Part shown: in pieces, positions 1-64,000 of the stretch | How the letters are laid out: every line of letters begins with the position of its first letter | Position numbering within the stretch: position 1 is the stretch's first letter | Virus record (IMG/VR): IMGVR_UViG_3300017917_002374 | Span: 186,001-250,000 of that record | Direction: 5' to 3' (one strand) | Origin: a virus | Length of the DNA stretch: 64,000 nt | The notes under the pieces: model-generated | Databases searched by the model: none | What the model saw: the letters and a program-made list of their open reading frames with translations, nothing else | What the model was told of the DNA's origin: nothing | Program-made: the position numbers and the translations under genes

Positions 1-1
1 T

Positions 2-109
2 GATACTAAATTATATCAGGTATGTGATAATCCAATAGACGACAGTTGTTGGCAACGTATAATTTATCAAGGTAATAAAGAACTATTGACACAATGGTCT
101 CAAAAATAA
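2..109 (+). CDS. C-terminal end of an unknown protein (cut by window start)
   Basis: An open frame runs in from the left edge and ends at the TAA at 107-109, giving 35 C-terminal residues that finish with ELLTQWSQK. It overlaps the start of the desaturase at 94 by 16 bases, the kind of overlap expected of two genes in one operon, which supports it being real. The piece is mostly polar, with two cysteines and two tryptophans. It is too short to assign a family or function. It could be part of the same lipid-related operon, but that rests on position only. Confidence 0.5.
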   Translation, partial: DTKLYQVCDNPIDDSCWQRIIYQGNKELLTQWSQK

Positions 110-882
110 TAAAACAAATATTCCACTGGACCCCTACCTGGGGTGCCTGGCTACCTGTGCAGTTTTTTGGTATATTGGCTATCTATAATATTTTGACTGG
201 TTCTACTTCGCCTTATTGGTGGATCTATACAATTATAGGATACTTTTTGTTTTCGGTTATAGGTATATCAATAGGATACCATAGATATCTAAGTCATAAA
301 AGTTTTAAAACAAGAAAAATTTACCAAAGAATCATGCTCTGGTGCGGCGTAATGGCTGCACAAGGCACTCCTATTTTTTGGGCTATCATACATCGAGGGT
401 ATCATCATAAGCACACCGATACAGATCTAGATCCTCATAGTCCAAGACATGGATTTTGGCATTCGTACCTTGGATGGTTATTTAAAATTAGACCTGTTAT
501 GAATACCAAATATGTATTAGATCTAATGAAAAATCAGGACGTATTTTTTGCCCATAAAAATTATTTTACTATATTGTGGATATCAAATATTTTGTTATTG
601 ACTATTAACGTAGATCTTTGGTTATATGGTGTGATGTTGCCTTGTTTTTTATCTTTCCATGCTTATGCTACCAACACTAGTATAAATCATTGCAAGGCAT
701 TAGGTTATCAGCGATATAAATTAAACAACGATAGTACTAATGTAATAGTACTTTGGCCTTTATTATTTGGTGATGCGTGGCACAATAATCACCATAATAG
801 AGCCGCTGATCCAAATTTTGGAAAAAGCACTTGGGAATTAGATCCTGCTTTTTGGATTATTAAGTTGATTCGTTCTGATTAA
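94..882 (+). CDS. membrane fatty acid desaturase (acyl-lipid/acyl-CoA delta-9 type)
   Basis: The 262-residue protein carries the three histidine boxes of the membrane-bound di-iron desaturase family: HRYLSH (H63, H68), HRGYHH (H100, H104, H105) and HNNHH (H230, H233, H234). Hydrophobic segments lie near residues 20-60, 80-95 and 155-190, as expected for an inner-membrane enzyme with the iron site on the cytoplasmic face. Family members use oxygen and an electron donor to place a double bond in an acyl chain. The substrate (CoA, lipid or ACP bound) cannot be read from sequence. The length is close to compact bacterial members and all iron ligands are present, so it is probably active. Its end overlaps the opposite-strand ACP gene by 23 bases. 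No late promoter box lies upstream, so expression from an earlier promoter outside the window is likely. Confidence 0.93.
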   Translation: MVSKIIKQIFHWTPTWGAWLPVQFFGILAIYNILTGSTSPYWWIYTIIGYFLFSVIGISIGYHRYLSHKSFKTRKIYQRIMLWCGVMAAQGTPIFWAIIHRGYHHKHTDTDLDPHSPRHGFWHSYLGWLFKIRPVMNTKYVLDLMKNQDVFFAHKNYFTILWISNILLLTINVDLWLYGVMLPCFLSFHAYATNTSINHCKALGYQRYKLNNDSTNVIVLWPLLFGDAWHNNHHNRAADPNFGKSTWELDPAFWIIKLIRSD

Positions 883-1120
883 GAATTTTTTCAAGTGCGT
901 CATGAAGACTTTGCAAAGTTTTTATTTCTGCGATTTCAGGGTACTCGTCAAGATTTATATCTATACCAAACTCTTCGTCACAGGCAATCAATAGCTCAGT
1001 TAGACTAAGACTATCAAGTCCTAAATCTTTTTTAAACTGTAAATTAAGATTGATATCAGTAACTTTCTTTTTATTAAAATGCTCACGTACAATTTTTAAC
1101 AAACGTTCTTCAATATTCAT
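860..1120 (-). CDS. acpP: acyl carrier protein
   Basis: This 86-residue acidic protein has the ACP fold signature. The phosphopantetheine attachment motif is GLDSLSLTELLIA, with Ser37 in the DSL triad, followed by the acidic helix II and an EFGIDI segment typical of ACPs. In the cell, ACP carries acyl chains as thioesters on its 4'-phosphopantetheine arm. It lies on the strand opposite to the two desaturases, its 3' end overlapping the first one. A GGAG stretch about 11 bases ahead of its ATG (minus strand, near 1133-1137) is the likely ribosome site. A phage ACP beside its own phosphopantetheinyl transferase suggests it is activated by the phage enzyme. It could also feed host acyl transfer reactions. 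Confidence 0.93.
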   Translation of the reverse strand: MNIEERLLKIVREHFNKKKVTDINLNLQFKKDLGLDSLSLTELLIACDEEFGIDINLDEYPEIAEIKTLQSLHDALEKILNQNEST

Positions 1121-1158
1121 AGAATGTGCGCTCCGTATATATTTACACAGTACAGGCC

Positions 1159-1959
1159 ATGTTTATAAATATTTTTATGACCTTTGCTAATCAATATAGA
1201 CTTTTTTATTTTATCATACTTTTGTCTGTCCCATTAAGTGTATTTGTAGCTATTCAAACATCTATTTGGTATTTGATAGGCAGTTATCTGTGGATGCGTA
1301 TCACAAGTTTTTTATTTGTTCAAATAGGTATGCACAGATACTTTGCTCACAATGGGTTTACTACCGATAAAAAGCGTCATATTTTTTTAACTTTAGGCAG
1401 TATTCTCACTGGTAATGGCAGTCCATTAACTTGGAGTACTCACCATTTACATCATCATAGACATAGCGATACCAATCTTGATTTACATAGTCCTGTAAAC
1501 GGTATCATTAATACTACATTTTTATGGCCTATAAGAGATGTTAGTTATTTTGAAAACGGAAAACAAATAGGAATTACGCCAAAAAGACTTGTTAAAGATA
1601 AATTACTAATGTTTATTCATCAACACTATTTCAAAATATGGATCTTCATTATTCTACTAAGTGGGTTTATTGACTGGAAAATTACTTTGTTCTTATTTTT
1701 AGCTCCTGCAGGATGGAGTGTACTACACGGAAACATAATTACCAACTTTATAAGTCACTGGAAGCTGCCAGGGTCTTATAGAAATTTTGATACTAACGAT
1801 AACAGTTACAATAACAAATGGATTCAGCTACTACAATTTGGCGAAGGTTTACACAATAATCATCACCATAACATGCGTGATTATAATCAAGCTGTACGAA
1901 AAGACGAATTTGATTTGGCCGCTTGGACTATTGATAAATTTTTTAAGGTCACTAAATGA
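1159..1959 (+). CDS. second membrane fatty acid desaturase
   Basis: The protein (266 residues from the ATG at 1159) has complete histidine boxes HRYFAH, HHLHHH and HNNHHH, so all likely di-iron ligands are present. Hydrophobic stretches near residues 10-55 and 155-190 indicate a membrane enzyme. It is clearly related to the desaturase at 94-882 but far from identical, so the pair may differ in substrate or double-bond position. The frame can be extended to a GTG at 1126, but that codon lies next to the ribosome site of the divergent ACP gene and lacks a good Shine-Dalgarno sequence, so ATG at 1159 is preferred. Its TGA overlaps the ATG of the AcpS gene (ATGA), implying coupled translation of desaturase and AcpS. 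Confidence 0.9.
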   Translation: MFINIFMTFANQYRLFYFIILLSVPLSVFVAIQTSIWYLIGSYLWMRITSFLFVQIGMHRYFAHNGFTTDKKRHIFLTLGSILTGNGSPLTWSTHHLHHHRHSDTNLDLHSPVNGIINTTFLWPIRDVSYFENGKQIGITPKRLVKDKLLMFIHQHYFKIWIFIILLSGFIDWKITLFLFLAPAGWSVLHGNIITNFISHWKLPGSYRNFDTNDNSYNNKWIQLLQFGEGLHNNHHHNMRDYNQAVRKDEFDLAAWTIDKFFKVTK

Positions 1960-2315
1960 TTATTGGCACAGGAATTGATTTGGTAACTATTTCAAGATTT
2001 AGAGAAATGCCTCGCAAAGAAAAATTAGCAGAAAAAATTCTTACAGAAATAGAATATAATGAATATACCAATTCTGACGATCAAGGATTATATCTAGCTA
2101 GAGCTTGGGCGGTTAAGGAAGCAGTGGCAAAAAGTTTTGGAACTGGTATCGCAGATGATGTGGTGTGGAAGAATATGCAACTGAGTAAAAATAAAAATGG
2201 TCAACCATTATTGCAATTAAAGAAGCCATTGATTCGTGAAGGCATACAATGTCATATCAGTATCAGTCACGATGGCGATAGTCTAATCGCCACCGCTGTT
2301 TTATCTACTTACTGA
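1956..2315 (+). CDS. acpS: holo-[acyl-carrier-protein] synthase (AcpS)
   Basis: The protein has 119 residues, close to the usual AcpS length. It opens with MIIGTGIDLVTISRF, containing the metal-binding aspartate (D8). It has the central motif ARAWAVKEAVAKSFGTGI with the second acidic ligand, and ends with HISISHDGDSLIATAVL. AcpS transfers the phosphopantetheine arm of coenzyme A to the serine of apo-ACP, giving active holo-ACP. The obvious partner is the ACP encoded 800 bases upstream. The start overlaps the desaturase stop as ATGA. The last 15 bases overlap the end of the convergent tail-fibre gene. A phage-borne AcpS implies either that the phage ACP is a poor substrate for the host enzyme or that rapid charging is needed. 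Confidence 0.93.
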   Translation: MIIGTGIDLVTISRFREMPRKEKLAEKILTEIEYNEYTNSDDQGLYLARAWAVKEAVAKSFGTGIADDVVWKNMQLSKNKNGQPLLQLKKPLIREGIQCHISISHDGDSLIATAVLSTY

Positions 2316-4235
2316 CACCACCGACATAACCAATTCTTCGTTGTCAGTATCTTTATTAACTAGGAGTCTGCCAATTACGTTAAATGCGTTGCACTCATCT
2401 ATGTGAGCTACTCTTGCACACCCGTTACCAGCAGATACTAGACGATCGCCTTTTGTTCCTTTACCAATAACTCTAACAGGAACTCTTCCTGTCATAGCAA
2501 TAGCAGGATGTGTATTGTCTTCGCCTGCGGCTTGATTCATAAGATAAGCGTAATTTTTACTCACTACACCTAGCACTTGTGTACTTGACTGTTCAAGTTC
2601 TTGTGTTACTTCTTGATCGCCACCAATACGAACCACAGTGCCTTCTACATATTCTGCATCAGCAGCAAATCGTTCTGCCAAGTCAGCATATGTGGCTTGC
2701 CATTTAGATCCAGCAGTTAGAGTCCAGGTTCCTTCAACTGATCCAGATGTTCCAACTGCTCCTGTGGTTAGTAGAGGAGTCTTCACGCTGGTATTCATGT
2801 CCACAGTGCGACCAAAAAAATCTCTAAATCTGAAACTTGAAGAACCCCAGTCATATGACAAAGTAGTGTCAGGTAACAAAGTGCCTTGCATGCTTCTAGT
2901 ACCATCACGTAACACAGCTGACGTTCCAAGACTGCTTAGACCATTTTGTAATGCTCTCACGTTTGAATACATACTAGCAGTTGCTGCCGGTGCGATACCA
3001 GTAGCACTGAGCACATTGCTATGTATTGCTGCAACGTTTGACCAAAGAGCCACAATGTTTGCTGCAATAGTTTGACTCGCTCCGCCGGAACCAGATGGTC
3101 CAGTGATTTGTGTCCATGGTGTAGTATTAGCAAATCCTGATAAAGGTCCTCCAACTATACCTAGTTCACTTTGAATCACACGAACATTACTGTAGACCAA
3201 GGCTGTATTTGCACTAAGTGTGTTGATAGTTGTGTTTAAGGTATTAACGTTGGCTGCAATAAATCCTTTGATCGCAGTATCGTTGGTATCAACATATCCT
3301 TTGGTTGCAATACCCAACACTGCTGTAGGATCTGCACTGACACTGACCAAGCCAGTGGTACGGTCAATGGTAATTGCATTGATGCTCAATCCACCTGCAT
3401 TGTCTGGCTTGGTTTTAATGATCAAACCATTACCACGTAACAAACTGGCTAAGTTTACGTTGTTTCCTGCTACGTTAATTTCAAAATAATCAACTGTACC
3501 AGCAGTTTCCTGTATGATCAAACCGTCTGGGTTTTGAATTTCCAACTGAGCTTCAATAACCGGGGTGGTTTTGGTCAAGTAACTGCTGGCAATAATACCA
3601 CCTAGATAGGCTGCATTGTTTGCATTCTCATTAAAGGTTAGTGCAGGAATTCTATCTGTTGCCAAATTAAAGCCAGGCTTAACTGTGGCAAACCCAGGCA
3701 GTGTGGAGTTTGGAGTAAACACTGCATCTTTGCTTAAAATTCCTAGCAGTTGGTTTTGCACAAAAAACTTAACCACCACGTGACTGATCAAACTGGTGTC
3801 TACAATGGTGTCAGCAATAGCGCCTGATGTGCCTGTAGTAGCTGTAAAGCTGGGTCCAATGATAATCCAGCTGGCGCCAGAATATACTTTTAACTGTTGA
3901 TTAACTGTATCAAACCAAAGGTCTCCTGCAATAGCATTTGATGGTGCATCACTGGAGCTCTGAGCACCGCTGATGGTTTTCCAGGTGCCAAACCTGTCAT
4001 ACACTTGCAGCAGTCTGGTGTCACTTTTCCACCAAAGCTGACCCACAAGAGGATTGCTTGGAGCACTTGAATTGGCAAAATTTTCAAGTAATCTTATGAA
4101 ATTTTCGTTTAGGAACGTGCCGTACCCAGCGTAGTTTTTACCAATCAGCGTCAAACTACTGGCCGTGCTATTGGTTTGCCCGTCTGCCACTGTGGCTAAG
4201 GGTGTTCCATCCGTTTTGATAATATTATAACTCAT
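2301..4235 (-). CDS. tail fibre/structural protein with ADLAE-type C-terminal domain
   Basis: The product has 644 residues. Residues 1-90 form a module (VTLxGKNYxGYGxFLNxNFxxLLENFA, then a GQLWW stretch) that recurs at the start of the 4270-7005 protein. A linker with VLGIATKGYVDTND, a motif common in phage fibre trunks, lies near residues 300-320. The C-terminal part (about 510-640) begins YADLAERFAADAEY and resembles the conserved tail-protein domain that often follows beta-helical fibres. It is loosely like the Peptidase_G2 intramolecular chaperone, though no catalytic assignment is possible. The gene is last in a long minus-strand unit but has its own late box at 4259-4265 and a good ribosome site (TAGGA), so it may be expressed alone. 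Likely role: distal fibre or host recognition. Confidence 0.8.
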   Translation of the reverse strand: MSYNIIKTDGTPLATVADGQTNSTASSLTLIGKNYAGYGTFLNENFIRLLENFANSSAPSNPLVGQLWWKSDTRLLQVYDRFGTWKTISGAQSSSDAPSNAIAGDLWFDTVNQQLKVYSGASWIIIGPSFTATTGTSGAIADTIVDTSLISHVVVKFFVQNQLLGILSKDAVFTPNSTLPGFATVKPGFNLATDRIPALTFNENANNAAYLGGIIASSYLTKTTPVIEAQLEIQNPDGLIIQETAGTVDYFEINVAGNNVNLASLLRGNGLIIKTKPDNAGGLSINAITIDRTTGLVSVSADPTAVLGIATKGYVDTNDTAIKGFIAANVNTLNTTINTLSANTALVYSNVRVIQSELGIVGGPLSGFANTTPWTQITGPSGSGGASQTIAANIVALWSNVAAIHSNVLSATGIAPAATASMYSNVRALQNGLSSLGTSAVLRDGTRSMQGTLLPDTTLSYDWGSSSFRFRDFFGRTVDMNTSVKTPLLTTGAVGTSGSVEGTWTLTAGSKWQATYADLAERFAADAEYVEGTVVRIGGDQEVTQELEQSSTQVLGVVSKNYAYLMNQAAGEDNTHPAIAMTGRVPVRVIGKGTKGDRLVSAGNGCARVAHIDECNAFNVIGRLLVNKDTDNEELVMSVVSVSR

Positions 4236-4258
4236 TCCTAAAACTCCAATTTATCTAG

Positions 4259-4265
4259 TATTTAT
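4259..4265 (-). promoter_or_regulatory. late promoter -10 box, ATAAATA, for the 644-residue fibre gene
   Basis: On the minus strand the sequence reads ACAATAAATACTAG about 24 bases before the start codon, matching the T4 late promoter core TATAAATA at seven of eight positions. The distance leaves room for a short leader holding the GGAG/AGGA ribosome site. Confidence 0.55.
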
Positions 4266-4269
4266 TGTA

Positions 4270-7005
4270 TCAAATAACCTTCATTATGTAGCAAAGTGCA
4301 TAATAAGGAGGCACAGTGCTTACTACCACGCTATGGTTGTGTGCTCCGTCTGAGCCAATAGTGTGTGTATGTCCCTGACTACCACCAGTATTTGCCACGG
4401 TTAATGTTGTGGTCCCAGTACTTTGCGATGACTTATGCACTGCGAATCCAGAACCGGTGTTGGTTAACACTGTAGCACTACCTGAATGGGTATGACTTGG
4501 CATCTGATCAATTGTCAGTGCTGTGCTTCCGGTCGCACCTGAGTGAGTGTGAGAACCATTGCTTGCAGTGGTTGCAGTGTTGGCAGTTGCACCACCAGTA
4601 GCACCTGGATTGTAAGTGCTGCCTGCACCAACAATGAATCTATTTCTTAAATCAGGTGTACTGTTGGTTCCATCACAAATTTGCCATCCAAAAGGAACAG
4701 TAGCAGCAGATCCACTCCACATGATAATCATACCTGCTGGTAATAATCTATGTACAAAGGCTGTGGTTGCTAGCTGTGTGGTATTGGCAGAAATATTAGC
4801 AGTTGGTGCAGCAGGAACATTAGTAAACGTTGGACTGCTTAACTGAGCATAAGTGGCTAGATTAATATTAGCGATTGTGCCATTAACCCATGCTGTACTT
4901 GCGATTTGTCCTGAGTTTGTTCCAGGCGCTGCATTAGGAACCACTGGTGTCCCAGTGAACGTTGGACTTGCAATACTAGCTCTTAATGCAATTTGTGTAT
5001 TAGCCGCAGACAGATTTGCCACCAAACTAGCATTCAAAGAATTGTTTTCCCCAACAACAAACGCAGTGGTAGCAATTTGTGTAGTGCTAGTTCCAGCAGA
5101 CGCAGTTGGCGCAGTTGGGGTACCAGTTAGTGCAGGACTTGATAGATCTGCTTTTAACAGTAACGATGAACTTACATCTGCAGATAGAGTGTTAATTGCG
5201 CCGGTTACAAACGCAGTGGTAGCAATTTGTGTAGTGCTAGTTCCAGCAGACGCAGTTGGCGCAGTTGGTATGCCTGTAAATGCAGGATCGTTAGTGTTTG
5301 ACTTTAATGCTAATGCGAGCTGTTGACTTGCTGCATTAGCTTGCCATGCGTTGTTTGTGGATGCAATTAAATTTTGAACAAATGCTGTAGTGGCAATTTG
5401 TGTGGTATCAGTTGAACTATCAGGTGTTGGAGCAGTTGGAGCGCCTGTGAATGCTGGATTATTAATAGTTGCACGTAACCCAACTGTTGTGGTCAGTGTT
5501 GCTAGATTACTGTAAACATCGTCAATAATATTGCTAACATTTCCAAAGTCTTGACGAGACACAGGTGCAGAGTTGATTAGTGCTGCAACATTACTTGCGA
5601 TAAATCCAACTAGTGTATCTTTTGTAGAATCTACATATTGTTTTGTGGATACTCCAAGATTAGCAGTAGGATCTGCACGAACTGTTAGCAATCCGTCACT
5701 GCCATCAATATTTAAAACTGTAGTAGTTGATCCCACCAAAGGAACATTACTAACAAAACTGATGTTTGCTCCACTCACAATGTTTCTAATTGTCAGATTG
5801 CCAAGATTTTGCAATAGTTGTATGTTGCCGCCAACTGCAAGATTACCTTCAACATCAACATTATTCAAGAATCGTGAATAACTGTCTAATTGAGCATACA
5901 AATCAGCAGATTTGTTAGCCAGTTTCTGTGCATTTGTAGCAGTTCCGTTGTACAGAGCGACGGTGGTACTGCCTCTTTGGAAAGTTACATCCTCGTTGAC
6001 ATACACTGTGGTAGTTGTATTAACTGTTACTGCATTGTTAGGATACAGAGCAGAGACTATTGCACCTGCACCAATTGACACATTTGCAGATGTGTATCTG
6101 TCTCCTACTAGCAAGTCTTGATTTGAGACCAACTGAATCAAAGTTTCTCCAGCAGACCCAACTGAGTAAGTTTGTACTGTCTTGACTATTTGTGTTGACG
6201 ACGATGATCTTAGTTGCAGACCGGGTTTGATTGTTGAAAACCCAGGTATTGCTGACCCAATTGCAGGAGTGTATTCTAAATCATTGCTTGCAGTACCAAC
6301 AATTGATCCATCTACATATATTAAACCAACTGTATGACTTGTGGCATTGGTGTCTGTGATTGTGCTAGGTATGATTCCGTTGACTTTTTGCCCGCGAGTA
6401 TATGCAGGTCCGACTGTGTACCAGCCGCTGCCTCGAGTAAAATTTATAGCATCATTTAATGTTAAGTTTGCATTTGCACTCAAACGAATTTGTGTTGGAT
6501 TTAAAACTTGACTGATTCTTACATCATTGAGAAGACTAATATTAGCATGCGTAACTACATCGTCAGTTAATAAACTAGTGGTGCTAGTAATTGTGGCAAT
6601 ATTTCCAGTGCTGTTAGCTGTTACATTTCTTTGAAATACAGTTTCCCCAGTCCAAATTTTTAGTTGGTAGGTGTTGTTGTCAAACCAAAAATCACCAATT
6701 TTTCTGCCTGCGGATCCAGGTTCTGATTCGCTACTGGTAATTGAGCTAATTACTTTCCAGGCACTACCTTCCCATAGGCTTAAATTTTTTGTTGTAGTAC
6801 TAAACCAAAGTTGTCCATCAAGTGGTGTGATTGGAGCATTGGTACTGGCAAAGTTTTCCATGAGAGCAACAAAGTTGTCATTTAGAAAAACACCATAACC
6901 TGAATAGTTTCTACCGACCAGCGTAACTCCGTAGTCAGTGTTCTTTTCAGTATCTGGAACTGTTACAAGAGCATCGCCATTGGTTTTTGTTATAATATAA
7001 GCCAT
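4270..7005 (-). CDS. tail fibre protein with trunk repeats and phage tail collar tip
   Basis: The 911-residue product is built in three parts. Residues 1-90 repeat the GRNYSGYGVFLNDNF module of the neighbouring fibre protein. Residues about 540-780 hold at least five tandem trunk repeats of the form SPxFTGTPTAPTAxxGTSTTQIATTAFV, common in trimeric phage fibres. The C-terminus (from about 785) is a tail collar domain: LPAGMIIMWSGSAATVPFGWQICDG, a TPDLRNRFIVGAG segment, then histidine-rich loops (SHTHSG, PSHTHSG, GHTHT, AHNHS). HxH motifs of this kind bind iron in the T4 gp37 tip. This makes it a good candidate for the receptor-binding or short tail fibre, comparable in role to T4 gp12. It follows the 204-residue gene by six bases on the same transcript. 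Confidence 0.88.
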   Translation of the reverse strand: MAYIITKTNGDALVTVPDTEKNTDYGVTLVGRNYSGYGVFLNDNFVALMENFASTNAPITPLDGQLWFSTTTKNLSLWEGSAWKVISSITSSESEPGSAGRKIGDFWFDNNTYQLKIWTGETVFQRNVTANSTGNIATITSTTSLLTDDVVTHANISLLNDVRISQVLNPTQIRLSANANLTLNDAINFTRGSGWYTVGPAYTRGQKVNGIIPSTITDTNATSHTVGLIYVDGSIVGTASNDLEYTPAIGSAIPGFSTIKPGLQLRSSSSTQIVKTVQTYSVGSAGETLIQLVSNQDLLVGDRYTSANVSIGAGAIVSALYPNNAVTVNTTTTVYVNEDVTFQRGSTTVALYNGTATNAQKLANKSADLYAQLDSYSRFLNNVDVEGNLAVGGNIQLLQNLGNLTIRNIVSGANISFVSNVPLVGSTTTVLNIDGSDGLLTVRADPTANLGVSTKQYVDSTKDTLVGFIASNVAALINSAPVSRQDFGNVSNIIDDVYSNLATLTTTVGLRATINNPAFTGAPTAPTPDSSTDTTQIATTAFVQNLIASTNNAWQANAASQQLALALKSNTNDPAFTGIPTAPTASAGTSTTQIATTAFVTGAINTLSADVSSSLLLKADLSSPALTGTPTAPTASAGTSTTQIATTAFVVGENNSLNASLVANLSAANTQIALRASIASPTFTGTPVVPNAAPGTNSGQIASTAWVNGTIANINLATYAQLSSPTFTNVPAAPTANISANTTQLATTAFVHRLLPAGMIIMWSGSAATVPFGWQICDGTNSTPDLRNRFIVGAGSTYNPGATGGATANTATTASNGSHTHSGATGSTALTIDQMPSHTHSGSATVLTNTGSGFAVHKSSQSTGTTTLTVANTGGSQGHTHTIGSDGAHNHSVVVSTVPPYYALCYIMKVI
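4830..5480 (-). repeat. tandem trunk repeats inside the collar-tip fibre gene
   Basis: Five related units each encode a form of PAFTGxPTAPTAxxxTSTTQIATTAFV, separated by 40-60 codons of coil-like sequence. Two units around 5070-5130 and 5210-5270 are near identical at DNA level over about 50 bases, which points to recent duplication or gene conversion. Such units form the repeating shaft of trimeric fibres, so copy number would alter fibre length. Confidence 0.75.
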
Positions 7006-7011
7006 TTTTTA

Positions 7012-7626
7012 TTATCCTATTGCACTCAAATTGGTCAGCGTCTGAATACGCACAGTGTAATCAATTTGAATCAGCCTGTTTAAACTTTTTTGTACAGGGT
7101 GAAAAATCACGTGTGTTAATAACTTCCCTGTACCTGAAGTTTCGTCAAGACTTCTAGCCTTAATTCCTAGTTCATCAAAAGTGAACGTGTCATTTAATGT
7201 AGTACTGTTGTCAAACACACTTTGGGTAGCAGGCTCGCCGTAATCTAGCAAGCAGCTGATAATTATGTCGCTGTATGGATTACCTGGAACATGACGCACC
7301 TGCATCTTGTTATTGGTTGGATCTGCGTTATCGTTGTCAGTATCGTCAATGATCTTGTAATAGGTTGGGTTGTACAGAGTTGCGTTCACACTAGTGGTAT
7401 TTGGAATTAGATATGTGATAACTCCGGTGCTGTCTACCGCACTACCTCCGTTACCAAAATGCATTTCGTACATGTATTGTGCATCTCTGTGACTGAGAGC
7501 AAATGCAATAGCTTCACTCATGTTTTCATAGTGAATAGCGTTTTTCTTGTCCACAAAAACTTCGCCGCTGTGCGGATCAAAAATCTTTACAAAACCTTCA
7601 ATTTTGATTAAACCTTGTGTTATCAT
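7012..7626 (-). CDS. unknown baseplate/tail structural protein
   Basis: This 204-residue protein belongs to no family I can name. It starts with IKIEGFVKIFDPHSGEVFVDKKN, a segment related to the C-terminal half of the 53-residue protein encoded just upstream. It continues with a well-ordered mix of beta-rich sequence and ends in a VRIQTL strand. Its position between the giant baseplate protein and the collar-tip fibre, with an ATGA overlap to the upstream small gene, suggests a baseplate or fibre-attachment component made late in infection. T4 has gp9 to gp11 in the comparable slot, but I see no sequence match to them. The function is inferred from location only. Confidence 0.7.
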   Translation of the reverse strand: MITQGLIKIEGFVKIFDPHSGEVFVDKKNAIHYENMSEAIAFALSHRDAQYMYEMHFGNGGSAVDSTGVITYLIPNTTSVNATLYNPTYYKIIDDTDNDNADPTNNKMQVRHVPGNPYSDIIISCLLDYGEPATQSVFDNSTTLNDTFTFDELGIKARSLDETSGTGKLLTHVIFHPVQKSLNRLIQIDYTVRIQTLTNLSAIG

Positions 7627-7784
7627 GTTCTAACCTCAACAAAAACTTGCTTGGTTTCAGGGTCGTATATTTTTACAACTCCAGAAATATCAAACCCACC
7701 TAGTTCATTTGGTTTTTGTGAGTGCTGAACCGGTTCCTGTGGCTGCGTATTTTCGGGTAATTTATTCATATCCTTATTTAGCAT
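7623..7784 (-). CDS. small protein sharing a segment with the next gene
   Basis: A 53-codon frame on the minus strand begins with ATG at 7784 and ends with TGA at 7623-7625, overlapping the ATG of the downstream gene as ATGA. An AGGA lies nine bases before the start; a second ATG five codons in is also possible. The last 22 residues (DISGVVKIYDPETKQVFVEV and on) closely parallel the N-terminus of the following 204-residue protein. The first 28 residues are rich in Pro, Gln and Asn and probably disordered. The overlap, the ribosome site and the paralogous segment make it likely to be a real gene. It may be a duplicated attachment segment. Confidence 0.6.
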   Translation of the reverse strand: MLNKDMNKLPENTQPQEPVQHSQKPNELGGFDISGVVKIYDPETKQVFVEVRT

Positions 7785-7809
7785 AATAATGAATCCTGTA
7801 ATTAAGTGT

Positions 7810-8892
7810 TCAGCGCAAGCCCAAAATGCTCACTAGATTTCCAGCAAACACATTGCCAGAAATAGTACTGTTTGTGGTTCCGCCCACATTTCTAGTTAAA
7901 TTGGTTAATCTGCTGTTAGCAGTCCAAACTCGTTCGTACCAGATTACCTCGCTGGCGATTCTAACGGCCCCCACAGTAGGCCTATTACTAAAATACAAGT
8001 ACTCACCTGCAGATACTGTGACATTTGCGTCAATATTTTGCACAATCACAGTGTTGTTAGTTGGAAAGATTTTACGCACTGTGGTTAAAGTATCATCAGA
8101 TACTAAAGCAACGATATTAGATGTAGCTACTAAACTTCCTATCTTTATATTGTCTAGAGTTTCAAGTGTAAGCACAAGACTGTTTGCTAATAGTGCGTTT
8201 GCAGTGATAGTGCGCAGGTTTCTAATGGTAAAGTTTTTTGGATAAAAGTAACAGGTCTCGTTCGCTGAAACAGTAATGTTAGTGTTAGCAATTAAATTCT
8301 GTATTAGCACACTGGCGTTGGAGAATATTTTTTGCACTATACTGTTTGCTGTACTAGGAATGTTAGCGGTAACAATTTTGTCGCCTACTGTGATATTAAC
8401 TGTGCTTGACAGAGGAATCCATAGGTTACTGTTTATTTGAGCACCGTTGGCAAAATACGTATTGGCACTCACAACACTGTTTGCTGTTATACTGCTTGGC
8501 GTAGGAAACAAAGCAATGTTGCTTACAGCTATTTCTGCATTGCTCCATGTCACTAAGTTACTAGTCAAAAAATCGTACTTGGGCAATCTAGGATCAATAT
8601 TGGTTCTATACGACGGGAGCACTTTGAGAAACGCTGTTTCAAATGTGTTAGTGGCATATAATCCAACATTAGATACTAGTTTTTGAAAGGTAATTGTGTC
8701 CCCAATACCCGTTGATAAATTGGTAGACACTTGTACCACGTTTGAACTAGCAAATATTCTTTCAACTCTGACATTGTCACTTCTTGGCACACTGTTGGTA
8801 ATAACACAATCAGCTACTGCTACCCCTGATACAGAGTCTACATAAACATTAGCGTTAGAAGATGCTACAACTATATTTGCAACTACACTCAT
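7810..8892 (-). CDS. unknown beta-rich structural protein
   Basis: The 360-residue protein is rich in Val, Ser, Asn and Thr and made of short alternating strands (for example VRKIFPTNNTVIVQNIDANVTV), the composition of a virion beta-protein. Several internal segments follow one pattern: a VxxIFxxNxxVxVQ strand, then a TVSAxExxYF strand, near residues 55-70, 185-215 and 270-300. This suggests repeated small beta domains. The same strand style occurs in the giant protein, whose TAA lies two bases before this ATG, so the two are translated from one message. It is probably a baseplate or fibre-linking component. No known family is recognised. Confidence 0.7.
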   Translation of the reverse strand: MSVVANIVVASSNANVYVDSVSGVAVADCVITNSVPRSDNVRVERIFASSNVVQVSTNLSTGIGDTITFQKLVSNVGLYATNTFETAFLKVLPSYRTNIDPRLPKYDFLTSNLVTWSNAEIAVSNIALFPTPSSITANSVVSANTYFANGAQINSNLWIPLSSTVNITVGDKIVTANIPSTANSIVQKIFSNASVLIQNLIANTNITVSANETCYFYPKNFTIRNLRTITANALLANSLVLTLETLDNIKIGSLVATSNIVALVSDDTLTTVRKIFPTNNTVIVQNIDANVTVSAGEYLYFSNRPTVGAVRIASEVIWYERVWTANSRLTNLTRNVGGTTNSTISGNVFAGNLVSILGLR

Positions 8893-8893
8893 A

Positions 8894-11800
8894 TTATGTT
8901 CCTGGTTCTAACCAAATACTTGATTGCGGTACTTGATTGCTTATGCTGGTTTGGTATGTTACAGAATTAGCGTCTCCACTAAAACCATTGTTCACAGTAA
9001 GATCAGAAAGTATAGTCAACACTGTGTCTCGTGTGATTTCTTGTGCCTGACTTGCATCACTAATTAGACTTCCTACTTCATGTACCAACGGAATACTGGT
9101 TCTTGAGGCACCTCTACGTATGTCTGTGATAGCATTTCTTCCTACATCTCTTCCAAAATAATTAATGCGTTCTGCATTGATCCAGATGGATCCAGGTTCA
9201 TTTAGAACTGCATTTGGTTCTGGCAGTTTTGTTACGTCTTCAACTATGATTTCTGTATCGTCGTATGCCAAACTAGAAGCCAACACGGTGGTATTTGCCT
9301 GACTCAATCTATAATAAACAGTTGGATTTTTATAATCTGTGAATATCTTATAAGCTATTACATTGCCATAATCCACATTACCGTTGATCACATTTGCAGT
9401 GAACACGTTCATTTGCAAACTGTCAATTACCTGTCCAGGCACAAGTTCTTCAGGTGCATGGCTACTGTATGTATCAATAAATTGACCACCATTGATAACA
9501 ATGTCTTCAGGTCTAGTACCAAGATTGGTATCAGTATATTCACTGCTAATAGTGGTATCAAGACTCAGTATATCCGAAGCAGTTTCAGTAAATGGTTGTC
9601 CAAATACTTTTACACCACTGTAGCTGGTTCCGGGTATTAGATCAGGAATATCCTTGGCCAAATGATTCAGCACACCGCCAATGGTGTAAAGTTTTGCACC
9701 AATCACGCTGGTGCCACCTTGAATTCCTAATGTGGTATTTGCTTCTAGAGTAAAGCCTGACGTGATTGCAACTGCATTAGCAAATACCAAGGTTCTAGAA
9801 TTTTTAGGCAAAGCCTGCGTGGTCACATACTGAGATTTTAATCCAGTAGTGTCAAACAGAGTAATCAAAGATCCTACAGGTATGTTTGCAGTGAACGGCT
9901 GACTGATTCGCACTGTGGTTGTGTTAACACTGATACTGTTGTAGTCAATGTTAAGATTACGTCCACTGCCTTCAGCATACTGCCAAGTAAATGCAGGGAA
10001 TCTACCAATCTGTTTGATTCTAGCACCTGTTGGTATACCAGTACCAGAAATGGTCCAGTTGGCTGCAACTTTGTCAAATCCTGACACATACACTGTGTTT
10101 TCGCCTCTTGACGCAGCTCTGCTGGTCACCAAAGTTTTGATTTCGTTGTTTGGCCCTGTAAAGGTCAATGTGGTTCCTACTGGAATGTTTGCAGTAAACA
10201 CATAAGCAAAGCTGATGCTTTGCCCTGTTCTTGAACTAAAGGATGTTGATGCAAATGCAACATTCACTGTCCATTCGTCTGTGTTAGAATCATAGTTAGC
10301 TGTGGTTACCACACTGTCCGCTGGCAGGTGTGTGGAAGTCACTGTCATGCCTGGAATTATCCAACCTATTAGTGCTGATCCATTAATAACAATTTCAGCT
10401 GTGGTTGCAGATACTACTGCATCCCATCTAGCCAGGGTTTCTGATGATGCACCAGCTCTTGATTCAGCAGATAGAATTGGATTGATGTTACCTAGATCAA
10501 TGTAGGCTTCGCTTTGTGATCCAGGATATCCCCAGATTGTGGTACTACCAGTTCCTGTCACAACAAATTTTTCATTATCCCATGCAATATCTGTGAGGTC
10601 AATTTTCTCTAAAGCACTTGGAGTCAGTGGACTAACAAAATTATCTGCGTTAAAATATCTAAAGTTCTTGTACACATAAATTCCGTGATCCACTACAGTT
10701 TTTCCAATAGTGTCGCTTGCAAGATCGGCAGTTCCAGTTTGCACCTCAAGCGGACTATCAATTCTGTTCCAAATCAGTGTACCAGCAGAACCAACTGCCA
10801 CAATGTATCTATCAAATGTGGTACTAACTGCTATACCATTGATTTGTTCTCCAGATACTCCGTCACCCTGGCCTCTTATTTCAGCTGGCACTGCCATGGA
10901 GATCCATGGATAAGATTGGTTGGTAAGTTTACCAGAATCGTAATTATAAGATTTGGCATATCCTTGAATCAAATCGTCCAATCGGTTGTAACTGGTGATA
11001 AACATGTTGCCGTTTACTCCGCCCACAATTACAAATCCCTGCTTCATTAAAGATTGGGTACCTGATGTAAAGTATCCAGAAGACTGCAAGTCTACAGTAT
11101 ACTGAGTACCATTGTTGTCGGTTAATGTGCCAAAATCAATCGCATGTACGGCTAAAAGTTGTCTTGGAAAGACAAAAATGTTTGGTTGAGGTTTAGCACT
11201 GTACCAGCCTTGTGCAACATCTTCTGACGTGTTGTACGGATTTACTAACACACTGTTTCCATTGCCCACAGCTACTACATACTTTGATCTTGTGGTAGCA
11301 GCAGATGCTACTCCAACAAAGTCTACTACCTGATTTGCATTTTGTTGCACAGCTCCTTCAGGATTGTTGGCATCAGGACTAAATTTAAATTCAGTAACTT
11401 GTTCTTTTGTCCAAGTCAGAGCATTTGTTGAAGTTAACAAACTGCCTTGATTGCCTACCACTACCCATACGTTGCCGTCAAAAAAGCATCCATCTCTAAG
11501 ATCAATATCGCTTTCTCTTACAGGTATGTAGGTCCAGGTTTCACCTGTTTGGCTTACTGCTAGCAGAGCTCTATTCCCGATTGCTAGATATTGATATTCG
11601 TGCAGATAAGAAACGCCGCCGGAGTGTAAAACCTTGTTCCACTCATTGTTCTGGCTAACGGCTGCTTCATTTGTATTACTTGCATCCAATCGTTGGCTAT
11701 CAGGACTGCTGTACAAAGTTGCAATATCAGGACTTCCTGGTTGATTGTATACTGCAATTCTGTCAATGGCATTATCAATATCAATTCCTGAAAGTTTCTG

Positions 11801-14800
11801 CACCACTGACGCATCATTAAACAGATTTAAGTCAAGCGTACCCGAGCCCAACACTGTTTTTAATACTTTGTATGCGTAGTTGTATCTTGGCAATGCTTGA
11901 TCTGGCAGGTTGTTAAAGAATACCGAAGTCACATCAGACACCACCACTATGTCATCTGTATGATAGGTGGTATACGGTTTCCATTTGGTTACTTTTGAAG
12001 CGTATGTTACTCTATCAAAACTTATCAAGGTTTTGATATTTCTAACAGTTTTGTTTACTGTACTAGACGAAACATCGCCGCCAATACTTGACAATACCAC
12101 ATAACCTTTAGCACCAAAACCGCCACCACCTTCAATGATTATACTAGGTTGACTTGTATAACCAGTACCTCTGCTGATTAGATCAATTTCAATCACGCTA
12201 CCGGTGCTGTTGTCAATAGTAGCGACCGCGGTGGCTCCTGTGCCACCACCGCCAATTATAAACACACTAGGAGCTCTTATGTATCCTTCACCTCCATTGA
12301 TCACAATCACAGACTCTAACACATATTTGTAATTAACTGACCAGCTAACAGCAAAACTATTGGCAATTAAATTTGCGTCTGTTGTGTTGTTAATATCAAG
12401 CACACGATAATTTCTTTGATCTATATCATAAATGCTTGACAAATCAAAATCAGTAGTATTGGCATTTGTGATATCAGTACCTTCGTAATCCAATAGATAA
12501 TTGCGCAGTTGAGTTCTGTATGGCTTGACTTCGTTAATGTAGTTTTCAAAATAATCTTGCTCGTCTCGGATGTATGACGAAAAAGTTTCTAGTTTACGTA
12601 TCTTGTGTACCACCGAAACCAAACTGGTCTTGATCAACCAATCTAGAGATCTTTGTTCGCTCAAGATATAGTTAACCAAAGTAAAGAACAGCTTGTTTAT
12701 CTGAATGGTATCAGTATCTGTAAAAATACCAGAAATTAACCCTTGCACAATGTTTCTTAGTTCTAGTGCAATGGTTTTGGCGAACCCAACGTTATCAAAA
12801 GGAGCGTTATCAAACCCAACAAGACTTAAATCATAATCGTACAATGCAGTACTGATTTGTATAGTGCCATTTTCTACTCCAACAATAGTTAACGACAAAT
12901 CTGCATTGGCCAAATACAATTCAAATTGTCCGTTGCCGTCATCAAGCACCTTAATTATATTGCCTGGTACCAAGTTCAACGTGACTATATCTTTAAATTC
13001 TTGAACAATATAATCAATTGTAGTTGTTTCATTATATCCACCGGCATACCAGTCGGCATAGAACCAATAACGACTGCTGTCATAACTTTGAATTCTTATC
13101 AAAGTCCAAACAGAATAATCAGAATCTGGAGTGTATTCGTATATGGTCCAATATGCTTCGTAATCAGCATCGGATCTTACCAGTACTTTATAACCTGCTT
13201 GCAGTTCTTCAGTTTGAACATACAGCAGTTCGTCCTTGGTATCAACTATAAGATTATAAAAACCAGCAGCATCTGGGGGTATCGGTTCTGCATTTTTTAA
13301 AATACTTAGATCTTTGTATTTTACAATCAGTTGTTCTTTGAGGAAACGATTTACGTAATCTACAAATACCTCAGTGGCCTTTATGGTATCTTTGATCATG
13401 CTCTGACGCGGACGAAGTGCAATACCATAACGTGTGCTCTCGCGTAGAGATAGATCAGGTATTACTTCACCAACAATATTTTCTCCTGCAAGACTATCAA
13501 TTAATTTATTAATATATTTCTCAGGAACCGGACTGAGCGCATTTCCTTGCTGAACTAACTCGTACTCGCTGTGCGCAATATTTTCATTTACAGTAATACC
13601 ATAGTCTATTTTGAAAATTATTTCGTCTGCTAGAAGATATCTATTGACGTTGTATAAACTAAATGCATTAGAACCAACCACTGCAAAGTAAGGCAAATTT
13701 TGACTTTTTGGATCTGCGATGATTTTTGCTAACGATGCTACACTGTTTGACCGTTTGGTTCTTACAATATCTACGGTGATTTTATTTTTTACCCAATAGT
13801 AATATTTGGTACGTATTAATCCTGACTGATTATCTAAAAAGTTAAATTCTACGTAGGCAGTATCGTCAGCATACAATGCTTCTCCGTCGCCAATTAAAGT
13901 TTGATATTCGCTAGGCAGTACAAAACTTTCAACCCATTCGCACACTTCAATTTCGCTTCCAGGGAACAATTCTCCCCAGAAAGTTGTTCTATATGATAGG
14001 TCGCCTTGTTCATAATCAATGTATCTACACTTGTCCAGATTCCACCAGGTTTTACCCACATGTAGATCATTCCAAACACTGTTTTCATCAAACGTTTGTG
14101 TGGTTCCGTTGCCCCTGTTGTAAACTGCCGGATCGTAGATAGTTTTATAATCTAGATCTTGGTCAGCTATTCCTAATATCTTGCCCTTAGCAGGATCAAA
14201 ATAATCAAGATCAGTGACAATGGTTTGAGTTTTACGATTGTACAAGAATCCTTGATTAATGTAATCAATATCAACTTTGTCTGTTCTTGATCTTAATTTG
14301 CTCCATCCTTTTTGTTCGTTAGGATTAATAAAAAGATGTAACAACCCTGCATTATCATTATAATAATCGCTCTTGGTGGCGCCCACGATGATCCAGTTGT
14401 TTCTTATTTCAATACCAGATCCAAAATTGTCATCAAAGAAAATTCTACTGTTCTGCAATACCTGATTGTATAGATATTGACTTGGTGCCTCTATGGTTTC
14501 GTTTGGAATAGGTAGATAATCGTAGATATAAACAGCACCAGAATTTTTCAAAAGATCAATAAATCTTGTGGTATCTTTATCAAACACAGTTGCTTGATTA
14601 TCAAAAGTGCTTTTCTTGAGAGTAACACCGCCCTCACTGGATACCACTAGGGTTTCACCTGTTACATTGTCCAGTTTGATAAGAGTTCCAAATCTTTCCG
14701 GAGCACCAAGCTCTGGGTGCCTAAATTCCTGTACTGGTGTATAGATAGAAAAACCTATGTCTTCTAGTGCTGTACCTGCGCCGGGTAATATGTTTATACT

Positions 14801-17800
14801 GTTTGATTTAGCGGTCGCATTGGCTAATATAGTAATTTGAGATGTTCCAATAGTTGACGACATTCTTGCCAACACTGTATTTGCGCCAGTTACTGTCACA
14901 GTAGGAGCAAAAGTATATCCGCTACCTCTGTTGGTAATTTCAAAACTGTCAATCGCCCCATTAGCGAACAGTGTGATGTTGCCCACCGTAGCGTTGATAC
15001 CATTTTCAATTTGATCTGGAGCGTCTATTACTATGGCCACATTAGATTCAAAATAACCTGTTCCTCTTAACGGAGTACCAAGATCAGATAAAAACACTAA
15101 ATTACTTACACCATCAGTACGAGCAAATATACCAGTTATTGCTCGGTTGTTAATATCTTTAGCAACCTTTTCACTGTTGCCATCGCTTTCCTGAAACACC
15201 ACAGGAATATCATTTATTCTGATATAATCGCCCTGTAGAACTGTAATATTGGCATTGTCTCCGACTTCTTTACCAAATACCAATGGCTTATTAACAAACC
15301 GGTATACTTTTCCATTGTAATAATCAACATCTCTATAGCCAGGTGCACCAACAAATATGTTTTTTCTTGATTGGTCTACTGCCACGCTTTGACCAAAATA
15401 ACTGTCTTTGACTATATCAGGATTCTCTATTTTTTGAATCAAACTAAATTGATTTACATCAACTTTTATTTTAGCTCCGCTTCGTGGAGCAGTTGTAAAT
15501 GTAATTGTGGTTTGTTCAGGTAAAACTACATAAGCAGTGGCTATATCTTCTAAATCAACCGGACCACCGCCTGATAAAACCACAGTTGGCACCGATGTAT
15601 ATCCAGAACCTGCATTAGTTACTATCACACCTGTTACTTTGCCTGTGGTAACATCAATACTAGCAGTAGCGGTAGCACCAGTACCGCCGCCTCCTGTAAT
15701 AACCACAGTTGGTGCACTGGTGTAATTTGCCCCACCATTAATAAGCACAATGTTGGAAATTCCAGATTGACCCACGGATCCTACTTCGTAATCAATTCCT
15801 TGAGAGAGTTCAAATCCGTCAATGGTAATTTTTGTAACTCCTGCAATGTCTCTTAAGGTTTTGTAAGTGTTGGTACTTCCTGAAACTGAGCCAACAAACA
15901 CTTGATATTCTCGGTCAAAGATATAGACTTTACCTACTCTAATAATATCAGTGTTATCATCAGTTGCCCCTGCTTCCGGAGCTCCAATTGCAACTTGATA
16001 TCCTTCTTTATCTATTGCCAAAGACCAGCCAAATTTTGCCACTCCTCTTGTGACTTTACGATTTTCAGTTCCTTGCAAAGCAAAAGCGCCGCCTACTAAT
16101 TTTTTATACAGTTGATATGATCCTGAGTTAGCCCCATCAGTGTTTAATACCTTGACGATGTCACCAACTTGATAACTACCAGCAACCATTGCACTATAAG
16201 TATCCACCGTGGCCGCCAATAATTGTCTTGCTACACTGTTAGATTGTACTCCAGCTTCCCACACAATTTGATCAGTTGGCTCAAGTGTGGTAACTAAAAT
16301 ATAATACTTGGTCAAAACATTTACTGCTAAAGTAGCTTCAGTAGCAAAGTCGTTGTTAAGAAAATTTAATGTTACTCCAGTTAGGCTGTAATCAACCCCC
16401 GGAATAAAAATTCTACCACTGGCTCCTACTACATTTATCTGCTCAATTTCCACCGGAGTAGTGGCCAAAACATAGGATGTTTGTAAAATTCCTCTAATTA
16501 CAGTTGGTGTGATAGCAGTTGTAGGATATATCTGCGACAGATATAAAAAGTTTTCATTTTGAATTGTACCAAAATTTCTAAAGGTTAATACGCCTGCTAT
16601 CACAGTATAATCAAAATCTGGTTCGTACAGTTTACCAGAATCCCCTACTACTTTTACTTCTGCGCTGGTTTTGACCAAAACGTAATTAGTAATATAACTG
16701 ATTTGATTGGTTATAACTTCTATTTTTTGTTGATTTGTTGGAGTGGATTTAGCAGCGTATACATAAACTTTGTTTGCTCCTGGAGCACCAACATATAACC
16801 AATTTTCATCATCTGATACAGCCAAAGCGTGTCCAAATCTATTATTACTATCAAGTTCGGCTGGATGTAATACCTGTTGAGAAATCCAATTAGACCCGGT
16901 ACTCTTAGATATTAACACTGCACCTTGTTGATCAAAACTTCCAGGTGCTCCTACATATCCATATCCACTGCCTAATTCTAACGAGAAACCAAATTCCTCC
17001 GCGTCAAGACCAAATGTGATTAGATTTTGAACTTGAGTAAAGCTACCTTCATCTAGCTGGAAAGTTCTTACTGCTCCTGTGGTTTTTACAATTTCTAATT
17101 CGCAGTCAATGCCGTTACCAATAGAATCAGTTATTATCACCGTGGGTTTATTTGTATAACCTTGTCCAAACTCTCTTAATTGCGCAATTGTAACAGATCC
17201 GTTAGTGACATTAATATTACCAGTAGCACCTGCTCCAGTACCCCCGGACACAGTAGAGAACTGTAATCTAGGAAAGCGATAATTTTGTCCTGTTGCTGCT
17301 ACTAGCAGAGTTTCTACACTGCTAGGAGCTAGTTTTACTCTGAGAATCGCTCCATGATTGGTGTTTGTGGTAATAAGATTTATTTCAGGTGGTGATGTAA
17401 ACCCAGTGCCTGGATTTAGAATAGTGCAAGAATTAATAGAACCTGTGCCAGCACCAGTGGTAATCAAGTTAACTATTATTTGTGCTCCAACACCGCCCCC
17501 GCCTACAACTTCTACAACCGGAGGAGTAACGAATCCACTTCCACCATTTATCACTTCTACGCTTGAAATAAATGTAGGGGCTAGTCTTGCCTGCACGTTA
17601 CCACCAGAACCGCGAGAGAAATTTAATGTAGCTTCACTATTAAAATTAATTAATATTGGCCCTGTTTCAACCGTGCCTGTTAAAGTATTGATAGCAGTAA
17701 TTCTTGTATTTTCTGGAATTACATTACCAGTACCATCGTCGCCTGTAACTATGTCATTTAAGAAAACTCTTGAATGTGTAAAAGTAAGAGGTTGTGAATT

Positions 17801-20800
17801 AACAATAGACCATGTGATACTGTCAGTTAATGTGATTGTGTTGCTTGAGTAATTGATACCTGCAACTACTGCTGATGCAACTGTGTTTCCTGTGCCATCA
17901 TTGCCTGTGACAACATCTCCTACCCAAATATCATTAGAGTTTGTTAATACCACACTCTTAGAAGATATCACATTAGCAGATACTGATTTAGTTACACTCA
18001 CACTGAGTGAGGATATAGGAATAGTATTGCTTTGGTAGGTGTTTGACGATGTAGTAGCAACATTAAAATCAACAATCTCAATATTAGGTAACAGATCGTA
18101 ATTGTTTCCTGACGCTGTAAGTCTTGCGGTCAACAGCGTGCCTGATTCAGTATCTAATGTAGCAGTAACATTTTTGCCATTTTCTAGATCAGGGGCGCTA
18201 AATGTTGCTTCTGGAACTTCGTATAAAAATCCAGGATTTATAACTCTAATTCCAGAAACACCACCGTCTGAATAATCTTTGGCACCGCTGATTACCAGTC
18301 GTTGATCATTATTAATAGCAATAGCTTCGCCGTACCCTTGCTGAGACTGAGCTTCACCTTCTCTCAAAGGTAAAATTTTATCAAAAGTCCAACCTGCATT
18401 TTTTTCAAACACAGCCCACAGGTTGTTTCCTATATCATTGTCAATCCAAATCTTGTCTTTGTCTCTCCATCCATGTCTTGGCACAAAATCTACCAGTTGA
18501 TTTATTCTTGAGAATCTTACTGATACCAATGTAAGTAACACGCCAGTACCGTCAACAAATTGTTGTGATCGCAATCTCTGTAAATTTTGATATCCTTCAA
18601 CCACAAATTGATCGTTATTAGTTACTGCTGTTACTTGGTAGAAACCATTGTAATCAATATCAAAGTTTTTTACAACTATAACAGTGCCTGCTACCAAGCC
18701 GTGCGGAACATTGGTGGTAACAGTTATTCTGTTGTCCAGACCAATTTGAAACTGGTTTATCAAAACATCAGTTTCGTTAACTCTATAAACATTCCAATCT
18801 TTGTTGAAGTCTCTGGCTACCCAGATTTTAAATCCGGCGCCTATAATGTTTACTAGATCTGCATAACTGGCATAATCTGTGATATCAAAAATTGTGGCGT
18901 CAACATCATCAAGTCTAGGATACCCAGCGGTTACTGCATCAGATAATCTAGTTTTAACATCCTGTCTTAAAGAAATAATGTTTTTGTCAGTGAGATTATC
19001 TGGTGCATAATACAACTGACTAATTTCCACATTTATCAATCCCTCTTGATCAACATCAGTTTTGTTTTTTAATACCAAAGTTGATGGGTTGTTCTTTAAA
19101 TCTTGTTCAAGCAGTTGAAACTCAACTGCTTGATCGCTGCCCAGAGCACCATAATCTCCTACACGCAGAGCCCATTCTTCATACAATTCAATATTACTAA
19201 AAAGATTATTAAATCGTGCAGTGGTCAGCGCATCAATTGCATTGATAGAACCTTTTTGTTTAATGTATCCTTGATAGAACTTGGTCTGACTCACGTTATC
19301 AAGTTTGAAATCTTGAAAATAAGATCTTTCTCTGAAGCCAGTTATTCCTGAACTTAAACTATCAAGATCAGCATCTGCTACAGTGTCATCAATGTTATAG
19401 ATACTGTTGAACTTTTCAGCGTTGTAAGAAAAGTTTGGCAATAGTCCTGTCTTGATTTTTGCTTTATCAATATTACTCCAGTAAGTAAAATCAAATTCTG
19501 TTGAAGCAGGTACTTCGCTGATTGCAAAATAAAACTTTTCTTTGAAACTAATCAATGCGCTTTTTCTATAATTTCTACCAGGTTGCCATTCATCAATGAT
19601 ATCGTTATTGTAAACAAATCCACCAGGATTCAATTGTCCAGTCCAGTTGTTGGTTTTGTTTCCTATTAGTCGTAAACGGTACTGTCTGTTTCCAAGTTCA
19701 GGTTGGTAGACAATGTCTCCAAACACTGTACTATTATCCATTAATAACACATGTTCGTATTGTACAAGGTTAAAGACTGCTAGTCCAATAGTATGTCCAA
19801 ATACTGAGGTGATTTGAAAAACGTTATCATCCCGTAACACTGAAAACTGACTGTTCTTGATTATGTTAAAGTTCTGATCAAGAATTTTACTTGCGCTTAT
19901 AGAATTAACCACATGGTCAACTACACCAGCAGTGTTGATAATTTTAATGCTGTTAAACACCGGACTCAATACCAACAGATTACCACTGGCCCATCCTTGT
20001 TGACTCCATACAAGGAATTCTTGCGCACTTAGAATCCAGGTTTGTTTTGTTTCTAGATCAGGATTAAAAGTATCAAAAATTAAACCTTGCGCAGTTAGAT
20101 ACCTACCATAACTGATCAGGAAATCTACTACCTGTTGCTTTGTGGCAAATTCAAATCCATAAGGAACTATCACTTTGGTGAATTCAAAATCTCTATAAAC
20201 AATCGCAGTTTCCTCAATAGCATCTATAGAGAATACATTATTATTTCGCTTGCTAGGAATTATTGTAAAATATGGTTGCTCTAGATCGTATCCGCGCACA
20301 GCAAAGCCAGTAGTAGTTCTTTCAATTACCACTGCACTATAGATAATTTTTTCTACAGGAGCGGATTTGTTTAAGAAAATTTTATAGTTTTCTGGAGGTA
20401 AAATTATACTACTTGCATTACTCACAGGAGAACTTTGATCTGCAATCACTGTGAGGAAATTATTGTCGCTGTAGCCAGCCATTTTATAACTGAGCTTTAC
20501 TTCAACGTTTCTCACAAGATTATTAATCTTGGCCGTTCCGTCTATGGCTTTGTTTGTGAACCAATCTCTTACCCAGTTGATGTATCCTGCAGTTAGAGTA
20601 ACTACTCCTGAGTTAAGTCCATCGTCAGGAATTGTAAAATTATCTTTGTTAACTCTTTGTTTGGTATCTGCTAGAACCAACTGATCAATATTACTATCGC
20701 GTAGATATCCAACTGTGTTCATGAGAGACCCAAAGTAAAATGCTGGTCTACTCAGTGCTATGGCTATTTGAAGAGCATACGGATATTCGCTGCTTCTTCT

Positions 20801-23800
20801 CCAGGCAGTTTCAACCGGACCTTGATCCCCAATTGCCCAGCTAGAGCTCAGTCGCGTTGCATCAAAACTCACCGGAGCAAATTTTTCTGGGCTTTTTAGT
20901 TGCCCATATTCGTCAACTGGAATATATGTTGACAGTCCTGGTCTAGCGAATCTAGTATCAATACCTTGTCTTGTGCCTTCTGCAATAAAGCCTAGCTCTA
21001 GATCGTCCCACAGTACAGTATTTGATCCTGTGTACGGTGCCGGGCCATATCTATTTTCCCACCAAGAAGGCTTTTCGTAAAATCCCAGCATTTCCCAAGG
21101 AGCAAGATGAGGTCTATCTGTGTCAAAGAAATAGAAATATATTCCTCTCCAGAAGCCTGGTAAAAATTCGTCATCATTATCTTTTAAGAATTTGTAGTTC
21201 CAGGTCCATGCATTGTTACTTTGAAAAGTATCATTACTAGAGTAATTAACTGAATTAACTCCGACCCAACGCAGAAAATTTCTTGATAACAGTTGGTTAA
21301 ACTCTGCTAGAGAATAATTTATTTTTCTAAATTTACCAGGAATACTATCAATTATGTCAAGTATGGTATTGGTATATCGTACCTTGATATTGTTGTAAAT
21401 TCTTAATTCAAGTTCTAGTAATAAATCGTCTCTATAATCTCCAAATGTTGGCATGATACTACCGTCATGTCCTTGGATAACCTGTCTTGGAGTTTGATAA
21501 CTATCATCAATAAAAATGCTTGGCACATAACTAGGATACAACCCCAACTTACTAGGTGTTTCGGGAACATAACTTCCTACTGTGGTTGGTCTGTCAATTA
21601 ATTCAATGTATGACGTATAGGTCAACGTCACTGTTTCAGACAAGTCAATTGCAGCAATGTTTTGATTAAAAGTAAAATCTTTATTTTTTGCTAGTTGTCT
21701 ATAAGTGCCTGTAGCAGTATCTCCTAAGTATACTAATACACTGCGTCTGCTTGGCACTGTGTCATTGTACAAACTTGGAATTTGATATCTTAGTTGTCTG
21801 ATATCAACTATAGGAATTCTGCTGTTTGTAAAGGCTTTGCCATAAGGAACCATGTCGCTATCATACCAAGGCATGGTAGTATTTTTTCCTAGATTCACAA
21901 CTTCCATTATTTTATCAACTGCTTCAGGAATGTTACCAACGTTTATTTCAACTTTTAGAGATTGATCCAAAAATTTATTTTTAAACTTGGTGTACTCTTT
22001 TTGAGCGTATTCAATGGCTTCAATAAATTCAAAGCCTTGATCACCAAATGCCAGTCCACTGTACAATGCTGGCGAAGCATGTTGTAAAATACAGCCAGTC
22101 CAATCTTTAATTTCAAGATCTCTAAGATTATTTTTGGCTAAAATATTTCCAGACAACCCATAATTATTTTGACTCATTGCAATTAGATGCTGTCTTAACT
22201 GACCTAGAGTCAATGTATTAAAGTTTTTATTTTCGGTGTTTAAATCAATGTTTAACGGCAGTTGATAGTAGCCTAGCTCCGAAACACTAGAACTATAAAT
22301 TAAAATATCAACTTTACTAGGCGGATCAAAACTTAATTCATCTTGATTAATTACTACCACATCCAGCTGTTCATATTTGGTAACTGTGTACAAAGACTCA
22401 GCTAATAGTCTATTGTCAACATAAACTTTCAAATAAGGAATAGTTTCGCTGGCATTAGGATTAATATCTATCTGAAAATAATTTGTATTGCCATCAAAAA
22501 ATTTTGTAATAATCTGATACTGTTTGGTTTTTTCTGCCGTTTTTGTCCAAATGTTTCTATATACAAATCCACTGTCTGTTTTTTGTTTGAATAAAAATTG
22601 ATTTAATGGCAACGATGTAGATAGTTTGTTTTTAATAAAAGAAAAACTATCAGTGTCGTAGTTGTTTGCAAAAACGATATCTCCAACATTTTGGAAATTT
22701 TTATAACTTAATGCAAATCCTAGTTCTGCATCTCTCTGACCAGTTCCTTCTAGATAAGAAAATATCTTTGTTCCTTCAAATTTAGATCCAAGAAATGCAG
22801 TGGTGTCTGAAATAGAAGATCCGTCGTCATCAAACAGATCAAACAAAGGTGCTTGATTGTAAGATGTTTTTTGCTGTGCAGGGATCCATTCTTCTCCGGT
22901 ATACCAATACTGGTTATAAGTATTCACACCAGTTTGTCTTTGTTTTATTGCATTTTGTCCTGTAGTTGGCAGTGCCACAATAACTGTATCGTCACTTTCA
23001 TAAGTGTCAGGAGTAATGTCGTCAGTATTAATTACTCTTGATCGTGCATCTGTTATAAAAGCTATGGCCTTAGTAGCATAATTAAATGTCACAAGAAGCC
23101 CAGCAAACTCTGGTTGAGCATGATTTAATATTACATAATATTCAAATTCAGCAGCGCCAATTTGAATAGTGTCTACTCCAATCACTTTTGGTACAATTGA
23201 GCCAGTAGTTACACCGTTACCGGATGCATTGTACTCGCTGGTTACTGTCATTCCAACAATAATACCGTCTAGGTCAGATACTAATAGTCGGGCTGTACCA
23301 ACACTGGATGCTACCTTTGTTACTGCGGGCACAGCCGGCTCAACTGTTATTAGAGGAGCTGAAGTGTATTCTGCACCAACATTGTCAACAGAAATTGTTT
23401 GAATTTTACTTGGATTGAGATTAGTAGTTGCTGTGGTTGCAGTTGATATCTGTAATGCCAAACCTGCTGCTGCATTTATTCTTCTGTTTAATGTGATTTC
23501 ATTACTTACAGCATTTACAGTTTCAATTAACAATCCGTTACCAAGCGAGTCTGCAAGGTCGTTTACCAACATGCCTTTCTGTAGTCCTGTAACATCTTCA
23601 AGCACAATTGAAAAGGTATTGTTCACCGGTTGTTTAATAAAATAATTGCTTTTGAAGTCTCCAACAGGATTATTATCGCCAAAGAATCCTTCAACAAAAA
23701 ATCTATTTTTGGCTGTAATAAAGATTTTTGTACCTGCTGGTAGGTCAATTGATTCACCGTCAGAATCTAAACTGTCAATAGTACCATTAAGAGTGATTTC

Positions 23801-26800
23801 GTACTGAGTTTCAAAATTGCTATCAAGAACTTCTTGTACTCCTGCTACTTTGAGAATATTGGCCTGTGTTAATGCCACATCCATATAGTATTGATACAAA
23901 TTAGAATTTGGTCCAGTGGTGTCTGTACTTACATAAGGAACTCTTGAAAAATCTCTGTAGCTAACATTTTCGTTTTCCTCAACTACTAGAAAAACTAGCC
24001 AGTCTTCTTTAACATACGTGGCTTCGGGGACATTAGTCACAATCAATTTGTTACTTTGATATGTTGTTACAGATGCTGTGATTAACTCAACACTGGTAAT
24101 AACCTCAGTGGTTAGATCTTTGTTGAGTTGATATCCAGATCCAGCCGAAACTACCTTAAAATATTCAAGCACATTATCATTAAGCACCACTTCAGCGGTG
24201 GCTGCCAAAACACCCGAAGGAGAAATAGTAATAGATGGAATGGAAGTATAGCCTGCACCAGGATCAGTCACAGCTATTGCATAAACTTCGCTACTGTCTG
24301 TATAAACTGCGGCTTGAGCTTGTCTTCCTACAAATGACACTATAGTACCAACTTTTACACTCACTGGTCTTGATAGCAGAATACGATTTTCGTCTAACAA
24401 CTGTACAACTTTTATCTCTGGCTCAATTGTAAATGCGGCTGCTACTCCTCCAGTAATGTATGCAGTGTAATTTCTGCCATCTAATGTGACAGAACGTGCT
24501 TCATCTGCGTACAAGCGAAGGGTGAAAGGATCAATAACTTCAACCCAATAGGTGTTGTTATTCATCTCAACTGTGCCCAGTACACCTCTGATAGTGATCT
24601 CGTCACCATCAATTAAATTGTGAGCATCTGCAGTAGTAAGAACTACAGGATTATCAATTTCAATATTTGCAATATCAAGTGGAATTGAACCACCAGTAAT
24701 GTACATGTCAATTCCGGCCACATTACTGTTGTCAACTGTGATGGTCGTGCTGTTTCTAGATGTAGAGACTACAGTTGCAGTTTGCACCCCAGGTGGTTTA
24801 AAAATAAAATTACGATTGTTTTGAACTTGTACTAGGTCTGATACTTTTACAACCAGATTACCAAAAATATCTTCAATAGTGGCGTTCACAGGTACACCAT
24901 CGCCATACATTCTATAGCCAGTAGCAAGTCCTGTGACAGAGTTCAAAGATACCAATTGAGTGCTAAAAACTGCGCTGTTTCCATACACAGCTTTAAGAGT
25001 CACTGCTGTTGCTTCGGCTGCTTTAAAAACCAACTGTACATCGTTTGACAGTGATGCCGGACTAGAAATTAAAATTGAACTTCCGCCTAGCACATTATTA
25101 ATCACTGTACCTCCAGTGATCCCGCTGCCGTAGATCAGCTGTCCGGCTTCTAGACCAGTGGTGTTATTGAGCACAATGATATTGCTCGTAAAAGTAGCAG
25201 TGTTTCCGTAGACTGTTAATTTTTCTAAGCTATTAGGGCTGCTAATGTTAGCTGTGGCCATGGTCCCAATACCAGAACCGCCATTGGTAATACGCACATA
25301 GTCAACATGTTTGTACGTAGAATATACAGGATCAATACGGGCATCTTGTGTGTTGGGAGTATCAATCTTGACAAACGGGTCTGCAACAAAATTTAATCCT
25401 CTGTAGTTAACCGTGACATTAGCTACGCTAGTAGACTCCATTATTACTGTGCCTGTAGCTTGTACTGCACCTATGCTGGGAACTGGTCTAGAGAAAGTTA
25501 CTGCGGGTACAAAATCGTACAAAGGCGCTACCGAATAATCTACTCCTCTAGAAACAATTTCGTAATTGCTTATAGATCCGTTTTCAATAGTAACCGTGAT
25601 TTCTGCCCCGGTTCCTGCACCACCACCAACAAATCCAACTTCTGGGGTGCTTCTATAGTTAATTCCAACATTACTAAAAACTAAATCTTGTATTTCTCCA
25701 GTCACAGGATCCACAATAAGAGTAGCTGCGGCAGGAAAATCTGGATTTCCGCCTATAAAAGTAACTGTGGTATCTTCTATTATTTGAGTAGAAGATACTG
25801 TGTACGTAGGCAATAATTCAGTACTCTCGCTGACTAAATGAATCTGTGTTCTATCCGCAATAGAAATAAATTCTACTTTAAAAATTTTGTTTCTGACTTC
25901 AGGATTCTTGTCAGCAGCAAAAATTATTCTTGTTCCGTCAGTTAAAGGACGTGATACATTATTAGGCAAAGTAATCACATAGGTCTCTTTACCTTCAACT
26001 TCTTTGAATGCATCTGTAATTGTGTAATCTAAAACGTCAACTGGTGCTTTGGCTCGTTGTCCATAATTGAATAGATACAAGTCTGATTCAAATTCAATAA
26101 TTGGACGTATTGCTCTTATTGGAGTCTCAAGCAACAAATTTGGATTGTCATTATATTGTGCTGCCAACTCAATTAATTCACTATGAAACCAACGGTTGCT
26201 TCTGCTCCAGGCATTTAGATCTCTACTTCCTCTTGACACAGTAATATAATCAGGAGTAGTTAGATTGTCATTCAATGCATATTCCTCTGGTACTGTAAGA
26301 TTGCCAGTTCCAACCAGTCGTATGCTTTTGCCAACACCTTCAACAATATAAACACTGTCTGCGTATTCGCTAGGAAATGCAGTATTATCAAATCGTATTT
26401 TTAATCCATTGGTAAATCTTACACCATTTGGACTTGTATAATTTTTTCTACCAAGAATCACCCCTTCAACATCTAGACGTGCATCAGTAGGTTCAATAAG
26501 TTTAATAACACCACCATAACTGTCGCTATTTGCATCTTGATAGTATAGTTCGGTAAGAGGCGATGTAATTTGCTTTACTCTTTCCCAATAGCCTTCTGCA
26601 TTTTTTATAAATTCAACTCCGGCATTATTAGTACCGCCGCTGATATAAACTTTTTCGTTAATGTTTACAGACTGTAGATGTTCTAGCTGTACTAGTCCAT
26701 TATTAGTGCCTATGTTTGTTATTCTAATACGAAAAATATCGTATCTTTTTGATAATGGCAATAGATCACCTTGTTCGTATCCGCTTTCAACAAAAGGTGC

Positions 26801-27760
26801 TCCTTGGTCGTACTTGTCAAAATCAAAAGTGCCTTTGTCTGTCCAATCAGTATCGTTTTCTGATCTTGAAAGGAATATTAAGGTTGATCCATCTAATGAT
26901 CTAGCAGTAGCACCATCAATGCCGCCTGACTGTCTAATTATTGTAAGCAGATGATTTTGAACTCTAGAGTATGATAAATCCGTAGCATAATTTACTGTGG
27001 CTATTCTTGATGCGAATCGTTCGGCATCCTGTGCATTTGATGCTGGAACGGAAAATACAACTACACCGTTGTCTTCACCATTGTTTTCAACTCCAAAAAC
27101 TTCTCTTGACAAAGCTTCGGCTTCGGTTGATCTAGTACCAGTTTTTCCTGGCTCGGTTTGAATCCAAAAACCATTGCCTGGTTGGTTTACTGTGAATCTA
27201 TAGGTATTGCCTTTGACCAGAGTTAAAACTGGATTAGGATCTCTGCCATCACTAGAAAGTGTATAAGCTGTTTGTTTTGAATCACGAGCTACGGAAAAAT
27301 TTAATACTTCCGTAATGGCACTGGCACTTACTGCCACTTCTGGTGGTCCGTCAGGCAACCAATAATATTGATTAAAGTTAACAAACTTATCAAAGTCAAA
27401 CAGACCATTGAAATTGTAACTTTCGTTTTCAAAAAGTCTGCTGTGGTCATTGGTTAGACCACCGTAGTAATTAATTTTTTGAATTAAATCAATGTAGCTG
27501 GAATAGAATTCTACATTTTTGTTTTGATCCTGTACTACGAAACTGGCCTCAAGTTGATAATTCTGTCTGTCTTGTGTGGGTTCTTCTATGTACGAATCAT
27601 TATACTTAAAAGTTGGAGCAAATTTACGTCCTACAAATCCGTCAATTTTTTTTAAGTCAGGTTCTGAAATCAACTGATCAACAGTTGCAGCCAAAAACTT
27701 TTTGTTGGTGTCGGATCTAAATATTTCTGGTAGTAAATTAATACTTTTAATTGAGGCCAT
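8894..27760 (-). CDS. giant virion structural protein (6288 residues), baseplate-associated
   Basis: One uninterrupted frame of 18.9 kb sits directly after gp6, the slot of gp7 to gp10 in T4. The N-terminus ([20 protein letters not shown] and about 150 residues) resembles large structural proteins of marine T4-like phages. Seven FG-GAP-like motifs with a VGAPG or VAIGAPE core occur near residues 3140, 3595, 3645, 3915, 4125, 4360 and 4450, as in integrin-type beta-propellers. BNR/Ycf48-like blades ([18 protein letters not shown] and similar) lie around 5390-5670. At least twelve short GSGYTSxPTVxIxGGGGTGA modules are scattered from residue 700 to 5220. No signal peptide or catalytic motif is evident. 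It probably forms a very large baseplate wedge or fibre element that contacts the host. A TTAAATA box and a GAGAGAAC ribosome site precede it. Confidence 0.88.
12100..12300 (-). repeat. GxGYTxxPxVxIxGGGGTGA double repeat in the giant protein
   Basis: Two adjacent copies are encoded here: [20 protein letters not shown] followed by TGA, and [20 protein letters not shown]. Equivalent pairs occur at about 15570-15740, 17390-17560 and 25500-25740. The unit is about 35 residues, strand-turn-strand followed by a glycine-rich turn. Confidence 0.7.
14370..18350 (-). other. FG-GAP beta-propeller segment of the giant protein
   Basis: Seven FG-GAP-like motifs are spread across this stretch, for example [40 protein letters not shown] and [20 protein letters not shown]. 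Seven is the blade number of an integrin-alpha propeller. Long insertions of glycine-rich and beta modules separate some blades by 200-450 residues, so the propeller would be discontinuous. This is read from motifs, not from a structure. Confidence 0.65.
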
Positions 27761-27789
27761 CTTTTTGTTCTCTCAAAAACTTAATATAT

Positions 27790-27796
27790 TATTTAA
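27790..27796 (-). promoter_or_regulatory. late promoter box, TTAAATA, for the giant gene
   Basis: The minus strand reads GATTAAATAATA 30 bases before the ATG at 27760. It differs from TATAAATA at two positions. It lies in the short gap between gp6 and the giant gene, so the giant gene may have its own late start. Confidence 0.4.
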
Positions 27797-27804
27797 TCAT
27801 AAAA

Positions 27805-30800
27805 TTAAAGCAGATTTGCAGCAGTGATAGCTGAAATAATTTCAACATTATCTACTGTGGCGCAACTTATCATAATTTCATCTGGTTCGGCATTTATTTG
27901 ATACAGATTACCAAAACTTAGTCCATTATTTGAAGGCACAATGATCACACTGGCAATTTTGGGAGTAAGTACCTGGTGCAAATAAGCACTGAGTTCACTA
28001 AAAAAGAACGGCTCGCCAAAGTCCCAGTTGGCTACATCAAAATATTGATTGATTGCAGATATTACCGCGGTCTTTATATCGTTATCGCTTACAACCACAT
28101 TGGCATTTTTAACCACTTTGAATGTTGCTCTTAAACTAGGATCTGCTTTGGCACCAAACAACGGTTTAAATCTTGCACTGGCAAATATCAAAGAATCGCT
28201 AATGGCTTTGTAATTGTCTAGTATACCATACTGAAGTTGTAGTTCTTCTGTTGTGGGCTGTTCAGGTTGAATCACTCGATCAGTGCTGTCTTGTGCCCAT
28301 GCTTGATAATCAGCAGCATACTGCTTGGTTAGCACATAAAGGTCAATAATGTTGTTTGGGCTTGGGTCAATTCTGCGTGTGGCCGGAGCTGTGTGTCTAT
28401 ACTGGAAGTACAAATCCTGTCTACCTTGTAATAATAGATAGGTTTCACCGTTTTCTGATGATTCTAAAGCCTTGCTGGTAATGTTTGCAATCGTGGTTAT
28501 TACCAAAGTGTAGAATAAATTTTCGCCACTGGCATAGAACACTTGCCCGTCGTCATATTGATCAATAACATCAACAATGTCTGCCTGCGATACAAAGCCG
28601 GTTTCAACCACACCATCATCTATTATTTGATATGTAATATAGCTGCTGGCTGTATACAATTTTCTAAAGAAAATCTTTTTCTGTGTAGGATTGACCTCAG
28701 GGTTTACAATTTCTTTAAACAAATCAGGATTGTCCGGAACACCATCTCTGTTGGTGTCAGGGTATTTCACATAAATTTTACTGGTGTTTTCGTAACCATC
28801 TGCATCAATAATCATTTTGTAGATAAAGAAAATTTTATCATCGTACAGTGATCCAGTTTGATCGGGTGCAGAATTTGATCTTAGAACTTTAATTTGATCA
28901 TTTATAACTTGAGCACTTTTTGGATCGTAGACTCTAACCTTGGGATCAAAATAAAACTTGGTTTCTCTTTTGCTCTCAAACACATAGTTTATCTGTCTGT
29001 AATATAATTTGTATCCAAGATTGGTACTTACAAATGCCACAAGCCAGCTACTATCAAGACTGCTAGATGTAGTGTCGCCTGCCCTTGCTTCATTATATTC
29101 TGCATTTATTCCTGAATTACCTAATAAAGGACTACCGGACTGAGAAAGTTTCAAATCTTGCGGCTGTATCACTTTCCATGCTTTGTTCAGTTGATCAAAT
29201 CTTAATCCAAAGTTTTTCTTGCTGTTTACCAGTGTGGCTGCGGATCTAAGAATGTCATTAGGAATCACATTGTAAATCTGAGGAATAATTTCATCAATGT
29301 ATGCACCCGGAGGGACAAAAGTACTCAGAGAAATAGGACCTGGCGTGTTTGCTGTGATAATGCCATTGGCAGTTCCGTCACCTTCAATCTTGACCACAGT
29401 GGCATAGATGTACACACGATCACCAGCAACACTAGGAGTACCAGATTTTATATCGTTGGTTTTGTCAAAATAAGCTGGGTCAATAGTAACATCTGCTGAT
29501 GCACGAAACTTGATGATTGAACCTTTGGTTATGAATCGCAAGGCTGTTGAACTGGCTGTGCCAACTTTCACCGGAGTGGCAAAGGAATTGAGCAGTTCTG
29601 CAGATCTATAGTTTGCAGATGTGGTAAAATATCCTGTGCTTTGATTTGTACCTGTGGTAAGTTGTACCCAGTTGGTGTCAAAAATGGTTCCGTTGACCGC
29701 AGCATCGCGTGTGTTGTATCTAGGAAATTTTTCATAGATAAACTGTGTGAACGAAACGTAGTTATCCACCAGCAGTTTGTTATTAATTACCTGATTAAGA
29801 CTGCCCACTACATCTCCATTTGTTGGAGGCACATAGTCTTGGGCATCAATAGTTTCTTGTCTATACAAGGCACCGTCTTCACCAAACACATTGGTTGAGC
29901 TGTATTTGCCTGTGACATCAATAGTATCAAGATATCTACTCACACCAGAGCTGCTTCTATTTGTTGCTTTGATTTTGATTATGTTATTGAACAGCGTGAA
30001 AGGCAAGATATTATAATCTTCGCCTGTGACCATGCGGTTCTGTGTGTAATACTGTTGTGGGGCTTTGGTTTTAATATCGTCTAGTGTTTCGCGTGAACTT
30101 GCATTGTTCACAGTGTATTGTAAACTGGCTCTAATGCTAAGAGTCTCAGCTCTGCCTGCCTTGCTTACATAAGTCAGAGGTATGATTATACTCTGCATTT
30201 CTTCAGGAGTGATCTTGTAGCTCAGCCCATTGCTCACACGATAGTATAATCTAAATGTACCAATAGGTATGTTTGCGAATGCACCGTCGCCGAACACTAC
30301 GTCAACTTGGTCGTTGGCTCTTGTATTAATTTGGTAAATGTTTCTTTCAAGACTGTTGTTATAGATAACGTTAAATCCTGCCACGTTTGGAACTTCAGTC
30401 CACTTTTCATTTGGCTCCCCATTTGCGTCCAGTTTAAACAACCAAATGTCAGTATTGTTGATGTTATCAACGTTCACGCTCACAGTTCTATTTGGAAGAC
30501 TGTCTGTAAGAGTAAAATCCAACTGCCCAATATCTCCTTGTTTGAAATACAAGAACCAGCCGGTGTTCTCGCTGTCATTACCAAGATTGTCGTTGCGATA
30601 CAATATGTTAAAAATTCTTGATGGGTTCGGATCTCGTTCGTAAAGATAACTTTGATTCACACTGGTAGGACTAACCACTTCAAAATTCATGTTTGAAGTT
30701 TCTACCAAGGTTTGGAACTTGAATGCTGGAACAATGTTTGGCAGTAGATTGATACTGTATTCTTCTGTACGTACTCCGCCAATGTTCTGTGTATTGCCTG

Positions 30801-31317
30801 GTTTGCCCACAGTCTGACTGTTTATTAGTGCTGTGTTAACAATCAAGCTAAACTGTTCTAACCAGTTGTCGTTACCAGGGTCATTCCATGACACAGGTAA
30901 ATTGCTAAGGTTGGTTCCGTTGCTGTCAAATAGATTTTCTGAAGTAAACACTGCTTCAAATTTTAGCAATCCAGAAGCATTAGTATTTCTTTTAGGATTG
31001 TAGCTGATCAATCTAGCCAGCTTGAGCACACTGTCTCTACGCTCAGCAGTGTCCAAAAAGTTTTCTCTTGCATTCAGATCGGTTCTAAATGCCAAACTTT
31101 GTCCTAGAAAGGCTATAAGATCTATCAAAGCAATGTATTCACTGCTTTCTAAGAAGTCGTTAAAATCTTCAGGATAGTAAGTGCGCAAGTAATCGATCAT
31201 GCTCTTGCGTAGAGTTTCAAAGTCGTAGCTTTGAAAGTCTGCATTTTGAAAACTTTGATAGATTTTTTTCCAGTCCTGCTGGATCAGTAGATTAGTTTGT
31301 CGTGTGGTAGCTGCCAT
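27805..31317 (-). CDS. 6: baseplate wedge protein gp6
   Basis: The product has 1170 residues, longer than the 660 of T4 gp6 but in the size range of marine relatives. The N-terminus is characteristic of gp6: a QSYDFETLRKSMIDYLRTYYP segment, then DFLESSEYIALIDLIAFLGQSLAFRTDLNARENFL and a RRDSVLKLARLISYNPKRN stretch. gp6 forms the continuous inner ring of the baseplate and links wedges to each other. The downstream half is beta-rich and ends with a VIxAINQYFDVANWDFGEPFFFSELSAYLHQV segment, the J-like helical region found near the end of gp6/gpJ-type wedge proteins. It follows gp25 and precedes the giant gene. A late box lies 20 bases upstream. Confidence 0.9.
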   Translation of the reverse strand: MAATTRQTNLLIQQDWKKIYQSFQNADFQSYDFETLRKSMIDYLRTYYPEDFNDFLESSEYIALIDLIAFLGQSLAFRTDLNARENFLDTAERRDSVLKLARLISYNPKRNTNASGLLKFEAVFTSENLFDSNGTNLSNLPVSWNDPGNDNWLEQFSLIVNTALINSQTVGKPGNTQNIGGVRTEEYSINLLPNIVPAFKFQTLVETSNMNFEVVSPTSVNQSYLYERDPNPSRIFNILYRNDNLGNDSENTGWFLYFKQGDIGQLDFTLTDSLPNRTVSVNVDNINNTDIWLFKLDANGEPNEKWTEVPNVAGFNVIYNNSLERNIYQINTRANDQVDVVFGDGAFANIPIGTFRLYYRVSNGLSYKITPEEMQSIIIPLTYVSKAGRAETLSIRASLQYTVNNASSRETLDDIKTKAPQQYYTQNRMVTGEDYNILPFTLFNNIIKIKATNRSSSGVSRYLDTIDVTGKYSSTNVFGEDGALYRQETIDAQDYVPPTNGDVVGSLNQVINNKLLVDNYVSFTQFIYEKFPRYNTRDAAVNGTIFDTNWVQLTTGTNQSTGYFTTSANYRSAELLNSFATPVKVGTASSTALRFITKGSIIKFRASADVTIDPAYFDKTNDIKSGTPSVAGDRVYIYATVVKIEGDGTANGIITANTPGPISLSTFVPPGAYIDEIIPQIYNVIPNDILRSAATLVNSKKNFGLRFDQLNKAWKVIQPQDLKLSQSGSPLLGNSGINAEYNEARAGDTTSSSLDSSWLVAFVSTNLGYKLYYRQINYVFESKRETKFYFDPKVRVYDPKSAQVINDQIKVLRSNSAPDQTGSLYDDKIFFIYKMIIDADGYENTSKIYVKYPDTNRDGVPDNPDLFKEIVNPEVNPTQKKIFFRKLYTASSYITYQIIDDGVVETGFVSQADIVDVIDQYDDGQVFYASGENLFYTLVITTIANITSKALESSENGETYLLLQGRQDLYFQYRHTAPATRRIDPSPNNIIDLYVLTKQYAADYQAWAQDSTDRVIQPEQPTTEELQLQYGILDNYKAISDSLIFASARFKPLFGAKADPSLRATFKVVKNANVVVSDNDIKTAVISAINQYFDVANWDFGEPFFFSELSAYLHQVLTPKIASVIIVPSNNGLSFGNLYQINAEPDEIMISCATVDNVEIISAITAANLL

Positions 31318-31336
31318 GTGAATAACCCATTTCTAG

Positions 31337-31343
31337 TATTTAT
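31337..31343 (-). promoter_or_regulatory. late promoter box, ATAAATA, for gp6
   Basis: The minus strand reads GTGAATAAATACTAG, 20 bases before the gp6 ATG and in the 47-base gap after gp25. The flanking ATAAATACTAG is identical to the box ahead of the fibre gene ending at 4235. Confidence 0.55.
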
Positions 31344-31364
31344 TCACTGTAAAATATGCTACTT

Positions 31365-31760
31365 TTAATTGGATGCGTTTCCGTACACCCCGGTGCTGAT
31401 GGTGCGACTGTCGCGATCAAAATTCAGCAGCAGTGTGCTGGTGTAGTTTTCAATAAGATAGGTAACCACTAGTGTGACTTGCACACCCTGTTGATATTCA
31501 TCAATTTGTATGCTGTCAACTGCCAGTCTCGGGTCGTAAGTGGCTATGCGCTTAACATCGTCGGTGATGGCCTTGCGCACATCGTCGGTAAAAGGCTCAA
31601 ACAGAAGACCCCAAATTATAGTTCCAAATTCAGGATTCATTAGCTTTTCGCCTTTACGAATGTTAAAATGATTGAACAGATCCTGTTTAACCAATTCAAA
31701 ATCAGTTAGTTTATATTTTTTATAGCGATTGTAAGTGCTAAATCCGTTGTAAAGTGCCAT
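31365..31760 (-). CDS. 25: baseplate wedge subunit gp25
   Basis: The 131-residue protein matches the length of T4 gp25 (132). It carries the gp25/GPW signature: a DLFNHFNIRKGEKLMNPEFG segment leading into the GLLFEPFTDDVRKAI motif, the EPF variant of the family's conserved acidic turn, then a DPRLAVDSIQI strand. gp25 is the sheath-nucleating wedge protein, conserved in phages and type VI secretion systems (TssE), and it binds gp6. Its place between gp5/lysozyme-like and gp6 agrees with this. A TATTTAT lies only eight bases from the start, too near to serve as its own late promoter, so it is probably read from upstream. Confidence 0.93.
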   Translation of the reverse strand: MALYNGFSTYNRYKKYKLTDFELVKQDLFNHFNIRKGEKLMNPEFGTIIWGLLFEPFTDDVRKAITDDVKRIATYDPRLAVDSIQIDEYQQGVQVTLVVTYLIENYTSTLLLNFDRDSRTISTGVYGNASN

Positions 31761-31776
31761 AGTATTTTATTTATTT

Positions 31777-32550
31777 TTAATTCACCCTGGCCAGTACGTC
31801 AATAGCATATCTACCTAGTAGAAAAAACACAGTTCCATAGTTTCCATTGATATCTTTGCCGCTGCCTGTACTACGCCATCGTTTGGCGCCTGGATCTAGC
31901 TCCGTTCCAAGATCAGGACCAAGTATATGTGCTACACACAACATACCAGCAATAGTGCAAAGATTATCATCAGATTTGATTGCACCATTTTTTTCCATGG
32001 TTTGATAGTTTTTTTCTAGTAAATCAAACATGCTGTTTTCTTGCACACCTTGACTTCTGAAGTAACTTTCAAGATTGTTGACACCGTCTTTGCCTGTCCA
32101 AGCTGAAGCTTTTTTTACAGCTTCTGATCCAAACAAATCAATGTATTCATTTTTAACATACCCAAGATCAGTAAGGATTTTAGCACTCAGTTGATACTTG
32201 CCCACATAATTGGCCGGACCAATAAACCGATAACTGGATCCGCTGGTTGCGTTTGCTATCATGGTCTTTATAGCTTTCACATGCAGTCTAGATAATCTAC
32301 CAATTCCTTCTGGCGGTTCAGGGTTGAGTACGCTGGCCAACACATGTTTTGGCACTTGCAAATTCAAAGATAAAACTTGATTTTTTGAAATCTGTGGACC
32401 AGGATCCAGTATTTCTTCGCCGCTGGTTAAAAATAAACCATTAGGAAGTTTTATAGGATTGCCTGATGCGTCTCTAACCACATTGTTTGGAATACATTCT
32501 TCTTCAATTTTTTGTCGCACTGGAAGACTTATATCATTAACGCTGGACAT
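31777..32550 (-). CDS. lytic transglycosylase-like baseplate protein, possibly inactive
   Basis: The protein has 257 residues. Residues about 90-230 resemble the fold order of soluble lytic transglycosylases or goose-type lysozymes: a helix RLHVKAIKTMIA, then GPANYVGKYQLSAKILTDLGYV, which parallels the GxYQ motif of these enzymes, and later helices with LCTIAGMLCVAHILG. The usual catalytic glutamate before the GxYQ motif is not seen; the region reads ATSGSSYRF. Activity is therefore doubtful. The gene abuts the lysozyme-less gp5, so it may supply the peptidoglycan-contacting part that T4 carries inside gp5. It could instead be a purely structural hub component. Confidence in the gene is high and in the fold moderate. 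Confidence 0.65.
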   Translation of the reverse strand: MSSVNDISLPVRQKIEEECIPNNVVRDASGNPIKLPNGLFLTSGEEILDPGPQISKNQVLSLNLQVPKHVLASVLNPEPPEGIGRLSRLHVKAIKTMIANATSGSSYRFIGPANYVGKYQLSAKILTDLGYVKNEYIDLFGSEAVKKASAWTGKDGVNNLESYFRSQGVQENSMFDLLEKNYQTMEKNGAIKSDDNLCTIAGMLCVAHILGPDLGTELDPGAKRWRSTGSGKDINGNYGTVFFLLGRYAIDVLARVN

Positions 32551-34011
32551 TTATCCTCCCGAAGCTTTGTCAGTTTGGCTAGCACCACTTTCTCTTGACC
32601 ATGGCTCATGTGTGGGTGCTATGTTCACAATACTGTTTATTTTGTTCGGTGATATTTCCCATAATCCGTTGCTGGTATTGAGCAAGGTATCACTATGCAA
32701 AAATTTAGGTATTGGTTCTGGTTTTTGTACCACTGGCGCTGCACTGGTATTAAGATGAATTTTTCCTCCGGTATACTGTAACAGTTCTCCGGCTTTGAAA
32801 CTGCCCACACCTCCAGCACTGATGTTGACTGTGCTGCTGCCGCCTATCTGTACCTTGCTGGCATAGATTTTGCTCAAGTCTGTGCTCAGCTGAATAAAGG
32901 TCTTGGTGTTGATGTCAATTTGATTGCCTGCAAATATTTTGATTTTATCTGCTGCATGCATTTTGATATTTGTGTCGCTGTGAAAATTAATATCGCCTTC
33001 ACTGCGCACATTAAACCCGCCGCTGGTAAAAATGTGCATCTGCCCGTTCTTGGCCAGTTCTATCCAACAGGTGCCTTCACTGTTGATCACATAGGTCATA
33101 CCGTTGGTATCATCTAGCAGCACTTGATGCCCGGCTGCGGTACGCATGCGCACCAGTTGACTCTTACCATAGAAGTCGCCGTCGTCCATAACAAAGGTAT
33201 GCCCACCTTTTCTGGCCAATGTGAACACATCTTCTGGACCAATGTCTCCACTTTCTACCTTGGCTTGTAGTGCAGGATCTTCAGCTGGGTCGCCTTTTAG
33301 CTGTCTACCCGGAGTGCTCCAGCCATATACTGCACTGGGAATATTTCTCTGCCCTGAACTGCTGACTGCGCCACGCAGTGGGTCACGATCCAATCCCTGT
33401 TGAATATAACGTTTGACTTGAAACTCATGAGGAGGCTTTTTGATATCTAAAAAATCACTTTGTACGTTTGCACCTTCGTTTTCGTTGGCTTCGCACAAAG
33501 GCCACACACTGTCGTCTGTGAGAGCTTTTTTCACATCAGGGCTGCCAATCTCTCTATCATCAATTTTGCTTTTACCAGCACCTGCAATGCCCGGGATCAT
33601 GTTTTTACCCAGCTTGTTTACCACACAGGCAAACCAATAGCCTCGGTTGGGATCACCGTTGATAAAAATAACCAGTACCACATTGCCCACGTCTGGTGGT
33701 ACTGCCCAGAAGCCGTAGGTATGTTGTGTGTAGGCATAGAAGTTTGACACTACTTTGTCAAAGCCAGGCGGTTGTGAGGTAGTGCCTGCAAATGGACTAG
33801 CATAACTTACAGTGTACCAGTTGCTGATATTTTCTTGATCTCCTGAACCCAGTTCTGGAATCCAAACTTGTAAACGTCCGGATCTTGTGGTGTCAAGCAC
33901 ATTCTTGATCACTGCTTCGTATGGGCCAGGATTAATATTGGTACCAGCAGCTTCATCGGCTCTGGCCCGCTTTGGTACTTTACTGCCATAAATTTTATCT
34001 GTTGTTCCCAT
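32551..34011 (-). CDS. 5: baseplate hub/spike protein gp5 without lysozyme domain
   Basis: The product has 486 residues. Residues 25-140 form the OB-fold of gp5/VgrG proteins, with a GRLQVWIPELG strand and the PPDVGNVVLVIFINGDPNRGYWFACV segment that closes the domain. Residues about 250-400 contain the short strand repeats of the trimeric spike prism (GHQVLLDDTNG, ESTGTCWIEL-like, NINFHSDTNIKMHAADKIKIFAGNQIDI). T4 gp5 (575 residues) carries a lysozyme between these two parts. Here the matching stretch has no such motif. The protein would form the central cell-puncturing spike under the tail tube. The next gene may replace the missing enzyme. Confidence 0.87.
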   Translation of the reverse strand: MGTTDKIYGSKVPKRARADEAAGTNINPGPYEAVIKNVLDTTRSGRLQVWIPELGSGDQENISNWYTVSYASPFAGTTSQPPGFDKVVSNFYAYTQHTYGFWAVPPDVGNVVLVIFINGDPNRGYWFACVVNKLGKNMIPGIAGAGKSKIDDREIGSPDVKKALTDDSVWPLCEANENEGANVQSDFLDIKKPPHEFQVKRYIQQGLDRDPLRGAVSSSGQRNIPSAVYGWSTPGRQLKGDPAEDPALQAKVESGDIGPEDVFTLARKGGHTFVMDDGDFYGKSQLVRMRTAAGHQVLLDDTNGMTYVINSEGTCWIELAKNGQMHIFTSGGFNVRSEGDINFHSDTNIKMHAADKIKIFAGNQIDINTKTFIQLSTDLSKIYASKVQIGGSSTVNISAGGVGSFKAGELLQYTGGKIHLNTSAAPVVQKPEPIPKFLHSDTLLNTSNGLWEISPNKINSIVNIAPTHEPWSRESGASQTDKASGG

Positions 34012-34045
34012 TGATTATTCCGTTAATACATTATGTAGTTGAAAA

Positions 34046-36892
34046 TTAAGTACCAAAAAAATCACTAGCTGTTTGTGTTGGCGCCGTTGCTCTAACTGAA
34101 GACAATGCACGAGCTTGGCTGTTTTGATATTCTTCTCCGTATCCCCTTGCATCTGCTTCTGGTGTGGTATCTACCTTTTGTATGTTGCTGTTTCTTTCAA
34201 CCGAAGTACTGGTAGTTTTATTTTGCAACAGGCCAGTAAGCACTGTGGTTTTCTGTTGTTCAACTGTTTGGCTATCAAGTGCTGCCCATCCTTGAGATGT
34301 ACCACTTTGTGCCGTGCTAGGAAGATTGTCAGCTCTTATGTCTGTGCTGCTTTTTTCTACATTTTGTTTTTCATCTGGCTGATCCGGCAAGCGTACTGCA
34401 TCCAACATCTGTTCAAATTTACCTTGAGCAAATGTGCTTTCAACCATGAGCACTTGAAATATACCACTGAACGAAGATTGAAAATACTTTGTATTGGTTT
34501 TTAAGCCGCCGGTTTCTTCGTCAATATCAACTGGTGTTTTCCAATTCAACCTAATATGCACTTCACCGTTGTCCATGGCAATACTGCTACTCTCGTCTGT
34601 AACAAAATTACTGGGCTGACCTTGTACTTCGCTATATCTGCGAGCAGCAGGACTGTAATAGATTTCGTCTTGTTTGATAAATTGAGGGTCTCCAATAATT
34701 TTCAATTTAATTGCCAACTGGTCAGCAGATTGTCCATTGTTAAAATGTTCTGCTACAGATGCAGTGGCCATGCCAACCCCGTCTTTTCTATTGGTAGCTT
34801 GTCCTGCAACAGCTAGGTTATCAGATTTAGGTACAGTGGTTTTTGGTTGGAATCCAGCGAATGCTCCTTTTTTTAGATCTTCAACACTAGGATTTGGATT
34901 CTGTACTTGACTGCCTTCAATGTCCGGGCCAGCTTGTGTGAGAGTAGCAGCTACTCTGGTTCGGTCAATGGTCACCGCAGTGTAAAATGCTGTGTCAAAG
35001 TCAATGGAAAAATCTATAATGTCATTGTTTTGTCCGGTATAGATGTAGTTGTATTCTCTGTGCCAACCTTTAGGCAGATCCTTGGGTGCATTTGGATGTA
35101 CCCGATTGTACACAGTATAGGGTTTGACATAATAGGTTATGTCCATAAACCATTTACCATTCTGGGGATCGTACTTGCGCAGTTTTACATCTGGAATTAT
35201 TTTCCACCAGTTGATAGGTTTTTTAAGATCTTCGGCGTTTTGTGATGCATCCTTGGTGGTGTCTATCATCTGCGACCGAATGTATTCACTGCTGAGCATG
35301 ATGTTGTTGATTACAGCCATTACGCTGGTCTGTCCAGTAACATTAAACTTACTGAATCCAAGATTTGGCTGTGCTGTGGGTTTGCCTGCGTTGGCTCTTA
35401 CCATAGCAGCCAGCTCTTTTTTGTTTTTTGGATTGTATTCAGATACCTGGCTAGTAGGCTGATTCTTTGGGTTTACAATCTTTCCGCCATTGCCGTTGGC
35501 AGCTTTTAAAATAAAATCATCAATCACCACTGCTATTCTATTATAATCTGTGGCATGTTTGTTTTCTACTGATGCTCGCCCCCATGCATTGTATGCGCTC
35601 ACATAACTTTTAACAGTGTATGTAGGTGTGCTGGTATCGTTACCTGATGCACTACTGGTTTCTTTATCTGTTTTTCTTGTGTTGTTGTTTTTATCAGGAT
35701 TGGTTTTTTCTTCTTTTTCTTTGGCTTTTTTTTCTGCTTCTAATCTTTGATTTTCTTTGTCTGCTGCCTTGGCATCGTTGGCGTCGTCGATGTCTTTGAA
35801 AAATTCTTGCAGTGTGCTAGCTGTGATTTCAAAGTTTGCAGGAGTAGCTGCCACTGATTCTTGAAATCCTGAATGTGCGTAGGGCACTGCGCTCATCTGA
35901 TATTCTGCTCCCTTGATACTGGCTTTTATGCTCATGGTCAGAATGTTAATAGGAATATATTTTCTTTGTTTTACAAGATGTTTTCCTATGCCCTCGTCGT
36001 CATACCCAAAAAAATCAATCTGTATCAAATAGGGTATTTCAAGATAGTTTTTACCGTCTACTGCTGGATCTAGACAAGCATCAATTAATCTGTCTAGTAG
36101 TGTTACTCCGTGAGGTTCAATTATTGTAAAATTCAATTCTACAGCATTTGTTCCTTGGTTGCCGGCTGTGCTACCAATTATGGTAGTCATCTTAAGATTG
36201 TCAAAATAAAAATCATCTAGGAAATTTTGATCTCGATTAAATCCAGGAACTCCCCATTTGCCTGCGCCGCCAATAAGAGTTTTTGAGGGCACCCAATTGC
36301 TATCAGGATCTCTGCCCATTTTGTTAAAATCTTCTTTGCTCAACATGTGCAAACTGATATTATAGGTGTAGGATGCAAATTGGTGTAACAGGTTAGTTCC
36401 AACTGTAGGGGCCACAGTTCTGTTGGTACCTACTTCTATTTTTTTGTTACTTGCAGCAGTGTCAACGGTGTTGCTAGCACTTTGAGCTTCTAGTACTCCG
36501 GCGCCTAGCGTGACTTTCCTACTGCTGCCAAATTCGTCGCCAGCATCTGGTGTCGCTTCTTGCGGAGCATTTGTTTTGTTTTCCTTAACCCGTGCAGCTT
36601 CGGTTGAGGACAGTGGTTGTTCAGTTTCAGTACCAGTTTGATTTTGTACTGTTGATGCAGCAGTGTCGGCAGACTTGCTAGCCGGAGGCGGGGTGGGTGC
36701 CGGCGGCGGCTCCCGTGGATCCACAGGCGCAGGCAAGTCTGTGCTTTTTACTCCTTTTTCTAATCCTAGATTGTTTACGATTGTAGGTGATGCTCCTCGC
36801 GATAGAGTTTTACCGGTGGAGTCAACTAGAAGTAAAAGACCAGTGTCCTCGTCTGTTGTTATTTTAAGAGGAAGCGAATATGATATGGCCAT
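34046..36892 (-). CDS. large structural protein, baseplate hub candidate
   Basis: The 948-residue protein lies between gp53 and gp5. Residues 1-160 are low-complexity (PPPAPTPPPA and Thr/Gln/Glu-rich). About 165-340 form an ordered domain (QFASYTYNISLHMLSKEDF, then EPHGVTLLDRLIDACLDP). About 375-420 is a charged Lys/Glu coiled-coil stretch with KKAKEKEEKTNPDKNNN. Residues 420-820 are ordered again, and the C-terminus is Thr/Ser/Gln-rich. T4 gp27, the hub partner of gp5, is the missing member here, and the location fits. The sequence gives no convincing gp27 signature, so the role is an inference. It starts three bases after the gp53 stop region with an AGGGAT ribosome site. Confidence 0.7.
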   Translation of the reverse strand: MAISYSLPLKITTDEDTGLLLLVDSTGKTLSRGASPTIVNNLGLEKGVKSTDLPAPVDPREPPPAPTPPPASKSADTAASTVQNQTGTETEQPLSSTEAARVKENKTNAPQEATPDAGDEFGSSRKVTLGAGVLEAQSASNTVDTAASNKKIEVGTNRTVAPTVGTNLLHQFASYTYNISLHMLSKEDFNKMGRDPDSNWVPSKTLIGGAGKWGVPGFNRDQNFLDDFYFDNLKMTTIIGSTAGNQGTNAVELNFTIIEPHGVTLLDRLIDACLDPAVDGKNYLEIPYLIQIDFFGYDDEGIGKHLVKQRKYIPINILTMSIKASIKGAEYQMSAVPYAHSGFQESVAATPANFEITASTLQEFFKDIDDANDAKAADKENQRLEAEKKAKEKEEKTNPDKNNNTRKTDKETSSASGNDTSTPTYTVKSYVSAYNAWGRASVENKHATDYNRIAVVIDDFILKAANGNGGKIVNPKNQPTSQVSEYNPKNKKELAAMVRANAGKPTAQPNLGFSKFNVTGQTSVMAVINNIMLSSEYIRSQMIDTTKDASQNAEDLKKPINWWKIIPDVKLRKYDPQNGKWFMDITYYVKPYTVYNRVHPNAPKDLPKGWHREYNYIYTGQNNDIIDFSIDFDTAFYTAVTIDRTRVAATLTQAGPDIEGSQVQNPNPSVEDLKKGAFAGFQPKTTVPKSDNLAVAGQATNRKDGVGMATASVAEHFNNGQSADQLAIKLKIIGDPQFIKQDEIYYSPAARRYSEVQGQPSNFVTDESSSIAMDNGEVHIRLNWKTPVDIDEETGGLKTNTKYFQSSFSGIFQVLMVESTFAQGKFEQMLDAVRLPDQPDEKQNVEKSSTDIRADNLPSTAQSGTSQGWAALDSQTVEQQKTTVLTGLLQNKTTSTSVERNSNIQKVDTTPEADARGYGEEYQNSQARALSSVRATAPTQTASDFFGT

Positions 36893-36895
36893 TTA

Positions 36896-37207
36896 TCATA
36901 TCCCTAGTGCAGCATCAATTGTGTCTTTTTTTGGAATACTAATCAGTACCCCTGGTTCAAAATCACCTAGAGGATTTTTAAGTACGTTTGGATTACGTGC
37001 AGCAAACACCCACCAAAGAGCAGCATCGCCGTAAAGATCATATGCCAGTAAATCAGGACGATTTTTGTACACGCGGTCAATTATGTATTGCACATCATCT
37101 GCACGAGATGGTATGCTGCGATATTCTATTATGTCTAAAAAATTGCCAAATCTAGCTGTGCTGTAATAGGGACTTGTTTTAGCATATTCAATTCTCTTGG
37201 TTGCCAT
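36896..37207 (-). CDS. 53: baseplate wedge subunit gp53
   Basis: The 103-residue protein has the gp53 core: RPDLLAYDLYGDAALWWVFA, then an RNPNVLKNPLGDFEPG segment and a short ISIPKKD strand. This LysM-like motif (W..A..N....P....PG) is the mark of the gp53 family. T4 gp53 has 196 residues, so this is a compact form like those in marine T4-like phages. In T4 it joins neighbouring wedges in the inner baseplate. The gene overlaps the upstream gp48-like gene by one base and is followed at once by the hub candidate, consistent with one baseplate operon. Confidence 0.88.
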   Translation of the reverse strand: MATKRIEYAKTSPYYSTARFGNFLDIIEYRSIPSRADDVQYIIDRVYKNRPDLLAYDLYGDAALWWVFAARNPNVLKNPLGDFEPGVLISIPKKDTIDAALGI

Positions 37208-38187
37208 TATAAAAATCCTCCTACGCCTTTTTTGTCTCCTAGTAATAAACCTTGTGCCACATAGTCAAGATTGAAATCTTCATGTATGCGTTTACGACTG
37301 ACCACCGGTTGTAGAGTAATACTGATTGTGCTCAAAGTAGGAATTCTTGTGTTCTGATAAATGTTCTTTAACGGAATATAGTCTACGTCTGCTGGCAGTG
37401 TGTGTGAAAAATTTGTTACCACGCAACTCACGTGCGGAAAATAAAACTGCCCGTACCCATCAAGAAACACTATGGTTGGCGGTGTGCCCACTGGCAATGA
37501 TGTACTCTGACCAAAAAACATTTTTGTACACGCTCTTAAAAAATGCACACAGGCCAATACGTAAGCTGCTTCTTTTTCGTTTTGTGCTGAGAACTCACCG
37601 CTGATAGTAATTGCAGCCACATCACTGCCCTCGTAAAAATAACTAGTATAGTTGCTGTGTGTTAGATTTTGTGGTTGATACCTTGCATTATGTTGTACAT
37701 TAATTGATGGTGTGTACGGAAATATCACGCCGTTAACACCACTGTCAATAATTGGTTTAAGTGCCAGTTGGCTGCGATTAGGATCTTGATAAAAAATCTG
37801 AGATTTGGTTGGCAAACTTACTCGGATTCTCCAGTCGTCTTCAGTAGAGATTAACGATGTGGATGTGATGCCGCTTCTAATCTCTGGTTCAATCACTCTT
37901 GATTTTTCGGAGTTGGCACCGCCTTTGTTCAGTCCAGCATTTTGCAATCGCATGTTGGTAAAATCCACACCAGGGTATAGTTTGCTTTGAGCTGAGCCTG
38001 CAGGACTATCAACAAATCTTCCGTAGCCACCACCGTTTTTTATGTCTGGCCCGGGCTTTGCAGGGCCGTCGTTTGAGTACGGTAATGGGCCAGTTTGTCT
38101 CGTGCCAGTATAGCTGCTTGAATCGTTTGTGGATGACGCAGGGGTATCATAAAATCTACCATATCCTCCAGGTGTCACTGCTGGCAT
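37207..38187 (-). CDS. tail tube/baseplate initiator, gp48-like candidate
   Basis: The 326-residue protein begins with a Gly/Ser/Pro-rich stretch in which GGYGRFxDxPA occurs twice (near residues 7 and 53). From about 115 it is ordered: WRIRVSLPTKSQIFYQDP, GVIFPYTPSINVQHNARYQP, GEFSAQNEKEAAYVLACVHF and FPHVSCVVTNFSHTLP. The FPYTPSI and tube-like strand pattern is what I expect of the gp48/gp54 tail-tube cap group, which starts tube growth on the baseplate. The assignment is tentative. It is the first gene of the long minus-strand unit, with a late box 29 bases upstream and a GAGAGGA ribosome site. Confidence 0.65.
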   Translation of the reverse strand: MPAVTPGGYGRFYDTPASSTNDSSSYTGTRQTGPLPYSNDGPAKPGPDIKNGGGYGRFVDSPAGSAQSKLYPGVDFTNMRLQNAGLNKGGANSEKSRVIEPEIRSGITSTSLISTEDDWRIRVSLPTKSQIFYQDPNRSQLALKPIIDSGVNGVIFPYTPSINVQHNARYQPQNLTHSNYTSYFYEGSDVAAITISGEFSAQNEKEAAYVLACVHFLRACTKMFFGQSTSLPVGTPPTIVFLDGYGQFYFPHVSCVVTNFSHTLPADVDYIPLKNIYQNTRIPTLSTISITLQPVVSRKRIHEDFNLDYVAQGLLLGDKKGVGGFL

Positions 38188-38215
38188 AAGTACTAGTCCT
38201 CTCTTGCTTTTTTAT

Positions 38216-38222
38216 TATTTAT
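38216..38222 (-). promoter_or_regulatory. late promoter box, ATAAATA, heading the baseplate operon
   Basis: The minus strand reads GCGAATAAATAATAAAA, with the box 29 bases before the first gene of the baseplate operon. It lies in the 76-base divergent gap shared with gp55, so this small region must hold start signals for both directions. Confidence 0.55.
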
Positions 38223-38263
38223 TCGCTAAAATATATGGTAGTTTTATAAAGGAACACTAACCC

Positions 38264-39154
38264 ATGAAGCACAATTACCTCAACAACAAAGACATACTGA
38301 AGGAGATACACAAAAGCAAAAATACCTATTGTTGGTATGCTGTACCGGAAGATGCAGACTACGATATCATAGTATCGTTAAACAACAAAGGAACTATAGC
38401 CAAAAAAGACGTACTGCAAGGACGTAAAAACCGTGCAGAGCGTCTAGCCAAACTAGCACATGAAGCTGCTACATCAGATGGAACCAAACGCAAACTGGAA
38501 GAATTTGAAATCAAATATACCAAAATTCCAGAAACAGACGTGGTATTTAGAGTGATGACCTGGAGCCATGTGCCTGTAGATGATAGCAAAAACAAAAAAT
38601 TGCCAGTAGAGGAAGAAATCAATGCAATTGAAACAGAATACGATGCAGGAACAGAAGAGTTAGTTAAACTGCCCACCAAATATGTCAAAGTAAATTTTCC
38701 GCCATTTCAACACTGGAAGCTCAACGAAGCCGGAGAGTACTACGTGGTTGGCATCAGTCATTGGCATTGGCCAAAAGATCAAGCCACAGGCAGCTTCAGT
38801 AGAGAACACGGAACCATGACCAAAAAGCTAGCACTCATGTTCATGAAACTGTGTGAACGCTATGCCACTCGCAGCAATTGGCGTGGATACACATATAATG
38901 ATGAGATGCGTAGTCAGGCACTACTACAACTCTCACAGATAGGACTACAATTTGATGAAAGTAAATCACAAAATCCTTTTGCTTATTATACTGCTGCTAT
39001 CACTAATTCCTTTACTAGAGTCCTTAACATTGAAAAGCGCAACCAGAATCTACGAGACGATATTCTTGAAATGAACAATCTCAATCCCAGTTACACTCGC
39101 CAAAATCAAAACAGCAGTTGGGGCGCAGGCGGTAGCATGAGTTACGAGGAATGA
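38264..39154 (+). CDS. 55: late-gene RNA polymerase sigma factor gp55
   Basis: The 296-residue protein has, in its second half, the sigma region 2 features of gp55: TMTKKLALMFMKLCERYATR, a YTYNDEMRSQALLQLSQIGL helix, then the hallmark SQNPFAYYTAAITNSFTRVL and an IEKRNQNLRDD tail. gp55 directs host RNA polymerase to TATAAATA late promoters, and boxes of that type precede many genes in this window. T4 gp55 has 185 residues; here an N-terminal extension of roughly 110 residues begins with NYLNNKDILKEIHKSK, a layout seen in larger marine T4-like phages. The C-terminus (GAGGSMSYEE) does not look like the T4 clamp-binding tail. An AAGGA ribosome site precedes the ATG. Confidence 0.88.
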   Translation: MKHNYLNNKDILKEIHKSKNTYCWYAVPEDADYDIIVSLNNKGTIAKKDVLQGRKNRAERLAKLAHEAATSDGTKRKLEEFEIKYTKIPETDVVFRVMTWSHVPVDDSKNKKLPVEEEINAIETEYDAGTEELVKLPTKYVKVNFPPFQHWKLNEAGEYYVVGISHWHWPKDQATGSFSREHGTMTKKLALMFMKLCERYATRSNWRGYTYNDEMRSQALLQLSQIGLQFDESKSQNPFAYYTAAITNSFTRVLNIEKRNQNLRDDILEMNNLNPSYTRQNQNSSWGAGGSMSYEE

Positions 39155-39203
39155 TTGTCAAAATCATTGCAGATTCGGACGCAGTTGTCTATACTGCTAG
39201 ACT

Positions 39204-40217
39204 ATGAGCAACCTATTTAAAAAAGCCGCAGTATTCACAGACATTCATTTTGGACTGAAGTCAAACAGTGTCACTCATAACGAGGACTGTTTGGCTTTTG
39301 TAAAATGGGCCACTGCCAAGGCAAAAGAAGAAGGGTGTGACGCCTGTTTCTTTCTAGGTGACTGGCACAACAACCGAGCTGCACTGAACATTCTAACATT
39401 GAATTACAGTCTGCGAGCTCTGGAGTACATGAATGACAACTTTGATGCTGTATATTTTATACCTGGGAATCACGATCTTTATTATCGCGATAAGCGTGAT
39501 GTTCAGTCAGTTGAATGGGCACGTCACCTCCCTAATGTCAAGATTTGCAACGATTGGTTTCAAGACGGGGATGTCGTTATCGCTCCTTGGCTTGTTGGGG
39601 ATGATCATAAGCGGCTAGCCAAGAAACGTGCCAAGTATTGTTTTGGACATTTTGAACTGCCCGGTTACTACATGAACGCCATGGTACTCATGCCAGACAC
39701 CGGCGAAGCCAAACGCGAAGACCTAACTGGGTTTGAACATGTGTTTACTGGGCACTTTCACAAACGTCAAACAGCAGGCAACGTGACCTATATAGGCAAC
39801 TGTTTCCCACACAATTATGCAGATGCAGGAGATGATTCTCGTGGCATGATGATCCTGGAGTGGGGCAAGGAACCCGAGTATCATGCTTGGCCAGATCAGC
39901 CCACATATCGTGTGCTGGGTCTCAGTGAAATTGTAGACAACGCAGACAATGTGTTTAGACCCAAGATGCATGCTCGTGTGAACATTGACATTGACCTTAG
40001 CTACGAAGAAGCCAACTTTATCAAAGAAACCTTTGTGGACACTTACAAGCTGCGCGAGCTCAGTCTCATACCTCGCAAGGAAGTCAGTGTGAATGAAACT
40101 GCAACTGGTGAAATCATATTTGAAAGCATTGACACAATCGTGCAAAATCAAATCAATGCTATTGAAAGCGATCATTTTGATCCTGTACTACTGCTAGATA
40201 TATACAGAAACTGCTGA
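39204..40217 (+). CDS. 47: recombination nuclease subunit gp47 (SbcD/Mre11-like)
   Basis: The protein has 337 residues against 339 in T4 gp47. All metallophosphoesterase motifs are present: FTDIHFG (I), FFLGDWHNNR (II), FIPGNHD (III), a GHFELPG segment (IV) and FTGHFHKRQ (V). With gp46 it forms the Mre11/Rad50-type complex that resects DNA ends in phage recombination-dependent replication and helps degrade host DNA. Its TGA shares a base with the ATG of gp46 (TGATG), so the two subunits are translationally coupled. It follows gp55 after a 49-base gap without an obvious late box. Confidence 0.95.
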   Translation: MSNLFKKAAVFTDIHFGLKSNSVTHNEDCLAFVKWATAKAKEEGCDACFFLGDWHNNRAALNILTLNYSLRALEYMNDNFDAVYFIPGNHDLYYRDKRDVQSVEWARHLPNVKICNDWFQDGDVVIAPWLVGDDHKRLAKKRAKYCFGHFELPGYYMNAMVLMPDTGEAKREDLTGFEHVFTGHFHKRQTAGNVTYIGNCFPHNYADAGDDSRGMMILEWGKEPEYHAWPDQPTYRVLGLSEIVDNADNVFRPKMHARVNIDIDLSYEEANFIKETFVDTYKLRELSLIPRKEVSVNETATGEIIFESIDTIVQNQINAIESDHFDPVLLLDIYRNC

Positions 40218-41989
40218 TGTTCACAATTAAAACACTCACCGTAAAGAACTTTATGAGTGTGGGTAACGCCACACAGGCAATTAAATTTGACCGCCAAGAC
40301 CTCACCCTGGTACTAGGACAAAACCTAGACCTGGGCGGGGATGATACTGGTGCACGTAACGGTACAGGCAAGACCACTATTATTAATGCCTTGAGTTATG
40401 CACTCTATGGCGAAGCACTTACCCGCATACGTAAAGAAAATCTAATCAACAAGACCAACGGCAAGAACATGTTGGTTACCATTGAGTTTGAAAAGGATGG
40501 TCAAGGTTATCGTATTGAACGTGGTCGCAAGCCTAATGTGACCAAGTTCTTTGTAGGCGACGTAGAGCAAGAACAAAAAGAAGATGAAAGCCAGGGTGAT
40601 TCAAGAGAAACACAAGCAGAGATTGAACGCATGCTGGGCATGAGCCACGACATGTTCAAGCATATTGTGGCTCTTAATACTTACACCGAGCCTTTCCTCA
40701 GTTTGAAAGCAGCTGACCAGCGCATCATGATTGAACAACTGCTGGGCATTACTCAACTGAGTGAAAAGGCAGAAACACTAAAAGAACAAATCAAAGCCAC
40801 AAAAGATGCAATCACTCAAGAAGAGTTTCGCATCAAAGCCGAGCAAGATGCCAATCAACGCATGCTGGATCAGATAGAAAATCTCAAACGCAGGCAAGGC
40901 TTGTGGCAGAAAAAGCATGACGAAGATATTGCTGGATTTCAAGCAGCCTACGACGAGTTGGCCAAACTGGATATTGAAGCTGAACTTGAAGCTCACCAGA
41001 GGTTAACCGCACATGCTCAACTGCTCAAAGATCGTGCTGATGTAGAACGAGCACTAGCGCGAGCTAGAACAGATCATACAAGATACAAAAAGTCTGCAGA
41101 CAAACTAAAACAAGAACTAGACGCTTTACTAGAGCACCGATGTCATGCTTGCGGGCAGGAGTTGCACGACGACAAGCATGAAGAAATACTTGCAGACAAA
41201 CGCAACGAGCTAGATGCTGCTGCCACAGAGTACGATGCAGTTGGCGCAGACATTATAAAATATGAGCATGCACTAGAACAGCTGGGCACGCCTGGGCCTG
41301 CTCCTGTAACCTTTTACAAGCAGGAAAGTGATGCATTTGAGCATCGTGCTAGCATGGCACATGTGCTGAGCCAGCTTACTTCCAAGCAGGACGAGCAAGA
41401 TCCTTATGCTGATCAAATAACAGAAATGCAGGCACAAGCACTGGCCGAAGTGGATTATACTGTGATGAACGAGCTGGTACGCTTGCGTGATCACCAGGAT
41501 TTTCTGTTGAAATTGCTTACTAGCAAGGACAGTTTTGTGCGCAAACGCATCATAGATCAGAATTTAACCTATCTCAACACACGACTATCAGAGTATTTAG
41601 ACAGGATCGGTCTGCCGCATACAGTGACGTTTTTGAACGATTTAAACGTGAATATCACAGAACTAGGACGCGAATTAGACTTTGATAATCTGTCTAGAGG
41701 CGAGCGAAATCGCTTGATTTTGAGCTTGAGTTGGGCATTTAGAGACGTTTGGGAAAGCCTGTATCAGCCCATAAATCTACTGTTTGTGGACGAAGTTATA
41801 GACACAGGCATGGACAGCTCTGGTGTAGAAGCCAGCTTGGCCATCCTAAAGAAAATGAGCAGAGAGCGTAGCAAAAGTGTTTGGCTAGTAAGTCATAAAG
41901 ATGAGCTGGTCAGCAGAGTTAACAACGTGCTCACAGTAACCAAGAGCAATGGCTTTACAGAATATGGCACAGACATAGATTCCAAATAA
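40217..41989 (+). CDS. 46: recombination nuclease subunit gp46 (SbcC/Rad50-like ATPase)
   Basis: The 590-residue protein shows the Walker A motif GARNGTGKTTIINALSY near residue 50 and long Lys/Glu/Gln coiled-coil stretches from about 170 to 440. A zinc-hook CHAC motif sits at the middle of the coil (LEHRCHACGQEL). The ABC signature LSRGERNRLILSLSW and Walker B with D-loop LLFVDEVIDTGMD lie near the end, and a switch histidine follows in WLVSHKDEL. T4 gp46 is 560 residues. It is the ATPase partner of gp47. The start is fixed by the one-base overlap with gp47. Confidence 0.95.
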   Translation: MFTIKTLTVKNFMSVGNATQAIKFDRQDLTLVLGQNLDLGGDDTGARNGTGKTTIINALSYALYGEALTRIRKENLINKTNGKNMLVTIEFEKDGQGYRIERGRKPNVTKFFVGDVEQEQKEDESQGDSRETQAEIERMLGMSHDMFKHIVALNTYTEPFLSLKAADQRIMIEQLLGITQLSEKAETLKEQIKATKDAITQEEFRIKAEQDANQRMLDQIENLKRRQGLWQKKHDEDIAGFQAAYDELAKLDIEAELEAHQRLTAHAQLLKDRADVERALARARTDHTRYKKSADKLKQELDALLEHRCHACGQELHDDKHEEILADKRNELDAAATEYDAVGADIIKYEHALEQLGTPGPAPVTFYKQESDAFEHRASMAHVLSQLTSKQDEQDPYADQITEMQAQALAEVDYTVMNELVRLRDHQDFLLKLLTSKDSFVRKRIIDQNLTYLNTRLSEYLDRIGLPHTVTFLNDLNVNITELGRELDFDNLSRGERNRLILSLSWAFRDVWESLYQPINLLFVDEVIDTGMDSSGVEASLAILKKMSRERSKSVWLVSHKDELVSRVNNVLTVTKSNGFTEYGTDIDSK

Positions 41990-42032
41990 TAAAATTTAAT
42001 CATGGCACCGCTGGAGATAATTATGTTTGCAA

Positions 42033-42467
42033 ATGACGTGGACCTATCAAGGAAATATTGTAGAAGAACTACCAGACAACTGTGTGGGGTTTGTCTATGA
42101 AATTGTTAACCTTGCCACTGGACGCAAGTACATTGGTAAAAAACTGGCAAAATTTGCACGAACTTCTTATCGAACAGTCAAATTAAAAAATGGCACAAAA
42201 AAACGCAAACGTGTTAAAAGCAAAATACCTTCAGACTGGCTCACCTATTACGGCTCCAATGATATTCTAAACGAAGATGTACAACAACTAGGCGCTGATA
42301 AATTCACCAGAGAAATACTCTATTATTGTTATTCCAAGGCAGAATGTAGTTATATTGAAGCAAGAGAACAGTTTACAAGACGGGTTCTTGAATCAGATGA
42401 CTACTATAACGGACACATACAAGTCCGTGTACATGGCTCACACATCAAAGGCAAATTAAGTAGTTAG
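42033..42467 (+). CDS. GIY-YIG family nuclease
   Basis: The product has 144 residues from ATG 42033; a TTG at 42027, nearer to the GGAGA ribosome site at 42013-42017, would add two residues. The N-terminal motif reads GFVYEIVNLATGRKYIGKK, the degenerate GIY and intact YIG of this nuclease family, followed by a basic loop (KKRKRVKSK). Then come YYGSND and, further on, a YIEAREQF helix bearing the catalytic-type glutamate. Family members cut DNA as homing, repair or DNA-degrading enzymes. No extra DNA-recognition domain is visible, so a homing role is uncertain. It ends the plus-strand gp55-47-46 unit and directly precedes the structured intergenic region. Confidence 0.82.
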   Translation: MTWTYQGNIVEELPDNCVGFVYEIVNLATGRKYIGKKLAKFARTSYRTVKLKNGTKKRKRVKSKIPSDWLTYYGSNDILNEDVQQLGADKFTREILYYCYSKAECSYIEAREQFTRRVLESDDYYNGHIQVRVHGSHIKGKLSS

Positions 42468-42838
42468 GCTCGCACAGGCCAATCACGTGTGCCCTACACC
42501 TGGATCTAGGATCGCAGGGATGGAAGTCTTGCCGCTACAGCAAGCACTCAATCACTACCCTTCGGGATGAAGATGGCAAATTGCCGCCATTTGATTGTTT
42601 GAACAGGATTCATAAAGGCTAAAAAGACGCTCTAGCGATAGAGCACGTTTGTTAGGTGTGCTGATATACATTTAACAAACCGCCGTTGTAATAAAGACTG
42701 CGCTCGAGGTACCGGACAACCGCCTCTGTAATGCGTTAATATCAGTGACTGTGCTACTCAGATGATGTACAGCTTTGCCCGCCCTGGGCAAAGAGTGACC
42801 AATTAATCTAGATGATATACGTTCGCGCTTCGCGCATG
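42468..42838 (+). ncRNA. candidate structured non-coding RNA of unknown class
   Basis: About 370 bases hold no supportable gene but contain a run of well-formed hairpins. They are GCTCTA/TAGAGC at 42629-42644 closing a GCGA (GNRA) loop; GTTTGTTA/TAACAAAC at 42647-42680; GAGG+CGG/CCG+CCTC at 42706-42726 with a three-base bulge and ACAA loop; CTGTGC/GTACAG at 42749-42772; and CTTTGCCC/GGGCAAAG at 42773-42793, directly stacked on the previous stem. The GNRA loop and the direction of the upstream genes favour the plus strand. I do not recognise tRNA, tmRNA, RNase P or 6S features. Base composition is richer in G+C than the surrounding genes. Confidence 0.5.
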
Positions 42839-42877
42839 AAAAAAAAATAATATCACTGAGCGCAAGCGAAAGTGATA
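42839..42877 (-). terminator. intrinsic terminator of the gp26-like operon
   Basis: On the minus strand a stem of seven pairs (TATCACT/AGTGATA, 42871-42877 with 42851-42857) is followed by TATTATTTTTTTTT. A second perfect stem, AGATCTC/GAGATCT with a four-base loop (42877-42894), lies just before it and covers the stop codon of the last gene. Confidence 0.75.
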
Positions 42878-42893
42878 GATCTCGCTAGAGATC

Positions 42894-43112
42894 TTAAAAG
42901 AATGGCAATCCTGAATCCTTGGTTGCTTTCATATTATCTTTGATAATTTCGCCTATGAGTTCTTTTTCGTGTTGTCCAAGCATCATGGCGTCTTCGTAGC
43001 TGAGTCCTCCACGCATCCACCATACCATTCTTAGTGCTTCGTCTCTTATGGCTCTTGCCTCTTTATCCATGCTTTCCAGCAATTTCTCAATACCGTTTAG
43101 GTCAAGATTCAA
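42894..43112 (-). CDS. small conserved-looking protein after gp26-like gene
   Basis: The 72-residue protein begins at a TTG that overlaps the TGA of the upstream gene (TTGA); an internal ATG 14 codons later would give 58 residues. It is helical and charged. A core of IRDEALRMVWWMRGGLSYED, then an EIIKDNMKATKDSGLPFF tail, resembles a small family found next to gp26-like genes in marine T4-like phages. T4 itself has assembly factors (gp51, gp28) in the hub operon, but no clear match is seen. The tight coupling to the gp26-like gene suggests a baseplate assembly role, which is inferred. Confidence 0.72.
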   Translation of the reverse strand: MNLDLNGIEKLLESMDKEARAIRDEALRMVWWMRGGLSYEDAMMLGQHEKELIGEIIKDNMKATKDSGLPFF

Positions 43113-43978
43113 GAGCCGGGTGCGAAAAAATTGGCGTAATCAAAAGTCACAGCAATAGACAGTGTTCCTTGGCAACCGGCACAATTGGTTTCTTGTGGCG
43201 GAACTGCACCTTCTGCTGCAACTTTTCCGTAAGTTTCTTGTATTTTGGTAGCCAATCGGCCGTCAATGTTTTTGTAAAATTCAAGAATGTAATTTTGATC
43301 AAACACCTTTTGTTCAGGGTTGTCCATCAAAGCAATATACTCTGTGGCTTCTGTTAGCACCTCAAGGTTAAGATCAATTAATCTTTTCATTTGAGAAACA
43401 GCTTCCTGTGTTCTAGACTCGTCATCTTCAATGTCATCAATTGCTTGCGACAGTTTGGAAATTTCAAAGCTGATCTTGTTGTTTTTGTTCACACCAAAAT
43501 AAGCCTGCGGTCTGAATTTTACTATCAAAGATTCTATGTTGTGTTCTTGATCAAAATTTGGTGGTCTCACTTTTTCCAACACACTGCGCAAATCCATGGT
43601 ATATGTATGCACTTCGTCGCAGTGCGGACACTTGCTTTCAAAATCCATGTTATGACCATAGCTGGCAATACGTATGGCAATCAGCACAGTATCCACATCA
43701 GTAGCAGGCATTTGCCACGCATTTTTAATATTTGGACAGCAACTCTGCATCACATCTACCATGCCTTGCCCGTTTATCATGGCATCCGGTGTGCGCAAGA
43801 GTATTTCATCTCGGCTGGTCATTGGATAAACTGGAATTTCGCCAGTTTCTGGTAGCTGTAAAGCGCCTTGTGGCCAATACGTTCCTCCGCTGGGCAAGGC
43901 CACGTAAATGGCAGGTTGTCTGAACATTTTGGCCAGCGGGTTGGTTTGAGCTTGTTGTTGCTGTGGAAAAGACTGCAT
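43109..43978 (-). CDS. 26: T4-type baseplate protein, gp26-like
   Basis: I place the start at ATG 43978 (289 residues) because a GGGGA ribosome site lies just before it; an ATG four codons upstream would overlap the late-box region and lacks such a site. The protein has the T4 baseplate (gp26/hub) family features: a Gln-rich leader, IYVALPSGGTYWPQGALQLP, then EIPVYPMTSRDEILLRTPDAMING. A zinc-ribbon-like pair, CPHC (C117, C120) and CAGC (C266, C269), is present. It is longer than T4 gp26 (208). It probably helps build or forms the central hub. It is divergent from the tape measure gene. Confidence 0.82.
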   Translation of the reverse strand: MQSFPQQQQAQTNPLAKMFRQPAIYVALPSGGTYWPQGALQLPETGEIPVYPMTSRDEILLRTPDAMINGQGMVDVMQSCCPNIKNAWQMPATDVDTVLIAIRIASYGHNMDFESKCPHCDEVHTYTMDLRSVLEKVRPPNFDQEHNIESLIVKFRPQAYFGVNKNNKISFEISKLSQAIDDIEDDESRTQEAVSQMKRLIDLNLEVLTEATEYIALMDNPEQKVFDQNYILEFYKNIDGRLATKIQETYGKVAAEGAVPPQETNCAGCQGTLSIAVTFDYANFFAPGS

Positions 43979-43988
43979 TTTGATCCCC

Positions 43989-43995
43989 ATAAATA
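43989..43995 (+). promoter_or_regulatory. late promoter box, ATAAATA, for tape measure gene
   Basis: The sequence CCCCATAAATAATTG lies 30 bases before the ATG at 44026. It forms a divergent pair with the box at 44009-44015, within 27 bases, so the two late start sites would face apart across each other. Confidence 0.55.
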
Positions 43996-44008
43996 ATTGA
44001 AGTATGAA

Positions 44009-44015
44009 TATTTAT
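44009..44015 (-). promoter_or_regulatory. late promoter box, ATAAATA, for gp26-like gene
   Basis: The minus strand reads TCAATAAATATTC, 30 bases before the preferred ATG at 43978. This distance matches that of the opposite promoter and supports the shorter gene start. Confidence 0.5.
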
Positions 44016-44025
44016 TGATTAAAAA

Positions 44026-47000
44026 ATGGCAGATCAACCTTTAACAGCTAGAGAATTTGAAGATATCCTGCGCCGCATGAACGAAAGCGGTGGAGGTGGT
44101 CGTGGCATGGGCAGGGGTGTTGCCAACGAAGCAGATCGGCTGGAAAAAAGTCTAGAAGAAACTGCCAGCAGTTTACAGAACTATCTAAGTGTTCAAAAAG
44201 AATATACCAAGCGTCACCAAGCAGGCAGTTTTATTGCCGGACTATTTAACAAAAGCACTGAAATGGCTTCGCGCAACATGGGCCAGCTACGAAGTGCAAT
44301 TGCGCAACACGAACGTGCATTGGATGCACTTACTGAACAAGGGCACAGTGCAACCAGTGCGCAATACAAAAAAGTACAAGCAGATCTCAAGGTTCTACAA
44401 GGACAGGAGCAAATGTATCAGGCTCAGTCCACTGGTGCTGAGATCATTCGTAATGCTTCTGGTCAAGTTTTTCAAACCTTTTTAAGACTTGGAACCATAC
44501 AGGCTGAGTATCAAGCCAATCTATTAAACATTGTGGCACAAGGTGGCAGTGGATTCCAAATGGCCGCTGCTGCCATGGAAAATGCTGTGAATCAAATGCA
44601 TGCCATGCAGACCACCATGGCACAGATCGCTCAGAGTGCAGGTCAAAGTCTTGGACAGCTGGGTGGTAAGTTTGCTCCACTAGCAGGCATGGCTCTAAAT
44701 GCACTAGGACACGCAGCACAAGCCGCTGCTGATGCAGCTAGAACTCTTGCCATGGCACAGATCAGAATCATGGCCCAAGAGGGCGACAAGCTGATAAAAA
44801 CGCATCATGAACTAACCAATGCTGGAGTAATATACGGCAATGGAATGAAAGGACTAATCAACGCCACACACGGAACCAAACTGCGTCTTGAAGAAATGAG
44901 TGCAGTGGTTGCTAGAAGCCGAGAGAGTTTTGCTGATGTTGGTATAGGCATGAGTGATGCTACTGATTTGATTGGTGGAGTGGTAAGACGTTTTGCTTCT
45001 ACAACCGGGCAGTTTGCCAAGATGGACAGACAGTTGCTGGCACTAGGGTTCAGCTATCAAGAGCAAGCTGAGCTGGCAGCAGAAACTGCTGCCCAAATGG
45101 CACTGGGCGGCAAGCAGGTAAATCAAAAAGAAGTAGCACAAGCCACAATTGACATGGCCAAGAGCATGCGTTTGGTTGCAGAAGTAGCCGGCGAAGACAT
45201 GAAAGAGCGTCGTAAAAAGATGCAGGCCGAACAACAGGAGTTCTTTATCAAAGGTCAGCTGGCCAAGATGCAGCGTGATGACCCTGAACGATACAAGCGA
45301 TTCCAGCTGCAATTGCAAGGCATGACAGATCAGCAGCGTAAAGCTGCATATCAAATGCAGTTCTATGGCACAGTGGTTGATAAAAATCTAGCCATTCAAA
45401 TGGCCACAAACAGTGGCTTCAACAAAATTGTTAAGGAAAACGATAAAGCATTAAAAGACGGTAGTGCAAGCACTGAACAAGCTCTAGCCACTAGAAAAAA
45501 ATATGCCAAAGAAGAAATGGATGGTGCGATTAGACTGTCCGGTACTATTGGTAAAGCATCAAACGCAGTAGGAGCATACACAGAAGTATCACAAGCCATG
45601 TCAGAAAGCATGACTGGCACTCAGCGAGTGATGAATGCTGACATAAACAAAGCATCAAGGTCTATTCAAACACAAATGGACAAGGCAGGAAAGCCAGACG
45701 CATCAGATCCTACCTCGTTGCTGCTAACGGCTGTGGAAAAAGGTGCAATTGCTGCAAAGAATCTGCAAGAAGAAGTAATCAAACGATTGCCTAGACTGGC
45801 ATCAGCATTAGAACAAGCATACAAAGATGCCATGGCCACATTAAGAGGCGAAGGTGGTGGCGGTGGAATAAAAGATCCGACTGGTATATTGGCATGGTTA
45901 CAAAAACATTTACCAGAAGTAACTGCTGCGGTAACTGCATTAACACTGGGTGTACAAATGTTTGGACACAAAATACCTGGTATATTTCAAAATATCAAAG
46001 ACAAAATATTTAAACCCAAAGGTTTGCCTGGCAGTGGAGGAATAGTACCGGAAGCAGCAACTCCTGATATTGAAGCACCTGGAAGAGAGTCACGTGCAGA
46101 AAGACGTAGAAGAGAGCGCACAGAAAGACGTTCGCCTGGTGGACGCAGTCGGCTACCATCAACATCCTCGTTGCCAAGCACTGTAACTCCTGGTGGTGGT
46201 GGCGCCGGCGGCGGTGGCCTAGCAGGCATGCTAGGAGAACTGGCAGAAGGTCTAACAAAATTTGGGCCAGCACTAAAAAGTATTGGAGTTGGCATAGGCG
46301 ATGCATTAGCTGGATTTTTACGAGGAATAGCTGGGGGGATCAGTGCTTTTGCCAATCCCATGGTTATTGCAGGATCTATAGGATTTGGTGTTGCTATTGC
46401 TGCTGTTGGCGCAGGCATAGCTGGTGCAGCATGGATTACAGGCAAAGCTCTACCAACACTGGCTAACGGATTGTTATCTTTTAACGAAATAGATGGCAGA
46501 GCTCTTATAGATGTTGGACTAGGTGTTGCATCATTGGGTGCAGGTCTACTGGTATTTGGTGCAGGTAGTGCTATTGGCGGCGCAGGTAACGTGATTGGTA
46601 GTATTGCAGATGGATTAGGCAGTTTGTTCGGCGGCAAGGATATTGTTACCAAACTTAAGGAATTTAGCACTCTAGGCCCGGGGTTAGGCAAAACAGGTGA
46701 ATCTTTAACTACTCTAGCTGGAGCAATGGTAAAGTTTCAGACCAGTTTGGTATCGTTTACAAAAATAGATATCAAACCTTTAGACACCATAATTGACAAA
46801 CTCAACAAGTTAAAAGAAGCTGCAAAACCTCCTCAGGTTAGTGTGATTGATGCTACCAAAAACATGGTAGCCACAGTAATGGATAAAGTATCTAGTACTG
46901 TTGGAACTCCTACAACTGCACAACCAGGAAAAACTGCACCAACTCGTGTGGCGTTGGGCAGCTTGCCTACCAAGCAAGGATTAACTGCCGCGGAAAAGGC

Positions 47001-47175
47001 TGCTGCTATGGAAACAGTGGCAGTGAATACCAAATATACCAATGATTTATTGATTGCCAGCCAGAAGAATGTTGAGAATCTACAAAAACTCATGCTGCAA
47101 CGTTTAGAAGCTATTGTGAGTGCAACTGAAGCTACTGCTGGCTTTGGTAAAAAGACTGCGCGAAACACTTCTTAA
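44026..47175 (+). CDS. tail tape measure protein candidate
   Basis: The 1049-residue protein has the look of a tape measure. It has a long Ala/Gln-rich helical N-terminal half with coiled-coil stretches (residues 35-480, for example LEKSLEETASSLQNYL). A hydrophobic stretch lies around 640, then a Gly/Pro/Arg-rich linker (680-740, with ESRAERRRRERTERR). A strongly hydrophobic Gly/Ala segment near 765-870 (VAIAAVGAGIAGAAWITG and others) could insert into the host membrane, followed by a helical C-terminus. It replaces T4 gp29 in role, although I see no sequence link to gp29. Unusually, it lies directly upstream of the portal gene. A divergent late box precedes it. Confidence 0.75.
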   Translation: MADQPLTAREFEDILRRMNESGGGGRGMGRGVANEADRLEKSLEETASSLQNYLSVQKEYTKRHQAGSFIAGLFNKSTEMASRNMGQLRSAIAQHERALDALTEQGHSATSAQYKKVQADLKVLQGQEQMYQAQSTGAEIIRNASGQVFQTFLRLGTIQAEYQANLLNIVAQGGSGFQMAAAAMENAVNQMHAMQTTMAQIAQSAGQSLGQLGGKFAPLAGMALNALGHAAQAAADAARTLAMAQIRIMAQEGDKLIKTHHELTNAGVIYGNGMKGLINATHGTKLRLEEMSAVVARSRESFADVGIGMSDATDLIGGVVRRFASTTGQFAKMDRQLLALGFSYQEQAELAAETAAQMALGGKQVNQKEVAQATIDMAKSMRLVAEVAGEDMKERRKKMQAEQQEFFIKGQLAKMQRDDPERYKRFQLQLQGMTDQQRKAAYQMQFYGTVVDKNLAIQMATNSGFNKIVKENDKALKDGSASTEQALATRKKYAKEEMDGAIRLSGTIGKASNAVGAYTEVSQAMSESMTGTQRVMNADINKASRSIQTQMDKAGKPDASDPTSLLLTAVEKGAIAAKNLQEEVIKRLPRLASALEQAYKDAMATLRGEGGGGGIKDPTGILAWLQKHLPEVTAAVTALTLGVQMFGHKIPGIFQNIKDKIFKPKGLPGSGGIVPEAATPDIEAPGRESRAERRRRERTERRSPGGRSRLPSTSSLPSTVTPGGGGAGGGGLAGMLGELAEGLTKFGPALKSIGVGIGDALAGFLRGIAGGISAFANPMVIAGSIGFGVAIAAVGAGIAGAAWITGKALPTLANGLLSFNEIDGRALIDVGLGVASLGAGLLVFGAGSAIGGAGNVIGSIADGLGSLFGGKDIVTKLKEFSTLGPGLGKTGESLTTLAGAMVKFQTSLVSFTKIDIKPLDTIIDKLNKLKEAAKPPQVSVIDATKNMVATVMDKVSSTVGTPTTAQPGKTAPTRVALGSLPTKQGLTAAEKAAAMETVAVNTKYTNDLLIASQKNVENLQKLMLQRLEAIVSATEATAGFGKKTARNTS

Positions 47176-47183
47176 AGTAAATA
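47176..47183 (+). promoter_or_regulatory. possible late promoter box, AGTAAATA, for portal gene
   Basis: AGTAAATACAC lies 22 bases before the ATG at 47205 in the gap after the tape measure gene. It differs from TATAAATA at two positions, and the GTAAATA form recurs before the genes at 49269, 54182 and 63049. Confidence 0.4.
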
Positions 47184-47204
47184 CACAACAGAGAAAGCAT
47201 TCAC

Positions 47205-48914
47205 ATGACCTGGCGCAAATATTTCAAAGGCGTAAATCTTCCGCAAACAGCAAGTCCAATTTCAGGACGCTTAGCCGAACCTGGCTATCGTAATTGGCAA
47301 AGTAATTTGCCTGAAGTGTATATTGGACACCCAAATCGTATTGAACGTTACAATCAATACGAGCAGATGGACATGGACAGTGAAGTAAATGCAGCATTGG
47401 ACATTATTTCTGAATTCAGCACACAGATTGATGAGGACAGCAATTTACCTTTTGATCTACATTTTAAAGAATCGCCAACTGACAACGAAATCAAGATTAT
47501 CAAAGAACAGTTGCAGCAGTGGGTGAATCTAAACGAATTAAACAAACGTATTTTTAAAATCTTTCGCAACACTATCAAGTACGGTGATCAAGTGTTTATT
47601 CGTGATCCAGAAACATTCAAATTGTTCTGGGTTGAAATGAGCAAGGTTACCAAGATCATTGTAAACGAAAGCGAAGGCAAGGAACCTGAACAGTATATTT
47701 TGAAAGATCTCAATGTGAACTTTCAAAATCTTTCAGCAACACAGGTTGCAGCCACAGACACCTATATCAATCATCCGCAAGTAGGAGGACCGTCGGGTAG
47801 CTACATACAGCCTAATGCTCCTTTCTCAGGCGGTAGTAGATTCAGTCGTGCGCAGAATGAGTATGCTATCAATGCAGAGCATGTGGTGCATTTGAGTCTT
47901 ACAGAAGGCTTGGATGTGTATTGGCCATTTGGCAGCAGTGTGTTGGAAAATGTTTTTAAAGTGTTCAAGCAGAAAGAACTGCTAGAAGACGCTATCATTA
48001 TCTATCGTGTGCAACGTGCCCCGGAACGCAGAATCTTTAAAATTGACGTGGGCAACATGCCAAGTCACATGGCCATGGCATTTGTGGAGCGTATTAAAAA
48101 TGAAGTGCATCAGCGACGTATTCCTACCAGCACAGGTGGTGGTGCAAGCATGATGGATGCCACATACAATCCACTGAGTCAAAACGAAGACTACTTTTTT
48201 CCAGTTACAGCAGATGGCAGAGGCAGTGAAGTGACCACACTACAGGGTGGACAGAATTTAGGCGAAATCACTGATTTGCATTTCTTCACCAACAAGCTGT
48301 TCCGAGGCCTGCGTATTCCTAGCAGTTATCTGCCCACAGGCCTAGATGATGGCGCATCAGGTGCGTTTACGGACGGCAAAGTTGGTACTGCCTTGATACA
48401 AGAATGGCGTTTTAATCAATACTGTATGAGATTGCAAAGCAGTATTAGTGATTATTTAGATAAAGAATTCAAACTGTTCATGCGCTGGCGCGGCGTAAAC
48501 ATAGACAATCAACTGTTTAATTTGGTATTTTATCCTCCACAAAACTTTGCACAGTATCGTCAAGCTGAAGTTGATATTGCACGTATCAACACATTTACAC
48601 AACTAGAACAGTATCCTTACATGAGTAAGCGTTTCTTGATGACACGTTTCTTGGGCTTGAGCGAAGCTGAAATGGCAGAAAACGAGCGCATGTGGGCAGA
48701 AGAACAAGGCGATGTAGATGCAGCTCCAGCAGATCCAGCTGGCTTGCGTAGCGTGGGAGTAAGTCCGGGCAGCATACAAGGTGATATGGACACACTGGCA
48801 CCGCCAGCAGACGAAGCAGGTGCAGAAGCAGGCGCAGGCGCTATGACCGAACCAGGAGCAGCCAGCCCAATGGGAGGCGCACCGGGCGCACCCGCAGCAG
48901 CACCAGCAATTTAA
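47205..48914 (+). CDS. 20: portal vertex protein gp20
   Basis: The 569-residue protein matches the gp20 family used as a marker for marine T4-like phages. It has YRNWQSNLPEVYIGHPNRIERYNQYEQMD near the start, the DMDSEVNAALDIISEFSTQ helix, a YGDQVFIRD strand and the VQRAPERRIFKIDVGNMPSH segment. A late LRIPSSYLP tunnel-loop region follows. The last 50 residues are a low-complexity Ala/Gly/Pro tail, as in several marine relatives. gp20 forms the dodecameric ring through which DNA is packaged, and it nucleates prohead assembly. It is followed by core, protease, scaffold and capsid genes, the T4 order. Confidence 0.95.
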   Translation: MTWRKYFKGVNLPQTASPISGRLAEPGYRNWQSNLPEVYIGHPNRIERYNQYEQMDMDSEVNAALDIISEFSTQIDEDSNLPFDLHFKESPTDNEIKIIKEQLQQWVNLNELNKRIFKIFRNTIKYGDQVFIRDPETFKLFWVEMSKVTKIIVNESEGKEPEQYILKDLNVNFQNLSATQVAATDTYINHPQVGGPSGSYIQPNAPFSGGSRFSRAQNEYAINAEHVVHLSLTEGLDVYWPFGSSVLENVFKVFKQKELLEDAIIIYRVQRAPERRIFKIDVGNMPSHMAMAFVERIKNEVHQRRIPTSTGGGASMMDATYNPLSQNEDYFFPVTADGRGSEVTTLQGGQNLGEITDLHFFTNKLFRGLRIPSSYLPTGLDDGASGAFTDGKVGTALIQEWRFNQYCMRLQSSISDYLDKEFKLFMRWRGVNIDNQLFNLVFYPPQNFAQYRQAEVDIARINTFTQLEQYPYMSKRFLMTRFLGLSEAEMAENERMWAEEQGDVDAAPADPAGLRSVGVSPGSIQGDMDTLAPPADEAGAEAGAGAMTEPGAASPMGGAPGAPAAAPAI

Positions 48915-48937
48915 ACATTTGGGTTAAATACACTACT

Positions 48938-49174
48938 ATGAACATATTTGAGCTATTTGATCCAGAGTCTCAAGGGCGTTATACAGAAAAGCAGGATAAC
49001 TCTGTAATGAAACTCAAGGACTTGCGTAAGACTAGATTGAGTCTAGAACAGATCAATCGCATGCGCATGATGAACGATGTGCGCAAGGTAGAACATGAAG
49101 AAAAACTGAAAAAAGTCAAAAAACAGTACAAAGCCCCCTCTGCAGAAGCTCCTGCTGCCCCCGGTGGTGTATAA
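48938..49174 (+). CDS. small prohead core protein, gp67-like
   Basis: The 78-residue protein is highly charged and helical (MNIFELFDPESQGRYTEKQD, then a Lys/Arg/Glu-rich middle) with a PSAEAPAAPGGV end. It lies immediately after the portal gene, where T4 has gp67 (80 residues), a small prohead core protein cut up by the gp21 protease. Sequence similarity is too low-complexity to be decisive, so the match rests on size, charge and position. It starts 23 bases after gp20; a GTTAAATAC stretch lies too close to the ATG to serve it as a late promoter. Confidence 0.7.
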   Translation: MNIFELFDPESQGRYTEKQDNSVMKLKDLRKTRLSLEQINRMRMMNDVRKVEHEEKLKKVKKQYKAPSAEAPAAPGGV

Positions 49175-49231
49175 TTATACATCAAAATACGTCAAAAAAC
49201 ACCGATATTTCACCAAATATTAGTAGATTAT

Positions 49232-49238
49232 GTAAATA
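49232..49238 (+). promoter_or_regulatory. possible late promoter box, GTAAATA
   Basis: TGTAAATAATC lies 30 bases ahead of the ATG at 49269, with a strong GAGGAG ribosome site between them, in the 94-base gap after the gp67-like gene. Confidence 0.45.
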
Positions 49239-49268
49239 ATCTTACAAGCCATATTATGAGGAGTTCCT

Positions 49269-50180
49269 ATGAACAAGTATGAAAAGTTAATTGAGTATAT
49301 CGTTAATGATGAGCAGGACAAAGCTCGTGCTCTGTTTCACGATATCGTAGTAGAAAAAAGCCGCGGCATTTATGAAAGCCTTATGGACGAAGAGCAGTAT
49401 GACGAGACCATGGGTGGTAATGCTGTAGAAGACATGGTAGACGAAGTTTCTGCTGACGAAGAAGGCATGCAAGAAGCTGAAGACGACATGGACGACATGG
49501 ACGGCGATGAAATTGGTACCGACGATGATGACATGGGTGACATGCCAGACATGGGCGGTGATGAAGAAGGCGAAGGCGATTTAGAAGATCGCGTGATGGA
49601 CCTAGAGTCTGCACTGGACGAGCTCAAAGCTGAATTTGATGCCATGATGGCAGACGAAGGCGGTGATGACATGGGCGGCATGGACGACATGGACATGGGC
49701 AGCGATGATGACGAAGACATGATGAAAAACAGCATGTTTGAAGCTGAAGAGGAAGAAGACGAAGAAGAGGACGAGGAAGACATGTCCGAATCACGTCGTA
49801 ACATGTCCGCAGCTGATCAGATTCGTGAATACGTTGAGAAAGTCAGCGACGGTCACGGTGCTGAGAAAAAAGGCGGCGCTGAAGGCCACGAAGTGGGCAA
49901 GGGTGGTAGCGTAAGCGTGAACAAAAACCACATTGTTGCTGGAAAAAACGACATGGGCGGCACCGCAGCTAACATCGTAAAAGGTGGTAGCGAGCAAGCA
50001 CCTGACGGCACTAGCCCTAAAGGCAAAGTGGGCGGATTTGTAAAGAAGGGTCCTGATCTAATTGGTGACGTAGAAAACCGTGTGAACAGCAAGACCAAAG
50101 GCTACACCAACAAGCAGAGCGCAAGCAAAGGCGAAGAAGGTGGAGTAAACAAGACCAGTATTGAATCTGGTGGCAAGTGA
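49269..50180 (+). CDS. very acidic prohead core/scaffold protein
   Basis: The 303-residue product opens with MNKYEKLIEYIVNDEQDKAR and KSRGIYESLMD, a start seen in prohead core proteins of marine T4-like phages. Residues 45-180 are extremely acidic, with runs such as EAEEEEDEEEDEED and repeats of DDMGxMDDMD. Residues 185-303 are Gly/Lys-rich and less acidic, with GGS and KGG motifs. The acidic middle fits an internal scaffold that is digested before DNA enters, as with T4 gp67/gp68. Its place, directly before gp21, agrees. The antisense strand shows a Ser-rich shadow frame that is not a gene. Confidence 0.75.
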   Translation: MNKYEKLIEYIVNDEQDKARALFHDIVVEKSRGIYESLMDEEQYDETMGGNAVEDMVDEVSADEEGMQEAEDDMDDMDGDEIGTDDDDMGDMPDMGGDEEGEGDLEDRVMDLESALDELKAEFDAMMADEGGDDMGGMDDMDMGSDDDEDMMKNSMFEAEEEEDEEEDEEDMSESRRNMSAADQIREYVEKVSDGHGAEKKGGAEGHEVGKGGSVSVNKNHIVAGKNDMGGTAANIVKGGSEQAPDGTSPKGKVGGFVKKGPDLIGDVENRVNSKTKGYTNKQSASKGEEGGVNKTSIESGGK

Positions 50181-50194
50181 TATAGGCGCAAAAT

Positions 50195-50833
50195 ATGGCT
50201 TTGTACCTGAGAGAAAACCTTACGTTTGATGCAGCCCGGTTAGAAGTATTAACTGAGGAAGCATCAGACGGCAAAGGTAAAAATCTTTATCTGAAAGGGA
50301 TATGCATTGAGGGCGGCGTGAAGAACGCTAACCAACGTGTGTATCCTATTACAGAGATTCAAAAAGCTGTTAGCCAAATCAACGAGCAAATTAAAACAGG
50401 TCACAGTGTGCTGGGCGAAGTAGATCATCCAGACGACCTAAAGATCAATCTTGACCGCGTAAGCCATATGATCACAGACATGTGGATGGATGGACACGCT
50501 GGTTATGGCAAACTAAAAATCCTACCAACTCCAATGGGCAACCTGGTTAAAACCATGTTAGAAAGTGGTGTAAAGCTAGGCGTAAGTTCACGTGGTTCAG
50601 GCAACGTAAACGAAGGCAATGGTCAGGTAAGTGATTTTGAAATCATTACTGTTGACGTGGTAGCACAACCGTCAGCACCAAATGCGTATCCAAAAGCAAT
50701 CTACGAAGGACTCATGAACATGCGTCATGGGCATCGTGTTTTGGAAATTGCAGGCGAAGCTGGTGAAGACCAGCGTGTGCAAAAGTACTTGAAAGAGCAG
50801 GTTACTCGCTTGATCAAGGACTTGAAAATATAG
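50195..50833 (+). CDS. 21: prohead core protease gp21
   Basis: The product has 212 residues, the same length as T4 gp21. It has the family S77 catalytic layout: His78 in LGEVDHPDDLKINLDRVSHM and Ser131/Ser132 in KLGVSSRGSGNV, followed by a DFEIITVDVVAQPSAPNA strand. This protease sits in the prohead core, is activated after assembly, cleaves core proteins and the capsid protein after glutamate, and destroys itself. It lies 14 bases after the acidic core protein and 10 before the scaffold gene, in T4 order. Confidence 0.94.
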   Translation: MALYLRENLTFDAARLEVLTEEASDGKGKNLYLKGICIEGGVKNANQRVYPITEIQKAVSQINEQIKTGHSVLGEVDHPDDLKINLDRVSHMITDMWMDGHAGYGKLKILPTPMGNLVKTMLESGVKLGVSSRGSGNVNEGNGQVSDFEIITVDVVAQPSAPNAYPKAIYEGLMNMRHGHRVLEIAGEAGEDQRVQKYLKEQVTRLIKDLKI

Positions 50834-50843
50834 GAGAAGGTAA

Positions 50844-51944
50844 ATGTTTGATGCCATCAAACCATTGTTAGACGCAGGCATTATCAACGAGGATACCCGC
50901 ACCGCTATCAATGAAGCTTGGGAAACCAAGTTAAATGAAGCTCGTGAAAGTATTCGCGCTGAATTGCGTGAGGAATTTGCTCAGCGGTATGAGCATGATA
51001 AAAGTGTAATGGTTGATGCTCTAGACACCATGGTTACCGAAGCTCTATCTGCAGAAATCAAAGAATTTGCAGATGAAAAACAAGCTCTAGCTGAAGATCG
51101 TGTGAAGTTCAAACGTCACATGACTGAAAGCGCAGGCAAGTTTGACCAATTCATGATTGGTAAACTGGCAGAGGAGATCAAAGAGCTACGCGAAGATCGT
51201 AAACAGTATCAAAACTCTATCAAGAGTCTAGAACAATTTGTGATCAAAGCACTAGCAGAAGAGATCCAAGAGTTTGAACAAGACAAAAAAGCAGTAGTGG
51301 AAGCTCGCGTTCGTTTGGTACAAGAAGGCAAGCAGAAACTGGCTGAACTACAAAAGCAGTTTGTTCAGCGTAGCGCACGTCTTGTTAAAGAAGCTGTGTC
51401 AACCAACCTTGAAACTGAGTTAACTCAGCTCAAGGAGGACATCCAAGTGGCTCGTGAGAACATGTTTGGACGTCGTCTATTTGAAGCGTTCGCTGGCGAA
51501 TTCGCTGTTACTCATCTAAATGAGAACAAAGAAGTTGCTAAGATGAAAGCTGAACTAGATCGTAAAGAGCAACAGCTACAAGAAGCAATCTCTAAGGTAG
51601 AAAAAACTGCTATCCTAGTTGAAAGCAAAGAAAGAGAAATCAAGATTATCAGAGAATCACAGGATCGCAAGGTCAAACTAAACGAACTGCTGAAGCCTCT
51701 GAATGAAGAGAAGAGCACCATTATGCGTGAACTTCTTGAGAACGTGCAGACTGAGAAGTTGCAGACTGCATTTGAAAAGTATCTTCCAGCTGTACTGAAC
51801 AACACTTCAGTTAAGAAGTCAGCTGCTAAAGCTGTAATTACTGAAGGTACTGTAGTAACTGGAGATAAGGCTGCTAAGGTCAGCGCGAAGATTGACGACG
51901 TGAATAACGTAATTGATATCAAGCGTTTAGCAGGGCTTAATTAA
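50844..51944 (+). CDS. 22: prohead scaffold protein gp22
   Basis: The 366-residue protein is almost entirely helical, with long Glu/Lys/Gln coiled-coil (residues 35-320, for example KELREDRKQYQNSIKSLEQF). Conserved gp22 segments are seen: EARVRLVQEGKQKLAELQKQ, then MFGRRLFEAFAGEFAVTHLN. T4 gp22 has 269 residues. It forms the inner core around which gp23 assembles and is then degraded by gp21. A GGAGAAGG ribosome site precedes the ATG, and the gene is followed by gp23 after 27 bases. Confidence 0.92.
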   Translation: MFDAIKPLLDAGIINEDTRTAINEAWETKLNEARESIRAELREEFAQRYEHDKSVMVDALDTMVTEALSAEIKEFADEKQALAEDRVKFKRHMTESAGKFDQFMIGKLAEEIKELREDRKQYQNSIKSLEQFVIKALAEEIQEFEQDKKAVVEARVRLVQEGKQKLAELQKQFVQRSARLVKEAVSTNLETELTQLKEDIQVARENMFGRRLFEAFAGEFAVTHLNENKEVAKMKAELDRKEQQLQEAISKVEKTAILVESKEREIKIIRESQDRKVKLNELLKPLNEEKSTIMRELLENVQTEKLQTAFEKYLPAVLNNTSVKKSAAKAVITEGTVVTGDKAAKVSAKIDDVNNVIDIKRLAGLN

Positions 51945-51971
51945 TAACCCTAAACAGGAGAAGGAAATAAA

Positions 51972-53165
51972 ATGACAAGCGCACTACTAGAAAGCCGTTG
52001 GGGCGAAACCAAAGAAGCCCTGTTAGAAGGCTTAAACGGTTCTAAAAGAACCACAATGGGTGTAATCCTTGAGAACACTCGCAAGTATCTGGCAGAAAGT
52101 GCAACAGCAGGAGCAACTGCTGCCAGCAACGTAGCAACATTAAACCGTGTGATTCTTCCAGTGATTCGCCGTGTGATGCCAACAGTTATCGCTAACGAGA
52201 TTGTTGGTGTTCAGCCAATGACTGGTCCAGTCGCACAAATCCACACACTACGTGTACGTTATGCTGATAGCCAAGCTTCTGGTTCTGGCGATCTAGCAAC
52301 AGGTACCACAGCAGGTGAAGAGGCTCTAAGCCCATTCAAGATTGCTGTTGGCTATTCTGGTGCTACCAGCACAGCAAACACAGGCGGTCGTCCAAGCAGC
52401 ACTTCTACATTAGAAGGTGTTGCAGGTAATCGTATCAACGTGCAAATCATGAAGCAAGTTGTTGAAGCCAAGTCACGCAAGCTGTCAGCTCGCTGGACAT
52501 TTGAAGCTGCTCAAGATGCACAAGCCATGCATGGTTTGGACATTGAAGCAGAAATCATGGCAGCTCTTGCTCAAGAGATCACTGTTGAGATTGACCAAGA
52601 AATTCTGGGCTCACTGCGTAGCCTAGCAGCAACCGAAGAAACTTTTGACCAGAGCACCGTTTCTGGTACAGCTACTTTCGTTGGTGACGAGCATGCTGCA
52701 CTGGCAGTTCTAATCAACCGTGTTGCAAACAAGATTGCAAGCCGCACACGTCGTGGTGCTGGTAACTGGGCAGTTGTTAGCCCAGCTACACTCACAGTAC
52801 TACAGAGTGCAACAACCTCCGCTTTTGCACGTACCACAGAAGGTACCTTTGAAGCACCAACTAACACCAAGTTTGTTGGTACACTGAATGGCGCAATGCG
52901 TGTGTATGTGGACAGCTATGCTGGTGACAGCCAGGCTGTGTTGGTTGGCTACAAGGGTAGCAGCGAGGCAGATGCAGCAGCATTCTACTGCCCATATGTT
53001 CCTCTAATGAGTTCTGGTGTTGTGCTGGATCCATCAACATTTGAACCAGTCGTGGGCTTTATGACACGTTATGGTTATGTTGAATTGACCAACACTGCTT
53101 CTTCTCTAGGTAACGCAGCAGATTACCTGGGCGAGATCAGCGTAAGCAACCTCAGCTTCCAATAA
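51972..53165 (+). CDS. 23: major capsid protein gp23
   Basis: The 397-residue protein is the major head protein: NRVILPVIRRVMPTVIANEIVGVQPMTGP is the classic gp23 segment. VVEAKSRKLSARWTFEAAQDAQAMHGLDIEAE and a C-terminal FYCPYVPL, then a TRYGYVEL stretch, complete the family core. It is shorter than T4 gp23 (521), mainly through a smaller insertion domain. Likely gp21 cleavage sites of the form LxE lie near the N-terminus: LLE before G20 and LAE before S43. A GGAGAAGG ribosome site (the same as for gp22) precedes it and a strong terminator follows at 53190. It is likely the most abundant protein of the cluster. Confidence 0.96.
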   Translation: MTSALLESRWGETKEALLEGLNGSKRTTMGVILENTRKYLAESATAGATAASNVATLNRVILPVIRRVMPTVIANEIVGVQPMTGPVAQIHTLRVRYADSQASGSGDLATGTTAGEEALSPFKIAVGYSGATSTANTGGRPSSTSTLEGVAGNRINVQIMKQVVEAKSRKLSARWTFEAAQDAQAMHGLDIEAEIMAALAQEITVEIDQEILGSLRSLAATEETFDQSTVSGTATFVGDEHAALAVLINRVANKIASRTRRGAGNWAVVSPATLTVLQSATTSAFARTTEGTFEAPTNTKFVGTLNGAMRVYVDSYAGDSQAVLVGYKGSSEADAAAFYCPYVPLMSSGVVLDPSTFEPVVGFMTRYGYVELTNTASSLGNAADYLGEISVSNLSFQ

Positions 53166-53189
53166 TTCCACTCGGGATGGGAAACATTA

Positions 53190-53212
53190 AACCGCCGCAA
53201 GGCGGTTTTTTG
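53190..53212 (+). terminator. intrinsic terminator after the capsid gene
   Basis: A seven-pair stem AACCGCC/GGCGGTT with a GCAA loop is followed by TTTT. It lies 25 bases after the gp23 stop and ends the head-gene transcript. Confidence 0.88.
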
Positions 53213-53216
53213 TTGG

Positions 53217-53246
53217 TCAAAAAAATACCTGGGTTGCCCCAGGTAT
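53217..53246 (-). terminator. minus-strand terminator facing the capsid gene
   Basis: A perfect nine-pair stem ATACCTGGG/CCCAGGTAT (53225-53233 with 53238-53246) is followed on the minus strand by TTTTTTTGACC. It would stop antisense transcripts heading into gp23; no minus-strand gene lies upstream of it nearby. Confidence 0.65.
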
Positions 53247-53264
53247 CTTAAAAACTAAACAGGA

Positions 53265-53420
53265 TGCTGTCTGACTAGCATCAAGTGTTATTATATAGTC
53301 TCAGTTGGTTTAAAGCAAACTTTATGATAAATAATTTTGTTCTAATCATTTGAGCCTCATTAGAGGACTTTGCGGCACCCACCGCGAGGCCTAGAACGCC
53401 ATTACAAGGAGATAAAACAA
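53265..53420 (+). promoter_or_regulatory. late promoter and hairpin-rich leader of the 225-residue structural gene
   Basis: A GATAAATA box at 53326-53333 is followed by a leader of about 80 bases. The leader contains CCTC/GAGG (loop ATTA) and GCGG/CCGC (loop CACCCA) hairpins before the AAGGAGAT ribosome site at 53407-53414. Upstream, GATGCT/AGCATC forms another small stem. The box matches seven of eight late-consensus bases. Confidence 0.5.
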
Positions 53421-54098
53421 ATGGGACGTCCAATTAGTAAAAAATATATTAATCCACTGGGTGTAGGACCTGGTGGCGAAGGTGTAACAATCACATCTGG
53501 TAATGCAGTTGCAACATTCAGTGATGTTGGTAGCGGATACTATGCAGCCAACGTAAGCGCAACTGTCAGCGCACCACAATTAACAAACGGTACAACTGCA
53601 ACCATTGGTACAGTTTATTTGTTTGCCAATGGTGCGATCAAGGCACTTGGTGTTTCAAACGCCGGCTCTGGCTATACCGCAGCACCAACTGTGACATTCT
53701 TTGGTGCAAACAGTGGGCCAGCTGCTGCTACAGTGGCAATTGATGCGGCTACTACCAGTGCTAATGCTATTCTAGCCAACTGCTTCTTTACCACAGGCAG
53801 TGTGGGAGTGTTAACAGCAGACATCTTAAAAGCACGTGGTGCTCGTACTTTTGTGTGCAAAACTGGTTCAACAGTTGAAACATTAAAACTGATCACCAGT
53901 CCAAACGCCAATCCATACGCAGGCGGACAAATGACTATCACAGCTACATTTGCTGATGCTAGTACATTTAACGTGGCTAAAATCACAAACCGTAAGGTTT
54001 ACAGCTCAACTGGACAAAGCTACAAGTGGACATTAACCACTGGCGCAGCGGCCAATGTATCAGCTACTGATATCACTGTGGTTGTTTCTAGTCTGTAA
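53421..54098 (+). CDS. unknown structural protein with GSGYTAAPTV module
   Basis: The start is set at ATG 53421, behind a strong AAGGAGAT; the longer frame from 53370 runs through the leader hairpins. The protein has 225 residues and begins MGRPISKKYINPLGVGPGGEG. Residues 25-110 contain two copies of the strand-turn unit found many times in the giant baseplate protein (GSGYYAANVSATVSAP and NAGSGYTAAPTVTFFGA). The second half is an ordered beta domain (ARTFVCKTGSTVETLKLI). Its place directly after the capsid gene, with its own terminator, suggests an abundant virion protein, perhaps a head decoration or tail component. No known family is recognised. Confidence 0.75.
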   Translation: MGRPISKKYINPLGVGPGGEGVTITSGNAVATFSDVGSGYYAANVSATVSAPQLTNGTTATIGTVYLFANGAIKALGVSNAGSGYTAAPTVTFFGANSGPAAATVAIDAATTSANAILANCFFTTGSVGVLTADILKARGARTFVCKTGSTVETLKLITSPNANPYAGGQMTITATFADASTFNVAKITNRKVYSSTGQSYKWTLTTGAAANVSATDITVVVSSL

Positions 54099-54111
54099 TT
54101 TTAACTGATCT

Positions 54112-54142
54112 AAAGAAAGGGGGCTTGACCCCCTTTCTTTTT
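54112..54142 (+). terminator. intrinsic terminator, 12-pair stem
   Basis: AAAGAAAGGGGG pairs perfectly with CCCCCTTTCTTT around a five-base loop (CTTGA), followed by TT. It lies 14 bases after the structural gene stop and isolates it from the glycosyltransferase. Confidence 0.9.
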
Positions 54143-54145
54143 GGG

Positions 54146-54178
54146 CGCAGAATCTATCAGTAAATATTCTGCGGAGGA
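54146..54178 (+). promoter_or_regulatory. inverted repeat holding a late box, next to the ribosome site
   Basis: CGCAGAAT (54146-54153) pairs with ATTCTGCG (54166-54173), and the late-type box GTAAATA (54160-54166) lies in the loop. The second arm abuts the GGAGGA ribosome site (54173-54178). Read-through RNA from upstream would fold and could hinder ribosome binding. RNA started from the enclosed late box would lack the first arm. T4 uses this layout at gene e and soc. Confidence 0.55.
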
Positions 54179-54181
54179 ATC

Positions 54182-55270
54182 ATGAAAGTTATTTTAACTA
54201 TAGCAGCTGGTAGACGATTAAGCATGTCTGGACTTATACCACAATTACTGGCCCAAGAAGGATGGGACGAACTGCACGTTTGGGTAAACACCAAAGAACA
54301 AGATGATCTACATTTTCTTAGAGCTTTGCCAGGTTTGGACCCAAGAATCAAACTTAAATATCTAAAAGCCAAAACTTTACAACAGATAGAAGATGAATAT
54401 GTTATTGAAAGCCAAAAGGCAGGTAACATTGGCGATTGGTGGCCGGCAAACTGCACTGACCCTGATGCCATTTATGTGCGTTTTGATGACGACATTGTTT
54501 TTGTAGAACAAGGAACAGTAAAGGCTCTAGTAGAAGCCAGATTAAAATACCCTGATCCTTATCTGATTTTTCCTGTGATTATTAATAATGCTGTCCTAGC
54601 ACACTATTTGGAGCAAGCAGGCAAGCTAAAACATCCACAAGGCAAAAGCTACACACCTTATGTGTTTGACCCACTGATATGGAGCCCAAACATGTGTTTT
54701 GATATTCATAATCAATTTATAGATCAGGTCAACCAACATGGAGTAGAACATTTTCATATCTCAGATATTGATCTACCCCCACAGCATATCAGTATAAATT
54801 GCATGGTTTATTTTGGCAAAGACATAGCCGAATGGGGTGGTGAGTTTGGTCTTAATGGAGAGGAAGGATTTATTACCTGTCAGGTGCCTTATTGGAACAA
54901 ACGCAATCTCATGATTCTTGGCAGTAAAGTGGTATGTCACATGGCATTTCACACACAACGCGGTCATTGGGAATCTCAAGCTGAAGACCAAGACGTTGAT
55001 CATTTTATTACACAAATTAAAACCACTAATCAAGTGTCTAAAGAGCTTGAAGAAAAATATCACAAAAATGTTGAATTTCGCAATACAGTAACTAAAAAAA
55101 TAGACTATCATAATTCCAGTTTAACAATTCTTGAAAAATATCGTGCGCTGCATGGCGATTTATATGGAATTGAAGGGTATCCTGTTGTACATGACACATG
55201 GAACTGGGATGAAATACACGCAGAGATTCAAAAATTTAAAGAGACTTGTGGCAATCAGCCCATTGCATAA
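54182..55270 (+). CDS. glycosyltransferase-like protein (GT-A fold, DDD motif)
   Basis: The 362-residue protein starts with a beta-strand MKVILTIAAGRR and, near residue 100, has an AIYVRFDDDIVFV segment (D102-D104), the metal and nucleotide-sugar binding DxD motif of GT-A enzymes. Preceding features are WDELHVWVNTKEQDD and the IGDWWPAN loop. The later WGGEFGLNGEEGFIT segment could hold the catalytic acid. Homologous sugar transferases in tailed phages modify DNA or virion proteins, or remodel host surface sugars. The late promoter and setting among fibre genes favour decoration of virion proteins, which is an inference. It could act on lipid-linked sugars instead; no membrane segment is seen. 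Confidence 0.72.
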   Translation: MKVILTIAAGRRLSMSGLIPQLLAQEGWDELHVWVNTKEQDDLHFLRALPGLDPRIKLKYLKAKTLQQIEDEYVIESQKAGNIGDWWPANCTDPDAIYVRFDDDIVFVEQGTVKALVEARLKYPDPYLIFPVIINNAVLAHYLEQAGKLKHPQGKSYTPYVFDPLIWSPNMCFDIHNQFIDQVNQHGVEHFHISDIDLPPQHISINCMVYFGKDIAEWGGEFGLNGEEGFITCQVPYWNKRNLMILGSKVVCHMAFHTQRGHWESQAEDQDVDHFITQIKTTNQVSKELEEKYHKNVEFRNTVTKKIDYHNSSLTILEKYRALHGDLYGIEGYPVVHDTWNWDEIHAEIQKFKETCGNQPIA

Positions 55271-55273
55271 ATA
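55267..55273 (+). promoter_or_regulatory. late promoter box, ATAAATA
   Basis: GCATAAATAAAG overlaps the stop codon of the glycosyltransferase gene and lies 20 bases before the next ATG at 55294. Confidence 0.55.
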
Positions 55274-55293
55274 AAGCAAACGGTTAATTTCCT

Positions 55294-55938
55294 ATGAGTA
55301 TTATTAAAAACGCTAGTGGCCCTTATGTAATCCGCACTATAAATGCTTCAGATCCAATAATTTTGGATTCTGGTAATGTGATTATCAATGGCAATTTGTT
55401 TGCAAGAGGCAGTTCAACCACTATCAGCACCACAAACACAGATATCTACGATAACACTATTACTTTGAACAAGGGTGTGACCGGGTCTCCTATACTAAAC
55501 GCTGGTATAAGTGTGGTACGAGGTACTAGCCCAAATGTTGAGGTACGCTGGAACGAAGGCACACAAAATTGGCAAATTACCAATGATGGTAGCGTCTACT
55601 ATGACATCGTGGCAACTACTACAGGAAATACCCGATTAGTAGACGATGCTAATCCTCAATTGGGTGCCAATCTAAATACAGCTAATTTTGCTATTCGTAA
55701 CAACAACGGAAGTTTAGTTTACATTGACCCAACTGATGCTCTACGTGTAGACGGTAATATTCAAATTAAAAAAGTTCCAAACTTTCCCACACCGTCTGTG
55801 GTTACAGATTATAATGTGTTGGTTTCGTCAAATGTTGGTACAGGCGGAACTGGTTTGTATATTACCAACGACGAAGGAATTACTAATCAAGAGCTTATTA
55901 GTAAATCTAGAGCGGTAGTGTACAGTATAATATTTTAA
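55294..55938 (+). CDS. fibre/adhesin-like structural protein with INGNL module
   Basis: The 214-residue protein carries, at residues 25-105, a module (VIINGNLFARGSSTTISTTN and on) also found at the start of the 1431-residue protein at 58728 (ITINGNLSVSGTTQTINSVN). In both it is followed by a segment with a pattern of LNxGxxGxPxxxxGxxVxR and a W-rich stretch. The second half has a LVDDANPQLGANLNTANFAI segment, a common phage fibre linker. It is probably a virion fibre or fibre-attachment protein. It begins a run of genes sharing modules, each with its own late box or close spacing. Confidence 0.75.
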   Translation: MSIIKNASGPYVIRTINASDPIILDSGNVIINGNLFARGSSTTISTTNTDIYDNTITLNKGVTGSPILNAGISVVRGTSPNVEVRWNEGTQNWQITNDGSVYYDIVATTTGNTRLVDDANPQLGANLNTANFAIRNNNGSLVYIDPTDALRVDGNIQIKKVPNFPTPSVVTDYNVLVSSNVGTGGTGLYITNDEGITNQELISKSRAVVYSIIF

Positions 55939-55949
55939 GGTAACAGTTT

Positions 55950-56261
55950 ATGTCAATTTTTAATTCAACATTAGTAGATTCAGTGGCCAGTTCTGTTTAT
56001 ACATCAACCGGTAACAGTGCTGTAACCACAGCATATTTTTGCAATAAAACCCCAAGCGCGGTGATTGTGAATGTGTTTGTTGTGGCATCTGGTGCTGTGG
56101 CTAGTGGCGATAACATTATCTATAGCAATCTTAATATTGCAGGTTACGATACCTATGTGATGGAAACTGAACGATTGCTGTTTAACAATGGCGATTTTAT
56201 TTCAGCAAACAGCAGTGTGCCAAGTGCAGTAGTATCAACAGTTAGTTTCACAGGTATTTAA
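55950..56261 (+). CDS. small beta-rich virion protein
   Basis: The 103-residue protein is composed of alternating strands rich in Val, Ser and Asn (for example AVIVNVFVVASGAVASGD) and ends in VVSTVSFTGI. No family is recognised. It sits 11 bases after the previous gene and two bases before the next, in the same transcript, and is likely a small component of the fibre complex. Similar small proteins with a YFCNKTPSAVIVNVFVV core are common in this part of marine T4-like genomes. Confidence 0.65.
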   Translation: MSIFNSTLVDSVASSVYTSTGNSAVTTAYFCNKTPSAVIVNVFVVASGAVASGDNIIYSNLNIAGYDTYVMETERLLFNNGDFISANSSVPSAVVSTVSFTGI

Positions 56262-56263
56262 AC

Positions 56264-56713
56264 ATGGGAAGATTTTTAAAAAATCGTGAACTGGAAAGTC
56301 AAGGGTATTCAACTAGAATGCCATTTGGGTCAACTGCACTTAGAACCAGCACTCCGGTTAATGGTCTGTTTAGATTCAACACAGATACCAATCGTGTGGA
56401 AGTGTATTATAACTCAACTTGGAACACCATAGCCAAAGTGGGTATCAGTCAAATTGTCAAAGACAGTCAAGGAGCCACAGCACCAGGTGCTAACCTTGAA
56501 GCAGCTGATGGTAGTAGAACCACTTTTACCATGAGCAAAAGCTACAATGCTGGGCAGGAAACACAAGTGCTCATCTATGTGGGCAATATTTTTCAAAATC
56601 CTGGAGTGGCCTATACATTCAACGGAACCACAACAGTTACGTTTACAAGTCCGCCGCCACTGGGACAAACCATAATCATTCTGCACAATTTGCCAAGTAC
56701 AGACACCATTTGA
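56264..56713 (+). CDS. fibre protein with RFNTxTxxxEVYYxxxW and beta-jelly module
   Basis: The 149-residue product has a segment LFRFNTDTNRVEVYYNSTW near residue 35 and a later one, QVLIYVGNIFQNPGVAYTFN. Both segments also appear, in the same order, near the C-termini of the 630-residue (56745) and 1431-residue (58728) proteins. It is therefore one free-standing copy of a module used three times in 7 kb. It is probably part of, or a cap on, the host-recognition fibre; function is inferred. Confidence 0.72.
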   Translation: MGRFLKNRELESQGYSTRMPFGSTALRTSTPVNGLFRFNTDTNRVEVYYNSTWNTIAKVGISQIVKDSQGATAPGANLEAADGSRTTFTMSKSYNAGQETQVLIYVGNIFQNPGVAYTFNGTTTVTFTSPPPLGQTIIILHNLPSTDTI

Positions 56714-56719
56714 TAGCCA

Positions 56720-56726
56720 ATAAATA
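56720..56726 (+). promoter_or_regulatory. late promoter box, ATAAATA
   Basis: CCAATAAATAATC lies 19 bases before the ATG at 56745, with an AGGAG ribosome site between them. Confidence 0.55.
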
Positions 56727-56744
56727 ATCTTGTAGGAGAGCATA

Positions 56745-58637
56745 ATGGCTATTGGACGAGTCGCTGGACCCATGTTACTTTCAACCCTGGATCGTCAGGG
56801 CGTTGATTTAAATTTTGTAACAGATCCAGGTACCGGCGCACAAACACTGGTATACTTAGATTTTAGTAACTTCCGTATGGGAGTAAACACCAGTGCGACC
56901 ACGGAACGCCTTACAGTAGAAGGCAACATCAGTGTAAATGCCTATATCAAAACCAGCGCACTCAATCAGCCACTGTACCTAGAAGCCAACGGAACCGGGC
57001 AAACCATTATCGCCAATGTAAATGTGGTGAAAGGCAACATAAATGCCACAGATATTGGCACAACCATTCCTTCGACTGCACGATTCACCAGTGCAAATAC
57101 CACAGGCAAACTGACTGCAAACACTCTGCAAGTGGAAAATCTTGCACCAGGAAGAATTGTATTCAGTGATGGCAATGGTCTCAAGGACGATGCTGACTTG
57201 CTGTTCTTTACCAGCAACAACACCTTTTATGCCACATCTATTGAAAGTGCCGGCACAGTTGGCTATGCTAACTTGAATATCACTGGTGAGTTCATATATG
57301 ACTTTGCCACTCCAAGTAGTGTACCTTACTTTACAGCCAACAACATGCTGTATATCAGTCCAGGCATAAGATTCTTTGAAGGCAACTCTGTATTTCGCGC
57401 GAATAATGTACAAATAGCATCGCAGCCGATCAATCGTGTGCTTTATACTGGTTCAGGAAATGCAGCAATCACTTCAGCTGCATTATTGTATGATGGATCT
57501 ACTTTTACATCTTCAGGTATCACACGACTTGGCGGCATTCAGTTTACCAGCCAAACCATATCAGGAATTGGAGTAGACACTGACATAACCATTAGCCCTG
57601 ACGGGTTAGGCACAGTTAACGTGAATAACCATAGAATATCAAATATTGATACTCCGGTAAATGGCGCAGACGCAGCTACCAAACAGTATGTTGACGAGCG
57701 TGTGGTGATTTCTAACACCAACAGAATTTTCCAAGCGTCCAGTCAAGTGATTGTGCAAGATAACGGACTGGGCACAGCCAATGTTGCAATAAGCATAAAC
57801 AACACTCAAATAGCAAGATTCACTGATACTTTTGCTTTTATTGGTGATCTTTCCATATACGACAACATACTTAATAGCGTAGCAGGCGAAATCATATTCA
57901 ATCCTGCACTGCAAAATAGAATTAGAGTGGATGCTACTTCGTCAATACTGGTACCAGTTGGACTCACAGCAGATCGTCCCCCAATACCAGAGACTGGAGA
58001 TTTACGTTTCAACACCGAACTAGGCACAATTGAATGGTACACTGGATCCGAGTGGGATAATGCCACGGCAGCCAATACCATTGCCAGTCAAATTATTATA
58101 CCCAACGGAGTGGATAATACATTTACCTTGGACCAAGGTGCTACTACAGACACAATTCTGGTAAGCATTAACGGTGTGATACAAGCTCCTAGCAGTGCTT
58201 ACTCTGTTACAGGCACCACACTTACTCTTACTGAAGTTCCACTGTCTACTGACAACATTGAAGTTCGGTTCTTGGCAGCAGGCATAGCATTTGCATCAAA
58301 TCCTAGATTTATTAACTCAACATACGCCAATGTAACCACAGGCGGAAACACTGTGGATATCTTTAGTATTGCACAATATCGTTCAGCAGTGTACGACTTT
58401 ACTGTGAGAAACATTACCACAGCACAGTATCAAGTTGGAGAAATATTTCTAGTTCACAACAATATATCTGGTAATGTGCAAGCAGCAACAAAAACCAGAA
58501 TTGGAACACAAACTGATCTAGTTACCTGGAGCGTTACCATAGACGGATTGGGTGTAGTGCGCTTAAGAGCTACTGCAACCACTGCAACAGGTACCACCCA
58601 GGTCAAGCTGGGCAGAACCTACTTCAACGACCAGTAA
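56745..58637 (+). CDS. fibre/adhesin-like protein, 630 residues
   Basis: The protein begins MAIGRVAGPMLLSTLDRQGV and shows a long beta-rich body. A trunk motif NGADAATKQYVDERV appears near residue 310, as in many trimeric fibre shafts. From about 405 (GLTADRPPIPETGDLRFNTE) the shared RFNTxxxxxEWYTGSEW and LVSINGVIQAPSSAYSV module follows, then a small C-terminal domain (VRLRATATTATGTTQVKLGR). The domain order matches the 1431-residue protein downstream, so the two are paralogs. Likely role: long tail fibre or collar fibre. No enzymatic motif is seen. An own late box and AGGAG site precede it. Confidence 0.78.
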   Translation: MAIGRVAGPMLLSTLDRQGVDLNFVTDPGTGAQTLVYLDFSNFRMGVNTSATTERLTVEGNISVNAYIKTSALNQPLYLEANGTGQTIIANVNVVKGNINATDIGTTIPSTARFTSANTTGKLTANTLQVENLAPGRIVFSDGNGLKDDADLLFFTSNNTFYATSIESAGTVGYANLNITGEFIYDFATPSSVPYFTANNMLYISPGIRFFEGNSVFRANNVQIASQPINRVLYTGSGNAAITSAALLYDGSTFTSSGITRLGGIQFTSQTISGIGVDTDITISPDGLGTVNVNNHRISNIDTPVNGADAATKQYVDERVVISNTNRIFQASSQVIVQDNGLGTANVAISINNTQIARFTDTFAFIGDLSIYDNILNSVAGEIIFNPALQNRIRVDATSSILVPVGLTADRPPIPETGDLRFNTELGTIEWYTGSEWDNATAANTIASQIIIPNGVDNTFTLDQGATTDTILVSINGVIQAPSSAYSVTGTTLTLTEVPLSTDNIEVRFLAAGIAFASNPRFINSTYANVTTGGNTVDIFSIAQYRSAVYDFTVRNITTAQYQVGEIFLVHNNISGNVQAATKTRIGTQTDLVTWSVTIDGLGVVRLRATATTATGTTQVKLGRTYFNDQ

Positions 58638-58688
58638 ACTGCGTATATTGCATTTTTTTGCTGTAGCAGCCCATAATCCAAAATTTCG

Positions 58689-58695
58689 CTAAATA
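58689..58695 (+). promoter_or_regulatory. late promoter box, CTAAATA
   Basis: TCGCTAAATAGTTAAAA lies 33 bases before the ATG at 58728, in a 90-base gap, ahead of a CAGGAG ribosome site. A TAAATAGTTAAA stretch is shared with the box at 63230. Confidence 0.5.
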
Positions 58696-58727
58696 GTTAA
58701 AATTGATGCCTTTCAGGAGCTTGGTTC

Positions 58728-61700
58728 ATGGCCGTTACCAGAATAAAAAACAATCAGATTACTGATGCAACCATATTTGCAAACGAAAAAATCGCTGCGC
58801 AAACCATTGTAGGAACGCTGTTTAATCCTAATGTAACCATTGCGTCTAATATTACCATTAACGGAAACCTTAGTGTTTCTGGCACCACTCAGACAATTAA
58901 CAGTGTAAACACACTGATTAACGATCCGTTGGTCATTTTTAACAACGGTTATGTAGGTACTCCTGCATATGATGTGGGTGTGCTTGTAAATAGAAATCTA
59001 AATCCAATTAATGCAGCCTGGATTTGGCGCGAAGCCAATGTGGGATTTGCAGGTGTGCTGACTAGCGAAACAGGTACAACCACCGGATCTATTAACAACA
59101 CCACTTATGCCAACTTGATTATTGGTAATACCATAATTGATGCATACAGTGTGAACAGTGTAAATGTAGACACAGGTGCGTTCCAGGTACGCGGCGGTGC
59201 AGGAATTTTTGCTAACTTAAATGTAGGCGGTACTGGTAGCCAGTTTGGTGCCACCGGCGGACTAACAGCTATTGATGGCAATGTGCCAATTGTTCAGGTC
59301 AATCAGTTAAGCAGCACACGTTATGGGTTCATGATCACAGACACCAACAACAATGGTGCGTTGGCTCTAAGAACAACCAGTGCCAGAGGTGCAGAGATTC
59401 ATACCTTTGGTGGTACTAATAAAGACATTTATATTCAACCAGACAGACTGAAAAGCATCTGGTTGCCTGCTGCTAACGCAGCGGTATTAGTTGATAACAA
59501 TATCAACTCTACACTGGCCAATGTTGGTGCACTGAATGTTACAGGATCAGGCGGTATTTTTGTTGGCGGCAATCTAAACGTAGGAACCAGTGCCAGCTTT
59601 GAATCAGGTCGTGTGTATGTACAAGCACCTCCTACTCAACCCAACACCATGGCTGTGAGCTTTGGATCATTATATACAGGTCTTGGCGCAAACGTTACTG
59701 TGCTTGGTGCACATGTTGGTCGTACCAGTATTGGTGATCGTTCAACCATACTAGGTGCAGGTGCAGGCAACGCAGCACCTGGCACAGACAACACTTTAGT
59801 TGGACACATGGCTGGTGGTAGTATCAGTGGAACTAACAACCAATTCTTTGGTACATTTGCAGGTAATGCAGTAACTTCAGGCAGTTACAATGTAATACTG
59901 GGCAGTTATGATGGCAATGCCATTGCCAGCCTAAGCAATCAAGTGGTAGTTTCAGATGGCGAAGGCCGTCCACGTATTCGTATTGATGCAGCTGGTAACA
60001 CTTTTGTTGTAAGTGGTCTTAACAGTACCAATGCCAATACAGGCGCATTTACTGTACAAGGTGGTGCAGGCATTGGCGGCAATCTAAACGTTGGCGGCGC
60101 AATGAGCGTGGCCAGTGGCAGACTAGACATAGATGCCACTCTAACCAGTATTGTGATGGCAGGTAACACTGCAACACAATTCCTCAGCACAGACAGTGTT
60201 ATTATTGGTCAGAAGATTGGCAGCAGCACAAACTTTGGCAGCAAAGTAACAATCATTGGTAGCGAAGCCAGCAATACCAACACAAACAGTGCAGACAACA
60301 CGTTGTTAGGTTATCGTGCAGGTTACTCAGGGCCAGGACAGCAAACCACAGCAGTTGGTAGTCAAGCAGGTCTAAATTTATTAAGTAGTGCAACTAACAA
60401 TCAACTGTTTGGTTATAATGCAGGTAGTCAAATTACCACAGGTGATTTTAACGTAGTACTTGGCGCCAACACCATGACCGGACTGGAGACAGTCAACAAC
60501 AATATTTTAATCAGTGATGGACAAGGTACTGGACGTATTCAGATCACTGACACTGGTGTGACTAAGATATTTGCCACAACAGAAGCCACTAGCCCAGCAG
60601 CAGGTGCACTGATTGTGTATGGTGGTATTGCAGTAGGAGCCAACAGCTATGTTGGCGGTAATCTAACTGTACAAGGTAACTTGACTGTACTTGGTAACAC
60701 AGTTACCATTGGATCACAAAATCTAACAGTTCAAGACAGTATCATTGAACTGCACACATTTGCCAATCTAGCACCACTCACAGTGGATGATGGTCGCGAT
60801 GTTGGTATTCGCGCACACTACTACAAAGGCTCTGACCAACACAGTTTCTTTGGATTCCAAAACAGCACTCAAAACTTCGTATGGCTACAGAACAGCACAG
60901 AGACCAGCGGAGTACACACAGGTACCTATGGTAACGTGCAGTTTGGCAGTTTGTGGCTCAGCAACAGCACAGCTAGCGGCAGTCAAACCACTGGCGCATT
61001 GGTTGTTAAAGGTGGCATTGGCGCCGGCGCACTCAGCTATCTACACAGTGTTGTGGTAGATAACAGTGTGAGTGCAACTGGCACAGACGCTGCTATCACA
61101 TTTAGTCCAACTGGTACAAGTGGATTGGTTACAATTAATCCAGCTGGTGTTACTGGTAGCATTAACAACATGACCATTGGCGTTAGTTCGCCAGCCACCG
61201 GTTATTTTAAAGATCTATTTGTACTGGCCAGCACAACTCCACAAGGCCGCAATGTAGAGTTTAGTGGCAACGGTTACGCAAATCTAAGCCCAACAGGCGC
61301 AGTCAAGATCAGTCCACAAAGTGCTAACGGTCAAAGCAGCAACATGGACAATGTGTACATTGGTAACACAACTCCACGTCAGGCCACTTTCACCAGTGCC
61401 AATGTTAACGCAGACTTTAAACTAACATCCTTTACTGGTAACAGTGTGCTGTTCATTGACAGTGCAGCTACTAGCAACTTGGCAATCACACAGCGCAACG
61501 AAAACTTTAATTTCCAGGTAACTGCTAATACATTTAGTGGTTATATGTTAAGCGTGGGTGTGGACGGTGACACACAAACACCAACCGACACATTTAACAT
61601 TCGTTATCAAGGTGACGCTTACAATCCACAGAGCACTATTGCTGCCAACACAGTTGGGCAAACTCCAGGTTGGACTGTAAGCACCAGTAGAGGCACAGGC

Positions 61701-63023
61701 TCAGCACCAGCAGTTACTCAAGACGGTGACTTCAATGGAGTATTTGGTGCGTATGCTTACACAGGTGGCACTCCAAGTTATCAAGAGATTGGTGCATGGC
61801 GTTATGTGAACCAAGGCACCACAGGTGCTGCTAGCGGTATTGGTGGTCAAGCGCAGCTATGGACCAAGAGAGATAACGGTTCAAGCACACTAGCAGTGCG
61901 TGTGGACGCAAATCAAATCGCCACATTCACTGGTCAGGTTGTAGTAGCCAACACCACCACTAGCAATACCACAACAGAAGGTGCATTGTATGTGCAAGGC
62001 GGTACCAGCATTGGCGGCAACCTAAATGTAAGTCAAGGCGCACGTTTTAACGACCAACAGAATGCTAATCGTGACTTTTATGTACGTGGTGGCAATGATT
62101 CAACCTTGATTTGGGCCAATACTAGAAGCGCATATAACCAGGTGTTGATTGGTAACAGCGCGATTGGTGCCAACTTGATCACAGGTGCTAAGTTACAAAT
62201 CAACAGTACAGACAGTATTATTATACCTGTAGGTACCACAGCACAGCGTCCAGGAGCGTCGCAAGGTTATGGCACTGCCACAGCAGGTATGGTACGATTT
62301 AATACTCTTACTGCTGACTTGGAATACTACACAGGTACACAATGGTTCAGTCCACAGACATCTGCGCTTACAGTAGTCACAGATGATCAGTTCTCTGGAA
62401 ACGGAGTGCAAACGGAATTTGTTATCAGTCGTCCTGCTACTACCAACGGAACATTTATTACTCTAAACGGTGTGGTACAGCACCCAAGTGTTGCTTACAA
62501 CACATTCTCTGCAAACAGCACAGTGGTGTTTACAGAAGCACCGGCAGTAGGCGATGCAATTGACATTCGTACAGTAACACTCACATCTGAAGTGGTTGGT
62601 TTAAGTGCGCCATTGGGATATGTTACCATTGTGGCAGAGAACGAAAGTTTAAAAATAACCACAGGTGAAACTGCTGCAAATGTACGTTACGAATTTTTAA
62701 ATGACGGTGCTTTACTGTACAGACCAGCTAATCTTGCTGTTGGACAAAGTCAGACTATTGTGGATAGCTTTGACAAAGCACAAATTCGCAGTGCCAAATA
62801 TGTTATCAATGTTGAGCATTTTGGCGAGTACGAAACCAGCGAAGTTATGGTGTTGCACGACGGAACAACTGCATATCGTACTCAGTACAACAAGATATTC
62901 ACAGGCAATGCAGGCCTGGGCAGTGTAACCGCAGCAGTGGTAGGAGCAAACGTGTATGTTTACTACACAGGCACTTATACTGGCAATTATGTGAAGTATA
63001 AAGCGGACTACGTGGGTGTATAA
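58728..63023 (+). CDS. large adhesin-like tail fibre protein, 1431 residues
   Basis: The N-terminus (MAVTRIKNNQITDATIFANE) is followed by the INGNLSVSGTTQTINS module shared with 55294-55938. Five copies of a trunk unit of the type TGAFxVxGGAGIxxNLNVGG occur near residues 145, 440, 625, 765 and 1085. Two blocks (about 330-400 and 505-590) are made of YadA-head-like repeats (DNTLVGHMAGGSISGTNN, DNTLLGYRAGYSG). From about 1165 the RFNTLTADLEYYTGTQW and ITLNGVVQHPSVAYNTF module appears, as in the two preceding proteins, then a short C-terminal domain. It is most likely a long trimeric fibre for host binding. It ends only 25 bases before a 61-residue gene with a similar motif. Confidence 0.82.
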   Translation: MAVTRIKNNQITDATIFANEKIAAQTIVGTLFNPNVTIASNITINGNLSVSGTTQTINSVNTLINDPLVIFNNGYVGTPAYDVGVLVNRNLNPINAAWIWREANVGFAGVLTSETGTTTGSINNTTYANLIIGNTIIDAYSVNSVNVDTGAFQVRGGAGIFANLNVGGTGSQFGATGGLTAIDGNVPIVQVNQLSSTRYGFMITDTNNNGALALRTTSARGAEIHTFGGTNKDIYIQPDRLKSIWLPAANAAVLVDNNINSTLANVGALNVTGSGGIFVGGNLNVGTSASFESGRVYVQAPPTQPNTMAVSFGSLYTGLGANVTVLGAHVGRTSIGDRSTILGAGAGNAAPGTDNTLVGHMAGGSISGTNNQFFGTFAGNAVTSGSYNVILGSYDGNAIASLSNQVVVSDGEGRPRIRIDAAGNTFVVSGLNSTNANTGAFTVQGGAGIGGNLNVGGAMSVASGRLDIDATLTSIVMAGNTATQFLSTDSVIIGQKIGSSTNFGSKVTIIGSEASNTNTNSADNTLLGYRAGYSGPGQQTTAVGSQAGLNLLSSATNNQLFGYNAGSQITTGDFNVVLGANTMTGLETVNNNILISDGQGTGRIQITDTGVTKIFATTEATSPAAGALIVYGGIAVGANSYVGGNLTVQGNLTVLGNTVTIGSQNLTVQDSIIELHTFANLAPLTVDDGRDVGIRAHYYKGSDQHSFFGFQNSTQNFVWLQNSTETSGVHTGTYGNVQFGSLWLSNSTASGSQTTGALVVKGGIGAGALSYLHSVVVDNSVSATGTDAAITFSPTGTSGLVTINPAGVTGSINNMTIGVSSPATGYFKDLFVLASTTPQGRNVEFSGNGYANLSPTGAVKISPQSANGQSSNMDNVYIGNTTPRQATFTSANVNADFKLTSFTGNSVLFIDSAATSNLAITQRNENFNFQVTANTFSGYMLSVGVDGDTQTPTDTFNIRYQGDAYNPQSTIAANTVGQTPGWTVSTSRGTGSAPAVTQDGDFNGVFGAYAYTGGTPSYQEIGAWRYVNQGTTGAASGIGGQAQLWTKRDNGSSTLAVRVDANQIATFTGQVVVANTTTSNTTTEGALYVQGGTSIGGNLNVSQGARFNDQQNANRDFYVRGGNDSTLIWANTRSAYNQVLIGNSAIGANLITGAKLQINSTDSIIIPVGTTAQRPGASQGYGTATAGMVRFNTLTADLEYYTGTQWFSPQTSALTVVTDDQFSGNGVQTEFVISRPATTNGTFITLNGVVQHPSVAYNTFSANSTVVFTEAPAVGDAIDIRTVTLTSEVVGLSAPLGYVTIVAENESLKITTGETAANVRYEFLNDGALLYRPANLAVGQSQTIVDSFDKAQIRSAKYVINVEHFGEYETSEVMVLHDGTTAYRTQYNKIFTGNAGLGSVTAAVVGANVYVYYTGTYTGNYVKYKADYVGV
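59680..60480 (+). repeat. YadA-head-like repeat blocks in the large fibre
   Basis: Two blocks encode runs of about 14 residues with the pattern N-T-x-hydrophobic-G-x-x-A-G, as in the left-handed beta-roll heads of trimeric autotransporter adhesins. The flanking DNA of the blocks (positions about 59520-59590 and 60050-60110) is also similar, with GGCGGCAATCTAAACGT in common, which suggests duplication. Confidence 0.6.
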
Positions 63024-63024
63024 G

Positions 63025-63031
63025 GTAAATA
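63025..63031 (+). promoter_or_regulatory. possible late promoter box, GTAAATA
   Basis: AAGGTAAATAAGG directly follows the stop of the large fibre gene and lies 17 bases before the ATG at 63049; a TATAGGAAAC ribosome region follows. Confidence 0.35.
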
Positions 63032-63048
63032 AGGTATAGGAAACACAA

Positions 63049-63234
63049 ATGGCCAATTCATATTTTGAAGTTGATGTGGGAGTAAACGTTGGTGGCGTAA
63101 GCATCAACGGTACCACTGGCAATATAACCACTTCTGGAAACATAATTCTAAATACGACCACTGTGAATTACAGTGCTAACAGCGTGACTCCAAAAAGCTA
63201 TGTAGATAACATAGCAGTGGTTTTTGGAGTATAA
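63049..63234 (+). CDS. small fibre-related protein
   Basis: The 61-residue protein (MANSYFEVDVGVNVGGVSIN, then TTSGNIIL and VTPKSYVDNIAV) is a miniature of the trunk style of its neighbours: an INGTTGNITTSGNI strand turn and a TPKSYVDN motif like the TKQYVD motif of the large fibres. It has a plausible ribosome site and its stop overlaps the start of the next late box. It may be a stand-alone trunk unit or a remnant of a larger fibre gene. Confidence 0.65.
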   Translation: MANSYFEVDVGVNVGGVSINGTTGNITTSGNIILNTTTVNYSANSVTPKSYVDNIAVVFGV

Positions 63235-63237
63235 ATA
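63230..63237 (+). promoter_or_regulatory. late promoter box, perfect TATAAATA
   Basis: AGTATAAATAGTTAAA carries the exact T4 late consensus and lies 26 bases before the ATG at 63264. It overlaps the stop codon of the 61-residue gene. It is the best late promoter match in the window. Confidence 0.7.
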
Positions 63238-63263
63238 GTTAAATTACTACAAGGTAGACAAAG

Positions 63264-64000
63264 ATGGCAAGAAAATCAGTTAAAAATTATATTTTTACAC
63301 CAGGCGCAGCAAATTCTGGAACAGTAACAATCCCTGATCCGTACAAACTTGGTGACATTCTAATGATCACAAACGTCACACGTAACACTGTGATTTACAA
63401 TTTTGGTGATCCTACTAGAGGGGGCAGCGTTGCGTATACTAACAATACCAACGGCACTCTTACCAGTCCTGCAGGCACAGCTCTGAGTGCTGGTAAAAAC
63501 ATCTTTAGTAATCTAAACAATGGATTTACCACAATTACCTTGGCATTTGACACCAGCACACATAATGCTGCTGATGTATTGCAAATCTTTGTTGAAAGCG
63601 AAGAACTAAAAGTTCGTCCATATGATTTTGGTGTTGACGCTGTGGAGCGTATGAAAATTGCTGCACCACAATCCTTGATTGATGCAGACTTTGAATATGG
63701 TATGCAGCCAACCAAGTGGGTGAGTTTTGCATCCATGAATGACATGCCTTGTACTTACGAACTGCCTGGTAGTGATATATCACTAGGTGGAGGTCTTGGC
63801 AGCTATGCTACATTTATTACTGGAGGCATTAACACACCAAGTACTTTTATCTCCGGCACCGCCCAAACAAACACAATATTTGTAAACCAAGGCTATGATG
63901 GCCCTGGTGGTACTCTTACACAAAATGGTCCAAGAAGTATTCTCAACGGCTACTACATGATTGTGGCACAAGGGCAAGCTGGGCAACCAAACTGTGCAGC
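63264..64000 (+). CDS. structural protein, N-terminal part (cut by window end)
   Basis: An open frame runs from ATG 63264 to the right edge (245 codons) without a stop. The N-terminus (MARKSVKNYIFTPGAANSGT, then VTIPDPYKLGDILMITNVTR) is characteristic of large virion structural proteins of marine T4-like phages. The region around residues 100-175 (DVLQIFVESEELKVRPYDFG, then ERMKIAAPQSLIDADFEYGM, PTKWVSFASMNDMPCTYE) is the conserved core of that group. The function is unknown beyond being a virion component, probably of the fibre or baseplate periphery. An AAGG ribosome site and the perfect late box precede it. Full length and C-terminal domains lie outside the window. Confidence 0.82.
   Translation, partial: MARKSVKNYIFTPGAANSGTVTIPDPYKLGDILMITNVTRNTVIYNFGDPTRGGSVAYTNNTNGTLTSPAGTALSAGKNIFSNLNNGFTTITLAFDTSTHNAADVLQIFVESEELKVRPYDFGVDAVERMKIAAPQSLIDADFEYGMQPTKWVSFASMNDMPCTYELPGSDISLGGGLGSYATFITGGINTPSTFISGTAQTNTIFVNQGYDGPGGTLTQNGPRSILNGYYMIVAQGQAGQPNCA

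Follow-up and report, generated by a model that had tools for sequence, protein, structure and literature searches.

Divergent virus contigs of several other metagenomes share a core of genes for a holo-ACP synthase (AcpS), a GNAT-fold protein called GNATx here, a membrane fatty-acid desaturase, and a convergent acyl carrier protein (ACP). In the phage analysed here the core belongs to a cluster of about 20 kb. It is probable, if only narrowly, that this cluster is a phage-encoded fatty-acyl biosynthesis system, in which the ACP is charged, an acyl chain is modified and transferred to an acceptor, and a specialised N-acylated product is made. Gene content, synteny, folds, and purifying selection were found directly. 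From them this reading deduces which steps are catalysed and in what order, that the linkage is N-acyl, and what is made.

Genomic context of the cluster

The window, i.e. the whole stretch of 64,000 nucleotides that was analysed, covers positions 186001-250000 of a virus record that is 354,959 bases long (G000 in the coordinates below). The record contains T4-like portal, major head protein, and baseplate wedge genes and is that of a T4-like jumbo phage. A low-GC island of approximately 20.5 kb extends from about 167.8 to 188.3 kb of the record, with a GC content of 0.34 versus about 0.43 on both sides. Its right edge coincides exactly with the AcpS stop codon, beside a tail-fibre-like gene. 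An earlier note on this DNA described a stand-alone cassette of four genes, which are in fact only the right end of the larger cluster. Its description of a phage-borne, lipid-related set holds: ACP, AcpS, and the desaturases form a real co-conserved unit.

The rest of the island contains glycosyltransferase-like genes, two radical-SAM enzymes, a QueC-like gene, two more desaturases, an SDR, a fatty-acid hydroxylase, and a 304-aa asparagine-synthetase-like ligase with an SGGxxSE loop. Several putative 2-oxoglutarate oxygenases or GNATs were assigned by eye, with no profile. The model of the 304-aa PP-loop family (18-sequence alignment) has a pLDDT of 91, and its fold matches asparagine, beta-lactam, and carbapenam synthetases. 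The whole record has five desaturases, one ACP, and one AcpS; the fifth desaturase (G000:122383-122976) is outside the window and far from the island. GTP-cyclohydrolase-, QueD-, and QueE-like genes, recognised by eye at G000:135382-142830, possibly serve deazapurine synthesis. Between the tail-fibre-like and baseplate genes, a single ORF of 6288 codons occupies window positions 8894-27760 on the minus strand. The T4 late-promoter motif TATAAATA is not enriched in the window or its left flank.

A desaturase is found near the island site in only one of 80 loci related through the neighbouring virion gene, so the cluster is accessory cargo at a variable site. In another contig (L079:10001-20597, compared with G000:166940-173341) the glycosyltransferase and radical-SAM genes from the left end of the island have homologues that lie next to the tail-fibre genes. 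This arrangement differs from that of the window's phage, which suggests rearrangement at the site.

The four genes at the left end of the window

The four open reading frames reported earlier within 2.3 kb are intact. Desaturase A (window 94..882, plus strand) overlaps GNATx by 16 bases and has the His boxes HRYLSH/HRGYHH/HNNHH. The ACP gene (860..1120, minus strand) is convergent with desaturase A, with a 23-base overlap, and the DSL serine of its phosphopantetheine site is S37. Desaturase B (1126..1959, plus strand; start GTG 1126 or ATG 1159) represents a distinct orthologous group with the His boxes HRYFAH/HHLHHH/HNNHH. AcpS (1956..2315, plus strand), at the right edge of the low-GC island, overlaps desaturase B by 4 bases; its metal ligands D8 and E55 are invariant across the viral relatives and E. 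coli AcpS. The tail-fibre-like virion protein (2301..4235, minus strand) marks the boundary and is outside the cluster, with GC back to 0.43.

All Pfam matches exceed the curated cut-offs: FA_desaturase (2.7e-11 and 6.6e-14), PP-binding (1.2e-8), and ACPS (7.9e-16). AcpS also scores 78.8 bits against NCBIfam acpS TIGR00516 (cut-off 59.8). The catalytic signatures that had been read from the sequence, namely two desaturases with three His boxes, the DSL serine of ACP, and both metal ligands of AcpS, are all retained.

In a phylogenetic tree the four island desaturases fall into four different virus groups, each with orthologues in other viruses. The viral desaturases form several virus-only groups and the 40 sampled cellular relatives form one, in a quick tree with long branches for which the cellular sequences had been picked by similarity to one group. 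All three His boxes are present in 114 of 115 viral desaturases. The nearest cellular desaturases found are only 28-36% identical, and recent transfer from a known bacterium was rejected on these grounds.

GNATx, a candidate acyltransferase

The earlier remark that no acyltransferase is seen here is not supported, as a GNAT-fold gene lies directly to the left of desaturase A. The 181-aa acyltransferase-like protein GNATx is encoded at G000:185564-186109 (plus strand). Its gene starts 437 bases left of the window, and its last 109 bases (1..109) are within it. Judging by its predicted structure, GNATx is likely the acyltransferase that was thought to be missing. The AlphaFold model, made with an alignment of six viral homologues, has a pLDDT of 87 and a pTM of 0.85. 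Foldseek searches against the PDB returned GNAT acyltransferases and acetyltransferases (probability 1.00) with a TM-score of about 0.5, so the match to the fold is a distant one. The full protein has no PHROG or NCBIfam match and its first 145 residues have no Pfam match; this includes the families of the N-acyl amino acid synthase FeeM and of LuxI, which are acyl-ACP-using enzymes with the GNAT fold.

Among 27 aligned GNATx sequences the invariant residues are N36, Y37, R77, R81, W83, S122, R123, C154, D159, C162, W163, Q164, and G170. The CoA pyrophosphate-binding loop Q/RxxGxG/A is absent in 26 of the 27, and the single pattern match is not conserved. No histidine reaches 90% conservation. 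Acyl-ACP may be the donor of GNATx by analogy with ApxIC, a GNAT-like member of an acyl-ACP-using family that lacks the CoA-contacting elements (PMC8339906). In contrast to GNATx, the HlyC/ApxIC family has a conserved catalytic histidine (PMC8339906). A GNATx scan of GTDB genomes found none. At L078:9989-11167, the GNATx reading frame stays open through a long C-terminal extension, which resembles a second GNAT domain.

Conservation of the cluster in other viruses

Relatives were gathered through AcpS, desaturase, and GNATx scans; a single-sequence scan for close relatives of the ACP found none. In contig L049 the right half of the island is completely retained, beside the same tail fibre. The near-identical records L052-L054 keep the ligase, GNATx, desaturase A, ACP, and AcpS, with desaturase B absent. 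In L050 and L051, AcpS, GNATx, a desaturase, and ACP are found in a different context.

The GNATx scan of viral contigs yielded 24 loci. After dereplication, a desaturase directly follows GNATx in 21 of 25 loci, and a convergent ACP is present in 10 of the 25. All 16 AcpS-bearing records (of 31) contain an ACP. In the dereplicated set ACP occurs in 12/12 records with AcpS versus 3/15 others (Fisher p = 4e-5), a statistic that describes linkage inside the sample because the records were selected by cluster genes. In roughly half of the lineages with GNATx and a desaturase, neither ACP nor AcpS is on the contig, so a dedicated carrier is optional; some contigs are fragments. On the GNATx tree the presence of AcpS maps to one change (support 86/79, modest), for which one loss or one gain would suffice.

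Pairwise dN/dS is 0.03-0.18 for the GNATx, AcpS, desaturase, ACP, and QueC-like genes, and the core genes are under purifying selection. The pair formed by the window and L049 was left out of this analysis due to saturated dS.

AcpS genes are uncommon in phages, as stated previously: a pattern search, which gives a lower bound, found at least 35 loci among 2.9 million viral contigs. AcpS and KAS matches in a phage-record collection, mostly unannotated and attributed to phages of cultured bacteria, may be host DNA and were not counted. In some viral contigs (L256 and L259-L265, e.g. L264:3581-3967) neither an ACP nor a desaturase was recognised around the AcpS gene. In two of these, L260 and L264, AcpS adjoins an SprT-like gene, and ClpX-, IF3-, and Hsp20-like genes are close.

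Fatty-acid-synthase genes in relatives

Several relatives encode further parts of a fatty-acid synthase. According to Pfam searches, L075 has KAS, FabZ, two ACPs, AcpS, and a Rieske protein, and L077 and L060 have KAS and FabZ. A KAS scan of viral contigs found 10 (about nine distinct), all in the order FabZ-ACP2-KAS and all with AcpS and GNATx on the same contig. The FabZ of these relatives scores 146 bits against a curated NCBIfam cut-off of 113. Their KAS is a full-length FabF match below the equivalog cut-off and keeps Cys148, His288, Lys318, and His323. KAS was found in 11 of 32 records tested and FabA/FabZ in 6 of 31, and the window's record has neither.

Searched with Pfam families, the 355 kb record of the window's phage has no match to KAS, FabA/Z, AMP-binding (PF00501), FabD-type acyltransferase, or Fer2. 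Without a KAS, FabA/Z, AMP-ligase, FabD-type enzyme, or 2Fe-2S ferredoxin of its own, the phage would need the host for acyl chains and electrons.

One 52.6 kb viral contig (L015) contains ten desaturase matches together with KAS, AcpS, and ACP. A second fatty-acid gene set was found in viral contigs L267-L276 (e.g. L269:8608-15005). It consists of a FabI-like enoyl-ACP reductase, an AcpS-like gene overlapping a desaturase, 2OG-oxygenase-like genes, and a FabF-like ketosynthase.

Proposed pathway and alternatives

In the proposed pathway AcpS would add phosphopantetheine to the phage's own ACP, as its family membership and conserved catalytic residues suggest. The acyl chain would come from the host type II fatty-acid synthase in the window's phage. 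In relatives it could be elongated by the cluster KAS, FabZ, the second ACP, and possibly an SDR. The several desaturase types, the fatty-acid hydroxylase, and other iron oxygenases would then modify the chain, and GNATx would take it off the carrier and transfer it to an acceptor, which is most likely an amine. The ligases resembling asparagine and beta-lactam synthetases and the radical-SAM enzymes may build or decorate this acceptor, and oxygenases may also shape it. The outcome would be an N-acylated, specialised lipid or lipo-amino-acid, which alters the envelope of the infected cell or acts as a small effector. The block of fat-chemistry genes, together with the fatty-acid-synthase genes of relatives, points to a special lipid that these viruses produce or remodel in infected cells.

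A broader version of this reading is plausible, though somewhat short of probable: some jumbo phages would have a near-complete dedicated acyl pathway for a specialised lipid of their own, and the window's phage would have a host-dependent version without the elongation genes. It counts AcpS, two ACPs, a ketosynthase, a dehydratase, several desaturases, a carrier-linked GNAT acyltransferase, and amide ligases. In most cases the metabolic genes of a phage are lone enzymes that slightly shift host pathways. If the pathway is real, phages would be able to conduct fatty-acyl synthesis partly apart from the host and to produce their own lipids, and the long-noted viral desaturases are tied to a possible carrier-bound substrate. 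The cluster comprises about ten genes that could be co-expressed to find the product.

Another explanation, rather unlikely but the strongest of the alternatives, is bulk membrane remodelling, in line with the earlier note. The desaturases would unsaturate host phospholipids, and ACP and AcpS would just raise the supply of acyl-ACP. This is the role proposed for viral membrane desaturases (PMC7300359). The desaturases here do resemble acyl-CoA desaturases: desaturase A is SCD-like, with 4zyo and 4ymk as its nearest solved relatives, and the use of acyl-CoA by the nearest solved relatives is a counterpoint to a carrier-bound substrate. However, one or two desaturases would be enough for this purpose, and ACP with AcpS, GNATx, the asparagine-synthetase-like ligases, the hydroxylase, the multiple oxygenases, and the KAS and FabZ of relatives are left unexplained. 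A specialised acyl product fits better than bulk desaturation with the combination of ACP and AcpS, GNATx, the ligase, four desaturase types, and these KAS and FabZ genes. Bulk membrane fluidisation is possible but accounts for less of the cluster.

The desaturases might also act successively on an ACP-bound chain and give a highly unsaturated, reactive product, as in polyyne or alkyne pathways. Such clusters pair a dedicated ACP with three desaturases (PMC8406139), and the four desaturase types of the island and the relative with ten desaturase matches plus AcpS, ACP, and KAS are reminiscent of them. This explanation is nevertheless improbable, as the record has no match (PF00501) to a fatty acyl-AMP ligase, the enzyme that defines such clusters, and inspection of the surroundings of the core showed neither a rubredoxin nor a thioesterase.

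Protein lipidation, in which GNATx would use acyl-ACP to acylate a host protein or one of the phage (e.g. the tail fibre next to it), appears slightly less probable still. The GNAT fold without a CoA loop and the precedent of ApxIC (PMC8339906) agree with it, as does the proximity of tail-fibre genes to the cluster, which is seen in four records besides that of the window's phage. Tail fibres were not seen beside the cluster in other lineages, however, GNATx has no invariant counterpart of the catalytic histidine of HlyC/ApxIC (PMC8339906), and the asparagine-synthetase-like ligases and oxygenases would have no role.

An assembly chimera or bacterial contamination, suggested by the sharp GC step at both island edges and in part foreseen earlier as a misassembled contig join, has next to no probability, given that the AcpS/tail-fibre junction recurs in independent contigs from other metagenome datasets (L049, L052-L054), the gene pairs have low dN/dS, virion genes lie on both flanks in a record with T4-like structural genes, GNATx was not found in the GTDB genome collection, and the tree sets the viral desaturases apart from the cellular ones. 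The preferred reading remains a specialised N-acylated product.

Comparison with known systems

Roitman and colleagues reportedly described lipid desaturases of cyanophages in 2018. Desaturases are known from viruses and, as a rarity, ACPs from phages; no description of AcpS with ACP, a ketosynthase, and FabZ in a phage was found. Literature text searches returned no paper on such a cluster, with most subscription papers and preprints outside their coverage.

Virus-encoded desaturases (vFAD; PMC7300359) are likewise phage-borne membrane enzymes with three His boxes and similarity to an acyl-CoA desaturase (4zyo). Here, in contrast, four desaturases share one island with ACP, AcpS, a GNAT-fold protein, a hydroxylase, and ligases; ACP is unmentioned in that 2020 paper. 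ACPs are described as rare in phages (PMC7760394). The Eneladusvirus jumbo phages also encode a small ACP, which is described beside a spanin-like gene in passages that mention no AcpS or desaturases. The window's ACP matches PHROG 5934.

GNATx shares with acyl-ACP-using GNAT-fold enzymes (FeeM and LuxI, as well as HlyC/ApxIC of PMC8339906) the fold, the lack of a canonical CoA loop, and a nearby ACP gene, but differs in having no profile match and in lacking the invariant histidine of HlyC. Polyyne and alkyne clusters (JamABC plus two desaturases, a thioesterase, and a rubredoxin; PMC8406139) also combine several desaturases with a dedicated ACP. Unlike them, the phage cluster has no fatty acyl-AMP ligase and has AcpS, a GNAT-fold protein, and asparagine-synthetase-like ligases. 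With bacterial type II fatty acid synthase it shares AcpS and an ACP with the phosphopantetheine serine, and in relatives also a FabF-like KAS and FabZ. Around the core, no gene of the FabD or FabH type for initiation was recognised. The window's phage differs from that system in lacking KAS and FabZ, and its relatives differ in carrying many extra tailoring genes.

Follow-up and report, generated by a model that had tools for sequence, protein, structure and literature searches.

Genes at the locus

The window, i.e., the whole stretch of 64,000 nucleotides analysed, corresponds to positions 186001-250000 of a virus record of 354,959 bases. Its genes are arranged in the order gp46/gp47/gp55 (divergent), 'virion structural protein', gp53, hub proteins, lysozyme, gp25, gp6 and a giant gene, which is largely common to RaK2, CBB, 121Q and PA5oct (Table 1). 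The giant gene starts 44 nt past the stop codon of gp6 and the next start codon is found one base after its end. The gp6-like protein itself has 1170 aa versus 660 aa in T4 gp6. Most relatives also encode, downstream of the giant, a 204-aa protein (PHROG 11259, no assigned function; 32-82% identity), which is better conserved across jumbo phages than the giant and is a candidate baseplate connector. The 911-aa and 644-aa fibres have a common N-terminal adapter of 150 residues (42% identity).

Table 1. Positions of the giant gene, its segments and its neighbours in the window
Feature	Coordinates	Strand	Details
Giant wedge-associated virion protein	8894..27760	minus	6288 aa, 690 kDa; PHROG 10938 collinear in six pieces
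Core block N	25751..27760	minus	residues 1-670; includes proposed gp6-binding segment (1-150)
Insertion 1	22961..25750	minus	residues 671-1600; GG-rich beta repeats; ~60 residues in most relatives
Core block M	18266..22960	minus	residues 1601-3165; constant length across family
FG-GAP beta-propeller	14288..18343	minus	residues 3140-4491; insertion 2 (GG-rich beta repeats and other segments) between blades
Core block C	11891..14287	minus	residues 4492-5290
Family signature 'DW..KTS ... EVKPYR'	12443..12679	minus	residues 5028-5106; strongly conserved; proposed docking segment
C-terminal tail	8897..11890	minus	residues 5291-6288; internal duplication
gp6-like baseplate wedge subunit	27805..31317	minus	1170 aa; PHROG 10646, E 6e-296; PHROG 219
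gp25-like sheath initiator	31365..31760	minus	PF04965, 42.9 bits
Tail-lysozyme-like hub protein	31777..32550	minus	PHROG 27932
gp5/VgrG-like hub protein	32551..34011	minus	PHROG 13211; PF04717
gp53-like wedge subunit	36896..37207	minus	PHROG 7145
360-aa protein	7810..8892	minus	only in the window's own clade (tblastn matches only L159-L162)
204-aa conserved protein, proposed connector	7012..7626	minus	PHROG 11259; downstream of giant
911-aa tail fibre, collar/gp10-C-like end	4270..7005	minus	shares N-terminal adapter with 644-aa fibre
644-aa fibre	2301..4235	minus	same N-terminal adapter as 911-aa fibre

Reading frame of the giant gene

The giant gene begins with ATG and runs through 6288 codons as one frame without an internal stop codon, which bears out the original prediction of an uninterrupted frame of 18.9 kb directly after gp6. 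In composition shuffles of the same DNA, the longest stop-free run was 161 codons. The frame is also present in four independent metagenome contigs, namely L159 (6288 aa, 91% identity to the window giant, end to end), L160 (6190 aa, 57%), L161 (6282 aa, 54%, aligned in two pieces) and L162 (6226 aa, 46%). Between the window and L159, dN/dS was 0.026-0.082 in every 500-codon bin, hence, purifying selection acts along the entire chain, which is maintained as one coding frame. The shuffles, the four contigs and the dN/dS values together exclude both chance and an assembly fusion, the latter having been considered in the original prediction. No point was found in favour of an assembly or reading artefact, and its probability is negligible.

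Family membership and gene position

Compared with PHROG 10938, the window giant gave six collinear matches (profile positions 20-302, 311-462, 561-1461, 1463-1700, 1758-2138 and 2211-2475, together spanning 20-2475 of 3324; best E 1.6e-156). This PHROG is the giant virion-protein family of RaK2-like jumbo phages and carries no functional assignment; its members are RaK2 ORF070 (3326 aa), PA5oct gp355 (3857 aa), Atu_ph07 gp180 (4449 aa), CBB gp236 and 121Q gp582. A tblastn search of 50,697 phage records with three core regions of the giant matched almost only large-genome phages of the RaK2, 121Q, CBB, PA5oct, Atu_ph07 and SCTP-2 kind. Judged by these alignments, the window giant is a greatly lengthened member of the existing RaK2-type giant family rather than a new fusion. 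It has the collinear core and the position after gp6 in common with its relatives, which are virion proteins in the homologues tested. The cultured relatives have 3326-4555 aa, and the window giant differs from them by long additional insertions at two internal sites and by its tail. Giant proteins in the slot after gp6 were already known; the size of 6288 aa and the elastic architecture are new.

By coordinates, gp6 lies immediately upstream of the giant in 31 of the 31 IMG/VR contigs tested, and the same arrangement is found in RaK2, CBB, 121Q, PA5oct, Atu_ph07 and Phosso. The window giant directly follows gp6 in the gp53-gp5-gp25-gp6 cluster as the members of PHROG 10938 do, and is located directly 3' of gp6 like T4 gp7. 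In Salicola phage SCTP-2 (L006 6609-15899), a 3096-aa gene is found directly upstream of the giant at the place expected for gp6. This gene was considered as a giant gp6 and was rejected, since BLAST showed no gp6 similarity.

Segment lengths and domain architecture

To compare segment lengths, fixed points of the window giant were mapped across its homologues. Points 1640 and 3130 are spaced 1462-1598 residues in the well-aligned members, excluding the most distant ones, which were not mapped, and 1796 residues in Atu_ph07, which aligns less well. Points 4510 and 5120 are spaced 531-720 residues across the homologues mapped. The stretch 630-1640 with insertion 1 varies from ~60 to 1010 residues among homologues, the stretch 3130-4510 with the region of insertion 2 from 460 to 1380 residues, and the C-terminal tail from 518 to 2737 residues. 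The family, thus, combines a core of constant length with elastic insertions. The giant of contig L177 (6423 aa) owes its length to the tail, whereas the giants of the window clade owe theirs to both insertions; hence, one core has been brought to giant size in different ways.

The GG-rich beta repeat comprises ~40 residues, and ~16 plausible units were counted in the window giant, mostly outside the core. The repeat also matches cyanophage-type PHROGs. Matches of 'baseplate wedge' PHROGs inside the giant are due to cross-matching of this repeat and were rejected as a sign of homology. The FG-GAP propeller was recognized by PF14312 (59.7 bits, cut-off 23), and about seven blade motifs were found by eye and by pattern within residues 3140-4491. 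A model of residues 4340-5290 (pLDDT 77) gave matches to integrin-alpha propellers with Z up to 10.4 for its first 152 residues (4340-4491), which cover the last blades only. A cupredoxin fold was obtained for residues 166-276 of the compact homologue in L063 (Z 11.2; pLDDT of the model 85), and the corresponding domain of the window giant (~160-260) is a degenerate copy. The full type-1 copper ligand pattern (H, C, H, M) is kept in 3/63 aligned relatives and lost in the others. In the giants of L063, L097 and L098, a cupredoxin-fold domain is part of a baseplate-associated protein.

The signature DW..KTS...EVKPYR is kept from RaK2 to the window with few variants. In the model of residues 4340-5290, folded alone, its second half has low confidence. 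The strong conservation combined with the poor modelling would fit a segment which folds on a partner.

The tail (residues 5291-6288) has no Pfam match. Its last 288 residues (8897-9760, minus strand) are among the most conserved parts of the giant, with 95/74/68/62% identity in the clade, though the rest of the tail is variable. The tail of the L063 giant carries a YHYH domain instead (PF14240, E 1e-37; L063 19802-20677, plus strand). An Asp-box propeller in the tail, common to T4 gp7, was looked for and found to be unsupported.

Search for gp7, gp8 and gp10

Seven core blocks and the tail were compared profile against profile with T4 gp7, cyanophage gp7 and a Rhizobium phage gene following gp6. 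Shared beta repeats aside, the core blocks reached probabilities of at most ~2% with T4 gp7 and cyanophage gp7, whereas T4 gp7 was recovered in the cyanophage gp7-slot giants with 93-95% by the same method (positive control). The tail did not match either. The N-terminus of the giant resembles that of the Rhizobium phage gene (MKSIN.LP..R), which is striking by eye, but the probability was only 2% and the candidate was discarded. The core of gp7, consisting of a helical domain and the motif DFY.(S/T)KG...FLF..LY, was not found in the giant, and PHROG 964 was absent. No other gene of the gp7, P2-gpI or cyanophage-gp7 type exceeded the threshold in the 355-kb record, in which one weak sub-cut-off match occurs elsewhere. 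For gp8, matches of the giant to PHROG 438 were limited to its beta-repeat part (165-287) and the gp8 core was not found, whereas the T4 control matched at 3-86, 139-185 and 441-478. For gp10 (PHROG 958), the giant gave no match; the record, in which no full gp10 was found, has an N-terminal match of 31 residues elsewhere. Models of L063 residues 1-1200 and of residues 4340-5290 of the window giant were compared by Foldseek and VIA; the resulting lists were filled by cupredoxins and propellers and contained no gp7/TssG chain, which does not imply that such a fold is lacking. A PDB sequence search with both core alignments yielded nothing convincing. The N-terminal segment of the L063 model has moderate confidence and shows no visible helix-turn-helix. 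The giant, thus, has no sequence match to gp7, gp8 or gp10 beyond shared beta repeats, and as far as primary structure can tell it is outside the gp7 family.

These results bear on the original prediction, according to which outer wedge functions may have been merged with very large host-contact domains in one chain occupying the place of gp7 to gp10. The position of gp7, the virion homologues (see below) and domains of the surface-contact type agree with this, but the merger of gp7 to gp10 is not supported. Its length and position are what the chain offers in favour of a merger, and the sum assumed for T4 gp7, gp8, gp9 and gp10 (about 2500 residues) was slightly high (1032+334+288+602 = 2256). 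The gp8 core and gp10 similarity are absent from the chain, RaK2 needs only 3326 aa in the same slot, and the genes following the giant are separate, including the collar/gp10-C-like fibre and the conserved 204-aa gene. The neighbouring fibre genes and the 204-aa gene indicate that functions of the gp10/gp12 type lie outside the giant, and we regard it as very improbable that the functions of gp7, gp8, gp9 and gp10 are united in it.

Presence of homologues in virions

Homologues of the giant are virion proteins. CBB_236 was detected with 21 peptides in virion proteomics (PMC5259590). For phAPEC6 gp245 (381.88 kDa), which adjoins gp244 'baseplate wedge', 17 unique virion peptides were reported (PMC7247149). 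PA5oct gp355 was detected in the virion by ESI-MS/MS according to the genome annotation. In the proteomic data consulted from the two former reports, the peptides per kDa of the giant amount to about half of those of gp6 in CBB and about a quarter in phAPEC6. Such values, which are crude and carry little weight, are broadly in line with a ratio of one giant to two gp6.

The giant might also be a precursor which is cleaved after translation into several mature baseplate proteins of the size of gp7, gp8 and gp10. The modular blocks with variable linkers between them would suit such a precursor, and a ClpA-like gene adjoins the giant gene in RaK2, CBB and 121Q; the processing of structural precursors is, however, not a usual task of ClpA-like ATPases. 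Neither a protease nor a cleavage site was identified for the giant. Moreover, the peptides of CBB and phAPEC6 are reported against the whole ORF, and fragments are unmentioned in the parts of these reports consulted (PMC5259590, PMC7247149). Cleavage into several proteins is, hence, improbable.

Comparison with other wedge systems

Among phages with solved structures, the size of the gp7 orthologue is variable; it attaches to gp6 through a helical motif at its N-terminus and carries the tail spikes (XM1 gp17, 242 aa, PMC10457771). In A-1(L), the helical bundle of the wedge includes residues 1-107 of gp32 (PMC10966104). T4 gp7 (1032 aa) and XM1 gp17 adjoin gp6 like the window giant, for which the wedge role is presumed, but the giant is far longer and sequence similarity is undetectable. 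The cyanophage gp7-slot genes encode 3007-4454 aa. In public annotation, those of S-SSM7 (3007 aa) and P-HM2 (4454 aa) are called gp7, and S-PM2 p081 (3048 aa) is unnamed. Like the window giant, these cyanomyophage giants occupy the slot after gp6, are very long and contain GG-rich beta repeats. However, they keep the T4 gp7 core motif (DFY.SKG...FLF..LY), which is not detectable in the window family. Cyanophage S-SSM7 has two nearby genes of ~3000 aa which are both annotated as gp7 (L180 17861-32276). For pelagi- and cyanomyophages, gp7 was reported absent and VrlC was proposed as a substitute (PMC7029224); going by its description, VrlC is comparable to the window giant in this proposed role. 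A term search of Al-Shayeb 2020 found no size record for phage proteins.

Proposed role in the baseplate

On the grounds of position, elimination and the conserved core, the giant is the foremost candidate for the role of third wedge subunit, and it is probably a very large gp7-like subunit carrying peripheral domains. Alternatively, the giant could be a peripheral protein of the baseplate or fibre network outside the gp7 position, with the wedge being completed by the enlarged gp6 or by a small protein that escaped recognition. The giant is without gp7 similarity, gp6 has nearly double the T4 length and an uncharacterised 948-aa gene is found in the same cluster, all of which would suit a peripheral protein. 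Conversely, the position after gp6 is invariant in the 31 contigs and the cultured relatives, and collinearity of the three core blocks extends from RaK2-like phages to the window, whereas a protein serving as decoration alone should show weaker conservation. We consider a peripheral protein outside the gp7 position rather unlikely.

If the giant is a gp7-like subunit, one copy per wedge would fill the role of gp7. The conserved core segments may clamp it to the gp6 pair, with residues 1-150 as the proposed gp6-binding segment, and the chain would reach outward to the edge of the baseplate. Propeller insertions, GG-rich beta repeats, the cupredoxin-like domain and the tail would form a bulky skirt on the core of constant length; from their domain types, the insertions may have a putative role in host contact. 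The 204-aa protein and the two adapter-bearing fibres look like parts carried by the arm of the giant and might attach at the skirt. Host contact could be passed on via this arm to gp6/gp25, which would start sheath contraction. An exceptionally big baseplate periphery, as originally predicted, is supported as an expectation, amounting to 6 x 690 kDa if one copy is present per wedge. More tentatively, the outer baseplate in the window clade may consist of six copies of one 690-kDa chain, a gp7 equivalent without detectable gp7 sequence, which would have enlarged by insertions at fixed points as one covalent skirt (~4 MDa) instead of by the addition of separate proteins; this picture is possible but doubtful.

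In dozens of jumbo phages, the family bears no other label than 'virion structural protein' or 'hypothetical', and the gp7-like reading proposes a working role for it. On this reading, the outer subunit of the wedge would be the size-elastic part of contractile tails, its length being 242 residues (XM1), 1032 (T4), 3000-4500 (cyanophages) and up to 6423 here. The N-terminus of the giant and the KTS...EVKPYR signature, both conserved, are candidate docking sites for gp6.

Further genes in the window

At 94-2315 on the plus strand, two genes for fatty-acid desaturases (PF00487, 44 and 53 bits) precede one for a 4'-phosphopantetheinyl transferase of the AcpS type (PF01648, 58.5 bits), a lipid-modifying trio unusual for a phage. 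In cyanophage P-HM2, a phosphopantetheinyl transferase is encoded a few genes ahead of gp25. A SegE-like GIY-YIG endonuclease (PF19835, 108 bits) is encoded at 42027-42467 on the plus strand, after the gp46-like gene.
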